Shown here piece after piece: positions 1-64,000 of a DNA stretch of 64,000 bases. The stretch spans positions 1 through 64,000 of IMG/VR virus record IMGVR_UViG_3300032093_011400; one strand, given 5' to 3'. The position numbers were made by a program, and so were the translations under genes. Below the pieces are notes generated by a model. That model searched no databases and was not told the origin of the DNA. It saw nothing but the letters and a program-made list of their open reading frames with translations. Numbering within the stretch: the first letter of the stretch is position 1; each line of letters starts with the position of its first letter. This stretch comes from a virus.

Positions 1-168
1 CTAATCTTAGATTAGGCTACAGTTACTTCTTCAGTACGGATTAAACCGAGTGTAGAAAGTTTTGCAATTGTGTTGCCGTTTGTGTTTTAAACCAGTTTTA
101 CAGGGTTAGTTTAGCCCTGACGTGCGTTTTATGACAGATTCATACCTGTCAAATCCAAAAACATCCCC
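1..168 (-). ncRNA. ssrA: tmRNA (ssrA), 5' part, truncated by window edge
   Basis: Transfer-messenger RNA rescues stalled ribosomes by adding a degradation tag. Reading the minus strand from 168, the RNA starts GGGGATG, five T, then GGATTTGACAGG. This matches the tmRNA 5' consensus in sequence and in the 12-nt spacing to the D-arm-like GGATT. A pseudoknot (PK1) follows: stem 1 CAGGG/CCCTG (119-115 with 105-101) and stem 2 TAAAC/GTTTA (113-109 with 92-88). Ten bases later a GGC codon (77-75) is the likely resume codon of a 21-codon tag starting GNTIAKLST and ending EEVTVA, with stop TAA at 14-12. The stop lies in a CTAATC/GATTAG hairpin, as in helix 5 of other tmRNAs. The tag is much longer than the usual 8-15 residues and lacks the usual LAA end. 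The downstream pseudoknots and the 3' tRNA-like half lie left of base 1. Confidence 0.85.
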
Positions 169-190
169 ATATACTCAAAGAACTATGTTA

Positions 191-222
191 CAAAGATATA
201 AATATATTCTTCTTTTACCAAG
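191..222 (-). promoter_or_regulatory. Bacteroidota-type promoter for tmRNA
   Basis: On the minus strand CTTG (222-219), 20 bases and TATCTTTG (198-191) fit the Bacteroidota housekeeping promoter TTTG-N19-21-TAnnTTTG. The mature tmRNA 5' end is 22 bases downstream, consistent with a short leader removed by RNase P. The late-type motif ATATTTATAT (205-196) overlaps it on the same strand, so the RNA might be made both early and late. Confidence 0.6.
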
Positions 223-231
223 TATTTATTA
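222..231 (+). promoter_or_regulatory. Late-promoter-like motif before the gene at 244
   Basis: GTATTTATTA, a match to the ATATTTATMA motif found in sense orientation before many genes here, ends 12 bases before the ATG at 244. It overlaps the -33 box of the divergent tmRNA promoter. Confidence 0.45.
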
Positions 232-243
232 AAAAAAAGTTTA

Positions 244-1323
244 ATGAGTCAACTTTATCAGGCATTAAAAGATTTTACGGAAGATTTAGTTACCGCAAAT
301 TTTGTTAGGTACGAAGACGATGAGGATATTTTACGTATTACAAGAATAAATGAAAAAAATCTTGGTAAGTCTTTGGTTTATTTAACGTTTGATACTAATG
401 ATTATGTTGACCTTTTCACTAGAAATAATGATGAAACTAATAACGGTTATTTAATTAGAGTTGCTTTCCAAGGGGGGTATTATGGAGGTAATGTTTTTGT
501 TGATGATTATTCCATGGATTATGATTGGGACGAGGGTTATTTACTACACTATTTCAATGATGAGAATTTAGATAGGGTTAAACAAATAGTAAAAATATTA
601 AGACCTAGTCTTTCCGTTGATGATTTAAGAAATCATAACGATAAAGTTATTGAAATTTGTAAGTGGTTAAAAAATGAATTTTCAAATGAGATAGATAGTA
701 TTATTTACGATTATTCAAGTGAATATGATGAAGCCTTGGTTAAAGGATTAAGACAATATGTTACATCTAAATTATGTAACGCTTTACTTCCTTTAAATAT
801 CTTTGAGAAAAAATGTACTAATCTCTACATGACAACTGTAGCAATTCTTTTAAATACTTGGGATAAATCTGGTGAAGACAAAGACGCTAAACTTTCAGAT
901 ATGTTAAAAACAAGTATTGACCAATTGGGAATACAGTTTGATGAAGATTTATATGAAGATTATTATGCTTATTTTGATAGTCAAAATTATGATGATGAAG
1001 GTTTTAACAGAAGTGTAACTTGGAATCTTGACAAAATCATGGAAAAAATTGAAAATAGTGATAATATCGATTCTTATCGTAAAAACTCTGAAATACTTGA
1101 AAAATTATCAAAGTTAAAGTATAGTGAATTTAATAAATGGTATGAATTTCCTTCACAAAAAACATTTGGTGAAAAGACACCAAACAAATTCATAATTCAA
1201 GATGTTGATGACGGAAAGATACTTGTTACATATAGTAATCATAGTAAAAATGAATTTAACCAAACCGTTAAAATTGATTATGATACTTTTTTAAATTTTT
1301 TATATCATCCTGAATTGTTTTAA
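244..1323 (+). CDS. Hypothetical acidic protein, 359 aa
   Basis: I do not recognise this family. The protein is soluble, rich in Asp, Glu, Asn and Tyr, with no signal peptide or membrane segment. The N-terminal third has many aromatic and acidic residues (DDYSMDYDWDEGYLLHYF near residues 88-105) and the rest looks mainly helical. It is divergent from the tmRNA and reads toward the peptidase gene 27 bases downstream. The ATG follows an AAAAAAAAGTTTA stretch with no Shine-Dalgarno sequence, as is typical of Bacteroidota genes. Confidence 0.8.
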   Translation: MSQLYQALKDFTEDLVTANFVRYEDDEDILRITRINEKNLGKSLVYLTFDTNDYVDLFTRNNDETNNGYLIRVAFQGGYYGGNVFVDDYSMDYDWDEGYLLHYFNDENLDRVKQIVKILRPSLSVDDLRNHNDKVIEICKWLKNEFSNEIDSIIYDYSSEYDEALVKGLRQYVTSKLCNALLPLNIFEKKCTNLYMTTVAILLNTWDKSGEDKDAKLSDMLKTSIDQLGIQFDEDLYEDYYAYFDSQNYDDEGFNRSVTWNLDKIMEKIENSDNIDSYRKNSEILEKLSKLKYSEFNKWYEFPSQKTFGEKTPNKFIIQDVDDGKILVTYSNHSKNEFNQTVKIDYDTFLNFLYHPELF

Positions 1324-1344
1324 TAGAAAAATAGCTTATCTTTA
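1315..1344 (+). promoter_or_regulatory. Possible host-type promoter before peptidase gene
   Basis: TTG (1315-1317), 19 bases and TATCTTTA (1337-1344) resemble the Bacteroidota -33/-7 pair, with one mismatch in the -7 box. The ATG at 1351 is only 6 bases downstream, so a transcript from here would be almost leaderless. Sequence match only. Confidence 0.3.
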
Positions 1345-1350
1345 TGAGCT

Positions 1351-2169
1351 ATGATAGAAAATGTTGATTTCTTAAAAAAGGTATTGTCAATACCTACAAA
1401 ATCATTTAAAGAAGATTTAATGATTGAATTTTTGGTTGAATATTTAACCGAAAAAAAACACAATTTTAAAGTTGATGACTTTGGAAATGTTTATGTCACA
1501 AAGGGTGAAATAAACGAGGGTGAATTTTATCCTTGTATTGTCGCACATACCGATACGGTTCATAACATTGACACAATCAATATCCATGAAGAACAACTTA
1601 AAGATTCAAAAGGTAATCTAAGTTTATCTCTTAAGGCATATAACGATTTGGGTAACCCAACAGGTATTGGTGGTGATGATAAGTGTGGAGTGTTTGCTTG
1701 TCTTCAGTTATTGGAAGTCTTTGATGTAATTAAAGTTGCTTTATTTGTATCTGAAGAAGTTGGTTGTTTGGGTTCAAAAGAAGCTGACAGAGATTTCTTT
1801 AGTAATGTAGGTTACGCAATTCAATTTGACGCTCCTGACGACTACATGGTAACAGAATATTGTTATGGTGTTAAAGTATTTGAAACGGATTCTGAATTTG
1901 AAACAAAAGCTAAAAAAGTTCTTTCTGAAGGTATGTTGTCTGAACCAAAATATATGCAACACCCTTACACTGATGTTTGGCAACTTCGTAAGAAGTTTGA
2001 CTTCTCTTGTATCAACTTCTCAATCGGATATCATAACTATCACACACCAAATGAGTATGTTGTTGTCCATGAAGTTTTTGCTGGTATGAATACAGGTAAA
2101 AAACTAATCGAAGAACTTGGTAAACAGAAATACCAATTCATACATAATTCACAAATGTTTAATTTTTAA
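1351..2169 (+). CDS. M20-family metallopeptidase (peptidase T-like), single domain
   Basis: Predicted zinc exopeptidase that hydrolyses short peptides in the cytoplasm. Visible M20-clan motifs are HTDTV (His66, Asp68), GIGGDDKCG (106-113, bridging Asp), SEEVGCLGS (Glu135 and Glu136, catalytic and metal-binding), QFDAP (Asp160) and a C-terminal YHNYHTPNEY stretch that supplies the last His. At 272 aa it is far shorter than peptidase T or the usual M20 enzymes (about 400 aa). The inserted dimerisation (lid) domain is missing, leaving only the catalytic core. It converges on the Clp unfoldase gene across a shared terminator and lies near the tmRNA, so a role in finishing degradation of tagged or host proteins is an attractive inference. 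Confidence 0.85.
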   Translation: MIENVDFLKKVLSIPTKSFKEDLMIEFLVEYLTEKKHNFKVDDFGNVYVTKGEINEGEFYPCIVAHTDTVHNIDTINIHEEQLKDSKGNLSLSLKAYNDLGNPTGIGGDDKCGVFACLQLLEVFDVIKVALFVSEEVGCLGSKEADRDFFSNVGYAIQFDAPDDYMVTEYCYGVKVFETDSEFETKAKKVLSEGMLSEPKYMQHPYTDVWQLRKKFDFSCINFSIGYHNYHTPNEYVVVHEVFAGMNTGKKLIEELGKQKYQFIHNSQMFNF

Positions 2170-2173
2170 TCAT

Positions 2174-2201
2174 AAAAAAAGGGGGTTTATTCCCCCTTTT
2201 T
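2174..2201. terminator. Bidirectional intrinsic terminator
   Basis: A7-GGGGG, loop TTTATT, CCCCC-T5 between the convergent peptidase and Clp genes. With A-runs and T-runs on both sides it can stop transcription on either strand. The last codons of the Clp gene overlap the stem. Confidence 0.85.
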
Positions 2202-4250
2202 CTTTCTTGGTCTTTTCACTTTTGGTGTTTCATCAGGTTGGACTTCAACTTCTGTTATTGAAACCTCTTCTTCATTGATTTCGATATTATAAGTCTTACC
2301 TAATACAATTTTTTCACGTAATACTTCATCTGAAATGTAGTCTTCAATCTTTTCTTGGATTGCTCTCTTTAGAGGACGTGCTCCGTAAACATCATCAAAT
2401 CCTACTTTTGAAACAAAGTCAATTACTGATTGACCAAAATTAATGTTGTAACCCAAGTTTAATAGACGAGTTTTTAGTTTGTTAATTTCAACCAAAACAA
2501 TCTTTTGGATATCGTCATTTTGAAGTGTGTTGAATACAATTACTTCATCCAAACGATTGATGAACTCAGGTGCGAAGTGATTCTTCAATTCTTTATTCAA
2601 CATCGTTTTCTTAAGTTCTTCATTGGTGTAAACATTACCTGTCTTACTAAATCCAACACCTGCACCAAACTCTTGCATCTTTTTCACCCCAAGATTTGAA
2701 GTCATGATGATTAAACAGTTTTTGAAATTGATTTTTCTTCCAAAACTATCCGTCATGTAACCTTCGTCTAATAGTTGAAGTAATGCTGAGAAGATATCTT
2801 TGTGGGCTTTCTCAACCTCGTCAAATAATACTACAGAATATGGTTTGGTTTTTACTTGTTCTGTAAGTTGTCCACCTTCATCATATCCAACATAACCAGG
2901 AGGTGAACCAATCAAACGAGATACGGTATGTTTTTCTTGGAATTCAGACATATCAACTCGGATAAGGTTTTCCTCACTTCCAAAAATTTGTTTAGCCAAT
3001 TCTTTAGCCAACAATGTCTTACCAACACCTGTTGAACCTAAGAATATAAATGAACCAATTGGTTTATTTGGGTCTTTGATACCTAATCTATTTCTACGAA
3101 TAGATTTTGCAATTTTAGTAACAGCATCTTTTTGTCCAACTACTGATTTGTTTAACTCTTCTTCTAAATTAATAAGAGCAACTTTATCATCTAAATTAAG
3201 TTTAGTTAAAGGTATTTTTGTCATTGTTGACACTACCTCATAAACCAATTCTTCAGAAATTGTTTTTCTATTATCTAAAAGAGTTTGTTCAAACTTTTTC
3301 TTTTCAATATCGAGTTGTGATAAAACTTTCTTTTCTTTATCTCTTAAGTTTGCGGCTTCTTCGTAATTCTGTTTTTTAACAACAAGTAATTTTTGTTGTT
3401 TAATTTCTAATGCCTGACGTTTTAATTCATCAATAATTTCAGGATTTTTCACATCTACCTGAGCTCTTGCTCCAACCTCATCCAAGATGTCAAACGCTTT
3501 ATCAGGGAACTCTCTGTCTGTGATATATCGTTCCGCCAAATCAACACAGATTTGTAAAATTTCATCAGTGTAATTTACCTTGTGATAATTTTCATATCTG
3601 TCTTTAACATTCTTAAGGATTTGTAATGTTTCTTCTTTGGTTGAAGAACTAACTATTACTTTTTGGAAACGTCTATCTAACGCTCCGTCCTTTTCAATTT
3701 GTTTCTTGTACTCATCCAATGTTGTTGCTCCAATACATTGTATTTCACCTCTTGATAATGCAGGTTTTAGAATGTTAGATGCATCCATTGAACCTGATGC
3801 GTTACCCGCTCCTACAATAGTATGGATTTCATCAATGAATAGAATAACATTAGGGTTTGCCTGAATTTCTTCCAAGATAACCTTTAATCGTTCTTCAAAT
3901 TGACCACGATACTTTGTTCCGGCAATTACCGAATTCATCTCTAATGATAAAATACGTTTATCAATTAGGTTTCTTGGACAATCACCTTCAAAAATCTTCA
4001 TAGCCAACCCCTCAACAATTGCGGTCTTACCACAACCAGGTTCACCAATAATAATTGGGTTATTTTTCTTTCTTCTTGAAAGAATTTGTGCAATTCGTAA
4101 TATTTCGTTTTCCCTACCTACAACTGGGTCTAATTTACCTTCCTCGGCAAGTTTAATAAGGTCACGACTAAAATTGTCTAGAACAGGTGTACTTGAGTTT
4201 ACCTCTGTCTTTTTTGGTAGTTTTCCACCTTCATCAACTGAATCTGTCAT
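2187..4250 (-). CDS. ClpC-like AAA+ unfoldase without N-domain
   Basis: Two-ring AAA+ protein unfoldase, 687 aa. D1 has Walker A GEPGCGKT (69-76) and Walker B LFIDE (137-141). A UVR-like middle segment (about 294-318, NYEEAANLRDKE) is typical of ClpC/ClpE. D2 has Walker A GSTGVGKT (405-412), the GYVGYDEGG pore loop (about 452-460) and Walker B VLFDE. A VGF tripeptide at 532-534 sits where ClpA/ClpC carry the loop that docks on ClpP, which argues for a protease partner rather than a ClpB-type disaggregase. The usual N-terminal Clp repeat domain (about 150 aa, adaptor and substrate binding) is absent. The C-terminus is basic (KRPRKKKGE). No clpP is visible here, so it would have to use host ClpP. 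It lies 2 kb from the tmRNA. Confidence 0.92.
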   Translation of the reverse strand: MTDSVDEGGKLPKKTEVNSSTPVLDNFSRDLIKLAEEGKLDPVVGRENEILRIAQILSRRKKNNPIIIGEPGCGKTAIVEGLAMKIFEGDCPRNLIDKRILSLEMNSVIAGTKYRGQFEERLKVILEEIQANPNVILFIDEIHTIVGAGNASGSMDASNILKPALSRGEIQCIGATTLDEYKKQIEKDGALDRRFQKVIVSSSTKEETLQILKNVKDRYENYHKVNYTDEILQICVDLAERYITDREFPDKAFDILDEVGARAQVDVKNPEIIDELKRQALEIKQQKLLVVKKQNYEEAANLRDKEKKVLSQLDIEKKKFEQTLLDNRKTISEELVYEVVSTMTKIPLTKLNLDDKVALINLEEELNKSVVGQKDAVTKIAKSIRRNRLGIKDPNKPIGSFIFLGSTGVGKTLLAKELAKQIFGSEENLIRVDMSEFQEKHTVSRLIGSPPGYVGYDEGGQLTEQVKTKPYSVVLFDEVEKAHKDIFSALLQLLDEGYMTDSFGRKINFKNCLIIMTSNLGVKKMQEFGAGVGFSKTGNVYTNEELKKTMLNKELKNHFAPEFINRLDEVIVFNTLQNDDIQKIVLVEINKLKTRLLNLGYNINFGQSVIDFVSKVGFDDVYGARPLKRAIQEKIEDYISDEVLREKIVLGKTYNIEINEEEVSITEVEVQPDETPKVKRPRKKKGE

Positions 4251-4299
4251 AAAAATTGTTTTGATTAAGATTAATTTATTTTCTTGTTAAATTCAACTA

Positions 4300-4332
4300 C
4301 AAAACTAATACAATTTTTTTTATACTTACAAA
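4300..4332 (-). promoter_or_regulatory. Bacteroidota-type promoter for the Clp gene
   Basis: On the minus strand TTTG (4332-4329), 21 bases and TAGTTTTG (4307-4300) match TTTG-N19-21-TAnnTTTG. The Clp ATG is at 4250, giving a leader of roughly 40-45 nt. This suggests expression by the host sigma factor, i.e. early. Confidence 0.55.
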
Positions 4333-4340
4333 AAAAAGTT

Positions 4341-4583
4341 ATGGCAATTCTTAAAGAAACAATCAAAGGAACTAACATCATTTGTGAAATCGAGTCATCA
4401 AACATTACTAAAACTGATTATAACACTGAATCTAAGAAGTTAATTGTTGATTTTAAGACAGGTATTCAATATGAGTATGACGATGTACCACACGAAGTAT
4501 ATACTCGTTTTAGAATGGCGGAATCACAAGGAAGTTATTTTAGTAAAAACATCGCAAAGGCTTACAAATATAAAAGATTGTAA
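4341..4583 (+). CDS. KTSC-domain protein, 80 aa
   Basis: Small KTSC-domain protein. The family pattern is visible: SSNITKTDYNTESKKLIVDF, then GIQYEYDDVP and a C-terminal GSYFSKNI segment. The domain is also found at the C-terminus of some lysyl-tRNA synthetases and as stand-alone phage proteins; its biochemical role is not established. The start MAILKE is chosen over an upstream in-frame ATG (4284) because the domain begins here and the A-rich context before 4341 matches other starts. Its 5' region overlaps the divergent Clp promoter. Confidence 0.8.
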   Translation: MAILKETIKGTNIICEIESSNITKTDYNTESKKLIVDFKTGIQYEYDDVPHEVYTRFRMAESQGSYFSKNIAKAYKYKRL

Positions 4584-4590
4584 TTTACAG

Positions 4591-4600
4591 ATATTTATTA
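4591..4600 (+). promoter_or_regulatory. Late-promoter-like motif, 3 bases before start
   Basis: ATATTTATTA ends 3 bases before the GTG at 4604; transcription from it would give a leaderless message. Confidence 0.5.
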
Positions 4601-4603
4601 TTT

Positions 4604-5365
4604 GTGAAAGACAATAATATCATTAAAAGTTTTTTTGCTCAAGATAAACTCAACTCAAAAATTTGGGATGAGAACATGAAGTTGCGTAAAGAAGTAAGAG
4701 AAAAATTACTTCACACAGCAAATGAATTTGTTGATTTTATCGGAGTACCTATTTTAGTTGAAGATGTAATTTTTACAGGTTCATTAGCAAATTATAATTG
4801 GTCAGAGTATTCTGATATCGACCTTCACGTTGTTTCTGATTTTATTCAATTTTCAGATACAGAACTTCCACTATATGAAGAGTTGTTTAAAGTGAAAAAA
4901 ACAATTTTTAATACCAATCACGATATTAAAATTTTTGGATATGAAGTTGAACTTTATGTTCAGAATGAAAGTGAGTCACATTTTAGTTCAGGTGTTTATT
5001 CTGTGTTATATGATGAGTGGTTGGTTAAACCTGAAAAAGAGGAAGTTAGTATTGATACTAAATTATTAAAGTCGAAAATTAATCACTGGAAAACACAGAT
5101 TGATACTGTGGTTGATAACGCATCGGAGAAAGATATCGATGAAGCAAGAGAATATATTAAAAAATTTAAAGAAAAACTTAAAAAATATAGAAGTTCAGGT
5201 CTTAAAAAAGATGGTGAATATTCATATGAAAATTTGGTCTTTAAGTACTTAAGAAGAAGTGATTATTTGGAAAAACTATTTAATTTAGAGAATAAATTGG
5301 TCGATAAAGAATTATCACTGATGGAACAAAAGATAGATTTTTTACTTAATCTAAAAAAATCTTAA
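4604..5365 (+). CDS. Nucleotidyltransferase (Pol beta fold), GTG start
   Basis: The protein has the minimal nucleotidyltransferase signature: FTGSLANYNWSEYSDIDLHV (residues about 57-76). This is the GS helix followed by the DxD metal pair (Asp73, Asp75), with a further acidic residue expected near VELYVQ (about 125-130). The C-terminal half is Lys/Glu-rich and helical. Similar stand-alone proteins occur in marine T4-like phages. The substrate is unknown (protein, RNA or small molecule). No HEPN or antitoxin partner is visible beside it. The start is GTG with no upstream in-frame ATG. Confidence 0.75.
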   Translation: MKDNNIIKSFFAQDKLNSKIWDENMKLRKEVREKLLHTANEFVDFIGVPILVEDVIFTGSLANYNWSEYSDIDLHVVSDFIQFSDTELPLYEELFKVKKTIFNTNHDIKIFGYEVELYVQNESESHFSSGVYSVLYDEWLVKPEKEEVSIDTKLLKSKINHWKTQIDTVVDNASEKDIDEAREYIKKFKEKLKKYRSSGLKKDGEYSYENLVFKYLRRSDYLEKLFNLENKLVDKELSLMEQKIDFLLNLKKS

Positions 5366-5373
5366 TTTTCCTT

Positions 5374-5383
5374 ATATTTATAA
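5374..5383 (+). promoter_or_regulatory. Late-promoter-like motif before 5399
   Basis: ATATTTATAA, 15 bases before the ATG at 5399. It opens the run of genes 5399-9428, which ends in the terminator at 9436. Confidence 0.5.
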
Positions 5384-5398
5384 AGAAAAAATAATATT

Positions 5399-5587
5399 AT
5401 GGCGCAGTATTCTTCAGGAACATATACATATGTAGTTATTAACAACACTACAGGTGGAACCGCATGTAATAGTTGTACATCAACGTTACAACCACACCCA
5501 ACATATGGAGGTGGAACAATTTCAGGAGATACTGTAGTACAATTAAATGCCGTAACAATAGGCGGTTTTAACGGATTAAATAGTTAA
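5399..5587 (+). CDS. Small Gly/Thr-rich protein, 62 aa
   Basis: Unrecognised small protein rich in Thr, Gly, Val and Tyr, with a CNSC pair (residues about 23-26) and a likely all-beta composition. First gene after a late-promoter-like motif and 6 bases before the next gene. It is probably a minor virion or head-decoration protein, by context only. Confidence 0.6.
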   Translation: MAQYSSGTYTYVVINNTTGGTACNSCTSTLQPHPTYGGGTISGDTVVQLNAVTIGGFNGLNS

Positions 5588-5593
5588 AAAATT

Positions 5594-6850
5594 ATGAGCA
5601 AACTAAAACCAATTGGTAGTGAAAAACTACAAGGTATGGATAAAATCCAAAGAATTATGGAAATCGCTCGTTATAACGAGAATATTCCAAATTCAATTAA
5701 TGAAACATCTTCAGTTGATTACAGAGTAACATTAGCTGATGGTAACACCTATGAAATTGTAAAAGAAAGATTAGGTTATATTATCAAAAAACAAATCAGT
5801 GAATCTGTTTCAGATTATATTGACCACATGAAGAATAGAAAACACTTTTCTTCATACTCGGCGGCTATGAGAAAATTAAATTTAATGGCTGGTGAAATTA
5901 ATAGAGTTAACGGTATTAGTGAAGGAATTTCTTTATTCACTGAAGATAAGAAATACATGTTAAAAACACCAAAGCCTGAAATGGAAGCTCCAGCTGAAGA
6001 ACCTTCAGATTTACCTCCACCGGCACCTGAGGAAACTCCAGCACCTGCAGAACCATCTATGGATTCTGATATGGGTACTGATATGGGTGACGATTTACCA
6101 ATTGCTCCTGAAGGAGATGAAATGGGTATGGAAGAACCATCAGATATGGATGAATTACCATCAGAAGGTGGAGAAGGTGAACCAGTTACATTTAAATCTA
6201 TCCAAAAGTTAACAGGAAAGTTAGCTCAAAAAATTAGAGATTATTCAGGTGAGGAAGAGTTATCAAGTAAAGATGTAAAATATGTTATTAATTCAATATT
6301 ATCTTCTTTAGATTTATCATCATTAGATGAAGATGATAAAGAAGAAATCTTAACAAGATTTGAAGGTGAAGAAGAATCTGACTACGGAATGGAAGATATG
6401 GGTTCATCTGAAGATGAAATGTCAAGTGAAGAACCTGAAATGTCTTCTGAGGAAGAACCAATTGCAGAACCTGAAGGTGAAATGGATGAAGGTTGGATGG
6501 ACGAAGGGGAATTCAACGAAGAAAGTTATGTAGAATCCGCTCTTAAAAGTATTTTTAAAGAATCTACAATTGAAAAAGTTCTTAAAGGTTATGTTGTAAT
6601 TAATGAAAATGAAAAGAAATTTATTACAGAAAAGAAAAAAGAACAAAAAGTTATTTCAGAATCAAGAAAGATTAAGTATAATAAAGAAATTGAAAGATTA
6701 TCTTTAACTGAAGCTCAAGCTGAAATATCAAAAAAGATTGTTAACAATTTCCCGTTTGTAACTTTTGTAGGTAAAACTAATAAAGGTAATTTAGTATTTG
6801 AAAATAAAAACAAACAACTTAAGGTATCTCCAAAAGGTAATATCCTATGA
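5594..6850 (+). CDS. Acidic, Pro/Met/Glu-rich protein, 418 aa, probably head-associated
   Basis: No family recognised. The N-terminal ~125 residues are ordinary globular sequence (a domain around SVDYRVTLADGNTYEIV). Residues ~130-210 are a low-complexity Pro-Glu-Ala to Met-Gly-Asp-Glu tract, followed by a short ordered helical segment (~200-255), a second Glu/Ser/Met tract (~260-305) and a basic C-terminus. The layout resembles scaffold or core proteins of large phages, but the assignment is inference from composition and position upstream of the terminase. The stop overlaps the next ATG (ATGA). Confidence 0.75.
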   Translation: MSKLKPIGSEKLQGMDKIQRIMEIARYNENIPNSINETSSVDYRVTLADGNTYEIVKERLGYIIKKQISESVSDYIDHMKNRKHFSSYSAAMRKLNLMAGEINRVNGISEGISLFTEDKKYMLKTPKPEMEAPAEEPSDLPPPAPEETPAPAEPSMDSDMGTDMGDDLPIAPEGDEMGMEEPSDMDELPSEGGEGEPVTFKSIQKLTGKLAQKIRDYSGEEELSSKDVKYVINSILSSLDLSSLDEDDKEEILTRFEGEEESDYGMEDMGSSEDEMSSEEPEMSSEEEPIAEPEGEMDEGWMDEGEFNEESYVESALKSIFKESTIEKVLKGYVVINENEKKFITEKKKEQKVISESRKIKYNKEIERLSLTEAQAEISKKIVNNFPFVTFVGKTNKGNLVFENKNKQLKVSPKGNIL

Positions 6851-7266
6851 GTTATTTAGTTTTTGTTAACGGATTAGGGGCAAATTATAGAGGAAATAAA
6901 ACTTATGAGTTTATTTTCTCACAAACAACTGAAGTATTTGGTGATGATTGGGACACAGTTCCAGCTAACGGAAACCCAACACCACCTGATACTGAAGAAA
7001 TTAAAAAAGTAGGAGTATTGAATAGAGACGGAATAGATATGGAGCTCATTCAAAACTCCGATTTTTTTTGTATGAAAGATGCGTTAGATAATGTGGTAGC
7101 TTTAGCTTGGGAAAAAGATAGTGATAAAGATGAAAGATTAGTTTTTCACTTTGGAATGACTGAACAACAAGTTAAAGATAAATTATATGAAAAGGATATA
7201 ATCCTTGAATTTTATAAAGAGTTTGAAGAAGATGGAAATAAAAAAACAAATTCAAAAATTAGTTGA
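6847..7266 (+). CDS. Hypothetical protein, 139 aa
   Basis: Unrecognised, acidic, mixed alpha/beta protein without membrane segments. N-terminal LVFVNGLGANYRGNKTYEFIFS looks like a beta hairpin entry. It is translationally coupled to the gene before it (4-base overlap) and overlaps the next gene by 35 bases. Position suggests a head or virion-associated role. Confidence 0.65.
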   Translation: MSYLVFVNGLGANYRGNKTYEFIFSQTTEVFGDDWDTVPANGNPTPPDTEEIKKVGVLNRDGIDMELIQNSDFFCMKDALDNVVALAWEKDSDKDERLVFHFGMTEQQVKDKLYEKDIILEFYKEFEEDGNKKTNSKIS

Positions 7267-8131
7267 GATAGGTTTTACTAAAGAAAATTTAAGTAAACAA
7301 TCTCCAAAACAAATTAATACCTTATATGAATCTATGGTTAATGCCCATGGATTTATTGGTTATGGTAAAATGAATAAACCTATTGGGAATATGTTTTCGA
7401 GTGGTAAAAAATCTGAAACTAAAGAAGCAATTACCCAAACTAAAGATATAACAACAACAACAAATATACCTTTATCGGATATTCAAAATAAAGGGGCGGT
7501 AATTCCAAAATCAAATGACCCTAACAAACCATCAACCGCTAAAGTGGAAAACGGAGTTTTAAAAATATCAACAGCTGAAGGTGAAATGACTGAGGGTAAG
7601 AAAAAAACAAAAAAGAAAGTTGAAAAAAATCCTTGGGCTATCTGTACATCATCATTGGGTTTAGAAGGTAAAAAGAAAGACGATTACACTAAAGGTGAAG
7701 ATAAGAAATTTGAAAGATGTGTTCTTGATGTCAAAAAGTCATTAAAAGAAGGTAAAAATCCATATGAAGTTATTTTGGAACGAAAAATGAGAGAAATCAT
7801 TGAAGAAAATTTAAGACCATCTATGACAAAAAAAGATTTAATCAGAAGTATTTTGGAATCACAAACAAAAGAAAAAGAAAGAACAAAAGAAAAAGAAAAA
7901 ACAACAACTCCTACGAGAAAAAACCCTTTCAAACCAGCACCAGACACTGAACCAAGACCAAAAGGTTCTGGTACAAAAGAAAAAGAAAGAACTAAGGAAA
8001 AGGAAAAGACAACTACTCCGACTAGAAAAAATCCTTTCAAACCAGCACCAGACACTGAACCAAGACCAAAAGGTGAATTACCATCTTATTTGAGTTTTGG
8101 TAAAATGAATATTAAATTAAAAGGTGAGTAA
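7232..8131 (+). CDS. Lys/Glu/Thr-rich protein with two tandem 36-residue repeats
   Basis: Start taken at MEIKKQIQ (7232); an upstream in-frame ATG (7205) lies deeper inside the preceding gene. The protein is about 299 aa. Its N-terminal half is basic and partly disordered, and a central WAICTSSLG...KFERCVLDVKKSLKEG segment resembles a short helical motif common in marine phage proteins. The C-terminal third carries two near-identical Thr-Lys-Glu-Arg/Pro-rich repeats (7865-7966 and 7973-8074). Function unknown; the context is virion assembly. Confidence 0.7.
   Translation: MEIKKQIQKLVEIGFTKENLSKQSPKQINTLYESMVNAHGFIGYGKMNKPIGNMFSSGKKSETKEAITQTKDITTTTNIPLSDIQNKGAVIPKSNDPNKPSTAKVENGVLKISTAEGEMTEGKKKTKKKVEKNPWAICTSSLGLEGKKKDDYTKGEDKKFERCVLDVKKSLKEGKNPYEVILERKMREIIEENLRPSMTKKDLIRSILESQTKEKERTKEKEKTTTPTRKNPFKPAPDTEPRPKGSGTKEKERTKEKEKTTTPTRKNPFKPAPDTEPRPKGELPSYLSFGKMNIKLKGE
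7865..8074 (+). repeat. Two in-frame 102-bp coding repeats, period 108 bp
   Basis: Units 7865-7966 and 7973-8074 are separated by a Ser-Gly linker and encode the same 34 residues (TKEKERTKEKEK... NPFKPAPDTEPRPKG). The last ~40 bases are identical between copies, while the first ~60 differ at several synonymous sites. This suggests either partial gene conversion or different ages of the two halves. Confidence 0.85.
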
Positions 8132-8132
8132 G

Positions 8133-9428
8133 ATGAAAAAAGAAAAATTAGTAAAAAGATTGGTTAGTCGACTTAATGAGGCACCTATCGGATATGAAGG
8201 CCCTGAAAGAATGGCACCTGATATTCAATCTAAATTTGAGAAAGGTGAAACACCTCATTCAGGTAGTAAAGCATTTCCTGAAATAACACCTGAAAGTCCG
8301 GATAAACCATCTAACTTTGAACAACTTATTGCGTCTCAAAGATTTAAAGAGGTTATTAACAGATTAAAAAGATATACAGGTATTGAAGATGTGACTTCGC
8401 AGAATTCAATGATGAGACTTCAAATGATGGTGATGAACGCTATGCAAGAAATCGCTCAGATTGAATCTGAAAACAAAGAATACTTGGAAGAATTAGCAAT
8501 TGAGGTTGTTCAAAAGGAATTTGGTATTCCTGAAGGAGCATTACAGTATGATGTTCAGTTGGTTAAACCAAATGACATTGATTCAAGTAAGTTATCTGCT
8601 AAAGGTGAAGAACCAAGTGAAGAAGAAATTGAAAACATGTTTGGTTCTGAAGAAGAACAAGAACAACTTGAGGATTTCATGGATTCATTTGAAAAATTTG
8701 ATTTAGAAAAGGCTAAAAGAAGGTTTATAAACTCCCTTATTCAAGGAGCGGCTAAACAATCTTCTTATATGTTTGAATTATTAAATAGAGAGTTAAATGC
8801 TATTAACCCAAGATTATTGAATATGTATGGTGTCTTTATGTCATTTGCTGATTCACTTTATTGGTTAATGCCTGACTCAATGGTTCAAGGTATGGCAGGT
8901 GGTGGAGAATCGACATATGGTATGTCTGAGTTAGACGCTAAGACTGACCCACCGACAGTAAAGGCTCGTGGTGTTAATTTACCAATCCTTATTCATGAAC
9001 TTGCTAAAGGTGTTATGGAAATTGCAGGAACATACGGATTACCGAAAGATAAGACAAGACAAGAAGCGGTTATTAAATCACAAGATACTGTTGTTGGTGA
9101 AATTTGGGATATGAGATTAGGGCCGGTTATTTGGCAAAAGTTTCGTGAAGCTTATCCTGATGAATTGTTTGATGATGATAAGAGAAACTTACAACAATAT
9201 TTCCTTGTTAAGTTTGCCGAACTTACCCCAAACGAATTCTTTGCAATGGCTCGTGAAATTTTATCAGGTTCACCAAAAGGAAAGAAAATGGTAAAAGATA
9301 TGGTTGATGAAATCATTGCTGAACTTAAAGAAGAAGAATATGAAGATACTATGAAGAAATATGAGGATGATGACGACGATGATGATGAGGATTTTGATGA
9401 TTTCTTAAAAGGATTAGGCATCAACTAA
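8133..9428 (+). CDS. Acidic structural-type protein, 431 aa, Asp-rich tail
   Basis: No family recognised. The start is taken as ATG 8133 (MKKEKLVKRLVSRLNEAP), just after the preceding stop; GTG 8124 is an alternative. The N-terminus is a basic helix, residues ~60-130 a Met/Gln-rich helical region, and the core (~190-400) a well-ordered domain with GVNLPILIHELAKGVMEIAG. The end is an Asp-rich tail before a FDDFLKGLGIN terminus. It is the last gene before a terminator and precedes the terminase. The position would fit a head-assembly or packaging accessory protein. Confidence 0.75.
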   Translation: MKKEKLVKRLVSRLNEAPIGYEGPERMAPDIQSKFEKGETPHSGSKAFPEITPESPDKPSNFEQLIASQRFKEVINRLKRYTGIEDVTSQNSMMRLQMMVMNAMQEIAQIESENKEYLEELAIEVVQKEFGIPEGALQYDVQLVKPNDIDSSKLSAKGEEPSEEEIENMFGSEEEQEQLEDFMDSFEKFDLEKAKRRFINSLIQGAAKQSSYMFELLNRELNAINPRLLNMYGVFMSFADSLYWLMPDSMVQGMAGGGESTYGMSELDAKTDPPTVKARGVNLPILIHELAKGVMEIAGTYGLPKDKTRQEAVIKSQDTVVGEIWDMRLGPVIWQKFREAYPDELFDDDKRNLQQYFLVKFAELTPNEFFAMAREILSGSPKGKKMVKDMVDEIIAELKEEEYEDTMKKYEDDDDDDDEDFDDFLKGLGIN

Positions 9429-9435
9429 AAACTTT

Positions 9436-9466
9436 AAAACCCTTCAGAGATGAAGGGTTTTCTATT
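9436..9466 (+). terminator. Intrinsic terminator
   Basis: AAAACCCTTC, loop AGAGAT, GAAGGGTTTT, then CTATTTT. It ends the 5399-9428 transcription unit just before the terminase gene. Confidence 0.85.
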
Positions 9467-9480
9467 TTAAGATAAATTTT

Positions 9481-9490
9481 ATATTTATAG
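9481..9490 (+). promoter_or_regulatory. Late-promoter-like motif, 3 bases before terminase
   Basis: ATATTTATAG ends 3 bases before the terminase ATG (9494), directly after the terminator at 9436-9466; this placement between units supports promoter function. Confidence 0.55.
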
Positions 9491-9493
9491 TAT

Positions 9494-11239
9494 ATGAGTT
9501 TATCAAGAGAAGCAGTTTTAATGGAGTATGCCAAGTGTATGAAATCAACACCATACGCCCTTAAAACTTATTTACAGACATATGACAACACTGTTCAAAA
9601 GTATGTCCCATTAGAATTATTTCCTGACCAAGTTAGTTTGGTTGAAGATTATGAAAACTATAACGAAAATATTGCATTAAAGTATCGACAGGCAGGTGTA
9701 TCAACTGTGACAGCCGCTTGGTCATCAAAAAAACTTGTTTTTGCTAAAAAGAATAGCCCTGAAAAAATATTGGTTATTGCTAACAAATTAGATACAGCAG
9801 TTGAGGTTGCAAATAAAATTAGAGGATTTACTGAACAATGGCCTAGTTGGGTAGGTGTTGGTTTTTCTGCTGAAAAAAACTCACAAAGACATTTTAAATT
9901 AACAAATGGATGTGAAGTTAAAGCAGTTGCGACATCTAAAGATGCTCTTCGTGGTTATACACCAACAATCTTGATATTTGACGAGGCGGCGTATATTGAT
10001 GCCGATGATGATTTTTGGGCGGCTTGTATGGCATCCTTATCCACAGGTGGTAAGGTTATAGTTGTATCAACACCAAATGGATATGACCCAATTTATTATG
10101 GTATATATGACCAAGCGTTAAAGGGAATGAATGAATTTAAAGTTTCCGAAATGGTTTGGTGGAAAGACCCAAGATATGCTAAAGATTTATCATTAATAAA
10201 TGTAAAAGATATTATTCATTATTATTTAAATCGTAATGAATATCAAACTGTTGAAATTATTGACTATAACAATAAAGAAAAAAACTTTGATGAAATAAGA
10301 CAATTGATTGCTCAGGGATATAAACCAAGTTCTTCTTGGTATGAATCAATGGTTAAAAAACTTAAATATGACAAACGTAAAGTTAGTCAGGAATTAGAAT
10401 GTGCATTTCTTGGTTCGGGGGATAACGTATTTGATTCGGATTTATTGGAAAATTTAAGAATTAATATGGTTAAAGAACCATCCACAAAGATGATGGGTGG
10501 TGGACTTTGGATTTGGAAAGAACCTGAAATGGGTAAAAAATACATTATGGGTGTTGACGTATCTCGTGGGGATAGTGAGGACTTCTCAACATTCCAAATC
10601 ATTGATTTTGATACAAGAGAACAAGTTGCTGAGTATGTTGGAAAACTTCCTCCTGACACATTAGCGGAAATATGTTTTAAATGGGGTAATATGTATAACG
10701 CATTTATTGTAATAGATATTACAGGTGGTATGGGTGTTACAACGTCCTTAAGACTTAGAGAGTTAGGGTATAAGAATATGTACGTTGACGGTGTAGATAT
10801 CTCAAATAAATGGAAATATGACCCAAAGGCTACTGAAAAAATACCAGGAATTAACTTTAATGCTAAGAGAGTTCAAATTATTGCAACCTTTGAAGAATAT
10901 TTAAGACATGGTTTTAAAATAAATTCAAGTAGATTGTTAAATGAAATGAACACATTTATTTATATAAATGGAAGACCTGACCACCAAAAAGGACAACACG
11001 ATGATTTAATTATGTCAGTAGCTATGGCTCTTTATGTTGGTGAATCATCATTTACGTCACTTAATAAGGTAACAAATCAAACAAAGGCAATGATTAATTC
11101 ATGGACTGTTAATACAAATGAATATAATCGAAAACAATTCATGGACCCGGTAGTCCCTCAACATCAAGAAAACTTTAAACGAGAAGCCACAAAAAGTGAT
11201 TATGAAAACTATTTATGGTTATTCGGAGGAAGGAGATAA
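9494..11239 (+). CDS. Terminase large subunit (T4 gp17-like)
   Basis: DNA-packaging motor ATPase and nuclease, 581 aa. The ATPase half has the adenine-binding/Walker A region KYRQAGVSTV (RQAGVST at 65-71, the relaxed P-loop of T4-like terminases), Walker B ILIFDEAA (~157-164) and coupling motif VVSTPNG. The RNase H-like nuclease half has VDVSRGDSEDFS (first catalytic Asp), IDITGGMG (second Asp) and the C-terminal QHDDLIMSVAMAL (third acidic site). Length is close to T4 gp17 (610 aa). It is followed 4 bases later by a 39-aa gene and then the portal, the usual T4-like order. Confidence 0.95.
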   Translation: MSLSREAVLMEYAKCMKSTPYALKTYLQTYDNTVQKYVPLELFPDQVSLVEDYENYNENIALKYRQAGVSTVTAAWSSKKLVFAKKNSPEKILVIANKLDTAVEVANKIRGFTEQWPSWVGVGFSAEKNSQRHFKLTNGCEVKAVATSKDALRGYTPTILIFDEAAYIDADDDFWAACMASLSTGGKVIVVSTPNGYDPIYYGIYDQALKGMNEFKVSEMVWWKDPRYAKDLSLINVKDIIHYYLNRNEYQTVEIIDYNNKEKNFDEIRQLIAQGYKPSSSWYESMVKKLKYDKRKVSQELECAFLGSGDNVFDSDLLENLRINMVKEPSTKMMGGGLWIWKEPEMGKKYIMGVDVSRGDSEDFSTFQIIDFDTREQVAEYVGKLPPDTLAEICFKWGNMYNAFIVIDITGGMGVTTSLRLRELGYKNMYVDGVDISNKWKYDPKATEKIPGINFNAKRVQIIATFEEYLRHGFKINSSRLLNEMNTFIYINGRPDHQKGQHDDLIMSVAMALYVGESSFTSLNKVTNQTKAMINSWTVNTNEYNRKQFMDPVVPQHQENFKREATKSDYENYLWLFGGRR

Positions 11240-11243
11240 AATT

Positions 11244-11363
11244 ATGGGATATATAAAAAGACAAAAATCAGGAACATATAACGCAGGTACAAGAAGTAAA
11301 GTATCCGGACAAGGGGTACAAACTGTAAAATTACCTGTAAGTGATAAAAAACCTAGTAAATAA
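11244..11363 (+). CDS. Small basic protein, 39 aa, between terminase and portal
   Basis: ATG 11244 to TAA 11363, beginning MGYIKRQKSGTYNAGTRSKV. It is basic (8 Lys/Arg in the first half and Lys-rich end) with no recognisable domain. It starts 4 bases after the terminase stop and is preceded by the only strong Shine-Dalgarno-like sequence seen in the window (11225-11235), although those bases also encode the terminase C-terminus. Codon use matches its neighbours. Could be a DNA- or prohead-binding peptide; function unknown. Confidence 0.6.
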   Translation: MGYIKRQKSGTYNAGTRSKVSGQGVQTVKLPVSDKKPSK

Positions 11364-11372
11364 CATTTATAG
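11363..11372 (+). promoter_or_regulatory. Variant late-promoter-like motif before portal
   Basis: ACATTTATAG differs from ATATTTATAG at one base and lies 28 bases before the portal ATG (11401). Confidence 0.35.
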
Positions 11373-11400
11373 TGTTGTTTAAACAAATTATACTTTAGAT

Positions 11401-13248
11401 ATGAGTGAAAATAAACTAACGGTATGGCAAAGGTTATCACAGACCTTTGGCCCTAATTCATTATTAGGTCAGGATTACCCTACATACAAATATGATAAAA
11501 GCGAGTTATTAAAAACAACCTCAAAGGCCGAATACGAAAGAGAGAAACTTCAAGCTCAACAAACATATTATTTGGCGAACCAATGGGGTCGAATTGAAAA
11601 TAATCTATATACTCAAGCAGTTTATTACGAACCAACCCGTTTAGCATCTTTTTATGACTATGAGTCAATGGAGTTTACACCTGAAATTGGTGCTGCTTTA
11701 GACATTTACGCTGAGGAATCTACCACCATCAATCAAGATGGTTACATGTTACAAATTTATTCTGAATCGTCAAGAATTAAATCAATTCTTGGGGATTTGT
11801 TTAATAACGCTTTAGATATTAACACTAACTTACCCATGTGGACAAGAAACACATGTAAGTATGGTGATAACTTTGTTTATATAAAATTAGACCCTGAAAA
11901 AGGTGTTGTAGGATGTATGCAGTTACCAATTATTGAAATTGAACGATTGGAAGCGGGTATGGGTTCACATTCAACTGATTCAACTACTAATCCTGAAAAA
12001 AAACATTTAAAGTTTAAATGGAAACAGAAAGATTTAGAATTTAATACTTGGGAAATTGCTCACTTCAGATTATTAGGTGATGATAGAAGATTACCTTATG
12101 GTACATCTATGTTAGAAAAAGCTCGTCGTATTTGGAAACAATTATTGTTATCAGAAGATGCGATGTTAATTTACAGAACATCAAGAGCTCCTGAAAGACG
12201 TGTATTTAAAGTGTTTGTTGGAAATATGGATGATGCGGATGTTGAACCATATATCCAAAGATTTGCGAATAAATTTAAGAGAAGTCAAACTGTTGACCCA
12301 AAATCGGGTAATGTAGATATGAGATTTAATCAGATGGCGGTTGACCAAGATTATTTCGTTCCTGTTAGAGATACCGCACAGGCAAGTCCTATTGAGACAT
12401 TAGCGGGGGCACAGAACCTATCTGAAATTGCGGATATCGAATATATCCAAAAGAAATTATTAACAGCTTTAAGAGTACCTAAAGCGTTTTTAGGTTTTGA
12501 AGAAACTGTTGGTGACGGTAAAAATTTATCACTACAAGATATTCGTTTTGCAAGAACTATTAACAGAATTCAAAAAAATATGATTTCTGAATTGAATAAA
12601 ATTGCTATTATACATTTATTCATTTTAGGTTTTGAAGATGAAATATCAAATTTCCAACTTAGTTTAACAAATCCGTCAACTCAGGCAGATTTGATGAAAA
12701 TTGATGTATGGAAAGAAAAGATTTTATTATATAAGGATTTAGTTGCTGACCCTGGTAGTGGAATTGCACCAGTGTCTATGTCATGGGCTAAGAAACACAT
12801 TCTTGGGTTTTCTGATGAAGAAATTAAACTTGACTTACAACAACAACGTATTGAAAGAGCCGTTGGTGAAGAACTTAAGAAAACTGCTGAAGTTATTACT
12901 CATACAGGTTTATTTGATAATTTAGATAAATTATATGGTAAAAAAGAGGGTGAACCAGCAGGTGCCCCATCAGAAGGTGGGGGAGCACCACCTGAATCAG
13001 GATTAGGAGGAATGGAAGGATTTGGAGGTGGTTCCGAAAGTGCTGCACCACCATCTGAAAGTCCTGCCCCACCACCGGCAGAAGGTGCGGGTACAGTTCC
13101 TGAAAACATAGAAAAACGTAATTCAGGACTTAATATTTTATTAGAAAATAGTGGAATGTTAAATGAAGATGAACTGATTGATTTAGGTAGAGTTCAAGAA
13201 TCATTGGGTGAAATTGGAAATCAATTGGATAAACTATTAAAGGATTGA
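11401..13248 (+). CDS. Portal protein (T4 gp20-like)
   Basis: Forms the dodecameric ring at the packaging vertex. Family features are an N-terminal region with YEPTRLASFYDYESMEFTPEIGAALDIYAEESTT (first ~100 aa), a central core with RRIWKQLLLSEDAMLIYRTSRAPERRVF (about residues 240-270), and the conserved LLTALRVPKAFLGFEE segment (~355-370) followed by ARTINRIQKNM. The C-terminal ~90 residues are a Gly/Pro/Ser-rich linker (about 515-570) and a short acidic helix, longer than in T4 gp20 (524 aa). It lies directly downstream of the terminase. Confidence 0.93.
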   Translation: MSENKLTVWQRLSQTFGPNSLLGQDYPTYKYDKSELLKTTSKAEYEREKLQAQQTYYLANQWGRIENNLYTQAVYYEPTRLASFYDYESMEFTPEIGAALDIYAEESTTINQDGYMLQIYSESSRIKSILGDLFNNALDINTNLPMWTRNTCKYGDNFVYIKLDPEKGVVGCMQLPIIEIERLEAGMGSHSTDSTTNPEKKHLKFKWKQKDLEFNTWEIAHFRLLGDDRRLPYGTSMLEKARRIWKQLLLSEDAMLIYRTSRAPERRVFKVFVGNMDDADVEPYIQRFANKFKRSQTVDPKSGNVDMRFNQMAVDQDYFVPVRDTAQASPIETLAGAQNLSEIADIEYIQKKLLTALRVPKAFLGFEETVGDGKNLSLQDIRFARTINRIQKNMISELNKIAIIHLFILGFEDEISNFQLSLTNPSTQADLMKIDVWKEKILLYKDLVADPGSGIAPVSMSWAKKHILGFSDEEIKLDLQQQRIERAVGEELKKTAEVITHTGLFDNLDKLYGKKEGEPAGAPSEGGGAPPESGLGGMEGFGGGSESAAPPSESPAPPPAEGAGTVPENIEKRNSGLNILLENSGMLNEDELIDLGRVQESLGEIGNQLDKLLKD

Positions 13249-13257
13249 TATTTATAA
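13248..13257 (+). promoter_or_regulatory. Late-promoter-like motif before 13273
   Basis: ATATTTATAA begins on the last base of the portal stop codon and ends 15 bases before the ATG at 13273. Confidence 0.5.
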
Positions 13258-13272
13258 TTAAATTATTATAAA

Positions 13273-13983
13273 ATGAGATTCGGAATAATTAAAACACTAG
13301 TAGAAAATAAGTTGGTAGAGTCATTCAAAAATGAAACTCTTAAAACTGATATGTATCTTTTTAACAAAAAACTATTAAAAAATAAAGATTTTGTTAAAAT
13401 GATGTCAATTTATGACAACCTAAATGAAAACAAAGGTTTAGATAAAGAAACTTCCAATTACTTGGTTGAGGATATGGTTTCAGAATTTAGAAATTTGAAA
13501 CTTTCAGAATCAACAAATAAGTTTATTAAAAGTTGGACAAAGGATATAGTTTTAGAAAACAAATATGAAACTATTGATGATTTATTGTATGGTGATTTGA
13601 TTAAACCTGAAAAAAAATCAATTGCTAAAAAGAAAATTGTTGAAAGTTTAACTAAAACTAAACCAATTGTTGAAAGTAAAACACCCAAAGTTCCAATTAG
13701 TTCAATGTTAAAAGTTGCTAATAAAACTGCTGAAAAATATTTAGAAAATTTAACTGAATCAGAAAGAAATTCAATTAAAGAAATTTTAACTTCAAAAGAA
13801 GAAAATTTAAAAAGTAAATTTGATGAATTAAAAGAAAATGCTGTTCAAAAAATTGATACATTAATTTCAGAATCTGATGAAGAACTTAAAAATGTTTTAA
13901 TTGAGACAAAAGAAAGAATTACAAATTCTAAACCATCTAAAAAAGAATATATTAAGTTATTGAGTTTAACTCAAAATTTATAA
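13273..13983 (+). CDS. Helical Lys/Glu-rich protein, 236 aa
   Basis: No family recognised. Strongly helical, rich in Lys, Glu, Asn and Ser, with coiled-coil-like stretches in the second half (SKEENLKSKFDELKENAVQK). Position between portal and protease matches the place where T4-like phages keep small core genes (gp67/gp68), so a prohead-core role is possible. Its stop overlaps the bS21 stop in a shared TTATAA. Confidence 0.65.
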   Translation: MRFGIIKTLVENKLVESFKNETLKTDMYLFNKKLLKNKDFVKMMSIYDNLNENKGLDKETSNYLVEDMVSEFRNLKLSESTNKFIKSWTKDIVLENKYETIDDLLYGDLIKPEKKSIAKKKIVESLTKTKPIVESKTPKVPISSMLKVANKTAEKYLENLTESERNSIKEILTSKEENLKSKFDELKENAVQKIDTLISESDEELKNVLIETKERITNSKPSKKEYIKLLSLTQNL

Positions 13984-14163
13984 TTCAGTATTCTTTGAAT
14001 TTTTATAAATTGCATTTTTTAAAATCTGACGTTTTGTGTCAGATTTTTTTTTGTAGTATTTTCCTTCCTGTAATTTTTTTACAAGTTGAGTTTTAACTAC
14101 TTTTTGTTTAAACATTTTTAAAGCTTTTTCCACCTCGTTATTTCTGACAGGGATAATTAACAT
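13978..14163 (-). CDS. rpsU: Ribosomal protein bS21, Bacteroidota type
   Basis: 61-aa basic protein starting MLIIPVRNNEVEKALKMF, matching Bacteroidota bS21 (MLIIPV..., ALK.(F/Y)K, KT...KL). The start at 14163 is chosen because the homology begins exactly here; a longer ORF extends upstream to 14262. bS21 sits on the 30S platform next to the 16S rRNA 3' end. In Flavobacterium it helps hide the anti-Shine-Dalgarno bases, and Tyr53 here aligns with the Tyr54 reported to contact them (numbering from memory). It is encoded against the direction of the head genes, between core and protease genes. No Shine-Dalgarno sequence precedes it, unlike what is described for host rpsU. Confidence 0.88.
   Translation of the reverse strand: MLIIPVRNNEVEKALKMFKQKVVKTQLVKKLQEGKYYKKKSDTKRQILKNAIYKNSKNTEL
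14021..14052 (+). terminator. Intrinsic terminator embedded in the bS21 coding sequence
   Basis: AAAATCTGAC, loop GTTTTGT, GTCAGATTTT continuing to nine T. It stops plus-strand transcription coming from 13273-13983, while the same bases encode the KKSDTKRQILK part of bS21 on the minus strand. Confidence 0.75.
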
Positions 14164-14201
14164 TTTTTTGACAACTATATTTTTGTGTGTTATTATTAAT
14201 A

Positions 14202-14233
14202 TATAAATAAACGAAGATATGAAAAAATTGTAA
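14202..14233 (+). promoter_or_regulatory. TATAAATA box and 4-codon leader ORF between bS21 and 14234
   Basis: TATAAATA (14202-14209) is the exact T4 late-promoter core in the plus direction; read on the minus strand it is TTATTTATAT, a near match to the local motif and 38 bases before the bS21 ATG. An ATG-AAA-AAA-TTG-TAA mini-ORF (14219-14233) abuts the ATG at 14234, so ribosomes ending it could re-initiate. Confidence 0.4.
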
Positions 14234-14698
14234 ATGAAAAAAGGAAAAAGTTGTGTAATCAAAGGTTACAAACAAATAAAGTGTTCGTATGGAACTGTGG
14301 ATTCGAAAAACTTAAAATCTATTTACTTAAACATCCAATCTTGGGTTGAACCAAAAGGTTTAGAAATGGATTGGTCACGACCTGTATCAATACTCAACAA
14401 AAATATAAAAACAACTCTTGGTGATATGATTAACAAAGATTTATTTAATGATAAATTTATTGTTGATTTAGATTTAAGAACAAGTGGAATATCAATTAAA
14501 AAACGGTCTTTCATGAATTTAGAAATAACTCTTTTTGTTAAAACAGAAATGGGGTTTAAATCAACAGAGTTAAAAAATGAATTAAAAAATATAATATCAC
14601 AAATAGACAAATACTGTTTTAAACCTTCAAAATATTTTAAATTTTATTTAACTAAAAAGGATAAATTAAATACTACCGATAAATTAGAAAGTATTTAA
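14234..14698 (+). CDS. Hypothetical protein, 154 aa, head gene cluster
   Basis: No family recognised by name. Basic, mixed alpha/beta; the N-terminus (CVIKGYKQIKCSYGTVDSKNLKSIYLNIQSW) and LEITLFVKTEM segment look like a beta-rich core followed by a helix (ELKNELKNIISQI). It lies 23 bases before the prohead protease gene, so probably functions in head assembly. The ATG directly follows a 4-codon leader ORF. Confidence 0.7.
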   Translation: MKKGKSCVIKGYKQIKCSYGTVDSKNLKSIYLNIQSWVEPKGLEMDWSRPVSILNKNIKTTLGDMINKDLFNDKFIVDLDLRTSGISIKKRSFMNLEITLFVKTEMGFKSTELKNELKNIISQIDKYCFKPSKYFKFYLTKKDKLNTTDKLESI

Positions 14699-14707
14699 TA
14701 TTTATCT
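14698..14707 (+). promoter_or_regulatory. Late-promoter-like motif before prohead protease
   Basis: ATATTTATCT starts on the last base of the preceding stop codon, 14 bases before ATG 14722. Confidence 0.5.
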
Positions 14708-14721
14708 AATAAAAAGGTAAA

Positions 14722-15441
14722 ATGCAAAATTATAAAATATTAGGCCCAAGAGAGACAGGAAGAGGTATTTTAATTGAGATGGATGCGGGATATGTTTCCC
14801 CAACAGAAAAACATAATCAAACATTCTTACAAGAAAGTAGGGACTTTAAAGATTATTCAAAACCATTTGAGTTTTATGCCGTTCTACAAAAATATAACAC
14901 ACCAAATAGAAATGGTAGAATATATCCTGAAAGAATTTTAAAGAGAGAATCTGAAAATTATATAAAAAATTATATAGGTAAAAAAACTGCCTTATCTGAA
15001 CTTAACCATCCTGAATCTTCGTTAATAGATTTGGATAGAGTATCACACATGATTACAGAGATGTGGTGGGATGGTAATGTTCTATTAGGTAAGTTATTAC
15101 TTCTAACCTCACCAGGGTTCCATGAAAGAGGTATTGTGTCAACAAAGGGTGACCAAGCAGCAAACCTATTAAGATTAGGTGTAACGTTAGGTATATCATC
15201 AAGAGGGGTAGGTTCTTTAAAAAAAGTAGGTGACCAAAATGAAGTACAAGATGATTTTGAATTAATTTGTTTTGACTTAGTATCTTCACCGTCAACACCA
15301 GGAGCTTATTTATTTACTGAACCTGATGGAAGATTTGCGTTTGAAGAGAACCTACAAGAAGAAAACGAAATGAAAGCTGCAAGAACAGTTAACAAATCGC
15401 TTGATTTAATGGGAAGACTTTCCGATTATTTAAAAAAATAA
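14722..15441 (+). CDS. Prohead core protease (T4 gp21-like, peptidase S77)
   Basis: Serine protease that matures the prohead by cleaving the core and capsid proteins. Signature parts are YNTPNRNGRIYPERIL (about residues 57-72), LSELNHPESS with the catalytic His (~93-102), and the LGVTLGISSRGVGSL region with the nucleophile Ser (~153-167), followed by FDLVSSPSTPGA. At 239 aa it is close to T4 gp21 (212 aa). It lies directly upstream of the core and capsid genes, the conserved T4-like order. Confidence 0.93.
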   Translation: MQNYKILGPRETGRGILIEMDAGYVSPTEKHNQTFLQESRDFKDYSKPFEFYAVLQKYNTPNRNGRIYPERILKRESENYIKNYIGKKTALSELNHPESSLIDLDRVSHMITEMWWDGNVLLGKLLLLTSPGFHERGIVSTKGDQAANLLRLGVTLGISSRGVGSLKKVGDQNEVQDDFELICFDLVSSPSTPGAYLFTEPDGRFAFEENLQEENEMKAARTVNKSLDLMGRLSDYLKK

Positions 15442-15447
15442 ATAATT

Positions 15448-15663
15448 ATGGAAATGGACGAAAAATACTTTGTGGCAAAAATCCAATACGATTTGCCAGA
15501 TGAAAACACAGGAAAAATTAAAAAAGTAAGAGAAGAAAAACTTGTAAAAGGTTATTCAGTTACTGATGTAGAAGCTAAAGTTACTGAGGCTTACAAATCA
15601 TTTAGTTATGATTGGAGAATTACTTCAGTTAGTGAAAGTAAAATTGACGAAGTGTTTGAGTAA
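15448..15663 (+). CDS. Hypothetical protein, 71 aa, after prohead protease
   Basis: Small beta-alpha-beta protein starting MEMDEKYFVAKIQYDLPDENTG. It starts 6 bases after the protease gene and ends at a strong terminator, so it is co-transcribed with the protease. The pattern (VKGYSVTDVEAKVTEAYK) resembles small phage proteins of unknown role that sit beside the protease and core genes. Confidence 0.7.
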   Translation: MEMDEKYFVAKIQYDLPDENTGKIKKVREEKLVKGYSVTDVEAKVTEAYKSFSYDWRITSVSESKIDEVFE

Positions 15664-15684
15664 TTACAAAGTAAAAAAACATTT

Positions 15685-15711
15685 AAAAGAGGACAAAAGT
15701 CCTCTTTTTTT
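15685..15711 (+). terminator. Intrinsic terminator after 15663
   Basis: AAAAGAGGAC, loop AAAA, GTCCTCTTTT followed by more T. Separates the protease unit from the core/capsid unit. Confidence 0.85.
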
Positions 15712-15751
15712 ATGCTCTAACAAAAAAAAATTAATTTTTATAAACATTCAT

Positions 15752-15761
15752 ATATTTATTT
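15752..15761 (+). promoter_or_regulatory. Late-promoter-like motif before core and capsid genes
   Basis: ATATTTATTT, 17 bases before ATG 15779 and after the terminator at 15685-15711. No separate motif was seen before the capsid ATG, so this would drive both genes. Confidence 0.5.
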
Positions 15762-15778
15762 AATAAAATAACTACGCA

Positions 15779-17197
15779 ATGGCAGAAAAAAACTTAGTTG
15801 AAGAAGCGTTAATCCAAATACAAAATTTGGAAGAAGCTATCAATGAAAACGCAAAAGAAATACTTCATTCTACAATGAAAGAAGAAATTAGCGAATTAGT
15901 AAAAGAGTCTATGAAAAATGAGGCTGAAGAAGATGAATTTGAAGTTGAAGACGAATTAGAATTTGAAGATTCTGAGGAAGAAGAAAACGAATTTGAATCT
16001 GAAGATGAAGAATCTGAAGAGGAAGAAGACGAATTTGGAACTGAAGAAGACGAAGATTCTGAAGAGGAATTTGACATGACAGATTTATCTGATATGGGTG
16101 GTGAAGATGAATTTAATTCTATGGAAGTTACTGATTTAACTGACAGTTCTATGGAAGATGTCCTTAAAGCTTTTAAACAAATGAGTGCAGATGACAGTTT
16201 TGAAATTAAAAAAGAAGGTGATTTTATTCATTTAAAAGATGAAGAAGATGAATACCTTATTCAAACTGAATCTGAACAAGAAGAGTATGAAGGTTGGGAA
16301 TCTGAAGAAGAGGAAGAAGAATTAGATGAAATCGTTTACGAAATTGAAATGAATGAAGAGGAAGAGGAAGAAGAGTTGGATGAAATGTGGGGTAGCAAAA
16401 AAGGTGAGTACTCAAGAGAACACGGACACGAAGACGGCGATGGTTTAGATTATGAAGAAGATGAATACGAACTTGAAGAAGAAGTATTTACTGAATCTAC
16501 TAAAGCTGTAGTTGGTAAAGGTGTTAAATTGGGTAACGCTAAAACTGCTGGTGTTGTTAAAAAGACACAAGGTGGTTTTAACGAAAAGAAAGCTCACGCA
16601 AATCCTACAAAAGGTACAGGTAAACCTAAATTTGAGTTCAAAGAAGAAGCTTCAATGGACACGGATAGACCTAAAAAATTCGGAACAAAAGAAGAAGCTA
16701 AAGAAGCTGCTCGTACTTACGGATTTGGTTCTAAAAAAGGACGTGGTTTAAGAAAGGGTATTACACCTAACAGAAACTTAACGTTTGAAAGCCGTGAAAT
16801 TATGGAAGAAGTTGAAATGTTAAGAGCTAAAAATGAAGAATACAGAAAGGCTCTAAATATGTTTAGAGACAAACTTAACGAAGTTGCAGTGTTTAATTCA
16901 AATTTAGCATACGCTACAAGATTGTTCACAGAACACTCTACGTCAAAGCAAGAAAAGATTAACATTTTAAGAAGATTTGATACCGCAGACACTCTTAAAG
17001 AATCTAAAGCTCTTTATAAGACAATAAAAGACGAGTTAGGTGGTGCTACCACTAAAGCTCCGATGACAGAATCAATCGAAAGAGTGATGGATAAAGTTCC
17101 ACAATCAGGTTCAGCTGTGAATTTGATTGAATCAAAAACTTACGAAAATCCTCAATTCTTGAGAATGAAAGACATTATGTCAAAAATAATAAAATAA
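15779..17197 (+). CDS. Prohead core (scaffold) protein, T4 gp22-like
   Basis: 472 aa. The N-terminal half is extremely acidic (long Glu/Asp/Ser runs, about residues 50-230). The middle is basic and Gly/Lys-rich (~240-335). The C-terminal part (~340-420) has the conserved helical core signature LRAKNEEYRKALNMFRDKLNEVAVFNSNLAYATRLFTEHS, as in T4-like core proteins of large phages. It would form the internal scaffold that the gp21-like protease later digests. It ends 31 bases before the capsid gene. Confidence 0.85.
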   Translation: MAEKNLVEEALIQIQNLEEAINENAKEILHSTMKEEISELVKESMKNEAEEDEFEVEDELEFEDSEEEENEFESEDEESEEEEDEFGTEEDEDSEEEFDMTDLSDMGGEDEFNSMEVTDLTDSSMEDVLKAFKQMSADDSFEIKKEGDFIHLKDEEDEYLIQTESEQEEYEGWESEEEEEELDEIVYEIEMNEEEEEEELDEMWGSKKGEYSREHGHEDGDGLDYEEDEYELEEEVFTESTKAVVGKGVKLGNAKTAGVVKKTQGGFNEKKAHANPTKGTGKPKFEFKEEASMDTDRPKKFGTKEEAKEAARTYGFGSKKGRGLRKGITPNRNLTFESREIMEEVEMLRAKNEEYRKALNMFRDKLNEVAVFNSNLAYATRLFTEHSTSKQEKINILRRFDTADTLKESKALYKTIKDELGGATTKAPMTESIERVMDKVPQSGSAVNLIESKTYENPQFLRMKDIMSKIIK

Positions 17198-17228
17198 ACT
17201 TAAAAAAATAAAAAACCTATAAAATAAA

Positions 17229-19079
17229 ATGGGAGCATTATTAGAAAGTGGATTAGTAGGTAACATCGGTCTTAAGCACTTGAAAGTTATCAAAGAAGAC
17301 ACTATAAACAAATGGGACAAATTAGGGTTCCTTGAAGGTCTTAGAGGCCACCTAAAAGAAAACGTTGCTCAGTTGTATGAAAACCAAGCATCATTCTTAA
17401 TTAACGAAGCGGCTTCAACTGCTGATTCAGGTTCATTCGAAACTGTGGTATTCCCTATCATCAGACGTGTGTTCTCTAAATTATTAGCTAACGAAATCGT
17501 ATCTGTACAAGCTATGAACTTACCAATCGGTAAATTGTTCTACTTTGTACCTCAAATTCAAGGTTATTCTGCAGCAACTCCAACACAAGGAGCTTCAGGA
17601 GAAGCTGGACACAGAGCACCTGTAGGTTCTCCTGGAAACTATCCTGGTGACCCAAATGCTGGTTACACTGATTCAACTGCGTATCCAAAGAACCTTTATG
17701 ATTTATTCTATGAAGGAAATGAACCAGGTTTAAACCCATCAGGTCTTTTTGATTATTCAAAAGGTGGTTGGTATTGGGTTACTGGTGCAACTAACCAAGT
17801 AGTTTGGTCAAACGGTTCATTAGTAGTATCTGGATATGGTTCAGGTGAATACAGAAAATTACTTTTAGTAATGTCTGGTTTCACATCAGTAGGTGACGGT
17901 AAGTTAATTGGCCCTGATGGACAAGAAATGGATACTGAAACATTCCTTTCTGATTTAACTTTATTACCAACTTCTGCATTAGCTGCAAGAATTAACGCAT
18001 CTGGTGGTAATGTTACTACTTCTACACCACTTTTATTCCGTGTTGTTACACAAAAATACGGTAAAGGTATTGTTGAATATGGTACTAGCAAAACTACAAC
18101 ATGGCCAGGTGGAGCAACTCCAGGAAATGGAGGTTCGTTCTATGATGTATGTAGTGCTGATGGTGTTATCTACTTAGAAGTTGATTTACAAACACCAGCA
18201 TGTATCTCTTGTGGAGCATCTACTCCTGATGGTTACACTGGAACTACTTTCACAACTACTTTAACGGGTGTTACAACTAACACAGCAGTTACTGCATATT
18301 GGAAGCGTTACCAAGAGTTAGAATTTGAAGACAAAATTGGTGAAGTTTCTTTCGACCTTCAATCAGTAACAGTTTCTGTGACTGAAAGAAAGTTAAGAGC
18401 ACAATGGTCTCCAGAACTTGCTCAAGACGTTGCAGCGTTCCACAACATCGATGCTGAAGCTGAATTAACAGCTTTATTATCTGAGCAAGTGGCAGCTGAA
18501 ATTGACCGTGAAATCTTACGTGACTTACGTAAAGGTGCGGCTTGGACATTACGTTGGGATTACAACGGATGGAAGCGTCTGAACAACCAATCAACTCCTT
18601 ACACTCAAAAGGACTGGAATCAAACGTTGATTACTGCAATCAACCAAATTTCAGCTCAAATCCATAAGTCTACTTTAAGAGGTGGAGCTAACTGGATTGT
18701 TGTATCTTCTGAAATCAGTGCTATCTTTGATGACTTGGAATACTTCCACGTATCAAACGCGGCTCCTGAGCAAGACCAATACAACATGGGTATTGAAAGA
18801 GTTGGTACTTTGAGTGGTCGTTACCAAGTATACCGTGACCCATACTTCCCACCAAACACTGTGTTGATTGGTCACAAAGGTACTTCGTTATTGGATACTG
18901 GATATATCTACGCTCCATACGTACCATTACAATTAACTCCAACAATGTATAACCCATTCAACTTTACTCCTATCAAGGGTATTATGACACGTTACGCTAA
19001 GAAGATGGTTAATAACCGTTTCTATGGACGTATCATCGTTGATGGTGTTCGTACATTCGATTTGAATGAATTAAGATAA
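17229..19079 (+). CDS. Major capsid protein (T4 gp23-like, HK97 fold)
   Basis: 616 aa. The N-terminal region with NQASFLINEAASTADSGSFETVVFPIIRRVFSKLLANEIVSVQAMNLPIGKLFYF (about residues 50-108) is the typical gp23 entry into the HK97 fold. The C-terminal half (360-616) holds EFEDKIGEVSFDLQSVTVSVTERKLRAQWSPELAQD and the final KMVNNRFYGRIIVDGV strand. Between them lies an insertion of about 240 residues, rich in Gly, Thr and Ser, probably an exposed surface domain; T4 gp23 is 521 aa. A gp21-type cleavage site would be expected near residue 50-65. Codon use is richer in C-ending codons than its neighbours, as expected for a very abundant protein. Confidence 0.95.
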   Translation: MGALLESGLVGNIGLKHLKVIKEDTINKWDKLGFLEGLRGHLKENVAQLYENQASFLINEAASTADSGSFETVVFPIIRRVFSKLLANEIVSVQAMNLPIGKLFYFVPQIQGYSAATPTQGASGEAGHRAPVGSPGNYPGDPNAGYTDSTAYPKNLYDLFYEGNEPGLNPSGLFDYSKGGWYWVTGATNQVVWSNGSLVVSGYGSGEYRKLLLVMSGFTSVGDGKLIGPDGQEMDTETFLSDLTLLPTSALAARINASGGNVTTSTPLLFRVVTQKYGKGIVEYGTSKTTTWPGGATPGNGGSFYDVCSADGVIYLEVDLQTPACISCGASTPDGYTGTTFTTTLTGVTTNTAVTAYWKRYQELEFEDKIGEVSFDLQSVTVSVTERKLRAQWSPELAQDVAAFHNIDAEAELTALLSEQVAAEIDREILRDLRKGAAWTLRWDYNGWKRLNNQSTPYTQKDWNQTLITAINQISAQIHKSTLRGGANWIVVSSEISAIFDDLEYFHVSNAAPEQDQYNMGIERVGTLSGRYQVYRDPYFPPNTVLIGHKGTSLLDTGYIYAPYVPLQLTPTMYNPFNFTPIKGIMTRYAKKMVNNRFYGRIIVDGVRTFDLNELR

Positions 19080-19098
19080 TCTTATCTTAATCTATAAT

Positions 19099-19128
19099 AA
19101 AAAGGGACAAGAAATTGTCCCTTTTTTT
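19099..19128. terminator. Terminator with GAAA tetraloop after capsid gene
   Basis: AAAAAGGGACAA, GAAA, TTGTCCCTTTTTTT. The seven-base pair stem with a GNRA loop and T7 tail ends the capsid transcript; the A-run lets it also work for the opposing gene whose stop lies in the T-tract. Confidence 0.9.
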
Positions 19129-19381
19129 ATTTGTCTAACATTCTTAAAGACTTTGAAATTATTTCAGATTCAACTAAAGTGAAAGCTCCTCTTTTATAAG
19201 CGGAAACTAATGATTGTATAATACAATTATTTGCGTCTTCTTTAGTAAAATTTAAAATAAAATAATCTAAATCTTCATTTGTGTTAAATTGAAATACGTC
19301 GAATAGAACAGTTTCAGGTGATAAATTATTTATTTTATTTTTTAATTCGTCTTTTAATTGTTCTTCATTAGAATGTTCCAT
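19127..19381 (-). CDS. Hypothetical protein, 84 aa
   Basis: Unrecognised acidic helical protein (starts MEHSNEEQLKDELKNKINNL). It is convergent with the capsid gene and divergent from the gene at 19424. It ends inside the shared terminator. No membrane segment or known motif. Confidence 0.6.
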   Translation of the reverse strand: MEHSNEEQLKDELKNKINNLSPETVLFDVFQFNTNEDLDYFILNFTKEDANNCIIQSLVSAYKRGAFTLVESEIISKSLRMLDK

Positions 19382-19389
19382 AGCATGAT

Positions 19390-19399
19390 ATATTTATAT
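19390..19399 (+). promoter_or_regulatory. Late-promoter-like motif before 19424
   Basis: ATATTTATAT, 24 bases before ATG 19424. Confidence 0.45.
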
Positions 19400-19423
19400 T
19401 AAAGATAGTAAAAAAAAATCCAT

Positions 19424-20374
19424 ATGAAAAGTAACGTTATATTAGAAATATTAAAAAAGTTCAAGGAGTATGACGATTATGTAAATGAGTCAACCTCAAC
19501 AGGTGATGCGGGTAGTTATAGAGCCCCATTAAGACCTGGTTTAAAATTATGGGATAAAAATATTTTGAAACCTTTTACAGAACCGTTAAATGGTTATGAT
19601 AATGCGGAAGTATATGTTGATTCACTTGATGGTAATATTGATACAAAGGGTGTTAAAAGAAAAGAAAAAATTTCGGTTGCAATTTCAAAGTCAGACAAAA
19701 AACATCCTGTTCAAAATGATGAAGATGGTAGTGACTTAAATGATAACCCTGTTAATGCGGAATTAATTAAAAAAGTTTTTGGTAAAAAGAAAATAAAAGA
19801 AGGTACTCATAGTTCTACAAGTGCTGGTGAGTATAGCGGGCCAATTGAGTTAGGTTTAAAAAAATGGAGAAAACAAGAACTTGACCCATTTAGTGATGAC
19901 AGTAATCATCATACAACAAGTAAAGCTAAGAAAAAAAATATTAAAAATAATATTAAAAAAACTGTTGGTGTTTGGGAAAAACATCCTGAAAGTGGATATG
20001 AAATACCGTCTCACGATGTTCATACAATTAATGAAGATTTGGGTGTTTGGTTTGGGACTAAGAAAAAACCTAAAGGTAGTAAACAACCTAAAGGGCCTTG
20101 GGTGAATATATGTAAAAAGGTTGATGGTAAACATCCACCATGTGGGAGACCTGATGCATCATCTAAATCTTACCCAAAATGTAGAGCCGCAGGGGTTGCA
20201 GGTAAAATGTCAGATTCTCAAAAAAAAGCCGCTTGTCAACAAAAAAGAAGAGCTGAGAAGAAAGATACTCAAACAGGTAAAGGTCAAAAACCTGTTATGA
20301 CTTCATATAAACCTAAAAAGAAAAAGACCAACGAATCGGTCTTAATATCTTTAATTAGAAAGGCTTTAGATTAA
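19424..20374 (+). CDS. Basic phage protein with repeated segment and Cys-rich C-terminal motif
   Basis: 316 aa. Two related stretches, SYRAPLRPGLKLWDKNILKPF (~30) and EYSGPIELGLKKWRKQELDPF (~139), form an internal repeat. The C-terminal third has a motif widely seen in marine T4-like phages: PWVNICKK.DGKHPPCGRPDASSKSYPKCR, then a Lys/Arg-rich tail with Cys, possibly a small metal- or nucleic-acid-binding unit. Function unknown. It converges on the 20371 gene with a 4-base overlap; that gene carries a related RPERTYEPLRPG segment. Confidence 0.75.
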   Translation: MKSNVILEILKKFKEYDDYVNESTSTGDAGSYRAPLRPGLKLWDKNILKPFTEPLNGYDNAEVYVDSLDGNIDTKGVKRKEKISVAISKSDKKHPVQNDEDGSDLNDNPVNAELIKKVFGKKKIKEGTHSSTSAGEYSGPIELGLKKWRKQELDPFSDDSNHHTTSKAKKKNIKNNIKKTVGVWEKHPESGYEIPSHDVHTINEDLGVWFGTKKKPKGSKQPKGPWVNICKKVDGKHPPCGRPDASSKSYPKCRAAGVAGKMSDSQKKAACQQKRRAEKKDTQTGKGQKPVMTSYKPKKKKTNESVLISLIRKALD

Positions 20375-20616
20375 TAAATACTTTTACTAACTCTAATACC
20401 GGGTCTAAGAGGTTCGTAAGTTCTTTCAGGTCTTGAGTATTGTCCTGTACCATATTCTGAATTAAGGTTTTCTAACGCTTTCCTATAATCACCTGAATCA
20501 TCAGATAATAACCTATCAATAACATCTTGGATTAAACTTCTATCTAATCTTCCGTATTCAGGTTCTTGTGACATTTCTTTTATTGCTTTTTTAATTTGAC
20601 TATTTAACTTTGACAT
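20371..20616 (-). CDS. Hypothetical protein, 81 aa
   Basis: Small basic protein (MSKLNSQIKKAIKEMSQEPE...). The C-terminal YEPLRPGIRVSKS segment resembles the APLRPGLKLW element of the convergent neighbour at 19424, so both may bind the same partner. Late-type motif at 20643-20652 lies 26 bases upstream. Confidence 0.65.
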   Translation of the reverse strand: MSKLNSQIKKAIKEMSQEPEYGRLDRSLIQDVIDRLLSDDSGDYRKALENLNSEYGTGQYSRPERTYEPLRPGIRVSKSIY

Positions 20617-20626
20617 TATAATAATA

Positions 20627-21031
20627 TTAGTGATTTATTTTACTATAAATATTATCAAGAGAATGATTAATTTGAGTTTCTAATTCTTTTTCAATCTCCA
20701 TGGCTCTATGTTCCATTTCTTTACGGAATGTATTAACCAATTTATCCCATTGACTTTTACTTAATTTAATAAAATAACTGTATGTATGATTTGTTACAGT
20801 TATTTGACCACCGTCCATAGTAACAAAAATACCTAATTTATCATTACGGATATATTTTTTGTCAGATATTGGAGCGATTATGAGTTCAGAATCCTCCGAA
20901 TGAATGAGTTTTCTACATATGGTGGAACATTTCCTCACGTTAGACATATAAATGTCAAATTCGGTACTTTCTCGGTCTAATCGACGTAGATATAGACGAT
21001 ATTTAACCCATAGTTTTTTTATTATAGTCAT
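20627..21031 (-). CDS. Hypothetical protein, 134 aa
   Basis: Unrecognised basic protein with an N-terminal helix (MTIIKKLWVKYRLYLRRLDRE), a short beta region (LGIFVTMDGGQITVTNHTYSYFI) and a C-terminal Glu-rich helix. This order looks like a small phage assembly or DNA-associated protein, but no family is recognised. Confidence 0.65.
   Translation of the reverse strand: MTIIKKLWVKYRLYLRRLDRESTEFDIYMSNVRKCSTICRKLIHSEDSELIIAPISDKKYIRNDKLGIFVTMDGGQITVTNHTYSYFIKLSKSQWDKLVNTFRKEMEHRAMEIEKELETQINHSLDNIYSKINH
20643..20652 (-). promoter_or_regulatory. Late-promoter-like motif inside the 20627 gene
   Basis: Minus-strand ATATTTATAG, 26 bases upstream of the ATG at 20616 and within the last codons of the upstream gene. 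Confidence 0.35.
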
Positions 21032-21089
21032 GTCATTTATGATTTGACTACAAATATACTATGTTTTTTTAATAATTCAAAATGTTTTG

Positions 21090-21545
21090 TTAACAATAAG
21101 CCCCTGAACAGTGTTTTTTTCCGTCTAAACCAGGTTTTGTACCTTTACATACCTGTACCGCATAACCATTAGCATATGCTGAAGGGTAAACATCAAATTT
21201 AGCTTTAGCTGCCGATTTACCACGTGCACAAAGTTTAGTACCTGCTTTTTTACGACCTTCCATCATGATATCTTCTTGAGGTTTAACTGCATCATCAGAA
21301 CTAAACTTATCACCTTTGATTTCATTCATCATAAAATCAAATACTTGGTCTAAGTTATTTTTAGATTCGGCAATGTGGTCTTGAGCCCAATCGTGACCAT
21401 TGTTTAAAATATTTTCAACGTCATCTTTAGGTATAGATAAAAGTATCTCACATTGACGGTGCATTTGTTCTAAATTACTGAAAAACATATATCTTTCATT
21501 TTGTTCTTTTAATACTTGTTTAATTAAATTGTCTAAGTTTTTCAT
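21090..21545 (-). CDS. Phage protein with Cys-rich C-terminal module, 151 aa
   Basis: The N-terminal ~95 residues are helical (MKNLDNLIKQVLKEQNERYMFF...). The last ~55 hold a motif common in marine T4-like phages: GRKKAGTKLCARGKSAAKAKFDVYPSAYANG, then YAVQVCKGTKPGLDGKKHCSGAYC. Four Cys and basic residues suggest metal or nucleic-acid binding; the role is unknown. Followed by the 21547 gene in the same direction upstream with 1 base between them. Confidence 0.75.
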   Translation of the reverse strand: MKNLDNLIKQVLKEQNERYMFFSNLEQMHRQCEILLSIPKDDVENILNNGHDWAQDHIAESKNNLDQVFDFMMNEIKGDKFSSDDAVKPQEDIMMEGRKKAGTKLCARGKSAAKAKFDVYPSAYANGYAVQVCKGTKPGLDGKKHCSGAYC

Positions 21546-21546
21546 A

Positions 21547-22065
21547 TTAAGCTATCATATCATCTTCTTTTAGGTCATTACAGACTACATCTAAAAACAC
21601 TTCAATATCATGTTCTAAACCTTCATAATCTTCAAATACATTTGTTCCTTCAGTTGTGTTTTCAAACATACAAGTTTGAAAATTACCTTCGGGGTCACAA
21701 TAAATTTCACCATAATAGTCACTATCATCAACAGTTAGATACCCTGTATGTATTTTTTCATCCTCATTATCTTCAGTTGACTCATATCTAAATTTAAACG
21801 ATGGCATTCCTGGAAATTCAAAAGACCAAAAACCACCTGCCTTTGTTATAGCATCTTCTTTAGATGACGGTTCGTCTTCAATTGAAATACCTTTAGTAAA
21901 TTTCTCAAGAGTTTTTCTTTCTTCAGGTGTAATTGATTCCATACCTGATTGACTAATTTTATCTAAAATTGCGTCAATTTTATCTTCACCAGGAGTAAAG
22001 GCTTCGGATAAAACAAATTTTAATAATTTAATATATTCGTTTTCTTTTAATTTTATTTTTTTCAT
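21547..22065 (-). CDS. Hypothetical acidic protein, 172 aa
   Basis: Starts MKKIKLKENEYIKLLKFVLSEAFTPGEDK; the N-terminal helix ending in Ser-Glu-Ala is a style shared by several virion-type proteins here. The rest is acidic with beta strands (FWSFEFPGMPSFKFRYES). Function unknown. Overlaps the 22062 gene by 4 bases, so is probably translated with it. Confidence 0.65.
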   Translation of the reverse strand: MKKIKLKENEYIKLLKFVLSEAFTPGEDKIDAILDKISQSGMESITPEERKTLEKFTKGISIEDEPSSKEDAITKAGGFWSFEFPGMPSFKFRYESTEDNEDEKIHTGYLTVDDSDYYGEIYCDPEGNFQTCMFENTTEGTNVFEDYEGLEHDIEVFLDVVCNDLKEDDMIA

Positions 22066-23567
22066 TTCTTATCAACTATTTGGAATGTTAGTGTTTTCTT
22101 ATAAGTATCTACTTCACCTGATGTAAGTACTTTAATATCTATTGAATATTCATTAGGTATTTTATCTCTTGTATCAAAGATGAAATAATATTCATTTGAC
22201 GCTCTGTTTACTTGTGTCCAATCTTGAACTTGTACTTCTGTTTGACCCTCTTTAACATAAACTCGGTAATAAACAGTTACAGGTGTTAATACTTGATTAG
22301 ATGTGTACGCTTTTTTAACAACAACACCAACTTTTCTTAAATCAGTATTTAATATTTTTTCATCTTGTTTAATACCGTAAAAATCAAAACCAAAAAGTTC
22401 AGGGTCTTGACTATTAGGCCCAAGAGTAAAATAACCAGTGTATGGTAAAACAGTTAAATCATTAACTACATTAGGTATTTGTATACCGTTATAATAAAGA
22501 TTTGACCAAGTATCTGTAAACATACAAGGTGTTGTTGCTGAAACAGAATTAGTTGTTATTTCATAAACACCTTGAGTAATTTGACACCCCGTATAAGTAC
22601 CAATAGTGTTACCTTGATTATTTTCTAAGGTAACAATCGGTAAATTATCCAAATTTGTTGGTACACCACCTATGTAAGAATACAAGTATAATTTATTATT
22701 GTTGTAAGAATAAAAAGCGTTTCGATTATCAAGTATTAAATCGTTATAATTTGTTTCAAGAAATGGTTCGTAGAAAGTTTGGGTATGCCTTGTAAAAAAT
22801 CCTACTGAATAGTTTTCAGTTAAACCTGTTAAATTTTCTAATTCGGGTAAAAAAGCAACTCCCCATCCTGTTGACCCAGTTGTTGTACCGGTAAGAATTC
22901 GATTGATTTCATTTGTCATATCAAACTCAATATCTTCATTCCCAAATTCAAAATGTTGAGTATCAACAATTGTTAACGCCGAATAATTAATTGTTGACCC
23001 TGTTCCTGTGTTTGTATTATTGTATATTCCGGGTGTTGACCAATTATCTAATGTTGTTGTTTGATACCAATTAGAAGGTCTTTGAGAATATGCTTTATCT
23101 TGTGGTAAAGCTATTGGTGATAATAAACCATTAGTTGAATTTAAAGTACGTTGAACATCATAGTAATCATATCCAACACCTTCATCCCACGTTTGAGCAG
23201 TTCCTGTATTACCTGAAGTAAGAGGTATTCTAAATAAAACTAAGTCAAATGATGTTGCTCTTAATCTTCCTTGTGATGTGTATTCATTACTTAACCCATC
23301 TTTATCAAAAGAAGATGTGTTGGTCATTTTTAATGTATGAGTGATACCTGAAAAACCTGTACATCCTGTTGATATTATTCCGTCTTGGATTTTTTGTACA
23401 AGTAATGATAAATCTAAATCAAAGATAAATCTACTAAATCCAGGGGACGCAATTACATCAGATGCTGAACCAAAATATAATTGCGTATAAGGTGATTTAC
23501 CAGTGTTGGTAAAACTATTTGAAATTATTGTATTGTTCCTACTAAAATATGAACGATGTATTGACAT
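22062..23567 (-). CDS. Large beta-rich virion protein, 501 aa
   Basis: Rich in Thr, Ser, Asn, Tyr and Gly, with long beta-prone segments (LYFGSASDVIASPGFSRFIFDLDLS near the N-terminus; TVYYRVYVKEGQTEVQVQDW near the C-terminus, an Ig-like end). No catalytic motif is visible. Composition, size and neighbours (large structural genes on the same strand) suggest a tail or baseplate-associated protein, possibly DUF4625- or fibre-like; I cannot name it. A late-type motif lies 11 bases upstream. Confidence 0.7.
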   Translation of the reverse strand: MSIHRSYFSRNNTIISNSFTNTGKSPYTQLYFGSASDVIASPGFSRFIFDLDLSLLVQKIQDGIISTGCTGFSGITHTLKMTNTSSFDKDGLSNEYTSQGRLRATSFDLVLFRIPLTSGNTGTAQTWDEGVGYDYYDVQRTLNSTNGLLSPIALPQDKAYSQRPSNWYQTTTLDNWSTPGIYNNTNTGTGSTINYSALTIVDTQHFEFGNEDIEFDMTNEINRILTGTTTGSTGWGVAFLPELENLTGLTENYSVGFFTRHTQTFYEPFLETNYNDLILDNRNAFYSYNNNKLYLYSYIGGVPTNLDNLPIVTLENNQGNTIGTYTGCQITQGVYEITTNSVSATTPCMFTDTWSNLYYNGIQIPNVVNDLTVLPYTGYFTLGPNSQDPELFGFDFYGIKQDEKILNTDLRKVGVVVKKAYTSNQVLTPVTVYYRVYVKEGQTEVQVQDWTQVNRASNEYYFIFDTRDKIPNEYSIDIKVLTSGEVDTYKKTLTFQIVDKK

Positions 23568-23578
23568 TTACTCTTTTT

Positions 23579-23588
23579 AGATAAATAT
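23579..23588 (-). promoter_or_regulatory. Late-promoter-like motif before 23567
   Basis: Minus-strand ATATTTATCT, 11 bases before the ATG at 23567. Confidence 0.5.
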
Positions 23589-25177
23589 CAATTTATACGA
23601 ATATTTTGATTTAATACTTTAGTATCGAATAATTTCCATTCAGATGTTAATTTTGTCTTAGATATTGGAGAAGTTTCCCTTGTTAATTCAAATGGAGTTT
23701 CTCTATGATATAGGTGTTGATGATTTAATAAAAATCTCACAATTAATGCCAATAAATCTTTTAACGATTCTCCTCTAACCATAGAGTTTGTTGAATTATA
23801 ATAATTTCCTGATAAAGTAGGTTCATTAATACCATAAACATCTGAATTTTTTAATTGGATTTTTTCTAATCCTGGAATATTTGAATTGTTAGATATTAAA
23901 AATATTTTTTCAGACCCCATTACTGCGTAACCAAAATCACCGTTTTGACTTACATTAGGAGTGTATTTTACTTTCTTTGAAACCTTTTTTAATCCGTATT
24001 TATTTTTACTTGAAATTAATCCTGAACCAGGGTTTGTTAATTTCTGTGATTTCGGAAATGCTATTAATGAAATTAAAGTATTTGTATTTTTCTTTTCGAG
24101 GTCACTACCAATTAGTGATTTTTTTTGTAAAGATAATGATGGTCTAAAGAAAAATGGAAATCTAACATCTGTAACATTTACAGTTTCTCTTGGCGTTAAG
24201 TAATCAATATTAATTAGTCCGTCATTTAATCCTGATATCACTTTATTAATTATATCAGATACTTCTTGTAGAGTATCAATGTTATTAAAAGAATGTGAAA
24301 AATACGTATATGTAACATCGTCAATAACTGTTTGTTGTGTAAATCTATCTGTTAAAGTATTTGGGGACTTTCCGGGTAAATTATATATGTTAATGTTACC
24401 TGAAAATGGGCCTTCAGTATCCAATCCATAATAAATTTCATACTCAACAAGTTTAACAATTTGTTCAGATACTGTTGAATTTTGAGTAATTGTTTTTTGT
24501 GTCCCTTTGGTTGTTTTAGAATCAAAATTAGATAATTGTAAAAAAGACCTTTTAGGATTCGTTACAGGGTATTCATTTGTTTTTAATATTGGTGTTTTTT
24601 TTGACCTTAATAAAACTTCATTATCTTTTAAAATAATATCAGACCTTCCTTTAGAATAAATTCCATAATCTTTTGGTTCAGCAAATACCCCTTTAGTGTT
24701 TTCAAAAAAGTATCCATTTGAATTTTTTAATGGTAAACCTGGTTTAACATTAGGCCCTGCCGCCATAATACTTTTTGTTTGGTTTGAATTTTCACGAGCA
24801 ACAGACATTGCTGATGATATCGGGCCTTTAATATAAAATTGATTTTTTCTTCCTGTATTTTCAGACCAATTATAATAAATTAAATGAACATAATCATTAT
24901 TTTCAGGAACAATATTTAATTGAACAGGAATTAAAGGAATATAAACAAAAGGGTCGACATCTTCGTAAAAAAATTCTTCTAAAATATCATTACCTTGAGC
25001 ATTTAAAACTGATTTACCATTTTTTGTAATATCTTTAAGTGAATCAATTACTTGTTGGTAAATTTCAAAATCAGGTTTAACTCTAATACGTTCTAATGAA
25101 TATTTGTCTTCATTATGGGTAACAGTACCTCCAAATAATATCCTATGTTTTTGTTGGTCATCCCTTCCTTGACTCAT
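23588..25177 (-). CDS. Probable baseplate or tail structural protein, 529 aa
   Basis: No family named with certainty. Segments such as VHLIYYNWSENTGRKNQFYIKGPIS (~120-145) and the KGRSDIILKDNEVLLRSKK stretch (~188-206) look like an OB-fold or beta-helix edge, as in baseplate hub and spike proteins. The C-terminus is helical with LKDLLALIVRFLLNHQHLYHRETP. Overlaps a 64-aa coiled-coil gene by 20 bases; the cluster 22062-27638 looks like a baseplate operon. Confidence 0.65.
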   Translation of the reverse strand: MSQGRDDQQKHRILFGGTVTHNEDKYSLERIRVKPDFEIYQQVIDSLKDITKNGKSVLNAQGNDILEEFFYEDVDPFVYIPLIPVQLNIVPENNDYVHLIYYNWSENTGRKNQFYIKGPISSAMSVARENSNQTKSIMAAGPNVKPGLPLKNSNGYFFENTKGVFAEPKDYGIYSKGRSDIILKDNEVLLRSKKTPILKTNEYPVTNPKRSFLQLSNFDSKTTKGTQKTITQNSTVSEQIVKLVEYEIYYGLDTEGPFSGNINIYNLPGKSPNTLTDRFTQQTVIDDVTYTYFSHSFNNIDTLQEVSDIINKVISGLNDGLINIDYLTPRETVNVTDVRFPFFFRPSLSLQKKSLIGSDLEKKNTNTLISLIAFPKSQKLTNPGSGLISSKNKYGLKKVSKKVKYTPNVSQNGDFGYAVMGSEKIFLISNNSNIPGLEKIQLKNSDVYGINEPTLSGNYYNSTNSMVRGESLKDLLALIVRFLLNHQHLYHRETPFELTRETSPISKTKLTSEWKLFDTKVLNQNIRIN

Positions 25178-25352
25178 ATTCTTTTAAAATTTTGTTATAT
25201 GTTGATTCTATTTTATCAATTTTTTTTGTTAATTCAATAACTAAATGTTTGGTATTATCAAATTCTTTTGATAAAAAATCCATTGCTAATACCAAATCTT
25301 TGTTTGATTTAGTTTTATATTCAACTAATATTTCTTTTATTTTTTCTGACAT
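25158..25352 (-). CDS. Small coiled-coil protein, 64 aa
   Basis: Entirely helical: MSEKIKEILVEYKTKSNKDL then VIELTKKIDKIESTYNKIL with heptad spacing. Lies 1 base after the 25354 gene and overlaps the following gene by 20 bases, so is translated as part of the same operon. May be a small structural or assembly chaperone. Confidence 0.6.
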   Translation of the reverse strand: MSEKIKEILVEYKTKSNKDLVLAMDFLSKEFDNTKHLVIELTKKIDKIESTYNKILKEYESRKG

Positions 25353-25353
25353 A

Positions 25354-27276
25354 TTAAAAATATTTTCCTGTTACTCTTACATTTCCTGTTGGTTGACCTG
25401 TAGGTGAAATTGTTTCAGTAACTATAACACCTTCAATTTTACCATTTTTAGTCCTTTCATTAAAAGATGCTGTAAAGACCGCAATTTTCTCAAGGGTTCC
25501 TAAGTCAGGCTCACCATTAATACCCGGGCCTGTTGGTATCCCAAGTTGTTGCATTTGTAAAATGTATTCAACAACTTCTTTTTGAGGTAAAACTCCAGAT
25601 AGATATTCAGTTAAATATAAAAATGGTGTTGGTAAAATATATTTTCTAGGTATTGGAGTTAATTTTAATAGATTAAAAATTGCATTAAGTAGTGATTTAC
25701 AACTTCGATAGTCATTAACTAAACTAACTACTCCTCTAATAATTGCCTCTGTATTATCTAAAATTGATTGAATTGCATTTTTTTGCATTTTTGTTTTAGT
25801 CACAATCAAATCTCTTAATATTGATTTAACTAATTTAAGAATATCCTGTTTGAATTGTTCATATAATGCTTCAATAAATAACGCACCTATTTTTGAGGTA
25901 GCACAGATTATCATTTTTCTGTTCAATTTTGCAAACTGCATCATTCCTGGTGAACTTGCTTCTAAATCGTTTACAATGTTTTCATCTAAATTGGAAACAG
26001 TGGTTGAAAGTGCTTTAGACATAACCACAAAAGGTAATAGGACTTTTGGTGATAAAATTGACATCATTGCACCTTTAACAAAGTTTTTAATTATTCCTTG
26101 ATTCCAAGCGTAATCAAGAGAAATACCTTGTAATTGCCATCTATCATCATTAGATAAATTAAAATAGATATCTTGAAATATTGTATTAATATTACTTCCA
26201 TCTTCATTGACTTCACTTATAGTGTCAAAAACATAATCAACATCACTAATTGGTAATTGAACATTATTACAATCAATAAATTCAACATAACCCTGTCTTA
26301 TGATAGAAATTTCGTTCTCAATTTGAGAAATTTCATTTGGTGTAAATTCAAAAAATGTGTCAGTAACATCATCATATTCAGGATATTTTGCAATACCCCC
26401 AACATCAATCTCTTGGTTAGAATCAAAACACATTCCTAAAATTCTTTCAAGTATTCTAGTGAATTTTAACCAATCATTATATTTTGAAGGTCCGGTATTT
26501 GAATTAAATTTTGTTATGTTTAAAATTAAATCAACTATTTTATTTATCGCATTATTAAAATCTAACATTTTTAGAGTTTTATAATAATCAATAATAAAAT
26601 CTGTTACTCTATTTGGAGCATTTATTCTTTGGTATAAAACTACTTTAAAATAATTCCCCTGAGTAACTCCGTTAAAAGTTTCAAAAGAAATTTTAAATAA
26701 TTCTTGACCTGATGAACCGTAGTAAACTTGCGGAACTGATGGTGTTTGAATTAATTCGTATAAAAACCTGTTAGTACTTCTTCTTGATGCTAATGGGTCA
26801 TACGGTATTTTTTCATATATTGAAGCACCAATGGAACTATCAGGACTTAATTTAAGTTGATTAAATAAATCAATTTCACTTACTTGAATATATAGTTCTT
26901 GATTTGTTAAATAAGTTTGTTCATTAGAACAATTCAATGAGCTAAAAACACACTCTTCGATAATACCTTCAATTAAAGTTGGTAAATTCTGTAATTGATT
27001 TTTTAAAATATTAATAAAAAAATCATTATTTGGGTTAGTATTTGTTTGACCAATTAAATCAATTAATTCTTCAAACGAATTACTTGTTTTTTCTTTAATT
27101 TTTCTTGAAATTGTTGCGGAATCTAAATTTATTTGAATGTTTTCCGCTTTTTTTTGTAATCTATCAGTATTGTTCTGTATAAACCCTTCATAATCCTTTT
27201 GTACTTGCGTAAAAGTTTTGACGGCTTTAGCCCTTGCTTTACTTTCTTTAAAACCTTGTCTGATATCCTCTGCCAT
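25354..27276 (-). CDS. Large structural protein, probably baseplate, 640 aa
   Basis: No named family. The N-terminus is a long basic coiled coil (RQGFKESKARAKAVKTFTQVQ). Later regions contain helical bundles with hydrophobic stretches (MMSILSPKVLLPFVVMSKALSTTVSNLDENI, ~405-435), which may be buried or membrane-interacting. The C-terminus is a short beta segment. Its size, strand and neighbours fit a baseplate wedge or hub component. The ATG overlaps the preceding stop. Confidence 0.65.
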   Translation of the reverse strand: MAEDIRQGFKESKARAKAVKTFTQVQKDYEGFIQNNTDRLQKKAENIQINLDSATISRKIKEKTSNSFEELIDLIGQTNTNPNNDFFINILKNQLQNLPTLIEGIIEECVFSSLNCSNEQTYLTNQELYIQVSEIDLFNQLKLSPDSSIGASIYEKIPYDPLASRRSTNRFLYELIQTPSVPQVYYGSSGQELFKISFETFNGVTQGNYFKVVLYQRINAPNRVTDFIIDYYKTLKMLDFNNAINKIVDLILNITKFNSNTGPSKYNDWLKFTRILERILGMCFDSNQEIDVGGIAKYPEYDDVTDTFFEFTPNEISQIENEISIIRQGYVEFIDCNNVQLPISDVDYVFDTISEVNEDGSNINTIFQDIYFNLSNDDRWQLQGISLDYAWNQGIIKNFVKGAMMSILSPKVLLPFVVMSKALSTTVSNLDENIVNDLEASSPGMMQFAKLNRKMIICATSKIGALFIEALYEQFKQDILKLVKSILRDLIVTKTKMQKNAIQSILDNTEAIIRGVVSLVNDYRSCKSLLNAIFNLLKLTPIPRKYILPTPFLYLTEYLSGVLPQKEVVEYILQMQQLGIPTGPGINGEPDLGTLEKIAVFTASFNERTKNGKIEGVIVTETISPTGQPTGNVRVTGKYF

Positions 27277-27638
27277 TACAGATTAAATTTTTCAATATCT
27301 GAATTTATATCCTTTGAAATTAGACCCTGTAGAATATCATCATCCATAGATGAAATATCAAAAGTTTCTTCGGAATTACTTCTTTTTTCCCATATACCTG
27401 ATTGTAACTTAGATAACGTAAGTTTTTTCTCAACACAATCATTTATGATTTTTTGTTGTTTTTCAATAACCGGGCCTATAACAGTCATGTCTTCAGGCTC
27501 TTTCATCATAGAAATCATTTTATTTTGAATTCTAATTGCGGTGGAGCGTTGTTCAACTAACTCATTATAAATTTCCTGCATCAGAGCTAAAATTGAGTCC
27601 TGTGTAAAATTTATTTGTTTCTTTTTTGGTTTTGTCAT
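27276..27638 (-). CDS. Helical protein beside late sigma factor, 120 aa
   Basis: Basic N-terminus (MTKPKKKQINFTQDSI) and then long helices with a Cys-containing loop; the C-terminus is acidic. It lies 28 bases downstream of the gp55-like gene and has its own late-type motif 2 bases before the ATG. Its size is close to T4 gp33 (112 aa), the late co-activator, but I see no diagnostic gp33 motif; a baseplate role with its downstream neighbours is equally possible. Confidence 0.6.
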   Translation of the reverse strand: MTKPKKKQINFTQDSILALMQEIYNELVEQRSTAIRIQNKMISMMKEPEDMTVIGPVIEKQQKIINDCVEKKLTLSKLQSGIWEKRSNSEETFDISSMDDDILQGLISKDINSDIEKFNL

Positions 27639-27640
27639 AC

Positions 27641-27650
27641 TTATAAATAT
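27641..27650 (-). promoter_or_regulatory. Late-promoter-like motif, 2 bases before start
   Basis: Minus-strand ATATTTATAA ends 2 bases before the ATG at 27638; heads the presumed baseplate operon. Confidence 0.55.
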
Positions 27651-27665
27651 TTTTTATGACATTTT

Positions 27666-28403
27666 TTATTCAGGATTAACTTGGAGTAGAGCAGTATATA
27701 TTTTTTTGAACTTTTTCATTGACGCTCTTATTTCTTTTGTTGACATATTTGTCATCTCTCTGAGCGATAATAAAATAATATTTTTATTAAATTTATTGTT
27801 ATCAGTTGCTGGAAAAATTGTCTCATAATTTTCCATAATCTCAACTAATGAAATACCTAATTTTATTTCACTTTCGTTTAAATCATCAATTTCAATAGTT
27901 TCTTTAATATAATCAATTAATATTGGTATTAAATTAACTTCTTCAGATGGTTCAACATCTAAGTAATAAACCATTTCAGGAGAATTTTCTAAATCACCTG
28001 ATATATCTTCATAGGAAATTTTTCTATTTTGTTCTTTTTGGTCTTTTAATATTTGACCCATAAGATAATTCTTGCAAATAGTTCCAAAATATGAATAAGC
28101 TTTCTTTTCTTTTGATGGACTAAATTTGTCAATTTTTGTCATCAAAAATGAATGTGTATCAGTATGAATTTCAATAAAATCCATATCTTTTCTGTATAAT
28201 TTATATCTACGAATAATTGAAGAAATCATTTTATCTAAAGGATGTCTTAAATATTCATTATAAATCTTATTTTTTTCTTCAAAAGTAGAAGCAGTCAGAA
28301 ACATTCTGACCGCATTCTCTTCTCTTATGTCAAAGTAATTTTCACCGCTAGATTTTTTTTTCGTCTTAACGGCAATTTCTATTGAGCTGGCGCTTAATAT
28401 CAT
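27666..28403 (-). CDS. Late-transcription sigma-like factor (T4 gp55-like)
   Basis: 245 aa. The central part (about residues 30-130) reads like sigma region 2: NEYLRHPLDKMISSIIRRYKLYR, TDTHSFLMTKIDKFSPSKEKKAYSYFGTICKNYLMGQILKDQ, with aromatic residues and a Lys/Arg-rich helix as in gp55 homologues of T4-like phages. A C-terminal helical segment (MTNMSTKEIRASMKKFKKIYTALL) could be the clamp-interacting tail. It would replace host sigma on RNA polymerase at late genes. Longer than T4 gp55 (185 aa). The ATG overlaps the upstream stop (TAATG). Confidence 0.75.
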   Translation of the reverse strand: MILSASSIEIAVKTKKKSSGENYFDIREENAVRMFLTASTFEEKNKIYNEYLRHPLDKMISSIIRRYKLYRKDMDFIEIHTDTHSFLMTKIDKFSPSKEKKAYSYFGTICKNYLMGQILKDQKEQNRKISYEDISGDLENSPEMVYYLDVEPSEEVNLIPILIDYIKETIEIDDLNESEIKLGISLVEIMENYETIFPATDNNKFNKNIILLSLREMTNMSTKEIRASMKKFKKIYTALLQVNPE

Positions 28404-29209
28404 TAAGCATTTTCAGGAACAAATTTTATGTTTCTGTCTTCACTAAAAAAATATTCTTTTTTAGCTGAAGATACCCAAAACTTAACCTCATTTTCTTCAA
28501 GTTTGGTTTCACCATTTTTGTATTCCCAAAAAATAGAACCTTCTCTTAAATTAGTGTGTTTGTAACCAATTTTAGGAATAGTCATAATTTTAGCCGAATT
28601 GTACGTTAAACGAAGTAACAATTCATAAACAAATGTTAATTTAATGCTTGGTTTAAATCCACCAAAATCTTCAATTAGAGATTTTTTGAATACCATTCCT
28701 GATGTTTGAAAATTTTGATATTGTAATAAAGTTTCATTTGTTAGATATCCCATTTCTTGTGAGAAATTAGCCGCAAATGTAGCTTCGTTTGTAAATCCTT
28801 GGAAGGTTAATTTATTATCTACCTCAACTACGATAGGTAAAAATGCGTCAACATCAGAATATGAATCTAAATATTTTTTTACATTTTTAAACCAAATTTT
28901 TGAGTATTCATCGTCAACTTCTAGAATACTAACCCATTTAGTTTCAGCTTTTGTAATTCCAAAATTAACCTGATTTGAAAAATTTGGTTCTCCATCAAAT
29001 TCAAAAGTTGTTACTTTAAGATTTTGAAAATCATATTTTTTCAAATAATCCGATAAATTTTTATCTTTACCATGAACTATAATTAAGTTTTTTGGTAAGA
29101 ACTCTTGAGATTGTACAGACTCAATTGATTTTTTAAAGAAATCCTCAAAATCTCTCATTACCATACTTTTAATAGGTAATATAACACTTAAATCTAAAAT
29201 ATTTTCCAT
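28403..29209 (-). CDS. Family 2 glycosyltransferase
   Basis: GT-A fold transferase, about 268 aa. N-terminal LDLSVILPIKSMVMRDFEDFFKKSIESV, nucleotide-binding VHGKD-type loop and the acidic VDDEY site (about 97-105) follow the GT2 order. I place the start at ATG 29209 (MENILDLSVILP); an upstream TTG (29224) would overlap the previous gene. First glycosyltransferase of the minus-strand island. Confidence 0.82.
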   Translation of the reverse strand: MENILDLSVILPIKSMVMRDFEDFFKKSIESVQSQEFLPKNLIIVHGKDKNLSDYLKKYDFQNLKVTTFEFDGEPNFSNQVNFGITKAETKWVSILEVDDEYSKIWFKNVKKYLDSYSDVDAFLPIVVEVDNKLTFQGFTNEATFAANFSQEMGYLTNETLLQYQNFQTSGMVFKKSLIEDFGGFKPSIKLTFVYELLLRLTYNSAKIMTIPKIGYKHTNLREGSIFWEYKNGETKLEENEVKFWVSSAKKEYFFSEDRNIKFVPENA

Positions 29210-29213
29210 AATA

Positions 29214-30272
29214 TTAATTTTCAATTAATTGTAGTTTATTTAATTCAGTTTCAAAATTTTCTTTTATAACTTGAAGATAACCTTCAAACGTTGATAAAAT
29301 TGTCTTTTCAAATTTTTCTACATCACTATATTTTTCCGAAGTTTCAATACCATTCTTGTAAAGATTTTCAGAAACATTATCTTCTAACCAATTTTGAACA
29401 AAATCTGCAACATAGTCTACAAGTTTTATTTCATCTTGTATCCAAATTCCGTTTTCTTCGCTTAACCAACTTGGAATTAGTTTTGGAACTACACCCATAA
29501 CTGCTACACCACTCTTCATAGATTCTAATGGGAAGGTACCAAAAGAACTAATTCTATCGTTCCATACTGACAACATAGATTCTCTTAATGAACTTGCAAA
29601 TTCTTCTTGAGATAAACCTCTTAAATCACGGAAAGTAATCCATCTAAATTGTGGATACTTTTGATAGAACGACTTGATAAAATTAATTGAATCTCTTTGT
29701 TCTCTAAACACAACCGAAATAATTGGTTTAACAGGTTTTTCAGAAACAACAAAATTCTCATCGATTACTGGTTCAATAACGTCAACAGCACTCATTCTCA
29801 TTAATTTTGAAACATAATTTTTTTGCTCTTCTGAAGTTGTGATACACTTTGTAAAGTTAAATTGTTGCCAAGTTTGTCCTGGTTGAAGAGTTTCAAATAT
29901 ATAGTCATAAGACTGTGACAATACGATTTTAGTACAAGGTAAGTTTGTTAATTGACTCATAACGTAACCAAAAATTTCAGGAATAATCATAAAATCTTCA
30001 GGCGCTATTTGTAAATTTTGTCCTTCTACTGATTGGTGGGGAATAGAATCATATTTATTTCCTAACCAACTTTGTACTCCAAAATAATTAGGTTTTTCAT
30101 GTAAAATAATGACATTATAACCGGCATTTTTAAGTGTTAATGCCATATCATAAATGTATTTGATTGACGCTTTAGCGTTCCCTAAAGTATCTTGAGCGAA
30201 AAAATAAATTCTTGATTTTTTTTCACTCAAATTTTTAATTGAATCTTCAATTTTTTTAATTGTTTCTTCCAT
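29214..30272 (-). CDS. Glycosyltransferase, GT-B fold
   Basis: 352 aa. N-terminal Rossmann-like part (SRIYFFAQDTLGNAKASIKYIYDMALTLKNAGYNVIILHE) and a C-terminal donor-binding half with WNDRISSFGTFPLESMKSGVAVMG, which contains the Glu of the GT4-type E-x7-E pattern. ISTSEEQKNYVSKL-like linker is present. Substrate unknown. Runs into the GT2 gene downstream. Confidence 0.75.
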   Translation of the reverse strand: MEETIKKIEDSIKNLSEKKSRIYFFAQDTLGNAKASIKYIYDMALTLKNAGYNVIILHEKPNYFGVQSWLGNKYDSIPHQSVEGQNLQIAPEDFMIIPEIFGYVMSQLTNLPCTKIVLSQSYDYIFETLQPGQTWQQFNFTKCITTSEEQKNYVSKLMRMSAVDVIEPVIDENFVVSEKPVKPIISVVFREQRDSINFIKSFYQKYPQFRWITFRDLRGLSQEEFASSLRESMLSVWNDRISSFGTFPLESMKSGVAVMGVVPKLIPSWLSEENGIWIQDEIKLVDYVADFVQNWLEDNVSENLYKNGIETSEKYSDVEKFEKTILSTFEGYLQVIKENFETELNKLQLIEN

Positions 30273-30275
30273 GTT

Positions 30276-30539
30276 TTAGTATTTTTGAATTATTTTATTA
30301 TTTAATAAAGTGTTAAATGCCAATTTAAATGGTATTGATGCTGATGCTTTATCTCCTAAAGTTTCATCAACTTCTTCAGTTTCACTCAAGACTACCTCTA
30401 GCATCATTTTAATTATTTCGTATTGAACCACACCTATCTGTTGTTCAGTTGAACCTGATGAGTTTGGTGTGTCTATATTAATAATTGATTGAGCAGACTC
30501 CAAATCAATATAGTAATGTTCCCCTAGTATTTTTAACAT
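30276..30539 (-). CDS. Hypothetical protein, 87 aa
   Basis: Acidic small protein (MLKILGEHYYIDLESAQSII...) with no known motif; helical centre VQYEIIKMMLEVVLSE. Overlaps the upstream HAD gene by 35 bases in another frame. Similar short acidic proteins beside PhoH genes are seen in T4-like phages, but I cannot assign a role. Confidence 0.6.
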   Translation of the reverse strand: MLKILGEHYYIDLESAQSIINIDTPNSSGSTEQQIGVVQYEIIKMMLEVVLSETEEVDETLGDKASASIPFKLAFNTLLNNKIIQKY

Positions 30540-31131
30540 CTGTAATATTTGAGATTATTTCGTCTAATTCCTTTAACTTTTCAATAGTTTTAGACGAGTT
30601 TATTTTTTCATTATAAAGTGTTTTATATTTAACAACTTTATTATTGTAATTAATAATAATTTCAGGGTTAGAAGTAACTATTAAATCAAATTCATTTAAA
30701 ACTTCTTTTTTTGTTACTTCATTATAGAAAATAATTCTTTCAACCAAACAACCAAATTTTGATAAAAAAAATAAAGTTGCGGGTTTTGATTTTGAAATTT
30801 CATCTGATATAATAGTGAACTGAATATTATCTCTGTGTTTAACATATATGTCGTTGAAATCCACAAATGTTGTCATTTCACTTGATGGTGAATGACCAAA
30901 TATTTCCATAGGACATTCTTCAAACATGAATGAAAACATTTCTTCTTTTGAAGGAAATAAAAAATGTTTGGATAAATCTAAACTATCAATTGGTTCAATT
31001 ATCTCATAGTTAAACGACACCTCATCTTCCTCAAACCCGTCACTTTTTTCAATTAGAAATTTATTATAGGTTGTTTTAAACTTACCAATAGTATCCCTTA
31101 AAACTCCGTTAATATCAATTCCTATCTTCAT
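30505..31131 (-). CDS. HAD-superfamily phosphatase-like protein
   Basis: 208 aa. Motif I is the N-terminal DINGVLRDT (residues 5-13), matching the HAD DxDGVxxDT pattern with Asn in place of the second Asp; motif II is FTIISDEIS (~113) and motif III/IV may be the LIVTSNPEI segment (~150), where the usual acidic pair is weak. Relatives include phage 5'-nucleotidase-type enzymes. Reduced motif conservation leaves activity uncertain. Overlaps PhoH by 17 bases. Confidence 0.6.
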   Translation of the reverse strand: MKIGIDINGVLRDTIGKFKTTYNKFLIEKSDGFEEDEVSFNYEIIEPIDSLDLSKHFLFPSKEEMFSFMFEECPMEIFGHSPSSEMTTFVDFNDIYVKHRDNIQFTIISDEISKSKPATLFFLSKFGCLVERIIFYNEVTKKEVLNEFDLIVTSNPEIIINYNNKVVKYKTLYNEKINSSKTIEKLKELDEIISNITDVKNTRGTLLY

Positions 31132-31855
31132 ACCTTTTTAATATTTCAGTAATTAATGGATTTCTAACAACATCATCATCTCCAAATTCATGAACTCCAA
31201 TCTCTGAAATGTTTTTAAATTTCTCAATAGCATCCCATAAACCTGAATGTTTTTTATCTTTATATCTGTCAGTTTGTTCTAAATCACCTGATATAAAAAA
31301 TTTGCTATCGGTACCAATACGAGTTAATAATAACTTCATTTGTTTTGGCGTAGCATTTTGAGCTTCTTCAAATATTAAAATAGAATTATCAATATTCATC
31401 CCTCTCATATATGCCAATGCGAAAACCTCAATAACTTCCATTTGTTTTAATTTTTCTCTCGCCTCTTTACCTATAATTTTATTTAATAGATAATATGATG
31501 GGAAGATATACGGGTCTAATTTTTCTTCAACATTACCAGGTAATGAACCAAGTTTTTCTTCAGCTTCAACCGCTGGTCTAACAATGATAATTTTTTCGTA
31601 AGGTGACGTATGGTCGGCAATTAAATCAACCGCTGCTTTCATTGCTATAAAACTTTTACCAACACCTGCCGGACCTGAACAAATTGTTATTTGATTTTTC
31701 TTCAATTTATCATAGTACTCTCTCTGACTTTGAGTTAAGAATTTATCTTTACTCTTTTTAATCATCCCACTAATTTGGTCTTTTTTCGACATTTTTGGTT
31801 TAGCTTCAGTAGGAATATACTGACTGTCTTTGCTAATTGTTTTTTTTCTTGTCAT
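31115..31855 (-). CDS. phoH: PhoH-like ATPase
   Basis: 246 aa. P-loop CSGPAGVGKSFIAMKAA (about residues 58-74), switch region IIVRPAVEAEEKLGSLPG, Walker B-type SILIFEEAQNATPKQMKLLLTRIG (about 157-180) and sensor FISGDLEQTD are the PhoH hallmarks. Common in marine and soil phages; proposed roles include RNA metabolism or phosphate response, none proven. It lies within the glycan island, between HAD and RmlD-like genes. Confidence 0.92.
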   Translation of the reverse strand: MTRKKTISKDSQYIPTEAKPKMSKKDQISGMIKKSKDKFLTQSQREYYDKLKKNQITICSGPAGVGKSFIAMKAAVDLIADHTSPYEKIIIVRPAVEAEEKLGSLPGNVEEKLDPYIFPSYYLLNKIIGKEAREKLKQMEVIEVFALAYMRGMNIDNSILIFEEAQNATPKQMKLLLTRIGTDSKFFISGDLEQTDRYKDKKHSGLWDAIEKFKNISEIGVHEFGDDDVVRNPLITEILKRYEDRN

Positions 31856-31858
31856 TAT

Positions 31859-32683
31859 TTAATTTTTGTGTAACTTTTTTGAGAATGATTGCATTTCATT
31901 TATTTGAAATTCCAACTCAGGTATATCATATTTTGTATCAAAAATAGTCGATAAAGTTCTATCAACAGTTAATTCTGAATTCATGGCGTTAATACCAATA
32001 TTTAATTCATATGAATTTGATATCATTTTTACTAAATCGTATTTTGTAACTTGAGTTGGTGAAACAAAATGTTTAATCCCTTTCCAAAAATCTTTGTTAT
32101 CAATAATTTTTTCCACTAATTTAGCCCATTCTAAACAAGTAATACCATTCCAAAAATGATTTAAAAAACCATTAACTGTATTATTTTTTTGACTTTTAAC
32201 CCATTCAACTAAAGACCTATGTTGATTAACTTCTTCACCAATTATTGAAGTTCTTATTATTGTACAATTACTTGGTTCTCCCATAGCTTTAGACATACCA
32301 TATACATCATCAACATCATATTTATCTTTTTCATCATATCTACCTTTTTTACCTGAAAAGACACAATCAGTTGTTGGATGAATCATATTCCATTCATTTT
32401 TCTCACAAACATTAGCTAATAATCTTGGAAAAACTGAGTTTACTAAAATTGCGTTTAAGTCACCTAATTGGTCAACTCTTGGTTTAATTGTACCAATACA
32501 ATTTATAATAACATCACCCTGATTTACTCCACAATTGATTAAAATTTCTTCTAATGTTTTTTCTGTCTGTTGAGATGCGTCAAGAACATCTCTGTTAATT
32601 TCATTAACATTAAATTTTTCAGATAAATAAGTGTAAACATATTTACCTAACATACCTTTTGAACCTAAAATATAAATTTTCAT
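31859..32683 (-). CDS. RmlD-like NAD(P)-dependent sugar reductase/epimerase
   Basis: About 274 aa from MKIYILGSKGMLGKYVYTYL; the Gly-rich Rossmann motif is at the very N-terminus, so the start is ATG 32683 and not the ORF's upstream ATG at 32746, which overlaps the previous gene. Other features are NCIGTIKPRVDQ and the YDEKDKYDVDDVYGMSKAMGE segment with the catalytic Tyr-x3-Lys. Family members reduce dTDP-4-keto sugars or act on UDP-sugars. Directly follows the RmlC-like cupin gene, suggesting one pathway. Confidence 0.8.
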   Translation of the reverse strand: MKIYILGSKGMLGKYVYTYLSEKFNVNEINRDVLDASQQTEKTLEEILINCGVNQGDVIINCIGTIKPRVDQLGDLNAILVNSVFPRLLANVCEKNEWNMIHPTTDCVFSGKKGRYDEKDKYDVDDVYGMSKAMGEPSNCTIIRTSIIGEEVNQHRSLVEWVKSQKNNTVNGFLNHFWNGITCLEWAKLVEKIIDNKDFWKGIKHFVSPTQVTKYDLVKMISNSYELNIGINAMNSELTVDRTLSTIFDTKYDIPELEFQINEMQSFSKKLHKN

Positions 32684-32708
32684 AATTTTTTTACTTTTTT
32701 TATTTTTT

Positions 32709-33128
32709 TTATCTAAAATCTTCTTCCCATATATTCCAATTATCATGTGGTAATCTTATATCGTCACCTAAACTTTCTTCTAATGATGTAGTAGAAAAGA
32801 AAATAACTGAAGTATTTTCTTCCAAATTTTTAAAACCATTATAATGATTCGGTGGGATAAATAATACTTTTGGTTGTCTTGCACTTAAAATATATTTTGT
32901 AATTTCTTCAGTTTCCATATTAACAATTCCAATAAGTGCGGTACCACTAGATACATAAACATATTTCCCTTCTTTTTTATGACCATGCCACGCTCTTATA
33001 AATCCTTGTCTATGATTCTCAACTTGGTAAAATCTCTTTACATTTTCAAAATTGAAATCATTAACAAATCTAACCGAACCTCTATCATCAACAGAGATAC
33101 CACCATTCATTAATTTTTTTGTGTCCAT
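32709..33128 (-). CDS. RmlC/FdtA-like sugar cupin
   Basis: 139 aa single cupin. HGHKKEGKYVYVSSGTALIG and KVLFIPPNHYNGFKNLEE match the two cupin strands of dTDP-4-keto sugar 3,5-epimerases and 3,4-ketoisomerases (His residues in the active site). N-terminal DDRGSVRFVNDF is typical of the family. Overlaps the downstream end of the 33110 SDR gene by 19 bases. Confidence 0.8.
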   Translation of the reverse strand: MDTKKLMNGGISVDDRGSVRFVNDFNFENVKRFYQVENHRQGFIRAWHGHKKEGKYVYVSSGTALIGIVNMETEEITKYILSARQPKVLFIPPNHYNGFKNLEENTSVIFFSTTSLEESLGDDIRLPHDNWNIWEEDFR

Positions 33129-34084
33129 AATAATTCTTTTTGATTTTTTTTATTTGTTAAAAACGCTCCATTGTGGTAAACTTTATCTTCAGGGTTTTCA
33201 ATTCTATTTTCTTCAAATAAAGTTACCATTCTTAATACCTCATCCTCAACGGTTGTAATTGGTTTATATTTAAAAACTTTTAAAGATTTTGAATTATCAA
33301 CACGATAATTTCTAGCATCTTGAAAAGATATTTCAGTGTACGTTACTTTAGTATTAGGTACTATTTTAGCAACACGTTCACCTAGTTCTTTAATTATAAC
33401 ATTTTCTTTTGATAAAACAAAAATTCCCGGATACTTTTCTTTACAGGCCTCTGTAATATATCCCGCAATATCTTTAACTGCTATTATTGGTCTCCATTGT
33501 TCACCTCCATTAATAGTTATAGTACCTTCTTTTACCGCCTTCATAGTTAATACATTAACAACTAAATCCATTCTAATTCTAGAATATGTGTCACCAAGAC
33601 CAAATACAGTTCCTAATCTAAAAATTGTCCCATTTTTGTCTAAAATGTGTTTTTCGGCTTTAAGTTTTGTTGATGCATATGATGATAATGGATTTGTTTC
33701 ACTTAATTCATCTAATATACCATCTTGAGCCCCGTAAACTGAACACGTAGACATGAAAATTAAATGTTTATCGGGTGAAACAATATCACAAAAATTTTTA
33801 ATAGAATTATAATTAATTTCTTCAGTTAAAAATGGGTCAACACTACAAGCCGGGTCACCAACTAAAGCAGCCATTAAAACTATAATATCAAAATCTTTAG
33901 ATACTTCATAAAGTTTATCAGTATCTCTAATGTCTCCATAAATAAAAGAAACATCTTTTAAATACCTATTTTCATATAATAAATTATCGTAAATAGTTAT
34001 ATCAAACCCTTCTCTAATAAGATAATCTGATGTTAATCCTCCGATGTAACCGGCACCACCTACTAATAAAACTTTTTCTTTCAT
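33110..34084 (-). CDS. NAD-dependent epimerase/dehydratase (extended SDR)
   Basis: 324 aa. GGAGYIGGLTSDYLI near the N-terminus binds NAD; STCSVYGAQDG and YASTKLKAEKH give the catalytic Ser and Tyr-x3-Lys; FRLGTVFGLGDTYSRIRMDLVVN and GGEQWRPIIAVKDIA are substrate-domain motifs. Closest in style to UDP-glucose 4-epimerase-like proteins of O-antigen clusters. Exact substrate cannot be told from sequence. Confidence 0.88.
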   Translation of the reverse strand: MKEKVLLVGGAGYIGGLTSDYLIREGFDITIYDNLLYENRYLKDVSFIYGDIRDTDKLYEVSKDFDIIVLMAALVGDPACSVDPFLTEEINYNSIKNFCDIVSPDKHLIFMSTCSVYGAQDGILDELSETNPLSSYASTKLKAEKHILDKNGTIFRLGTVFGLGDTYSRIRMDLVVNVLTMKAVKEGTITINGGEQWRPIIAVKDIAGYITEACKEKYPGIFVLSKENVIIKELGERVAKIVPNTKVTYTEISFQDARNYRVDNSKSLKVFKYKPITTVEDEVLRMVTLFEENRIENPEDKVYHNGAFLTNKKNQKELLWTQKN

Positions 34085-34106
34085 TATTTTATATAATTTA
34101 TTTATT

Positions 34107-34760
34107 TTATATTTTTATTTTGTAATCCATGAATGTTTCTGATTTACCTACGTCAATACTAAAAAATGAATCAGACCATGGTAGAAATTTTATGTTTGTT
34201 TTTTCACCTATGTTATAATCATAAGTTTCTTCTGGTAATAATCGTTTTACATATTTATCACCTGGTAAATCACCATGCTCCCATTTTTTATCAAAATGGT
34301 TTTTTGTATTTGATATGTTCCATCCTGAACTCATAGAGATATAATCTATTTCAAATGAATTATACATGGCAATATTGCCCTCCATCATTCTTCTTAGGTA
34401 ATCACTATCTTCATAATTACCCCCAATAAATCTTTCATCCATAAACCCAATATTTCTAAATAATTCTTTTTTAAAACCAAAAAACCCCCACGCATATAAT
34501 CCAACAAACCCATATCCTTGTTCTAAAAGAGTTAAAATTTTTTCAATATGTTCTTTTTTAGGTCTAGCTTTGTCATTACAAATAATAATGGTTTCTGTTG
34601 GTGATTCAACAACACAATCATTAATTAATTTTGAGAAAGATGGGTATCCGTGACCATTTTTCCAAATTGATTCTTCATCCATGTTTTTTAAATGAGTAAT
34701 TAATTCATCTTTTAAAGAGTCTCTATTGCTTGGTATAATTATAGTATATTCTTTATTCAT
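34107..34760 (-). CDS. Glycosyltransferase-like protein (GT-A), 217 aa
   Basis: EYTIIIPSNRDSLKDELITHL opens like a GT-A domain; IICNDKARPKKEHI and GFFGFKKELFRNIGFMDERFIGGNYEDSDYLRRMM resemble the acceptor-side GFDExFxxGxEDxD motif of family 2 enzymes. The N-terminal nucleotide site is short. Probably a glycosyltransferase, lower certainty than its neighbours. Confidence 0.65.
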   Translation of the reverse strand: MNKEYTIIIPSNRDSLKDELITHLKNMDEESIWKNGHGYPSFSKLINDCVVESPTETIIICNDKARPKKEHIEKILTLLEQGYGFVGLYAWGFFGFKKELFRNIGFMDERFIGGNYEDSDYLRRMMEGNIAMYNSFEIDYISMSSGWNISNTKNHFDKKWEHGDLPGDKYVKRLLPEETYDYNIGEKTNIKFLPWSDSFFSIDVGKSETFMDYKIKI

Positions 34761-34783
34761 GGTAATTTTAATTTATTTTTTTA

Positions 34784-35317
34784 TTATCCATTATTTAAAA
34801 ATTTACTAACACGTCTGTCAATAGAACGTTTGACAATTGTTAAACCCGCTTCGGATATGGGGAATGTAAAAATATCCATCTCAGGATATTCAGTTTTAAT
34901 CCAATCTATCATTTTATAAGAATCCTCACAGTGTTCTCGGGTAATATATTTTTCAGAAATTGGGTCAGTATCATGTAAAATAATTACCCCAAATTCATTT
35001 AAATTTTTAAGTGATGCTTTGAAATCTAATTTAACCGCTTCAAACGCATGGTCAGCATCTATGAAAATAACATCTACTATTTCATTAAAATTATTTAAAA
35101 AGTCTTGTGTTGATGTTTGATGGAACTCACCAATGTTTTTATTTCTTCTAAAATCAATAATATCAACCCCAATTACCCTAGGTACTACTTCTGAAACTTT
35201 TTCAAAAGTTGACCCATCATATACACCTAATTCTAAATAATTTTTACAATTAATTGATTTAACTATTTGGACTATCATGTCCGTGTGAACTTCATGTCCG
35301 TATGCAAATTTATCCAT
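34784..35317 (-). CDS. Class I SAM-dependent methyltransferase
   Basis: 177 aa. YLELGVYDGSTFEKVSEVVPRVIGVDI is motif I and the acidic end of strand 2; VDVIFIDADHAFEAVKLDFKASLKNLNEFGVIILHDTDP is motif II-III, the arrangement of the Methyltransf_24 group. Within a glycan island it may methylate a sugar or a terminal residue that stops chain growth, but the substrate is unknown. Confidence 0.8.
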   Translation of the reverse strand: MDKFAYGHEVHTDMIVQIVKSINCKNYLELGVYDGSTFEKVSEVVPRVIGVDIIDFRRNKNIGEFHQTSTQDFLNNFNEIVDVIFIDADHAFEAVKLDFKASLKNLNEFGVIILHDTDPISEKYITREHCEDSYKMIDWIKTEYPEMDIFTFPISEAGLTIVKRSIDRRVSKFLNNG

Positions 35318-35382
35318 ATTTTTTATTTTAAATTAATAAAAAATATGGATACAGTAAACATTAAGTGTTGTTTTTATTCATC

Positions 35383-36207
35383 TTAAAAAACAGGTATTGT
35401 TTCGGCTTTACATCCGCCAAACCACCAAATACATTCTGAAAATGTACTAAGACGATTACAAACCAACATATCACATTTTGAGGCTATTAACATAGTTGCT
35501 GTAGAATATTGCATTTGAGTAACATTATCTGGTTTAGTGTAAGTTATTACATTGTAGTCTTTTAAATATTCTAAATATTCAGGTAAAACACTGTCGTTAT
35601 CTGAAGTAAGAAAAATAGTTTTTACTTTTGGTAAAAATTCATTAATTGCATTTTTATAAGTTTCAAAATTATAATCTCTAATAACTCCGTCTCGAATACT
35701 TGTACAGTTTGGAGGGTCAAATTGATGAGTCCAAGTTCTTATTTGTATGGTAAGTAATGGGTATTCAAAATGTTTTGACACTCTATCAACTTCGGATAAA
35801 ACTTCAGGTCTCCATTTAATTTTACTAATTCCTTTTTGTATTCTGTTAAATACTGTATCACATATTAAATTTCTATTAAAAAACCAATCAATTGAATGTG
35901 TTGAAAATAAATAAGAAAGTGATTTATTTACGATATTAGGGTGGTCACCTAAAGCTTTAGCGTCGTTTATTAAATCAGGTTGTTCTGTTTCTTCTGATTT
36001 TAAAACTAAAAATCTTGCAGAAATAAAAGAATTACCAAATTCGTGTGGGTTATGGCAAATTAAACTATCATCTAAAATTTCTCGATAATCAGCGTCAAAA
36101 TGTGCGTCAAATCTAGGTAAAATATTAGTTTCACCTATACTTAAAGCGGTGACAAAAGATTTTAAAACATTACATAAACCAGATTTTATTTCTACCGTAA
36201 ATTTCAT
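35383..36207 (-). CDS. Fucosyltransferase-like protein
   Basis: About 274 aa from MKFTVEIKSGLCN (ATG 36207; the longer ORF start overlaps the previous gene). LLTIQIRTWTHQF corresponds to the HxRxxD-type donor motif of alpha-1,2/1,6 fucosyltransferase and NodZ-like enzymes, IFLTSDNDSVLPEY is the second motif, and CNRLSTFSECIWWFGG the third. GDP-fucose-like donors would need GDP-mannose 4,6-dehydratase, which is two genes upstream. Confidence 0.65.
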   Translation of the reverse strand: MKFTVEIKSGLCNVLKSFVTALSIGETNILPRFDAHFDADYREILDDSLICHNPHEFGNSFISARFLVLKSEETEQPDLINDAKALGDHPNIVNKSLSYLFSTHSIDWFFNRNLICDTVFNRIQKGISKIKWRPEVLSEVDRVSKHFEYPLLTIQIRTWTHQFDPPNCTSIRDGVIRDYNFETYKNAINEFLPKVKTIFLTSDNDSVLPEYLEYLKDYNVITYTKPDNVTQMQYSTATMLIASKCDMLVCNRLSTFSECIWWFGGCKAETIPVF

Positions 36208-36214
36208 ATATGTA

Positions 36215-37138
36215 TTATTTAACAAATTCATTAATTAAATTATTCCATTTTTCACGACAACGTTCTAAAGTATATTCTTTTGAATAATATTCTCGTGGTG
36301 AAAAAAGATTTCGATTACTAATAACGTATCTTATTGTTTCAGGAAAATTTTCATCGTTAGATACTAACCCCCATGTTTTATCATCTTGTCTATCTAAATA
36401 ACATCCCATAGGTCTTGCAACCATTGGTATGTCACATGCACCTATTTCAATTCCTGCAAAATGACCTTCTTCATTTCCTGATGTACAAATACCACACACT
36501 GATGAATTTATTAAAAGTCTAACTGTATTTGTGTCAACTCTGTTAAATATTCTTACTCTATTTCTATTATGTTCAGGAATTGCGTCAATAGTTGTATTAT
36601 CTTTCATTACTAAACAAAAATTAAAATCCGTCATTGTTTCAATGAGGTTTAAAACTCTATGAAATCCTTTTTTTTCATGAGAAGAATCACCTATAAAAAT
36701 AATTGAATTAGGTAAAACTTCTGGATGTCTTTCAGGAATAGGTTTAAAAAAATTAAAATCTGATGATTGTTCAATTACTCTTACATTTTTTGGATTAATT
36801 CTTTCTTTATAAAGATTATACGTTTGTTTAGACGCAAATACAACACAAGTACATGAATTTATAACTTCAGTTTGCATTGGATTATCCATAGTATCTTGTA
36901 TTAGACAGAATGTTGGGACATCAATATTAAGTTTACGAAAATAACTTCCATTTCTAATTATATAATCAGGGCGCTCTCTAATAGATTCTATTTTATCAGC
37001 TAATATTGCATAACTTGTATATCCGTCACATTTATCTTGAAGGCCTGGAAACCATTCTAATAGGTCATGCCAAAATGTTCTCGTGTTTGGAATACACGTA
37101 AGTGTATCGTTAACTAACCACCCAATTTTATTATCCAT
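36215..37138 (-). CDS. Glycosyltransferase family 4-like
   Basis: 307 aa. GT-B C-terminal half is clear: IIFIGDSSHEKKGFHRVLNLIETM and CTSGNEEGHFAGIEIGACDIPMVARPMGC, with the Glu-rich donor site (EGHFAGIEIGA). The N-terminal half is short. Starts immediately after the GDP-mannose dehydratase gene, so may use a GDP-linked sugar. Confidence 0.8.
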   Translation of the reverse strand: MDNKIGWLVNDTLTCIPNTRTFWHDLLEWFPGLQDKCDGYTSYAILADKIESIRERPDYIIRNGSYFRKLNIDVPTFCLIQDTMDNPMQTEVINSCTCVVFASKQTYNLYKERINPKNVRVIEQSSDFNFFKPIPERHPEVLPNSIIFIGDSSHEKKGFHRVLNLIETMTDFNFCLVMKDNTTIDAIPEHNRNRVRIFNRVDTNTVRLLINSSVCGICTSGNEEGHFAGIEIGACDIPMVARPMGCYLDRQDDKTWGLVSNDENFPETIRYVISNRNLFSPREYYSKEYTLERCREKWNNLINEFVK

Positions 37139-37146
37139 AGTATGTT

Positions 37147-38118
37147 TTATTTTTTATAAATGTTTAACCAATAATCAATCATTTCATCCATCATTGTCTC
37201 AAAACTATATTCAGGTTTCCATCCTAAAGACCTAATTTTACTTGAGTCACCTTTAAGGTATGGTAATTCTTCAGGACGTAAAAACTTATCATTTTGAACA
37301 ACATAGTCTTTATAATTTAAATTTAATTTACTAAAAACATATTCACACATATCTCTAACTGACCTTGACTCCCCAGTTGCCACAACTAAGTCGACTGGTT
37401 TATCCTGTTGTAATATTAAATGCATTGCTTTTACATAGTCTTTGGAATGTCCCCAATCTCTATATGAATCCATGTTACCAAGTTCTAATTTATCAGATAA
37501 ACCTAAACTTATCATCACCGCGGCTTTAACTACTTTATTAGTAACAAAATTAGAACCTCTACGAGGAGATTCATGATTGAATAAAATACCATTATTAGCA
37601 TGTAAATTATATGCGTTTCTATAATTTCGAACAATATTATACCCAAATACTTTACTACATCCATATGGTGAAACTGGATTCATATGAGTTGTTTCTCTTT
37701 GGTACCCATCAGGGTCTACCGAACTTCCAAACATTTCCGAACTACTTGCTTGATAAAATTTTGCGTTAGGACAAACTCTACGATAAGCATCTAAAATATT
37801 TAAAACACCTAAAGAATTAACTTGTGATGTAAATTGTGGGATATCGTAACTAATACGTACATGACTTTGAGCGGCTAAGTTGTATATTTCGTCAGGTTGT
37901 ATTTCACTTAATAATCTTTCAATATTAGATTGGTCTAACAAGTCACCATAATATATATTTATTTTGTCTCGAATTTCGTCAAGTCTACTTTGTTGGTGTT
38001 CAGGTGTAGAATTTCTTCGTATAATACCATGAACTTCATATCCTAATGATAAAAGATATTCCGCTAGATATGACCCATCTTGGCCACCCACACCGGTTAT
38101 AAATGCACGTTTAATCAT
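37147..38118 (-). CDS. gmd: GDP-mannose 4,6-dehydratase
   Basis: 323 aa. NAD(P) motif GVGGQDGSYLAEYLL (8-22), IYYGDLLDQSNIERLL, YNLAAQSHVRISYDIP, the catalytic SSSEMFG with YGCSKVFGYNIVRNYR (Tyr-x3-Lys), FNHESPRRGSNFVTNK, and LGNMDSYRDWGHSKDYV. These are the diagnostic Gmd motifs. It makes GDP-4-keto-6-deoxymannose, the branch point to GDP-fucose, -rhamnose or -perosamine. No GDP-fucose synthase (Fcl) is seen, but a DegT-like aminotransferase and RmlD-like reductase are present nearby. Confidence 0.95.
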   Translation of the reverse strand: MIKRAFITGVGGQDGSYLAEYLLSLGYEVHGIIRRNSTPEHQQSRLDEIRDKINIYYGDLLDQSNIERLLSEIQPDEIYNLAAQSHVRISYDIPQFTSQVNSLGVLNILDAYRRVCPNAKFYQASSSEMFGSSVDPDGYQRETTHMNPVSPYGCSKVFGYNIVRNYRNAYNLHANNGILFNHESPRRGSNFVTNKVVKAAVMISLGLSDKLELGNMDSYRDWGHSKDYVKAMHLILQQDKPVDLVVATGESRSVRDMCEYVFSKLNLNYKDYVVQNDKFLRPEELPYLKGDSSKIRSLGWKPEYSFETMMDEMIDYWLNIYKK

Positions 38119-38127
38119 ATTTTATTT

Positions 38128-38736
38128 TTAACTTTTAAAAAAATTCATTTTAGTCAAATCTGGCCAATCCTCATATTTCCATTTTCTAGGATTTGTATTA
38201 ATGGCATTAGATAATTTATCTAATCCTAATTTAGCGGTTTCAGGAGTCATATAGTAATGGTAACCCATTGTATCGATATTTTGTTCTCTCCATGGAATAT
38301 TGGGTAGTCTACCGTCATAACTCATTTTTTTTAACTGAATAGCATCTTGTTCGTTGTCCAAAAGAATCATTCCACCTCTACCTAAACTTAAATGTTTTTG
38401 AAATTGAAAACTTAAACACATATACGTATTTGGAATATAACTGTCTTTTTTCCACAGTACTGCTGCGTCAATTATTTTTTTTTCTTCGTAATTTAAAGTG
38501 TAGTAATCTTCCCATTTTTCATCTCTCCATTCTAATCCAATCCCCAATTTTTTAGACAACATGGGTACGGATAAATAAGTTCGTAATGGGACGTTAATTT
38601 TAGTAGTATTTGTTAATCTTAAACATAACTCTATACCATGAGTACAACTATCTACAGCAACTGCGTAAGGGGCGTTGTAAAATTGTGATATCTTTTTTTC
38701 AAATTCCGTCACAGTATCCATATTCACTTGTTCCAT
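38128..38736 (-). CDS. Short DegT/DnrJ-type aminotransferase, single domain
   Basis: 202 aa against about 370 for the family. Present: VDSCTHGIELCLRL (cofactor-phosphate loop), KIIDAAVLWKK (the Asp that contacts the pyridine N), SFQFQKHLSLGRGGMI with the PLP-binding Lys (about 134), and MGYHYYMTPETAKLGLDKL. The C-terminal small domain is missing. A working dimeric fold is uncertain. It might make an amino sugar (perosamine-like) from the Gmd product, or have a non-catalytic role. Upstream of gmd by 9 bases. Confidence 0.75.
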   Translation of the reverse strand: MEQVNMDTVTEFEKKISQFYNAPYAVAVDSCTHGIELCLRLTNTTKINVPLRTYLSVPMLSKKLGIGLEWRDEKWEDYYTLNYEEKKIIDAAVLWKKDSYIPNTYMCLSFQFQKHLSLGRGGMILLDNEQDAIQLKKMSYDGRLPNIPWREQNIDTMGYHYYMTPETAKLGLDKLSNAINTNPRKWKYEDWPDLTKMNFFKS

Positions 38737-38740
38737 AAGA

Positions 38741-39268
38741 TTAATAATTATATCCTAATTTTTTCGCGTTGTAAAGTATTCTTGTACTATCTATTTTTTT
38801 AACTAAAATTGCTGGATTTCCCTTATATACCCCCCATTCTTCAGTATCACCCATTAATAAACTACCTGCGGATAATAGAACACCACGTCTTAATCTTGAG
38901 CCGGGTAATACAATAGAATTTGTTCCGATATTAGAAAATTCTTCCATAAGAACAGGTTTAATTATTTGAGTACCTTTTAATTCTTCAGGTATCATCGCTC
39001 CAAATAATCCACTATCATCAAATCTATCTGAACCACATACAATTCTAGCTCCGGCCATTATGTTATTAAACCCTTTGGCCGTAAAATCTGAGTTTTTACC
39101 ACCTATAATTGTTACATAAGGACTAATATGTGTATAATCACCAATATATAATTTTGTTGTACAATAAAATCCTTTATCTATTGCAACATGACTACCTATA
39201 ACACAATTATTTTTTTCTTTTATTATTATATCTAAATCTAAAACAACATCACTACCTATTTTCATCAA
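38741..39268 (-). CDS. Hexapeptide-repeat sugar O/N-acetyltransferase
   Basis: 175 aa left-handed beta-helix: repeated [IV]GxxxxI steps (CVIGSHVAIDKG, LYIGDYTHISPYVTII, SNIGTNSIVLPGSRLRRGVLLSAGSLL) and the C-terminal YKGNPAILVKK end typical of acyl-CoA-dependent acetyltransferases. Next to the aminotransferase, so N-acetylation of an amino sugar is plausible. Overlaps the cupin gene by 4 bases. Confidence 0.85.
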   Translation of the reverse strand: MMKIGSDVVLDLDIIIKEKNNCVIGSHVAIDKGFYCTTKLYIGDYTHISPYVTIIGGKNSDFTAKGFNNIMAGARIVCGSDRFDDSGLFGAMIPEELKGTQIIKPVLMEEFSNIGTNSIVLPGSRLRRGVLLSAGSLLMGDTEEWGVYKGNPAILVKKIDSTRILYNAKKLGYNY

Positions 39269-39675
39269 ATAAAAGTTTTATCAATTGTTTGACCAAAATA
39301 TGGCCCTGTTTTGTATTCATATACAATAGTATCGTCTTCTAAAATCAAATAATTATGACCACCATTAAATGTAAAACTAATATCACCTGCGGATAATATA
39401 GGTTCCGCAATTATATTATCATCAATGTCATAGAAAATACATTTTACCTTTCCTTTTATAACACACCAACTTTCCTGAGGTATGTAATTTTCATCATGTC
39501 TTGGGATTATATTATGTTTGTGAGGTTTAAATGTATGTCCTTTAGATAATTTTAAACTGGCACATTGAAGGTAGTTTTTATCTAAGCTTAAATCAGTTCG
39601 TTCAGAAGTAACATCAGATAATCTCACAATTTGATGAAGGAGTTCTCCATTAATTTTAGAATATATTTTTTCCAT
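39265..39675 (-). CDS. Cupin protein of the glycan island
   Basis: 136 aa. GHTFKPHKHN and ESWCVIKGKVKCIFYD with DISFTFNGGHNYLIL give the cupin barrel with candidate metal-binding His residues. Similar to sugar isomerase or epimerase cupins in O-antigen clusters. Specific reaction unknown. Confidence 0.72.
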   Translation of the reverse strand: MEKIYSKINGELLHQIVRLSDVTSERTDLSLDKNYLQCASLKLSKGHTFKPHKHNIIPRHDENYIPQESWCVIKGKVKCIFYDIDDNIIAEPILSAGDISFTFNGGHNYLILEDDTIVYEYKTGPYFGQTIDKTFI

Positions 39676-39699
39676 TTTATTTTGTATATCTTTAATATT

Positions 39700-40425
39700 T
39701 TAATCGTCTTTTTCACCTTCTTGTATATGATAAACTAATGAATCAAATACTGTAACATGTCTCATCCCATAAGTTGATTCTAATTTTCTAAAATACCAGT
39801 CATCTCCACTTTGAACAAACCCATTTAAAGTACCAACTCCATCAGTATAAATGTTACCTTCAGGATACATACCACTTTCAATAAATCGAGTTTTTTCAAA
39901 AATACATGGCATGTATAAACCACCTGAATAAATGTTATCCTCCCTCATAGATGTATTAACTTTTTCCCAAAGTTCATAATCAATTTTTTTAGGACTTTTA
40001 CCACAATCAATACTAATACCATAAGTTCCACTCCTCATTTTACCACTCTCAACTAATCTAGATGTTGGTATATTAGTACCATCGTGATGTTTTAATAAAT
40101 TTTCTAACCATCCATTACTAAAGACCATATCTGAATTAACAAAACAAATATTATCTGATTTACTAGTTTTACCGGCGTAATTCCAACATCTATAAACTCT
40201 ATTTAAATAATAATCATTAGGAATTGGGTCATTATAAATTGAATATGGTATATCTAATTTTGTTAATTTATTTATAATCTCATCTGTTGCATCATTTGCG
40301 ACAATTCTTATTGAGACATCCCAACCATTAACTTTACATTTTTCACTAGTTAATTCTTTATGTATTAAATCTAAGTATTCTACTGATTTAAAAATTAATG
40401 AAATAATTTCAATTGATTTCTTCAT
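39700..40425 (-). CDS. Glycosyltransferase (GT-A), 241 aa
   Basis: RIVANDATDEII (nucleotide-binding region), ICFVNSDMVFSNGWLENLL (a variant of the DxD-bearing strand: NSDM) and GMYPEGNIYTDGVG with GDDWYFRKLE form a family 2-like order. The overlap of 17 bases with the next gene implies coupled translation. Confidence 0.7.
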   Translation of the reverse strand: MKKSIEIISLIFKSVEYLDLIHKELTSEKCKVNGWDVSIRIVANDATDEIINKLTKLDIPYSIYNDPIPNDYYLNRVYRCWNYAGKTSKSDNICFVNSDMVFSNGWLENLLKHHDGTNIPTSRLVESGKMRSGTYGISIDCGKSPKKIDYELWEKVNTSMREDNIYSGGLYMPCIFEKTRFIESGMYPEGNIYTDGVGTLNGFVQSGDDWYFRKLESTYGMRHVTVFDSLVYHIQEGEKDD

Positions 40426-41203
40426 TTTGTTTTTTAAAAATATTAATTATTTTTTCTTTTTCTTTTGGATTAGTTGCGTCAGTAATTTTAAACCATGAAG
40501 GTAATATATTAGTATCTAATTCAACAACTTCTAACGTAGTTTCGTCTAATAATCTCTCAAGTGCCCATCCGTCTTGGCCATAACTTTTATAAACATTATA
40601 TTTAGTAATAATTTGATAGTCAGTCGCAAAACCTCTATGTATTATACTATAAGGTATTTTAATGGTTGTTACAATTCCATTTGGATATTGAGGTTGGTGT
40701 AACCCGTGAATTGACTGAAAATTTAAATTTTTATTATTTCTCCATATTGCACAAACCCCATGACTTAAACTATGATAAGCGTTATCTATTCTATAGTGGA
40801 TGTCACTTCTCCATAGATTGTAATGACCCAACAATATACCGTCAATATTATTGTTTTTAGCGTAGTTACAAATATCAATTAAAATTTTATTGTTATCATT
40901 AGTTAAACGACTATCTAAAAGTGAATCACCATCTAACCATATAATAAATTCAGTGTCAGGTTGCTCAAGTAGTAGAGTATCTAACAATTTTTTCTTACAC
41001 GATATTTCATTTTTAAAATCATTTATTTCTGACTCAATTACTCGTAAATTAGAAAAATTTTTATAAATTTCTTTACTACCATCATCAGAATTTTGGTCGT
41101 ATACATAAACGTATTCACATATTTCAAACATTTGTTTTAACCAATTATGTAAATTTCCTTTTGATAATTCATTTCTTAATTGTGTAAATCCTACTATTTT
41201 CAT
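40409..41203 (-). CDS. Glycosyltransferase (GT2/GT92-like), 264 aa
   Basis: VYVYDQNSDDGSKEIYK (diphosphonucleotide region) and FIIWLDGDSLLDSRL (acidic WLDGDS motif in place of DxD) mark a GT-A transferase of the kind that starts with an xQLRNEx. Overlaps the following gene by 4 bases. Confidence 0.75.
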   Translation of the reverse strand: MKIVGFTQLRNELSKGNLHNWLKQMFEICEYVYVYDQNSDDGSKEIYKNFSNLRVIESEINDFKNEISCKKKLLDTLLLEQPDTEFIIWLDGDSLLDSRLTNDNNKILIDICNYAKNNNIDGILLGHYNLWRSDIHYRIDNAYHSLSHGVCAIWRNNKNLNFQSIHGLHQPQYPNGIVTTIKIPYSIIHRGFATDYQIITKYNVYKSYGQDGWALERLLDETTLEVVELDTNILPSWFKITDATNPKEKEKIINIFKKQNEEIN

Positions 41204-42009
41204 TTAATTAAATTATTAATTGTGTATTTATTTTCAATTTTAGTCACATAATTGAATAAGTAATTATTTTTATTCCACATTTCCCAAAATTTATTATCCA
41301 TATTTACTCTATTTGTTACTGTTGCATTTTTATCATTTCCGTAATGCCATAAATGAAGAGCAACAAAATCATCAATAAACCTTACATTTAATTTAAGACG
41401 AATTCTATGTATAAATTCATCATCATCAAACGCTACTCCAGTTGCAAATCTTTCGTCAAATCCTCCTAATTCTTTTAAATCTTTTTTAGTTATTGCGGTA
41501 CAAAAATGATAAGATTTTGGTCGATATAATGAATGATTATACCATCCTTCATCACCATCATTAACTACTGATATTTTTTTATATGTTGAGGGGTTAATAA
41601 ATGATTTAAAATCATTAAGTTGTAACACTGCCGATGTTTGAATTTCACTTAAAGAATAACAAGCAAATGATAAATAATCATTATCAATTAAATTTTCGTT
41701 TACAAAATTTAAAATATCATCTGAATGTAAACATTCAGGATTTTGTATAATAATTTTATCACCTGATGCGTGGTTAAATCCGACGTTAAAAGGAACACAT
41801 GGATTTACATACCATTTATCTTTTTTTTCTAATCTAACAATTTTTAAAAAAGGAAATTCGTCTACCAAATCTTCTAATCTTTCATCTTCGTGACTACAGT
41901 CATCGACAGCGATAACTTCAAAATCAGTAAAACTACTTTTTTTAAAACTTTCTAATGTTTTAATAAATATTTTTTTTCGATTGTGATACGCAGTAACAAT
42001 GGAAATCAT
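41200..42009 (-). CDS. Family 2 glycosyltransferase
   Basis: 269 aa. SIVTAYHNRKKIFIKTLESF, FEVIAVDDCSHEDERLE, the IIIQNPECLHSDDIL region in place of the DAD strand, and ELGGFDERFATGVAFDDDEFIHRIRL (acceptor motif with catalytic Asp) are the GT2 hallmarks with a C-terminal galactosyltransferase-like part. Confidence 0.85.
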   Translation of the reverse strand: MISIVTAYHNRKKIFIKTLESFKKSSFTDFEVIAVDDCSHEDERLEDLVDEFPFLKIVRLEKKDKWYVNPCVPFNVGFNHASGDKIIIQNPECLHSDDILNFVNENLIDNDYLSFACYSLSEIQTSAVLQLNDFKSFINPSTYKKISVVNDGDEGWYNHSLYRPKSYHFCTAITKKDLKELGGFDERFATGVAFDDDEFIHRIRLKLNVRFIDDFVALHLWHYGNDKNATVTNRVNMDNKFWEMWNKNNYLFNYVTKIENKYTINNLIK

Positions 42010-43064
42010 AATTTTTCTTTTAATATTTCAATAATTTTGTCGGATGTTTTACCATCTCCTAACCAATCTGTGTTTGAGTTATAATTTGATAGATAATTAA
42101 ATGACTCAATCCACGAAACATCTAATTCGTTTACATTAATCATATATGAACATCCAGATTCAACCGATTCAGGTCTTTCAGTAAAATCTCTTGGGACAAT
42201 AACTGGAGTATTAAATAAACAAGGTTCTTCTTGAGCTGTACCTGAATCTGAAATTATAAACTTAGAATGGTACATTTCATTTATATAATTTTTAAAAGAT
42301 AATAAATCAATTACTTTAATATTTTCTAAATCTAAATTAAATTCGGATATTTTATCAATAGTTCTTTTAAATGATAACATTTCAACAGGTATCCCAAATC
42401 TTTGGGAACAAATATTAGCATAGTTTAATATGTTTTTTAAACGTTCCTTACTATTAAAATTTTCAGGTCTATGAATATCTAAAATTATTTTATTATTTTT
42501 TTTAGATTTATTTAATTCTATTTTATTTGCAACCTCTTTAATTGTATTTCCTACAACATAAATTGATTTTGGATTAATTGATTCTCTAATCAATTTTTCT
42601 TTGTAATTATCATGATAAACAAACAAAAGGTCACTACAATGGTCACAAACAATTCTATTAATTTCTTCAAGCATTCTTTTATCACCCGACCTCATACCTG
42701 CCTCAATGTGGGCAATTTTATACCCCTCTTTTTTAAGAGGTACCGATGCTAAAGCCGAATTTGAATCACCTAAAAAAATTATTAAATCAGGATTTATATT
42801 TTCATTACGGATTAAGTCAATTATTTTGACAGATAAATCTGCCTGTTGGTGAAAATGTTCTTTTCCCTTTGAGCCGATTTCTAAATTAAAATCAGGTTTA
42901 CGTATTGATAACTCATCAAAAAATACATCAGATAACATTTTATCATAATGTTGTCCTGTGTGTATTAATATATGATTAAAATTGTTATCTAATTTTTTAA
43001 AAATTTCAGACATTCTTATAAAATCGGGTCTAATACCGGTGATAGTTATGATTGTTTTTTTCAT
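42006..43064 (-). CDS. wecB: UDP-N-acetylglucosamine 2-epimerase
   Basis: 352 aa. ITGIRPDFIRM (start), HTGQHYDKMLSDVFF, LGDSNSALA, HIEAGMRSGDKRMLEEINRIVCDHCSD, ILDIHRPENF and SDSGTAQEEPCLFNTPVIVPRDFTERPE are the WecB/MnaA motifs with the conserved Asp, Glu and His catalytic residues. It interconverts UDP-GlcNAc and UDP-ManNAc, supplying a ManNAc-type precursor. Overlaps both neighbours by 4 bases. Confidence 0.93.
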   Translation of the reverse strand: MKKTIITITGIRPDFIRMSEIFKKLDNNFNHILIHTGQHYDKMLSDVFFDELSIRKPDFNLEIGSKGKEHFHQQADLSVKIIDLIRNENINPDLIIFLGDSNSALASVPLKKEGYKIAHIEAGMRSGDKRMLEEINRIVCDHCSDLLFVYHDNYKEKLIRESINPKSIYVVGNTIKEVANKIELNKSKKNNKIILDIHRPENFNSKERLKNILNYANICSQRFGIPVEMLSFKRTIDKISEFNLDLENIKVIDLLSFKNYINEMYHSKFIISDSGTAQEEPCLFNTPVIVPRDFTERPESVESGCSYMINVNELDVSWIESFNYLSNYNSNTDWLGDGKTSDKIIEILKEKL

Positions 43065-43948
43065 TGATTTAATATTTTAATATATTCGTTTGTTATTTCT
43101 TTACAAACATTTGACGATTCAAATTGACCAATATTTTCAGGGACATCGTGTAATTTTTTATCAATAATATTCCCATTACTATTGATATTATAAATCCAAC
43201 CCTTTTTGCCACACATCCATCCTTCAATAGTTGTTCTACCCAATAATATACCCGCAGTTTCACCACATTTTTTTGTGAACTCCTCAACAGAACTTGTTTC
43301 ACTAAAGTATTTAACATGTGGTTTAGTTGTTAGTTCATTCAAATAATTTGAGTGGTTTTTACCAACTAACCAAAGTTCTTTATTGTTTTTTTCACAATAA
43401 TCTGAAATATCAAAAATTGAATTTTTACGTAAATAATCTATAGTACCGACAAAAAGTACTGAGTTAGAATTTTCAGTATTGTTTTGATTAAATCTTGATT
43501 CATCTATTGGGTTATAAATAATTGTAGTTGAATTAATATCAATTTTAAAATTATTAATAATATGTTGTTTAATTTCAGGTCTTATACAGATGTATTTTTT
43601 AATATTTGGAGAAATTACTGGATTTTCTAATTCAATAACTTCAGAATGAATTGTTGTAATTATTGGTGTGTTTGGGAATGCGTGTACCAAAATTTCAACA
43701 ACAGGATAATGTTGTCCGTGTATTATATCAAAATTTTCATGAACAGGGGCATTGTTGAAATCGTAAACTTTAATTCCTAATGATTCTGATAGGTATCTTA
43801 TTGGACCTTCTATTGAAGGTGAAACTACACTAACATCATGTCCGTTTTTAACTAAATTTTTACAAAGTTCAAATACATACATTTCAGAACCTGTGAAGTC
43901 TCGGTATAAAAGACACCCAAATAAAATTTTTAATTTTTTCTCTTCCAT
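43061..43948 (-). CDS. Glycosyltransferase family 4-like (GT-B)
   Basis: 295 aa. FGCLLYRDFTGSEMYVFELCKNLVKNGHDVSVVSP is the typical GT4 N-terminus, ITTIHSEVIEL the acceptor loop, and LFVGTIDYLRKNSIFD the C-terminal Rossmann entry; the donor site segment is TAGILLGRTTIEGWMCGKKG with the conserved Glu. Confidence 0.85.
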   Translation of the reverse strand: MEEKKLKILFGCLLYRDFTGSEMYVFELCKNLVKNGHDVSVVSPSIEGPIRYLSESLGIKVYDFNNAPVHENFDIIHGQHYPVVEILVHAFPNTPIITTIHSEVIELENPVISPNIKKYICIRPEIKQHIINNFKIDINSTTIIYNPIDESRFNQNNTENSNSVLFVGTIDYLRKNSIFDISDYCEKNNKELWLVGKNHSNYLNELTTKPHVKYFSETSSVEEFTKKCGETAGILLGRTTIEGWMCGKKGWIYNINSNGNIIDKKLHDVPENIGQFESSNVCKEITNEYIKILNQ

Positions 43949-45453
43949 TAGATTGATAATATAAATTTTTGTAATTTATTAAAATTGTTTGAAATAAAAG
44001 GCGATAATGTTTTTTTATAATCTTCAATCACTCTTTCATTTTTATCATAATTTAAATTTCTTGTTTGACTTTCATAGTGATATGATACTAAATTACCATC
44101 TAAATAATTAGTATATCCATTTATCAAACATTTTAAATTAAATTCAACATCTTCAAAACATTCAGTATATGATTCATTAAAATAATTTAATTTTTCAAAA
44201 ACCTTTCTATATACCATCATAAGAGCACCTGTAGTGATTGGTACTTTTTTTATTTGATTTTGAAAGTTATAATGAGAATTAATACCACTATGGTGCATTT
44301 GAATTTTATTTTCTTTATCACTTACAATGATTACTCCATCATGTTGGATTAATTTATTTTTAAAATGTAATCTACAACCAACAGTACCAACTGCGGGAAT
44401 AGTCTTATGTATTTTTAACATACCATAAATCACATCATTTAAAAGTTCAATATCATTGTTACTAAATAAAATGTACGTATGTTCGTTAAATAAATGATTT
44501 TTAACTACATCATTATTAATTTTTGCAAAATTATAATAATCATATTCAATCAACTTTATATTTGAATAATTAAATATAAAATTTTTAATAGCTTTTTTTT
44601 CAAGTTTAGAAGAACCCGTATCCGCAACAAAAATATCAAAAATAGTTTCATCACAATTATCAAAATAAGATAAAATACATTTTTTTAATAAAGAAAAATT
44701 ATCTTTATGTGGGATAATAATTGCAACTTTACCATCAATTTTTATTGGTTTTCTTTGTATTCTTGGGATATAAATTTCGGGATAAATTACAATAGGCAAA
44801 AATTGTCCGTATTTTTCTAAAAATGTAATTTTACTATTATAAAATTCATGGTTTGGTTGACCAACAGATTGGTGTGTAATATCGAATGAAAAAGTTACCC
44901 CTAATTTAACACCATCCAAAAAATTACTCAAACAAAACGGGTGGTCATAAAAATGAAATTTACCAATAGTTTCATCAAATGTGTGTTTTATTTTATTTTT
45001 ATTAAACGATAAAAATAATCCGTCTAATGTGACAACTGGTATTGGTTTAGGTAATTTGGCCGAGTATTTACTAATCCACTTTGGTTGACCTTCAGGTTGG
45101 TGATACACATGACCGACCATTGTATTGTGCATATTTTCCCAATAAACACCTGATTTAGGAAAATAACATGAACCAGCCTTACCTAAAATACCAAAATCAA
45201 GATTTTCTTCAAAATCTCTTAATAATTTTTTACCCCATCCTTTTTCTAATTTAATATCATTATGACAACAAACAACAATATCATAATTTGATTCTGTTAT
45301 TCCACTATTATAAATTTGAGCCAACGAATATTGATTATTGTTTTGGTATTCTAATATTTGAACATTTTTCAAATCAACACTTTCTAATAAATGTTGTTTA
45401 AATTTTTTATTATAATTTTCGTCTTTATGTGTTGAGTATATTATTGTTATCAT
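43948..45453 (-). CDS. Tandem GT-A glycosyltransferase, 501 aa
   Basis: Two GT-A modules in one chain. Module 1 (residues 1-~235): ITIIYSTHKDENYNKKFKQHL, YDIVVCCHNDIKLEKGWGKKLL. Module 2 (~240-501): VAIIIPHKDNFSLLKKCILS, FDIFVADTGSSKLEKKAI, YILFSNNDIELLND, and ALMMVYRKVFEKLNYFNESYTECFEDVEF. Two-module enzymes can add two sugars or alternate linkages. The start overlaps the dUTPase stop by 4 bases. Confidence 0.85.
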   Translation of the reverse strand: MITIIYSTHKDENYNKKFKQHLLESVDLKNVQILEYQNNNQYSLAQIYNSGITESNYDIVVCCHNDIKLEKGWGKKLLRDFEENLDFGILGKAGSCYFPKSGVYWENMHNTMVGHVYHQPEGQPKWISKYSAKLPKPIPVVTLDGLFLSFNKNKIKHTFDETIGKFHFYDHPFCLSNFLDGVKLGVTFSFDITHQSVGQPNHEFYNSKITFLEKYGQFLPIVIYPEIYIPRIQRKPIKIDGKVAIIIPHKDNFSLLKKCILSYFDNCDETIFDIFVADTGSSKLEKKAIKNFIFNYSNIKLIEYDYYNFAKINNDVVKNHLFNEHTYILFSNNDIELLNDVIYGMLKIHKTIPAVGTVGCRLHFKNKLIQHDGVIIVSDKENKIQMHHSGINSHYNFQNQIKKVPITTGALMMVYRKVFEKLNYFNESYTECFEDVEFNLKCLINGYTNYLDGNLVSYHYESQTRNLNYDKNERVIEDYKKTLSPFISNNFNKLQKFILSI

Positions 45454-46034
45454 ATCCCTGTACTCCCAAAACCTTTACTACCTCTATCTTTTTCTTCTAT
45501 TTTATCTACTTTTTTCAAATTAACCCATCTACCTGTAATACATCTTGCAACTACCGCTTGAGCGACTTTCATACCTTTTGTTATCACAAATTCATGGTTG
45601 TTTGTATTAAAAATAATGGCTTTAATTTCACCAGTATAACCTTCATCTACAGTTCCTGGGGAGTTTAAAACCATTAACCCTTGATTGATGGCTAAACCGC
45701 TCTTTGACCTAACTTGTATCTCAAAGTCTTGGGGTAAATCAACTGAAACACCTGTTGGAACTAAAGCCCTACCAAATGCAGGTATTTTAACTTCTTCATT
45801 TGCGTATAAATCAAATCCACTGTCTGATTCGTACGCGTAATTCAATTCTTTTTCATTCGTTGAAACAAAATTTATTGTAATTTTTCCATCCCCAATAAAT
45901 TGATTTGCATCCTCAAATTCCTTAATATCGAACCCTAATTCATCATTTAATTCTTGTTCCTGTAATTGACTAAAGTCATCAACCAATTTTTTTAATTCTT
46001 CTAATTCTCTTGCAAAATTAAATTTTTCACTCAT
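45450..46034 (-). CDS. dut: dUTPase with 50-aa N-terminal extension
   Basis: 194 aa. All five motifs of trimeric dUTPases are visible: DSGFDLYA (1), RSKSGLA (2), PGTVDEGYTGEI (3), MKVAQAVVA (4) and RGSKGFGSTG (5). It hydrolyses dUTP to dUMP, keeping uracil out of phage DNA. The N-terminal ~50 residues are a Glu/Leu-rich helix absent from most dUTPases. It lies inside a glycosyltransferase run, with 4-base overlaps on both sides. Confidence 0.95.
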   Translation of the reverse strand: MSEKFNFARELEELKKLVDDFSQLQEQELNDELGFDIKEFEDANQFIGDGKITINFVSTNEKELNYAYESDSGFDLYANEEVKIPAFGRALVPTGVSVDLPQDFEIQVRSKSGLAINQGLMVLNSPGTVDEGYTGEIKAIIFNTNNHEFVITKGMKVAQAVVARCITGRWVNLKKVDKIEEKDRGSKGFGSTGI

Positions 46035-46729
46035 AAATTTGTTAATTTTATTAAAACTTTAATTAGTACTTCAACATCTTTCTCACAATAATCTTGGATT
46101 TCTTGGTATTTGTTTTTATTCCAAAATGCGTTGTGAACTTTATTTCCCGTGACTTCCATATTTTTAGAAGTCTCAACACCAAGAGATACACACATTAGTT
46201 CTAATGAACTTATTGCTCCAAATTGTCCATATTGCCAAATTTCTTTTGTATCAATTGCTTTAATCTCCCAAGGTTTAGTATCGTAAGATGGAAGGATAGA
46301 TGATGGTAAAATACCATTAACTAACATTCTTTTTGCCAATACAGGAATATCAAAGTTTTTAAGATTATGTCCACAAAGGATAAAACCTAACTTATCAACT
46401 CGATTTAACAATGTGTTTACATCTGTAAGTAATACTTTTTCATCTGAGTTAAAAAAACTTTGTTTTTTAATGTCACCCTTTGGGTCAAGAAATCCTACTG
46501 AAACACAAACAATCTTTGAGAACTCAGGAACTAAAGCCGCACGATTAACAAAAATTTCATCAATACTTTTTTCAGCGTCTTCAGGAAACCTTTTTTGAAA
46601 CCAATCTAAATAATTGATAAATTGGAAATGAAGTTCAGGATAATCCTTTTTAAAATTTTCATAGTTACTTGAAACCCCGACAGTTTCAATGTCAATAAAT
46701 AAAATTTTGTGTAATGGGTGTTTTATCAT
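46031..46729 (-). CDS. 3'-5' exonuclease (DnaQ-fold, PolB exonuclease-like)
   Basis: 232 aa RNase H-fold exonuclease: ILFIDIETVGV (DxE, motif I), GHNLKNFDIPVLAKRM (motif II, N-x3-FD type) and YCEKDVEVLIKVL (motif III, Tyr-x3-Asp). The pattern corresponds to the stand-alone exonuclease relatives of family-B DNA polymerases (DNA_pol_B_exo2 type). May trim DNA or RNA or proofread; substrate unproven. Confidence 0.85.
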   Translation of the reverse strand: MIKHPLHKILFIDIETVGVSSNYENFKKDYPELHFQFINYLDWFQKRFPEDAEKSIDEIFVNRAALVPEFSKIVCVSVGFLDPKGDIKKQSFFNSDEKVLLTDVNTLLNRVDKLGFILCGHNLKNFDIPVLAKRMLVNGILPSSILPSYDTKPWEIKAIDTKEIWQYGQFGAISSLELMCVSLGVETSKNMEVTGNKVHNAFWNKNKYQEIQDYCEKDVEVLIKVLIKLTNL

Positions 46730-47940
46730 ACGATTGATTTATAAAATTCTGCTCTTGTTTTTGTTACTACATCTAAACTATATCTTTGTGAAACATATTC
46801 ATATAATCTTTCACCCATGTCAATTCTCATATTTGGGTTTTGAACCAATTTTTTAACATATTTAGCCCAATCACTATGATTTCTTGCGTCATCAACTAAA
46901 AGAGCGTTACCATCAGTAAATTCACCATTTTTCATTGCGTGTTTTAAATCAATAGTATATGGCCCATAGTTACTGGCGATTAATGCTTTTTTATAAAAAC
47001 CTGCTTCAATAACTTTAAGTTGTGATTTTACTTTGTTAAACATATGTTGTTTAATTGGTGCCAAAGATATGTCAAATTTTGAATAATTACGAGCATAAGA
47101 TGTAACAGGTTTTGTCCAAACTCTTCTGTATGGTTGGTTTTGTTCATTTTCGTAAGGTGTTTGAACAAAAAGTTCTAAATGTTTTTTATATTCAGGTGTA
47201 ACAATTGAGTAATTGTTTGTAAAAATCTTTTCGTAATCATACCATACAGTTTCGTGTGGTTTAATTGGTCTTCTTGTTTGTTCTCCAGTTGCCTGATTAA
47301 TTTCTGTCATCATACCACGTGTGTCAAAACCACAAACAACAAATTGAAGATTTTTTTGTATGTCTGATAGTTTTGAAACCATACCGTCAAGAAGTTTTAA
47401 ATCATGTAAGTGAGATGAACCACCTAACCAACCAATTCTAACTAAATCAGATTCTTCAGTAGGTTCTTTAAATTGAGCTTCATTTTGGTCAATTGCATTT
47501 GGAAAAATTACAACATTTTTATTGTATTTACGTATTTCATCCGCAAATAACTCAGTTGTTGTAGTTACATATTGAGCAACTTTTAAATTTGCAATAATTT
47601 TTTCATGTATTTTTTCTTGTACAATCAACTGATGAAGAGGATGTTCTTTGCCAGGTAACCAGTAATCATCTAAATCACAGATAGTAATAATGCCCAAAGA
47701 ATTAAGAATCGGTACTATTTGTACTGACTTATCCATATCTTGACCAAGAGAACGGTGATAGTGAATTATTTGATAATCCTTAAAATAATTTATATTAGTC
47801 AAATCAGGGTTGAATTCAATATCAACATGAAAATCTTCACCGTATTTTGATTGTAAATGAGTATGAGGAGTGATTGACCTAAATCTTCCAACACCTGTAG
47901 TGTCAGAAGGGATAACTAAAACTTTAATTTTTTCTTTCAT
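46726..47940 (-). CDS. Glycosyltransferase family 4-like (GT-B), 404 aa
   Basis: VLVIPSDTTGVGRFRSITPHTHL start, an acceptor half with HYHRSLGQDMDKS, ITICDLDDYWLPGKEHP and VTTTTELFADEIRKYNKNVVIFPNAID, then RIGWLGGSSHLHDLKLLDGM and the donor segment VKSQLKVIEAGFYKKALIASNYGPY with the conserved Glu. It is the first gene of the minus-strand run 27.7-47.9 kb and follows a terminator. Confidence 0.85.
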   Translation of the reverse strand: MKEKIKVLVIPSDTTGVGRFRSITPHTHLQSKYGEDFHVDIEFNPDLTNINYFKDYQIIHYHRSLGQDMDKSVQIVPILNSLGIITICDLDDYWLPGKEHPLHQLIVQEKIHEKIIANLKVAQYVTTTTELFADEIRKYNKNVVIFPNAIDQNEAQFKEPTEESDLVRIGWLGGSSHLHDLKLLDGMVSKLSDIQKNLQFVVCGFDTRGMMTEINQATGEQTRRPIKPHETVWYDYEKIFTNNYSIVTPEYKKHLELFVQTPYENEQNQPYRRVWTKPVTSYARNYSKFDISLAPIKQHMFNKVKSQLKVIEAGFYKKALIASNYGPYTIDLKHAMKNGEFTDGNALLVDDARNHSDWAKYVKKLVQNPNMRIDMGERLYEYVSQRYSLDVVTKTRAEFYKSIV

Positions 47941-47983
47941 AATCTAAAAGATAATAGAAAGACATTTATAATTCAACTATAAC

Positions 47984-48009
47984 AAAAAAAAAGTCCTCAC
48001 AAGGAGGAC
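47984..48009 (-). terminator. Intrinsic terminator of the 48.0-50.6 kb operon
   Basis: On the minus strand GTCCTC, loop CTTGT, GAGGAC then a run of nine T. It ends transcription of the 50566-48032 operon before the glycan-island gene at 47940. Confidence 0.8.
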
Positions 48010-48031
48010 AAAATTTTTAGTGTATTTAATT

Positions 48032-48604
48032 TTATTGAACTTTTTTAACTTTTGAAATTTTACCTTCAAAAATGTGTTTACCTACTTTGATAGTCATAAT
48101 TTCATTTGATTTTTGAGAAGACTCAACAAGAAGTCCATTTTCACTTAAAACTTCTTCAACCGTTTCCCTTACAATTTTTTTAATATCCGACGCAGATAAT
48201 CCGTTAGATGTGTATGATGGTTCTTGTTTTTTTGATTCTGCAACTTGGGTTTTGTTATTACCCATTAGTCTTGCGGCTTTTTCAATAACATCATCTGAAA
48301 TTGTTGCCTGATATTGTTGTGGTTGGTCTATTGGGTGTTCCATCATCAATCTTTTGATTGCGTCAGGTAGTTTAGAATTTTTTATTCTATCTTCTGTCAT
48401 AACTTTTGGGGCAACTGCTTTTGGTTGTTCTTGTGCTAAAAATTCTTGTGGTATATTATAAGTTGCGGGTATAGGAGCCTCATCATATTCTCTAACTAAT
48501 TGTTGAGTTGATGATGACCTTTTAGATGAACTTCCCTTGTCCATTTCGTCGTGTCTATTCATAATTTCTTTAGACAACATTAGTTTTTGCATTAAATCAT
48601 TCAT
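48032..48604 (-). CDS. Hypothetical protein, 190 aa
   Basis: Gln/Ser/Lys-rich and mostly disordered: low-complexity N-terminal half with EQPKAVAPK, then a helical segment SASDIKKIVRETVEEVLSENGL and a short beta end (IMTIKVGKHIFEGKISKVKKV). The last part resembles a small SH3-like strand unit. No family recognised. Last gene of the operon ending in the terminator at 47984-48009. Confidence 0.65.
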   Translation of the reverse strand: MNDLMQKLMLSKEIMNRHDEMDKGSSSKRSSSTQQLVREYDEAPIPATYNIPQEFLAQEQPKAVAPKVMTEDRIKNSKLPDAIKRLMMEHPIDQPQQYQATISDDVIEKAARLMGNNKTQVAESKKQEPSYTSNGLSASDIKKIVRETVEEVLSENGLLVESSQKSNEIMTIKVGKHIFEGKISKVKKVQ

Positions 48605-48989
48605 TTTCTAATTCAAATTTTGTACATACTCTTAATCCGACCATTCCTTTATCTTCAGGATTGTAATTTGGTCTTATTACATCAAATTTTTCACGTGGGT
48701 CAGATGAAAAGCTTCCAATTCTATCCACCCTAAATAATCTCCAACCTGGTAATGGTTGGTCACCTATTGTTGCGGTGTGTGAAGCACCTTCTCTTTCCCA
48801 TGCTCTTATTACTTTGTTACCTCTTTTTGATGTTCCGTAACAAAAAGGTTCAATAACACGAAGTCCCTTACCACCGTTATCTTCTCCGTCATAGTAAATT
48901 ATTGCAACATTTCTATTTTTTATTGCATTAGTAATTTCTTCACTACTTGCTTCAAAAATAAGTTGTTTTATGACGTTGTAAAGCTTCAT
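48597..48989 (-). CDS. WYL-like domain protein, 130 aa
   Basis: The protein is almost entirely one WYL-type beta barrel: EITNAIKNRNVAIIYYDGEDNG (entry strand), LRVIEPFCYGTSKRGNKVIRAWE and GWRLFRVDRIGSFSS, the last being the typical FRLDRI segment. WYL domains bind ligands or nucleic acid ends and regulate transcription, defence genes and helicases in bacteria. This one has no helix-turn-helix. Overlaps both neighbours. Confidence 0.75.
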   Translation of the reverse strand: MKLYNVIKQLIFEASSEEITNAIKNRNVAIIYYDGEDNGGKGLRVIEPFCYGTSKRGNKVIRAWEREGASHTATIGDQPLPGWRLFRVDRIGSFSSDPREKFDVIRPNYNPEDKGMVGLRVCTKFELENE

Positions 48990-49279
48990 TCTGTTGAAGG
49001 TGAATTATAAGGATTTTTTGAACTGTATTTGTTTAGTTTAATATTATCAACTTTAGTAACTTGGTCTGTAGATGTACCACCATTAAATATATCTAAAAAT
49101 ACTCCTGTTCCTCTTCCTTTACCGTCACCATCAGAGATAGCGTCAGGATTAGTTACACCATATTCATTAGCATTTGATTTATAATCATTTCTTGTAACCA
49201 AGTCTTTTCTAACTTTTTCGGCAATAGCACTTAAAGTATTATCTGGTTGGTTTAAATCTATTGGAACTTTTGATGCCAT
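48986..49279 (-). CDS. Hypothetical protein, 97 aa
   Basis: Small Asp/Asn/Gly-rich protein (MASKVPIDLNQPDNTLSAI...), with GDGKGRGTGVFLDIFNGGT in its middle. Helical N-terminus and Ser-rich end. No family recognised; 4-base overlap with the WYL-like gene. Confidence 0.6.
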   Translation of the reverse strand: MASKVPIDLNQPDNTLSAIAEKVRKDLVTRNDYKSNANEYGVTNPDAISDGDGKGRGTGVFLDIFNGGTSTDQVTKVDNIKLNKYSSKNPYNSPSTE

Positions 49280-49283
49280 AATT

Positions 49284-49700
49284 TTATAATTTTTTCATTA
49301 TTTCGTTTATTCTTTTTAAATTATCTACAACTTCTTTATTGTAATCTTCATAAATAGAGTGATGACTTTTAGAAGGTCTGTTTAAATCCCTAACATTATC
49401 TTTTCTATGTGTTGATAAATATTGGTTTTGCATTCCTGAATCCGAAGCATCTCTTTTTTGTCTCTTAATACTTCCTCTATCTGAATCTAAATTTTGTGTT
49501 ATAAATGATTTTAAAGTACTTAAATCTTTATTACCAAATTTACCATTATCAATATCATGAAGTATTTTCTTCATATTTTGATATGTTAAAAATCCATTTG
49601 TAAAAATATTATGAATAGTTTTTTCGTCTTTAAAATTTTCTAAAGACGATAATACGTTGTGAGGAACCTCGTATGTATTTCCATACATTTCACTATTCAT
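49284..49700 (-). CDS. Hypothetical protein, 138 aa
   Basis: Basic and helical, with a Lys/Arg/Ser-rich central part (RGSIKRQKRDASDSG) and a C-terminal helix (YNKEVVDNLKRINEIMKKL). It overlaps the upstream gene by 4 bases. Unknown function; probably co-produced with its operon neighbours. Confidence 0.6.
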   Translation of the reverse strand: MNSEMYGNTYEVPHNVLSSLENFKDEKTIHNIFTNGFLTYQNMKKILHDIDNGKFGNKDLSTLKSFITQNLDSDRGSIKRQKRDASDSGMQNQYLSTHRKDNVRDLNRPSKSHHSIYEDYNKEVVDNLKRINEIMKKL

Positions 49701-50566
49701 TTCTTAAGTATTTTAACCAAGTCATTTATTTCAATACCTTCTTTGTCGGCCAATTTTTTAATATTTTCTAAATTTTTCATAAGGACTTTACTCAACCCAC
49801 TTTTCTTACCCATTTCTTTGTCACCTGATTTTTTCTTAAGAACTATATCTTCAACCATTTTTTTCATCATTTCTTTTTTCTCTTCTTCCAAATTTTCTTT
49901 TTCAGAAATAGTCATTCTATCAATAAAACCTTTTTGTTTTTTAATTTTTTTGGGAACTCTTTCTAATTTTTGTCTATGTTTTTTAGCGTCAGGTTCTTTA
50001 CCTTGTTGTCTTGTTCTTTCAGCCGCCTCTTCTTTATCTAAACCTAACTCTTTAACAAATGTTTTGAAAGTTTCAGGGCCATTTTTGTCTTTTGTTTCTT
50101 CATATCCAAATGCATCTGAAAAGTCAGTTTCATTAATTACCTCGTCAGTTTCTTCCTCACCCTCACCCCAATATACACGATATCCACGAGTAACAGGATT
50201 GTTTGTTTGTCTTGTTGCAACAACCTCCTGGTCCATTGTACTCTTTGGTGAAAGATAAGGATTAAAAATTGGAATTTTAGAACTTAAAAAACTTCCATCA
50301 TAATCAACTAATTCTTCTAATTCGTCTTTTTTCTTATTTAAAGTTTTTTTAACGTCAGAATTATTTTTTAATTTTTTTTCTTTTTGAATTTTTGAAATTG
50401 TTTTTTCAACCTCTTTTTTATCTTTCTTGTCGAATTTAACAACTTCATCTTTTTTTCTGGCTTCAGTTAATGTATTAGAAACACTAAAATATACAGAAAT
50501 ATCTTGCTTCCCCTCTTTGATATAGAAGTAATATGGTGAACTAAAATATTCTTTATTAAATTCCAT
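49697..50566 (-). CDS. Lys/Glu-rich protein, 289 aa
   Basis: Highly charged: long Lys/Glu runs (for example FDKKDKKEVEKTISKIQKEKK at ~43 and MTISEKENLEEEKKEMMKK at ~218) with an ordered part around NPYLSPKSTMDQEVVATRQTNNPVTRGYRVYWG. The N-terminal FNKEYFSSPYYFYIKEG may be a small beta unit. No family recognised. A late-type motif lies 12 bases upstream. Confidence 0.65.
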   Translation of the reverse strand: MEFNKEYFSSPYYFYIKEGKQDISVYFSVSNTLTEARKKDEVVKFDKKDKKEVEKTISKIQKEKKLKNNSDVKKTLNKKKDELEELVDYDGSFLSSKIPIFNPYLSPKSTMDQEVVATRQTNNPVTRGYRVYWGEGEEETDEVINETDFSDAFGYEETKDKNGPETFKTFVKELGLDKEEAAERTRQQGKEPDAKKHRQKLERVPKKIKKQKGFIDRMTISEKENLEEEKKEMMKKMVEDIVLKKKSGDKEMGKKSGLSKVLMKNLENIKKLADKEGIEINDLVKILKK

Positions 50567-50578
50567 TTGGCTTTTTAC

Positions 50579-50588
50579 ATATAAATAC
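50579..50588 (-). promoter_or_regulatory. Late-promoter-like motif, minus side of divergent pair
   Basis: Minus-strand GTATTTATAT, 12 bases before ATG 50566. Together with 50599-50608 it makes a back-to-back pair in a 47-bp intergenic region. Confidence 0.55.
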
Positions 50589-50598
50589 TTGGATTTAA

Positions 50599-50608
50599 CT
50601 ATTTATCA
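50599..50608 (+). promoter_or_regulatory. Late-promoter-like motif, plus side of divergent pair
   Basis: CTATTTATCA, 5 bases before ATG 50614. Confidence 0.5.
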
Positions 50609-50613
50609 ATAGA

Positions 50614-53538
50614 ATGGCTCAACAGAATATAAATCAATTCAATTTTAAAAAGTGGTATGTTAAACCTGTCCCAAAAATTTTTGACATTTGTTTAGCATCG
50701 GATGAAAAAGATTATAACGAAGAAGTTGTATTTTCAACTAATCTTATTGGTTATAATGATGGTAATAGATTACCTATTTATTTTGATTTAAATAATCCTT
50801 TATCATCACAAGAACTAACAATTAACTATGGTGATTTTTTATCAGGTAATACTTTAGTTTCATTAAATTATTACAATCCACTAAATGATGATTTAAATTG
50901 TTTAACCGCATCTACATTATGTGATATTGGATTAACAGGCATAGATAATGGTTTAGTACCACAGATGACAGGTGAAACAATTAATTACACAATGGGTTTA
51001 TTTACTGGGTCAAGTAAGTGGGATAGATATTATTTTGATAGAAGAACAAAATTATTTCAGGTAACTGGATATACGAATCCTCCAAACGAAAGATTTTCAG
51101 GAAATACAAAACAAACTTTGTATAATATGGTTTCAGAATCAGGTTATACTATTACATATTACAATCAATTGTATGGAGGGTTTTATCAAGGTTTCTTTAG
51201 ATTGTTTGGATATGACTACGAAACATTTCCAAGTAGAACAAACGAAGGATGGACTGTTGAAATGTTAATTAGACCAAGATATGTTGATGAATTTGCGCCG
51301 ACATCATCTCAAACAACTTTAAATTTAACATATCCTGAAAATGAAAATACTTTTTTCTACTTTGGGGCGAGAGCTGAAAATAAATTCTACCATCACGCAT
51401 CAGGTTCACCATCTTCAGATAGTGGATACACAAGAGTTACAAGTGTTTTAAGTGGATGTTTAGAAACTTGTGCTTGTTCAAACACGGGTGTGACCAATTC
51501 AAGATGTGTTGAAGTATATGAACCTTTGGTTTATAGTCCACAACATAATACAGATTGTAATTGTGGGTGTAACGCAACCACCCAAGTTCCAAATAGTGAC
51601 AAAGACCCGTTATACGATTCAATGTCAAATTCATTTTCATTGAGGTTATCAGGTGACCCTAAAAATCCAAAAGTTTGTGTTAAAGTATTAACATTTACAG
51701 GTGGATGTGTCACTACTGGTACTTGTCCAACAACAGGTATTACATATCAAACAGGATATACTATTACTGAATATTGTTCATCAAATCAAATTTTTGATTA
51801 TTGTGAAAGTTTAAATTCTGATTATACAACAAAAGAACATTGGATTTTAGTAGATTGTGTGTGGGAAAGAAGTACTTATTTTGATACTTGTGATTTATAT
51901 TACAGAGGAGGGTTAGGACTAATTAGTGATACAGAATATGTTGATAGTTTATCAAATAATACCGTATTATTAATCGAACCACCAATAACACATACAGGTT
52001 CAACACCTGCGGAACAAGTTGAGATAGTTAACCTAAATGAAAGATGGTTAATTGAGAGAGAAGATAGATTAGGTGTGTTAAAAATCTATATTAACGGAAG
52101 ATTATTCTATGTTATTAACGGATTTGAAGAGGTAATCCCAAGAGCTCTAAATACAGAAAAAGAAAAACAATTAGGTGTTCCATTTAATATTTCTTGGGGT
52201 GGTGGAACACAAGGTTTAAGAGAGAGTTTAACTTTTACCGGATGTCCAACAACCTTAACAGGATTGACATACATGCAAGACCCTGAGGTTATGCCAAATC
52301 AAACATTGTCAGGAACTTCATTATCAGGTTTAACAACCAATATACTATTAGAACCAACTTTTGGTGGAACGTTTGATGGTGCAATTTCTCAATTCAGAAT
52401 GTATACAGAACCATTAAGTTATCCTGAAGTTATACATAATTTTGATATTTTAAAAAGTCCGTTTTTACTTTTTGACTACGGATGTCCCGATTGTTCTGAC
52501 GGATTAATTAACGATATTTGTTTATTAGTTTCAGGTAATAATCTTACAGTTACCTCAACTACTTTTGCCGATAGAACATTTAATTTATATTATGATGTTT
52601 CAGAATCAAATCCAAGATATTTGATTACATCAGGTCAGACATTCCCATTTACAGTTAACAATACTACAATACCTAATTGTTGTTATAATAACTTTTATTT
52701 ACATTTAATTGAGGATGACCAAACTTTAATTTTAACTTGTTTTGACCCAAGTAGACCAACACCAACACCGACACCTACCGTCACACCAACACCATCAGTT
52801 ACTCCAACTATTACGCCAACACCATCGGTTACTCCAACAATTTACGCGTCTCCAACACCAACAACAACACCTACTCCAACTAATACTGAAACACCAACAA
52901 ATACACCAACAAATACTCCTACCGTAACCCAAACCCCTACTAATACCGCAACTGTAACTCAAACTCCAACTAATACTGTAACTCCAAGTCAAACTCCTAC
53001 AAATACACCAACAGTTACACAAACTCCAACAATAACATCAACCCCAACTAACACGCCAACAGTAACTAAAACACCAACGGTAACTCCTACAGTTAGTTTA
53101 ACTCCATCACCATCACCTGCGGAACCTTTAAATATGTATGTGATTGGTAATGAAAAGAATGGTGACTGTTCAGTATCAAGTATGGTTGTTCAATATAGAG
53201 ATATTAATGGTAATTATGTTAGTCAAACTTTAGGTTCTCTTAGTGATATTGGTTATATGACAGTTGTGTCTTACGCGAGTTATCCGCCACGATGGATATC
53301 AGGTCCAGCATCACCTGACGGATTTGATTTAATTGATTTAGGAACTTATTCATCTACAAGTTGTTATAATTTCCAAGCGACGACTTATTGTCAAACATTA
53401 CCACCTGACTTAACTTTAAATTATGTGGATTGTAATGGTGTAAATCAAACTATAGACTACGCTGGTGAAAGTCTTTACACATTCTCAGCCAGAACATTTA
53501 CCGCAGAAAACAAAATACAAATTCAGAAACAAGCTTAA
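50614..53538 (+). CDS. Large fibre-like virion protein with Thr-Pro stalk, 974 aa
   Basis: Residues ~1-230 are a beta-rich N-terminal part. Residues ~200-640 look like a concanavalin/LamG-type lectin region (EGWTVEMLIRPRY at about 211 and FDGAISQFRMYTEPLSYPEVIHNF at about 588-611), interrupted by a Cys-rich insertion (CLETCACSN, CNCGCN). Residues ~714-838 are an almost pure Thr-Pro-x stalk. The last ~135 residues form a separate globular end with paired Cys. This suits a receptor- or carbohydrate-binding tail or capsid fibre held away from the particle. Cys are unusual in phage fibres and may form disulfides outside the cell. Confidence 0.8.
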   Translation: MAQQNINQFNFKKWYVKPVPKIFDICLASDEKDYNEEVVFSTNLIGYNDGNRLPIYFDLNNPLSSQELTINYGDFLSGNTLVSLNYYNPLNDDLNCLTASTLCDIGLTGIDNGLVPQMTGETINYTMGLFTGSSKWDRYYFDRRTKLFQVTGYTNPPNERFSGNTKQTLYNMVSESGYTITYYNQLYGGFYQGFFRLFGYDYETFPSRTNEGWTVEMLIRPRYVDEFAPTSSQTTLNLTYPENENTFFYFGARAENKFYHHASGSPSSDSGYTRVTSVLSGCLETCACSNTGVTNSRCVEVYEPLVYSPQHNTDCNCGCNATTQVPNSDKDPLYDSMSNSFSLRLSGDPKNPKVCVKVLTFTGGCVTTGTCPTTGITYQTGYTITEYCSSNQIFDYCESLNSDYTTKEHWILVDCVWERSTYFDTCDLYYRGGLGLISDTEYVDSLSNNTVLLIEPPITHTGSTPAEQVEIVNLNERWLIEREDRLGVLKIYINGRLFYVINGFEEVIPRALNTEKEKQLGVPFNISWGGGTQGLRESLTFTGCPTTLTGLTYMQDPEVMPNQTLSGTSLSGLTTNILLEPTFGGTFDGAISQFRMYTEPLSYPEVIHNFDILKSPFLLFDYGCPDCSDGLINDICLLVSGNNLTVTSTTFADRTFNLYYDVSESNPRYLITSGQTFPFTVNNTTIPNCCYNNFYLHLIEDDQTLILTCFDPSRPTPTPTPTVTPTPSVTPTITPTPSVTPTIYASPTPTTTPTPTNTETPTNTPTNTPTVTQTPTNTATVTQTPTNTVTPSQTPTNTPTVTQTPTITSTPTNTPTVTKTPTVTPTVSLTPSPSPAEPLNMYVIGNEKNGDCSVSSMVVQYRDINGNYVSQTLGSLSDIGYMTVVSYASYPPRWISGPASPDGFDLIDLGTYSSTSCYNFQATTYCQTLPPDLTLNYVDCNGVNQTIDYAGESLYTFSARTFTAENKIQIQKQA
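52755..53130 (+). repeat. Thr-Pro-rich tandem coding repeat
   Basis: About 125 codons of degenerate TPT-, TPS- and TNTPT-type units within the fibre-like gene. The DNA is a run of ACACCAACA-like steps with drift at third positions. It encodes an extended, possibly glycosylated stalk. Confidence 0.85.
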
Positions 53539-53573
53539 ATTTAATTTGACTTATAATATTTGATTGGTTAAAC

Positions 53574-53610
53574 TTACCATACAAGGTAAATTCCGACCTT
53601 AATTTCGGAA
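53574..53610 (+). promoter_or_regulatory. Two tandem hairpins in DNA polymerase leader
   Basis: Hairpin 1 is TTACC, loop ATACAA, GGTAA (53574-53589); hairpin 2 is TTCCGA, 8-nt loop CCTTAATT, TCGGAA (53591-53610). The DNA polymerase ATG is 24 bases after hairpin 2. T4 DNA polymerase represses its own translation by binding a leader hairpin with a 5-bp stem and 8-nt loop. The geometry here is alike, with a different loop sequence. Neither hairpin is followed by a T-run, so they are not terminators. Confidence 0.5.
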
Positions 53611-53633
53611 GCAAATACACCATTTTAAATTTT

Positions 53634-56429
53634 ATGATATCAAACGAAGAAATTGAAAATTTCCTTCAGGGAAATGATGACGAAAAATATATCGTCAGTG
53701 TCGAATACGATTACGTCAAAGATTGTGTTTGGAAAATTATCGAACACCCAATTCACGGAAAACAAATTAAAAAAGATACCTTCATCCCATTTGCTTGGGT
53801 AGGTGATTTACGTGGGTTAAATTTTTATAAATCCTCAAAAGCATTACAAAAAGAGGCAATGACAAAACATAAAATTGTCATTGAAAAATTAAGAACTGAT
53901 GGTAACGAAAGATTAGAAAAAGGTTTAACCTTTATGGTTAAATCCTTAAACGGATATCGTTCTCTCATCCAATTTTTTAGAGATGGTGGTGTTGACCCAT
54001 GGGGTGAAACAACAAAAGGTTTAGTATTAATATTACCACCTGTTGAACAATTCTTGGTTACAAAAGAAAAACGATTATTCAAGGGATTTGACGATTACAA
54101 CAGTATTACGAGGTTTGTATTTGACTTAGAGACGACCGCATTAGAACCAAAGGATGGTCGTATATTCATGATAGGAATGAAAACCAATAAAGGTTTTAGT
54201 CAGGTAATTGAGTGTTCAACTGAAGAACAAGAAAGAGAAGGTATTATTAAATTTTTTAATACCATAGATGAACTTAAACCAAGTATCATCGCGTCTTATA
54301 ACGGATTTAACTTTGACTGGTTTTGGTTATTTGAAAGAGCCAAAGCTTTAAAGTTGGATATTAAGAAAGTTGCCAAAACTCTTAATCCAATCAATCCAAT
54401 TAAACAATCTGAAAGTTTATTAAAACTTGCAAATGAGGTTGAGAGATTTAATCAGACATCTATGTGGGGTTATAACGTTGTTGATACGTTACACGCAGTT
54501 AGAAGAGCTCAGGCAATCAACTCATCTATCAAATCTGCGGGTTTGAAATATATTACCCAATACATTAAGGCTGAAGCACCTGACCGTGTTTATATTGACC
54601 ACACAGATATTGGTCCATTTTATGCAAAGAAAGAAGAGTTTTGGTTAAACATTCAAAACGGAAAATATAAAAAAGTGGGGGTTGACCCAAAGATTGACGA
54701 AGCGTGTTCTAAACATTCAAACATATATATCAAAACAACAGGTGATGATTTGGTTGAACGATATCTTGACGATGACTTGGAGGAAACTTTAACGGTTGAT
54801 GAAGAATTCAATCAGGGTTCATTCTTACTTGCATCTTTGGTTCCAACAACATATGAAAGGGTTTCTACAATGGGAACTGCAACATTATGGGAAATCCAAA
54901 TGAGAGCATGGTCTTATAAACACATGTTGGCTATTCCTGCTAAGAATGAAAAGACAGAATTTGTTGGTGGTTTATCACGACTACTTAAAGTAGGTTATTC
55001 AACAGATGTATTGAAACTTGACTTCTCATCACTTTATCCGTCAATACAACTTGTTCACGATGTATTCCCAACTTGTGATATTACAGGAGCAATGAAAGGA
55101 ATGTTAAATTACTTCCGTAATACTCGTATCAAGTATAAAAACTTGGCGAAAGAATATCAGGATATTGATAAAAAACAAGCAACATCTTACGACAGAAAAC
55201 AATTACCAATTAAGATTTTCATCAACTCAATGTTCGGAGCGTTATCCGCTCCACAAGTATATCACTGGGGTGACATGTATATGGGTGAACAGATTACCTG
55301 TACAGGACGACAATACCTTCGTCAGATGTTACGTTTCTTTATGAAACGAGGATATACCCCACTTGTATGTGATACGGATGGTATGAATTTCTCGTTACCT
55401 GAAGGTGGTGTTGATGATAGAAGATACATCGGTAAGGGTAAAAATTGGTTAGTTAAAGAAGGTAAAGAATACACAGGTTACGACGCTGATGTTGCCGAGT
55501 TTAACGATATGTTTATGAAAGGGGCTATGGGACTTGATTGTGATGGAACTTGGAAATCCTGTATGAACATTGCTCGTAAGAACTACGCAACAATGGAACA
55601 TAATGGTAAGATTAAACTCACAGGTAACTCAATCAAGAGTAAGAAATTACCACTTTACATTGAGGACTTTTTGGATAAAGGAATTAAGATGTTGTTAGAA
55701 GGTAATGGACAAGCATTTGTTGAGTGGTATTATGAATATTTAGAAGTAATCTTTAACCAACAAATTCCTTTAATGAAGATTGCCCAAAGAGCGAAAGTTA
55801 AATTATCAATTGATGATTATAACAAACGTTCAAAGGAAAAGACCAAGGCCGGTAATGAAATGTCTCGTATGGCTCATATGGAATTGGCAATGAGAGATGG
55901 AATTGCGGTTAGTTTAGGTGATGTGATATTCTATGTGAACAATGGTGTGAAAGCATCACATGGTGACGTTCAAAAGGTTAATAAACCTAAAAAAGGATGG
56001 TCACAATCTGATTTGGATAATATGATGGAAGGATATGGTAAAATACCTCGTGAAATGGTTGAATCGTATGTAAAACTTAATTGTTATCGTCTTGACCCAT
56101 CTGAATTGGAATCAAATCCTGATATGACAGGTGAATATAACGTAGCTAGAGCGATTGTTACATTTAATAAAAGAATTGAACCTTTGTTAATTGTGTTTAA
56201 TGAAGAAGTTAGAAATAATCTAATTGTTACCGACCCTAAAGACAGAGCTTTATTTACCAAAGAACAATGTAAACTAATTAATGGTGTTCCTTTTGAACCT
56301 GCCGACCAAGATAGTATTGAAGATTTGTTAACTATTACAGACCAAGAAATGGTGTATTGGGGTAAACGAGGAATTGACCCTGAATACATTTATGAATTAG
56401 CGGAAGAAGGATGGGAAGAAATGGTTTAA
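53634..56429 (+). CDS. DNA polymerase, family B (T4 gp43-like)
   Basis: Replicative polymerase with proofreading exonuclease, 931 aa. Exo I FVFDLETTALE (DxE), Exo II SYNGFNFDWFW, Exo III YLDDDLEETL. Polymerase motif A LKLDFSSLYPSIQL, motif B IKIFINSMFGALSAP (Phe instead of the usual Tyr after Met in NSxYG) and motif C LVCDTDGMNF, where the usual Ser of DTDS is Gly. Both catalytic Asp of motif C are present. Length is close to T4 gp43 (898 aa). It is the last plus-strand gene before the convergent minus block, and overlaps the 56426 gene end by 4 bases. Confidence 0.95.
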   Translation: MISNEEIENFLQGNDDEKYIVSVEYDYVKDCVWKIIEHPIHGKQIKKDTFIPFAWVGDLRGLNFYKSSKALQKEAMTKHKIVIEKLRTDGNERLEKGLTFMVKSLNGYRSLIQFFRDGGVDPWGETTKGLVLILPPVEQFLVTKEKRLFKGFDDYNSITRFVFDLETTALEPKDGRIFMIGMKTNKGFSQVIECSTEEQEREGIIKFFNTIDELKPSIIASYNGFNFDWFWLFERAKALKLDIKKVAKTLNPINPIKQSESLLKLANEVERFNQTSMWGYNVVDTLHAVRRAQAINSSIKSAGLKYITQYIKAEAPDRVYIDHTDIGPFYAKKEEFWLNIQNGKYKKVGVDPKIDEACSKHSNIYIKTTGDDLVERYLDDDLEETLTVDEEFNQGSFLLASLVPTTYERVSTMGTATLWEIQMRAWSYKHMLAIPAKNEKTEFVGGLSRLLKVGYSTDVLKLDFSSLYPSIQLVHDVFPTCDITGAMKGMLNYFRNTRIKYKNLAKEYQDIDKKQATSYDRKQLPIKIFINSMFGALSAPQVYHWGDMYMGEQITCTGRQYLRQMLRFFMKRGYTPLVCDTDGMNFSLPEGGVDDRRYIGKGKNWLVKEGKEYTGYDADVAEFNDMFMKGAMGLDCDGTWKSCMNIARKNYATMEHNGKIKLTGNSIKSKKLPLYIEDFLDKGIKMLLEGNGQAFVEWYYEYLEVIFNQQIPLMKIAQRAKVKLSIDDYNKRSKEKTKAGNEMSRMAHMELAMRDGIAVSLGDVIFYVNNGVKASHGDVQKVNKPKKGWSQSDLDNMMEGYGKIPREMVESYVKLNCYRLDPSELESNPDMTGEYNVARAIVTFNKRIEPLLIVFNEEVRNNLIVTDPKDRALFTKEQCKLINGVPFEPADQDSIEDLLTITDQEMVYWGKRGIDPEYIYELAEEGWEEMV

Positions 56430-56761
56430 TACTGTTTCAACCCGTCTGATGAAACTATAAACCAAGAACCAAATGCGTAGTATAGTTCAACACAAGCTCC
56501 CTTTTCAATATTAATTTCATTAAACTCTTCATCAATCAAACCCTCAATGGGTTTGATTTTTGTATTAGTAAGTGCTTTTACTATTACATGGTCAGTATTG
56601 TTATGATTTAAAACAATTTCAATTTCATCTAATTCTTTTGTAATTACAACACTTTCACCTTCAGTTGTATATTTTTCATCCGAAATCATACATACTTCAG
56701 AAGTTGTTAATACTTGGTTTCCGATGACTCTTCTCATCGGAATTGATTTTTGAACACTCAT
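56426..56761 (-). CDS. Small beta-rich virion-type protein, 111 aa
   Basis: Beta-prone throughout (MRRVIGNQVLTTSEVCMISDEKY, EIVLNHNNTDHVIVKALT, ACVELYYAFGSWFIVSSDG). The SWFIVSSDG end is common in phage structural proteins as an edge strand. It lies 3 bases after the neck-like gene, so is probably a virion or neck-associated protein. Confidence 0.65.
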   Translation of the reverse strand: MSVQKSIPMRRVIGNQVLTTSEVCMISDEKYTTEGESVVITKELDEIEIVLNHNNTDHVIVKALTNTKIKPIEGLIDEEFNEINIEKGACVELYYAFGSWFIVSSDGLKQY

Positions 56762-56764
56762 AAA

Positions 56765-57895
56765 TTAAATAACATACATATTTCTTGGGAACGCTCTAAA
56801 CTTCATTTGTTTGTTTAGATTTTCAGCAATTAATGCTTCTCGTTCCATTATTTTTTCAGGACGTAATCTTGTCAATCTACCGTCGGCACCAATTAATTCT
56901 TCAATAAGTTTTGTTTTTTCATCTTTACCCTCAGTTGCCAATGAAGCGTAATCCATTGTTAATTCAGAATCAGGTGTTTTTAAGTTTCCTGAGTATTTTC
57001 CTCTTACTTTGGCTAATGTTTCTTTACATCCTGCTACAAAATATCTTCTAACCCATTGTTGTGCCGGTTCATTTAAATCCGCCCATGCAATTGAGTTCAT
57101 AGGTACATCTGAAGGTAGTTTAATAATATCAGGATTTGCGGCCAAACAAGCGTCTCTATCCTCAGGGCCAACATCATAATACCAATACCAAACTTGTGAA
57201 TTTCTTAATGATGAGTTACCGAAGTCAAATTTACCACCAGGTGTTTGCATCAAATGAATTGCCTTTTTACCATTAGGTAAACCTGTTATTCTATAAGTTA
57301 AATCACCTGCAATAATTCTTCTTTGAATATTAATTTCTTGTAATCTTAACAACATATCAAACGCTGGCATCATAAAGTATGAACCAGTATAACCCATTTG
57401 AGAATAACCTGCTGGCCCTGCCATACCATATCCACCTAACGCACCAAAACTCCATGGGTCAAATAATACATTATTAAGAGCGGTTGGTGTAAACCATAAT
57501 AATTCATTAATTTCACGACCTGCTGGAATTTCATAAATTTGTTGATTTGGAACTAATGTGATATAATCTTTTTTAAGAACCCAATCCCCAAGAGGTGATG
57601 ATTGTAACCCAACTATTTTGGAATAAGCCTGAGCATATCTATTTTCAAAATCCAAACTTTTTGTTACAAAAGCTCTTGATAAAGATTGTGTGTCTAAATT
57701 TAGATTATTTAATGATGTCCATTGTGATTCAATTAACCAATCTTGTACATACTGAGCATAATCTCCGATAGAAAATTCTAAGATTGAGTCCATTTGTTCA
57801 TCTTCTAATTCAATTGAACGAATTGGTGCACCTAATACGTGTCTAACTTTTGTGTATAGTTGACTTCTGTAAGGTTCTGCGATTATTGTATTCAT
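56765..57895 (-). CDS. Probable neck protein (T4 gp13-like)
   Basis: 376 aa. The N-terminus YRSQLYTKVRHVLGAPIRSIELEDEQMDSILEFSIGDYAQYV matches the start pattern of gp13-like neck proteins in T4-like phages (LGxP + ELTDEQ-like + long helix). The central part is aromatic and Gly-rich (GGYGMAGPAGYSQMGYTGSYFMM), the C-terminus helical. It would cap the portal during head completion. Name by pattern and context, not certain. Confidence 0.65.
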   Translation of the reverse strand: MNTIIAEPYRSQLYTKVRHVLGAPIRSIELEDEQMDSILEFSIGDYAQYVQDWLIESQWTSLNNLNLDTQSLSRAFVTKSLDFENRYAQAYSKIVGLQSSPLGDWVLKKDYITLVPNQQIYEIPAGREINELLWFTPTALNNVLFDPWSFGALGGYGMAGPAGYSQMGYTGSYFMMPAFDMLLRLQEINIQRRIIAGDLTYRITGLPNGKKAIHLMQTPGGKFDFGNSSLRNSQVWYWYYDVGPEDRDACLAANPDIIKLPSDVPMNSIAWADLNEPAQQWVRRYFVAGCKETLAKVRGKYSGNLKTPDSELTMDYASLATEGKDEKTKLIEELIGADGRLTRLRPEKIMEREALIAENLNKQMKFRAFPRNMYVI

Positions 57896-57909
57896 GAAAT
57901 GATATTTTT

Positions 57910-57919
57910 ATATAAATAT
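57910..57919 (-). promoter_or_regulatory. Late-promoter-like motif before neck gene
   Basis: Minus-strand ATATTTATAT, 14 bases before ATG 57895. Confidence 0.5.
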
Positions 57920-59424
57920 CAATTCAGAGTATAAATTAAATCTTGTGTTGGAATTTTAAACATACTTGAACTAAAAGCAACAGTTTTGTTTTTAAAAATG
58001 TAAACTTCTTTATTAAGATTTGAGAAAATTAACAAGTCGGTATTGAATTTTTTAACAAACCCTTTGATTTTGATATGATAGAAACCTTCAATTACTTCCA
58101 TACTTAAAATTGGTTTTACTTGAGCGTTTTGTATTTTGTTATCAAAATTTACTGTTAAATCAGTTCCTGCAAAATCTTCTTTTGAACCTAAACTACCTAC
58201 TACAGTAGCAGTTCCTTCACCAAATTCTTGATTGATTTTTTTTGCAACATACTCTTCAAGTTGACCACCTTTGTCATGTGTTCTTTTTAAAAGTTTCATA
58301 ATTTTATCAAGAGTTTTAGACCCTTTAAAAATTCTTTCACCAAAAAAACCCAAATACTCACAAAATTTGTTTATTTCTTCTACTTGTTGTGAAGGTGTTA
58401 CCCCAATAAAATTTAATGTGGGTTTATTTAATTTTGTAAGTACCACATTTAAATCATCAACTAAAATTTTAAACCCAATATAGTTTGTATTTAATTTATT
58501 AATTACTGAACGACCAGGAGCTTCTAAATCGTAAATACCTGAAGATGAACCTTCAGAGTGTTGATTGTTTTCATACCATTTATCAGATAAAACTCTTTTC
58601 AGTGTATTGTCAATACATCTTCTATAAGTCCAAAGAACATTTTTGTTGTTACTAAAAATATCTGAATAATCAGATACGTTTTCGTATAAAAGTTTTTTTG
58701 GTGAAATTGATTCGTTCAATTTTTTTTCAGTTTTTGATTTGTATAACTCGTTAACAAATTCCCAATTAATTACGTCCCAAAAATTTTCAATATATTCGTC
58801 TCTTTTGTTTTGGTATTTTAAATAATAAGCGTGTTCCCACAAATCTAAACCTAACAACGGAAAACCACCCTTGTTTATTATGTTCATAAGTGGATTATCC
58901 TGATTTGAAGTCGACATAACTTTTAATCTACCAGTATCGGTTAATACTAACCAACACCATCCTGAACCAAATCTTTTTCTTGAGATTTCTTCAAATTTAG
59001 TTTTGAAGTTACGATATGTTCCAAATTGTTTAACAATCTTTTCAAACACTTCACCACTTGGTTTTTGTGGGGTTGGTGATAACATCTTCCAAAACAATGC
59101 GTGATTAAATGCTCCACCTGCGTTGTTTCTTATTGTTGTATTATACTTTGAAATTTGTTTAACAATGTTTTCTAATTCAACATCCCCATAATCTTTTTTA
59201 CGAAGAGCTGAATTTAATTTTTTAACATACCCTTTGTAATGTTTCTGATAATGAAACTTCATTGTTTCAGGGTCAATAAATCTTCTTAATGATGCGTAAC
59301 CGTAAGGTAATTTATCAATACCTATGGTTTTCATTTCGTTAATAAAGAATTTGGTTTCAGGTTGAGTTTCCTCACCTAATATACGACTAACTAATGACTC
59401 TGATACTAAATTTAACGATTTCAT
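57919..59424 (-). CDS. Fe/Mn superoxide dismutase fused to PD-(D/E)xK-like domain
   Basis: 501 aa. Residues ~36-230 are a complete Fe/Mn superoxide dismutase: all four metal ligands are in place, His58 (KFHYQKHYKGYV), His108 (NAGGAFNHALFW), Asp194 and His198 (GLDLWEHAYYLKY). Gln175 in SNQDNPLM is the MnSOD-type position. Residues ~240-380 are an unknown helical linker with a Cys pair. Residues ~385-440 read as a restriction-endonuclease-like fold: QLEEYVAKK (Glu390), GTDLTV (Asp422), then QVK (Gln435, Lys437). A 34-residue N-terminal helix precedes the SOD. The gene sits between neck and helicase genes with a late-type motif 3 bases before the ATG, so it could be a virion protein. I know of no such fusion. 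Confidence 0.85.
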   Translation of the reverse strand: MKSLNLVSESLVSRILGEETQPETKFFINEMKTIGIDKLPYGYASLRRFIDPETMKFHYQKHYKGYVKKLNSALRKKDYGDVELENIVKQISKYNTTIRNNAGGAFNHALFWKMLSPTPQKPSGEVFEKIVKQFGTYRNFKTKFEEISRKRFGSGWCWLVLTDTGRLKVMSTSNQDNPLMNIINKGGFPLLGLDLWEHAYYLKYQNKRDEYIENFWDVINWEFVNELYKSKTEKKLNESISPKKLLYENVSDYSDIFSNNKNVLWTYRRCIDNTLKRVLSDKWYENNQHSEGSSSGIYDLEAPGRSVINKLNTNYIGFKILVDDLNVVLTKLNKPTLNFIGVTPSQQVEEINKFCEYLGFFGERIFKGSKTLDKIMKLLKRTHDKGGQLEEYVAKKINQEFGEGTATVVGSLGSKEDFAGTDLTVNFDNKIQNAQVKPILSMEVIEGFYHIKIKGFVKKFNTDLLIFSNLNKEVYIFKNKTVAFSSSMFKIPTQDLIYTLN

Positions 59425-59427
59425 TAA

Positions 59428-59437
59428 TTATAAATAC
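59428..59437 (-). promoter_or_regulatory. Late-promoter-like motif, 3 bases before SOD fusion
   Basis: Minus-strand GTATTTATAA, 3 bases before ATG 59424. A leaderless late transcript is expected. Confidence 0.5.
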
Positions 59438-61198
59438 TTACTTACTATTGATTTCGTTAAGTATTTGTTCAACAATATCTACAGAATTTTCATCAACATC
59501 ACCCATAACCGTACCAATAATCTGTTTCTTCTTTATCAGAATGTCGTAGATAACACCCTCAATTGTATTTTCAAATAGTGGGTAATATACTGAAACTGAA
59601 TTTTTTTGTCCGTATCTGTATGCTCGGTCTTCAGCTTGGGAATGTTCTGCCGGTACAAATGATAGGTCATTCATAATAACAGCTTCACCCGCAGTAAGTG
59701 TTAATCCAACACCTGCGGCTTTCATATTACCACAAAAAACTTGTATTTTATCACTCTCTTGGAACTTGTCAACCGCATCTTGTCTTGCAGGTTTTGATGT
59801 TGACCCATCTAAATAAACAGATTTTTTACCAAAATGTTCGTGTATCTTTTTAAGTGGTTCGGTAAAGTTACTAAAGATAATAACTTTTTTACCTTGTTCG
59901 ATAATGTTCTCAGCAAGTTCAATTGTAATTGGTATTTTTTCTTCGGCAATTACTTGTCTTACTTTCATCAGTTTTGTAAACTGAACAGATAATGACTTTG
60001 ATTCGTCTTGTCTGTTGTTATACCAATCATAATACTCACCCATCAATCCTTCATATAACCTTGATTTCAAACGAAGGTAAACAGGAGTCATAATTTTTTC
60101 AGGTAAATCTAAAACATCAGTTTTTAATCTTCTTAAAATTTGACGAGAAGTCCTTTCTCTCAACTCTTCCAAGTTTGACGCTCCTGTAACATTCCAAATC
60201 TTTTTACCACCAACTCTAAACTGATATCCACCACAATATCTAATTGCGTATGCTTGCCAGTTTTGACTTACAGGACTATCAATAAGTTTTAAGATATTGT
60301 AATAATTCATTGGACGAGAAGTCATTGGTGTTCCCGTTAGTAACCATAATTTTTTAATATTCTTGGTTACATCCATTATAATCTTTGTTCTTTGAGCTTG
60401 AGCGTTTGAAACATAATGTGCTTCATCTATAACAACTAAATCAAACTTTGAATTAAGAATTATTGAGTTTAACTTATCTTTTGGGTCATGGAAGTTTTTA
60501 AGAATGTCGTAGTTAACAATAACGTAGTCCGCTTGTTCAAACTTCTTACCCTCACAGATATAAACTGATTTGTCAGTATAGTTTTTGATTTCTCTTTCCC
60601 AATTTATTTTGAGAGACGCTGGACAAATAATTAACACTCTATTAGCTCCACTTTCTAACGAAGCAATAACAGTACTTGTTGTTTTACCAAGTCCCATGTC
60701 ATCTGCTAAAATAAACTTGTCGTTTTTTAATAACTTTTCAATTGCTTCTTTTTGGTGAGTAAGTGGTGGACGGTTTTCGTATTTTGAGTAATCAACGTCA
60801 ACCAAGTTTTCGGTGTATTGTTTGATAACCGCCGCTTTTGGTATCCAAAAATCATGAATAGTTTCACCACTAAAAATCTTACCCCAAATATGATATGATT
60901 TATCTTTTTCAATTAAAATCTTTTCAACGTAAATTTTATCAGGTTCCTTAATGAATGGATTATCGGCAACAAGTTTTTGTGAAAAGTATGAGTCAATCTC
61001 AACCCATTTCTTAGCGACTTTTGGAACTACTGAATTATAGTCAATAACATAATCACATTGAGCTCTTGTTGGGACATACTTTTTATTTGACTCAATTTGT
61101 TTCTTTAATTTAAGGATATAGTTATTTGAGCCTTGATAATTTTCAAGAATGGATATTGCTTGTTGCTCAACACTTAAATGTCCCGTAGAAGTCGTCAA
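59438..61198 (-). CDS. SNF2-family helicase (UvsW/HepA-like)
   Basis: 586 aa superfamily 2 ATPase with the SNF2/SMARCAL1 arrangement: PPLTHQKEAIEKLL (Q-type motif), ADDMGLGKT (I), ICPASLKINWEREI (Ia), VVIDEAHYVSN (II), WLLTGTPMTSRP (III), IFSNFTEPLKKI (IV), VFCGNMKAAGVGLTLTAGEAVIMNDLSFVP (V) and AEDRAYRYGQKNSV (VI). Likely remodels branched DNA at replication or recombination forks. The start codon appears to be TTG 61198; no in-frame ATG precedes the family homology. Divergent from the neck gene at 61256. Confidence 0.92.
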   Translation of the reverse strand: MTTSTGHLSVEQQAISILENYQGSNNYILKLKKQIESNKKYVPTRAQCDYVIDYNSVVPKVAKKWVEIDSYFSQKLVADNPFIKEPDKIYVEKILIEKDKSYHIWGKIFSGETIHDFWIPKAAVIKQYTENLVDVDYSKYENRPPLTHQKEAIEKLLKNDKFILADDMGLGKTTSTVIASLESGANRVLIICPASLKINWEREIKNYTDKSVYICEGKKFEQADYVIVNYDILKNFHDPKDKLNSIILNSKFDLVVIDEAHYVSNAQAQRTKIIMDVTKNIKKLWLLTGTPMTSRPMNYYNILKLIDSPVSQNWQAYAIRYCGGYQFRVGGKKIWNVTGASNLEELRERTSRQILRRLKTDVLDLPEKIMTPVYLRLKSRLYEGLMGEYYDWYNNRQDESKSLSVQFTKLMKVRQVIAEEKIPITIELAENIIEQGKKVIIFSNFTEPLKKIHEHFGKKSVYLDGSTSKPARQDAVDKFQESDKIQVFCGNMKAAGVGLTLTAGEAVIMNDLSFVPAEHSQAEDRAYRYGQKNSVSVYYPLFENTIEGVIYDILIKKKQIIGTVMGDVDENSVDIVEQILNEINSK

Positions 61199-61243
61199 AA
61201 TATTTTAATTAACTATACAACTATAATAATAATCAAAAAAGAA

Positions 61244-61253
61244 ATATTTATCA
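61244..61253 (+). promoter_or_regulatory. Late-promoter-like motif, 2 bases before neck gene
   Basis: ATATTTATCA, 2 bases before ATG 61256. Confidence 0.55.
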
Positions 61254-61255
61254 AT

Positions 61256-61771
61256 ATGTCAAATAGAATAGTTCCAATAACAAGATTAGGTAAATTTTTC
61301 GGTGCAGAAGATTACAATTTGGATATCAACATGGGTAGAGAATGGTTAGAAGGTGATATGAACTTCACTCTTGTATTATATCGTGTTGACAAACAGAAGA
61401 CAAATGTAGATGATGTATATGGTGAAGCGTCTGTTGACGGAATTAAATTTTTACCACCTGTTGAGTTTAAGGCTTTTTTACAAATTGTTGCCCCTGAAAA
61501 TAAATTTCTTGGGACAAGTAAGATTAATCAGTTAGAGCCGGGAAACGCAAGAATATCAGTATATCAATCACACCTTGATGAATTAGGAGTTGATATAGAA
61601 TATGGTGATTATATTGGTTATTACGAAACTGAAAGTAGAGTTAGATATTATGTAGTTAATAATGACGGACGTGTTGTTTCAGATAACAAACATACTTATG
61701 CAGGATACAAACCGTTTTATAGAACAATAAACGCATCTCCTGTAATGGAAAACGAATTTAGAGGATTATAA
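61256..61771 (+). CDS. Probable neck protein (T4 gp14-like), 171 aa
   Basis: Start chosen at ATG 61256 (MSNRIVPITRLGKFFGAEDY) because the family-like sequence begins there and the motif ends 2 bases before; the ORF opens at 61178. FTLVLYRVDKQKTNVDDVYGEASVDGIKFLPPVEFKAFLQI has the YRxD...DDVYGE...VEFKAF pattern of head-closure proteins in T4-like phages. The stop overlaps the next ATG by one base. It would sit on the portal below gp13. Confidence 0.6.
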   Translation: MSNRIVPITRLGKFFGAEDYNLDINMGREWLEGDMNFTLVLYRVDKQKTNVDDVYGEASVDGIKFLPPVEFKAFLQIVAPENKFLGTSKINQLEPGNARISVYQSHLDELGVDIEYGDYIGYYETESRVRYYVVNNDGRVVSDNKHTYAGYKPFYRTINASPVMENEFRGL

Positions 61772-62823
61772 TGGGATTACCTAAAATTAAAAAAACTTTA
61801 CCCCTTACATACCCACCTATTGGTTATGAACGAAGATTAGAACTTCTTGAAGATATCAATAAGGATGGAACTTACTTGCCTAAATCTATTTTACATGAAG
61901 ATTTAGATAGAGGGTTTTTAGATTTTGTTAAAAATGATTTAAAAACTGTTGTTAGTGGTAAAATAGTTAAAGTTGTAGATATTTTAATGACGACTCAAAA
62001 CTGGGCTCAATTTACACAAACTTGGGATTTTAACAACATAGATAAAAACGTTGAACCACCAATTATAACAACTGTAAGAACTCCTGAAGTAAAATATGGT
62101 ACATTACCGTCTTTAAAATATACGATACCTAATAGAAAACAATTTTATTACGCTGCGGTACCGACTTGGGACGGACAAAGAAAAGGTATGGATATATACA
62201 CAATTCCCCAGCCAGTTCCTGTAGATATAAAATATTCTGTTAAAATTATTTGTAATAGAATGAGAGAATTGAATAAATTCAATCAAATTGTTATTGAAAA
62301 ATTTTCATCTCGTCAGGCTTATACTAAAATAAAAGGACATTATATTCCAATAACTTTAGATGAAATTTCAGATGAATCTGTTATGGATGTTGAAAAAAGA
62401 AGATACTACATCCAATCTTACGCTTTTACTTTACAAGGGTTTTTAAGTGATGAAGAAGAATACCAAGTTAAACCTGCAATTAGTAGAAGTTTGATTATGG
62501 TTGAGTTAGATAATAGAAAGAAAAAAGTTAAAAAAAAGGTACTACCCCCAAATCCTGACCAATACCAATTTAATGCAAATTATCCTGTAGGTACCACCGC
62601 ATATACTCAAACTTTTAATTATACTGCAAACATAAAGGTTGAGGGTAGTGAAAATGTTAACTCTTATGCAATATACATTAATGGTTTATATTACGGTGAT
62701 AGTTCAACACAGTTGTTAACAGGTTATATACAAATTAATGATAGTGATGAATTATCAATTACTGTCGTTAAAACAAATGGAAGTTTAAGTAGTACTATAA
62801 AATTAGTTTCCACAATACTTTAA
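61771..62823 (+). CDS. Tail terminator / sheath-stabiliser (T4 gp15-like) with Ig-like end
   Basis: 350 aa. Residues ~120-240 match the gp15-like core: VPVDIKYSVKIICNRMRELNKFNQIVIEKF, ITLDEISDESVMDVEKRRYYIQSYAFTLQGFL. The C-terminal ~90 residues (after a Lys-rich linker KKKVKKKVL) look like an added Ig-like domain (AYTQTFNYTANIKVEGSENVNSYAIYINGLYYG). T4 gp15 is 272 aa, so the extra domain is an extension. It lies between neck gp14-like and sheath, as in T4. Confidence 0.75.
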   Translation: MGLPKIKKTLPLTYPPIGYERRLELLEDINKDGTYLPKSILHEDLDRGFLDFVKNDLKTVVSGKIVKVVDILMTTQNWAQFTQTWDFNNIDKNVEPPIITTVRTPEVKYGTLPSLKYTIPNRKQFYYAAVPTWDGQRKGMDIYTIPQPVPVDIKYSVKIICNRMRELNKFNQIVIEKFSSRQAYTKIKGHYIPITLDEISDESVMDVEKRRYYIQSYAFTLQGFLSDEEEYQVKPAISRSLIMVELDNRKKKVKKKVLPPNPDQYQFNANYPVGTTAYTQTFNYTANIKVEGSENVNSYAIYINGLYYGDSSTQLLTGYIQINDSDELSITVVKTNGSLSSTIKLVSTIL

Positions 62824-62969
62824 TTCTCCCCATAAATATCTTTTTTTTCAACACACGTATCAATAATTAATTTTTCTAAAAACTTATGAATTTTGTAACC
62901 ATGTTTGTTACAATAGTTTTTTAAGATTTCGTGACTCTCAGGTGATATTTTAATGTTCTTAATTTTCAA
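62820..62969 (-). CDS. Small ribbon-helix-helix-like protein, 49 aa, TTG start
   Basis: TTG 62969 to TAA 62820. The protein (KIKNIKISPESHEILKNYCN, then KFLEKLIIDTCVEKK) has the beta strand plus two helices of MetJ/Arc-type DNA-binding proteins, as found in many phages. It is encoded opposite the tail genes; its stop overlaps the gp15-like stop by 3 bases. A late-type motif lies 33 bases upstream. No ATG is available in frame. Could be a repressor or a late regulator. Confidence 0.65.
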   Translation of the reverse strand: MKIKNIKISPESHEILKNYCNKHGYKIHKFLEKLIIDTCVEKKDIYGEN

Positions 62970-63002
62970 GGTAGAAAAAAGGTAGAATTTATTCCTACTG
63001 TT

Positions 63003-63012
63003 TTATAAATAG
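63003..63012 (-). promoter_or_regulatory. Late-promoter-like motif before RHH gene
   Basis: Minus-strand CTATTTATAA, 33 bases before TTG 62969; back to back with 63047-63056. Confidence 0.4.
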
Positions 63013-63046
63013 TTACTTAACGTATTAGTTTTTGAATAAAAAGACA

Positions 63047-63056
63047 ATATTTATCA
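63047..63056 (+). promoter_or_regulatory. Late-promoter-like motif before tail sheath
   Basis: ATATTTATCA, 33 bases before ATG 63090. Confidence 0.5.
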
Positions 63057-63089
63057 ATAAATAAATTTTCAAAAACATTTAAAATAAAA

Positions 63090-64000
63090 ATGGCAACATC
63101 AAACAAAGTTTTCGTCTCGCCAGGTGTATATACATCAGAAAGAGACTTATCATTTGTTTCACAAAGTGTTGGGATTACCACGTTGGGTATAGCTGGAGAA
63201 ACCTTAAAAGGCCCAGCTTTTGAACCAATCTTCATCACAAGTTATGGAGAGTTTGAAACCTATTTCGGCGGTACTACTCCTGAAAAATTTGTGAACACAC
63301 AAATCCCAAAATATGAGGCAGCATATATTGCTAAGTCATATCTTCAACAATCTAACCAATTGTTTGTAACAAGAATCTTAGGATTATCAGGTTATGACGC
63401 AGGGCCATCTTGGTCTATTACAACTGTGGCTAATGTAGATTGTAATACTGTTGCACTTACAGGTACTGCAACACCATTTACCGCAACATTTGTTGGTACA
63501 ACGGCTTCAACATCAACAGTAACAATTACAGGTTTACCTGTTGGAATTACAAATGCAACAACTCCTTATACAACATATAGTGGAGGTTCATCAACTATTT
63601 ATGCTCAACTTCAGAGTCAAATTTTTGGTGTAATTGGTTCTAATTCAACTTCAGCATCTTCCATCTATTATTTTGGAGCGGTTTCGGGAGCTCAAGTTAC
63701 GGCAAACATTGCTGCTGGATATTCAGCATCTACAAACGTATTTGGTGTTAATGCAATAAGTGCTTCAAGTATTGATTATTGTTCTGAAGTTAATGATGTA
63801 TGGTATTATGCTACATTTACACCTCCAACAACAGGTGAAAATTACAATGGTTATTCGTTCTTTAGTAGAATTAGTACAATAACTGGTACGTCAGGTTCTT
63901 ATAGTGGTTCTATAACAGGTAATATCTATAACTTCTCAGGTTTAACTTATTCAGGTTATAATGATTTAGTTGTGGCAACTTTACGTTCAAGAGGTATTAC
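63090..64000 (+). CDS. Tail sheath protein (T4 gp18-like), 5' part
   Basis: Open from ATG 63090 to the window end (303 codons). VFVSPGVYTSERDLSF, TTLGIAGETLKGPAFEPIFITSYGEFETYFG and EAAYIAKSYLQQSNQLFVTRILG are the highly conserved start of contractile tail sheath proteins. After this comes a Thr/Ser/Gly-rich insertion. It is preceded by the neck and gp15-like genes. The C-terminal domains lie right of the window. Confidence 0.92.
   Translation, partial: MATSNKVFVSPGVYTSERDLSFVSQSVGITTLGIAGETLKGPAFEPIFITSYGEFETYFGGTTPEKFVNTQIPKYEAAYIAKSYLQQSNQLFVTRILGLSGYDAGPSWSITTVANVDCNTVALTGTATPFTATFVGTTASTSTVTITGLPVGITNATTPYTTYSGGSSTIYAQLQSQIFGVIGSNSTSASSIYYFGAVSGAQVTANIAAGYSASTNVFGVNAISASSIDYCSEVNDVWYYATFTPPTTGENYNGYSFFSRISTITGTSGSYSGSITGNIYNFSGLTYSGYNDLVVATLRSRGI

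Follow-up and report, generated by a model that had tools for sequence, protein, structure and literature searches.

The window analysed here is a stretch of 64,000 nucleotides of viral DNA (IMG/VR record IMGVR_UViG_3300032093_011400), the first base of which coincides with one terminus of a virus contig of 88,997 bases (G000:C1:1). Its first 168 positions, read on the minus strand, are the 5' half of a phage tmRNA (ssrA) gene, truncated by the contig end. A covariance-model search matched positions 168 to 1 to RF00023 at 36.6 bits (E 2.9e-13), over model positions 1 to 179 and with the 3' side truncated. The score falls below the RF00023 gathering score of 47 bits because half of the gene is missing, and for the same reason the gene is overlooked by the default scans, with no call from either the default Rfam scan or ARAGORN.

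The RNA starts GGGGATGTTTTTGGATTTGACAGG and contains the 5' strand of the acceptor stem, GGGGATG (162..168, minus strand), read from the sequence, which in relatives pairs with CATCTCC and includes a G3.U70 pair. The D-arm GGATTTGACAGG (145..156, minus strand) is supported by the sequence and by the Rfam alignment, and PK1 is present as aligned to RF00023. A tag reading frame of 21 codons (15..77, minus strand) opens at the resume codon GGC (77-75), encodes the peptide GNTIAKLSTLGLIRTEEVTVA and is closed by a TAA stop codon (12..14, minus strand), which lies within the 5' arm of a hairpin, CTAATC-TAA-GATTAG, read from the sequence at 1..15 of the same strand. When the missing 227 nt, copied from a relative (L003), were compared by blastn with all 88,997 bases of the contig, no match exceeded 12 nt. 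The 3' half is therefore not at the contig's other end, which rules out a circular permutation, and the gene is interrupted by a contig break.

The first 32 nt of the window tmRNA match exactly in 17 other viral stretches, and ARAGORN calls a complete tmRNA in 15 of these, of 383-398 nt and mostly of 395 nt; the two others are a gene with an intron (L009) and one that meets a contig end (L010). The latter is identical to the window (100% over 14,913 nt) and reaches 73 nt further into the tmRNA gene. Three relatives (L003, L007 and L016, with 99.96-99.97% identity to the window over 2.7-3.2 kb) hold the whole 395-nt gene, ending CATCTCCACCA, and a CCA is encoded at the 3' end of the gene in the complete relatives. 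Complete genes score 112-136 bits against RF00023 in the five loci searched. An earlier note, made from the window alone, had read this region as the 5' half of a phage-encoded tmRNA, which is borne out by the RF00023 match and by a T4-like portal on the same contig. It had also anticipated a tRNA-like 3' half and a match to a tmRNA model. The pairing strand, T-arm and CCA were found in near-identical relatives, the window's own 3' half not being seen, and the model match lies above the cut-off in complete relatives and below it in the window itself.

For a broader survey we used 116 viral loci, collected as matches to a degenerate pattern of the tmRNA 5' end. The pairing 3' acceptor strand was located by a simple scan in 78 of the 100 loci with at least 420 nt of room (one of the 78 being doubtful), and all 78 have the G3.U70 alanine-identity pair. 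One locus (L025:840..1, minus strand) has lost the end of the tag through a deletion inside the tmRNA, on a contig that keeps ClpC. No recent host donor of the phage tmRNA was seen in a search that concerns one 24-nt pattern of the 5' end, slightly narrower than the viral one: it matched only twice in the genome contigs of 84,980 species, and both matches read as tmRNAs with unrelated tags that end AA.

We additionally identified a group I intron (RF00028, 68-96 bits) in the tmRNA T-loop of nine relatives (L009, L038, L068, L076, L095, L099, L116, L167 and L178), with an inferred junction at U55|C56, between T-loop nucleotides 2 and 3. Group I introns in the T-loop of tmRNAs have been described before, and the accessible part of that account reports the position 3 subsite only from the class Bacteroidia (PMC11915505). 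We take the phage site to be this position 3 subsite, with the difference that the introns are phage-borne here.

A long tag ending V-x-V-A/S was identified in 105 of the 116 loci, as 24 peptides, one of 22 residues and the rest of 21. The remaining 11 comprise seven loci cut by contig ends (L032, L040, L053, L054, L065, L081 and L111), the deletion locus L025, and three with other tags (L105, GEVIEMNPVSASFLAA; L110, GEQVEMAMAA; and L067, with the same sequence as L110), on contigs of 15-26 kb that are too short to judge an absence of ClpC. When the tmRNAs found through ClpC (below) are added, the set rises to 142 loci, including three second readings of an already counted record, and to 41 distinct peptides (33 of 21 residues and eight of 22); L212 gives one further peptide beyond the 41. 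All 41 end in -VA (39) or -VS (2). The earlier note's tag of 21 codons ending EEVTVA, instead of LAA, is one variant of a tag shared with the relatives, the frame running in the window from GGC at 77-75 to TAA at 14-12. The commonest tag length overall is given as 10 aa (PMC11915505). No open reading frame among the 86 of the window contig ends in VA or AA, fewer than one being expected by a rough estimate, so that this absence carries no information.

The tag is constrained along its whole length. Gly1, Gly11 and Val20 are invariant in all 33 distinct 21-residue tags, and neither the resume codon GGC, nor codon 20 (GTA), nor the stop codon TAA varies in the 35 distinct 21-codon tag DNAs. Variable columns in these DNAs number 16, 7 and 18 at the first, second and third codon positions, so that the second position varies least and the first and third both vary; third positions are the most different in 14 of 16 pairs of representatives. 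Among tag-DNA pairs one nucleotide apart, the difference is silent in 10 of 15, against 26% expected, the pairs not being independent of one another. The long tag is also kept where the body of the tmRNA differs (GGGGGTAACTTGGAATTGAC types); one such RNA starts GGGGGTAACTTGGAATTGACTGGC, and the tags include GNVLDKMATIGLIREEAAVVA and GNVINKLSAVGLIRTEENISVA. The codon-position pattern, the silent excess and the retention of the same tag in different tmRNA bodies together demonstrate that the peptide is what selection keeps, and translation of the tag frame is predicted from its codon pattern. A shorter tag called by ARAGORN (AKLSTLGLIRTEEVTVA) was rejected, because in homologues the frame opens at the invariant GGC, four codons upstream. 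ARAGORN starts most of the tags at GCA, and calls the homologous L012 as GNVINKLSAVGLVRTEETVEVA, with its start at GGC.

A motif search of the upstream regions identified a -7-like promoter box, TATCTTTG (191..198, minus strand), and a -33-like TTG (219..221, minus strand), also evident in the sequence, 20 nt from it. The arrangement TTG-N18-22-TAnnTTTG lies upstream of the tmRNA 5' end in 98 of the 116 loci and in 58 of 66 distinct upstream regions (88%), compared to 0.8% of mononucleotide shuffles. We take boxes of the TAnnTTTG type to be the Bacteroidota form of promoter. The T4-like portal protein (gp20; 11401..13248, plus strand; PF07230, 4.5e-75) marks the contig as that of a T4-like tailed phage; its top relative among cultured phages is from a Microcystis phage (38%), followed by Flavobacterium phages (36%). 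A Bacteroidota host, as assumed in the earlier note, is plausible from the promoter form and the T-loop intron site, neither of which names a host, and sits less easily with the Microcystis phage as top portal relative. Two cultured phages with related portals (Microcystis phage Mel-JY01 and Flavobacterium phage immuto) gave neither a tmRNA over the cut-off nor a whole ClpC, the former giving a 40-bit partial AAA match.

Divergent from the tmRNA gene lies a gene for a 359-aa protein (244..1323, plus strand), which has a confident structural model (mean pLDDT 90.5), no Pfam or PHROG match and, at E<=0.001, no counterpart in Foldseek searches of PDB and BFVD; its relatives occur in 51 of the 70 long-tag loci that have 3 kb available. 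The following gene (1351..2169, plus strand) encodes a metallopeptidase-like protein, probably of the M42/M20/M28 kind, from weak Pfam matches below the curated cut-offs and a weak PDB match to peptidase T. Seven residues (H66, D68, D109, E135, E136, D160 and H231), which we presume to be metal ligands from the pattern of such enzymes, are invariant in 22 of 22 aligned sequences.

The next gene (2187..4250, minus strand) encodes a ClpC-type Hsp100 unfoldase of 687 aa, identified by Pfam (PF07724, 2.1e-69, plus PF17871, PF00004 and PF10431), PHROG (phrog_4871, 6.2e-237) and PDB matches, of which the nearest is ClpC of Staphylococcus aureus (6em9, 733 bits). The phage ClpC lacks the N-terminal adaptor domain: the alignment to S. 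aureus ClpC opens at query residue 17 and chain residue 156, the open frame extends upstream by at most 12 more codons, and Clp_N is not among the 25 listed of 28 Pfam matches. The two proteins share D1, the M-domain, D2 and the [VI]GF-type loop, and differ in that the phage protein starts at about residue 140-156 of the bacterial one, with no N-domain, and in a change from Phe to Tyr at the tip of the M-domain. Both AAA+ rings have the Walker motifs (G-x4-GKT and DE), and these and the YRG and GYVGY pore loops are invariant in eight of eight sequences. The ClpP-docking loop [IVL]G[FL] is present in all 44 ClpC open reading frames of at least 550 codons (37 VGF, 7 IGF), a set in which two are cut by contig ends and several come from one record. 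Similarly, the docking-type tripeptide was found in 159 of 159 stretches, many of them from overlapping loci (121 VGF, 35 IGF, 2 MGF and 1 LGF). At the M-domain tip, the position aligned with F436 of S. aureus is Tyr in 148 of 151 phage ClpC loci and Phe in three; Tyr is also found in 77 of 79 loci of huge-phage ClpCs, and is thus not specific to carriers of the tmRNA. In two records (G012:C1:31847-35469 and G061:C1:29373-32995), about 1.7 kb of inserted sequence, which may be an intron, interrupts the ClpC match.

The published precedents concern bacterial enzymes from which the N-domain was removed. Mycobacterium tuberculosis ClpC1 without its N-domain still unfolds SsrA-Kaede (PMC6274998). 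N-less S. aureus ClpC is proteolytically inactive without a change in the M-domain, and with the F436A change degrades GFP-SsrA about as well as the adaptor-driven wild type, and casein poorly (PMC12583610). An N-less ClpC with a Tyr tip would fit an enzyme specialised for C-terminal degrons, although Tyr for Phe is a mild change.

Each of the 70 long-tag loci that extend at least 3 kb upstream has both a ClpC and a peptidase gene. The near edge of ClpC lies 1.9-4.9 kb from the tmRNA, and the two genes are co-directional in 76 of 76 loci with a match; of the 88 loci with a peptidase match, 65 have the peptidase on the opposite strand from the tmRNA. At the level of whole records, two sets of searches covering 61 of the 116 loci identified ClpC in 18 of 18 and in 40 of 44 records, one of the latter (L067, with another tag) being a 46-bit partial match. 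The four misses are two loci with other tags (L105 and L110) and two whose contigs end too early (L061 and L004).

The reverse search, started from ClpC and taking the best 80 of 453 IMG/VR relatives, identified a long tag downstream of ClpC in 68 of the 80, and the contigs of the other 12 end within 2.2 kb of ClpC. Twenty of these loci are records already in the tag set; among the 60 from outside it, 49 have the tag and 11 end within 1.7 kb of ClpC. An Rfam tmRNA over the cut-off was found in 40 of 45 and in 5 of 14 of the new records searched, the misses being contig ends, two genes split by introns (L167 and L178) and one gene cut by an end (L212). The neighbours g5 and g7 of the tmRNA locus are likewise conserved, and the coupling between tmRNA and ClpC may be plain synteny. 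Neither SmpB nor ClpP gave a match in any of 18 records, nor Lon in any of 19, fragments included. This suggests that SmpB and the proteolytic core are supplied by the host, and it only suggests so because there are fragments among the records.

We additionally examined phages beyond this group. A second ClpC group was collected with a huge phage as the starting point; 38 of its 80 loci, on contigs of 41-508 kb, were searched. A tmRNA over the cut-off was found in eight of the 38 records, and the 30 without a match have fragments among them. The tmRNA lies far from ClpC in seven of the eight, and one record of this group (G140) has a tag of the window type, with the tmRNA near ClpC. A tmRNA over the cut-off was found in two of the seven INPHARED records that have ClpC-like genes and in none of the other five. 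The tmRNAs of these other phages have long tags, in most of 21-34 residues (for example GNILENATVGHFVAEDAAVVA, GKTNVWEAINSFGAPVSQVEFAVAA and GNEFDIDENFLDTASVEVGTGEVAFA), with a start that was mostly set by eye and is less certain. One 380 kb phage contig (G138, loci L344 and L357) encodes a pair of distinct tmRNAs, each with its own long tag. In blastn searches of INPHARED, two long-tag tmRNAs gave no match, and the tmRNA regions of L105, L110 and L344 have no whole relative there.

From the tmRNA gene, the tag with its coding constraint, the conserved neighbourhood and the motifs at these loci, we propose that stalled proteins are marked by the phage for its own N-less ClpC, acting together with host ClpP, with the peptidase trimming the resulting peptides, and we give this reading a probability of roughly 45%. 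The tmRNA would be transcribed from the Bacteroidota-type promoter, charged with alanine by host AlaRS through the G3.U70 pair, and would act with host SmpB on stalled ribosomes, adding the 21-residue tail. We infer that this tail is a degron, recognised wholly or partly by the phage ClpC, which has no adaptor-binding N-domain. The [VI]GF-type loop would serve the phage ClpC for docking on host ClpP, and the adjoining metallopeptidase may break the peptides down into amino acids that can be reused. The hand-over to ClpC is favoured by the co-occurrence in 70 of 70 loci, by the reverse search (68 of 80) and by the precedents of N-less ClpC acting on SsrA substrates; against it stand the ClpC genes without a tmRNA match in 30 of 38 second-group records and in five of seven INPHARED records, the distance between tmRNA and ClpC in seven of the eight second-group records with both, the inactivity of N-less S. 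aureus ClpC that has no M-domain change, and the peptidase on the other strand than the tmRNA in 65 of 88 loci.

These same 30 records speak for an ordinary phage tmRNA, the tag of which is degraded by host ClpXP (or host Lon), with ClpC unrelated and only part of the same conserved gene block. This alternative is a real possibility, rather less likely than the proposed hand-over, and it accords with a gene order that is conserved well past the tmRNA-ClpC pair and with a -VA end that is plausible as a ClpX degron. The LVA variant of the Escherichia coli tag is unstable. A long tag that is read by Lon is known from Mesoplasma florum, where it has 27 aa (PMC9097571). An ordinary tmRNA leaves unexplained, however, both the 70 of 70 co-occurrence of tmRNA and ClpC and the conservation of the whole peptide (G1, G11 and V20 in 33 of 33), not just of its end.

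The earlier note had suggested, from the non-LAA end, that stalled products may be rerouted to another fate. A non-degradative signal, in which the tail stabilises or re-routes stalled products, could draw on the EEVTVA end, the unusual length and the conserved interior of the tag. We consider it improbable, as all 41 distinct tags end in a small nonpolar residue or Ser after Val, and a Clp unfoldase and a peptidase adjoin the tmRNA gene. By analogy with known degrons, which likewise end in small, nonpolar residues, the -VA end looks like a degron, and the data are more in keeping with degradation along a route that is encoded in part by the phage. A decoy that titrates host SmpB and thereby blocks trans-translation in the host, for which the tag-less form in mycobacteriophage DS6A is a precedent (PMC11915505 and PMC4131195), would suit the lack of a phage SmpB match in 18 of 18 records but is very improbable, since a decoy needs no tag and a TLD-only form has no tag reading frame, yet here a 21-codon frame is under selection, with GGC and TAA invariant in 35 of 35 DNAs.

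Phage tmRNAs and T-loop introns are themselves already known. Such tmRNAs have been reported from 402 phages (PMC9004378), from mycobacteriophages (PMC4131195), from huge phages (PMC7162821) and from Maribacter phage Panino, the host species of which belongs to the Bacteroidota (PMC11590407). The long-tag RNA shares its phage-encoded nature with these, and with the tmRNAs of Melnitz and Bacillus phage G. The tmRNA of Melnitz differs in being two-piece and of alphaproteobacterial kinship, and SmpB is said to be carried by huge phages, whereas it was not found in the long-tag records. These descriptions, by which rather than by tag the comparison was made, mention neither a ClpC neighbour nor a conserved long tag in their accessible parts. 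In the literature searched, a scope that takes in few subscription papers, neither this tag nor a pairing of phage tmRNA with phage ClpC was found to have been described.

Compared to the standard one-piece tmRNA (RF00023), the phage RNA has the same G3.U70 acceptor stem, D-arm, PK1, resume codon, tag, hairpin stop, T-arm and CCA, and differs in a conserved tag of 21-22 residues ending -VA or -VS. The M. florum tag is likewise long, and is read by a dedicated protease (PMC9097571); in contrast, no Lon was found in the phage records, the proposed reader is ClpC, and the tag sequence looks unrelated.

The presence of a tmRNA in phages is usually explained by ribosome rescue. Here, selection on a tag peptide is evident in over 100 contigs of uncultured phages, with a candidate reader, the N-less ClpC, adjoining. 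If the proposed hand-over to ClpC is correct, it would constitute a natural degradation system orthogonal to that of the host, in which a virus takes over the host ClpP core and turns failed translation products into amino acids for its own growth. Its extension to widespread large T4-like phages of Bacteroidota, with their own line of rescue and recycling that comprises a private degron, an adaptor-free ClpC hijacking host ClpP and a finishing peptidase, orthogonal to the host tag and ClpX, is offered tentatively, as something that may well prove otherwise.

Several further features were identified in these loci and in the window. In 8 of 12 and in 4 of 9 loci searched, the long-tag tmRNA has as a neighbour, 155 nt to about 4 kb away, the giant GOLLD RNA (RF02032, 292-330 bits), the function of which is unknown, and the GOLLD and tmRNA genes converge. 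GOLLD gave no match in L003, L007, L008, L011, L012 or the window, and was identified in L037 (2643-3056), L047 (116-530), L033, L064, L020, L026, L089, L022, L038, L116, L076 and L082. The window itself contains a direct repeat of about 102 nt, 92% identical, within an open reading frame (7865-8074), and a run of sugar-nucleotide and glycosyltransferase-like genes (31859-45453, minus strand), judged by eye from the protein starts only. Finally, a 501-aa phage protein with iron/manganese superoxide dismutase domains at residues 36-226 is encoded at 57919-59424 (minus strand).
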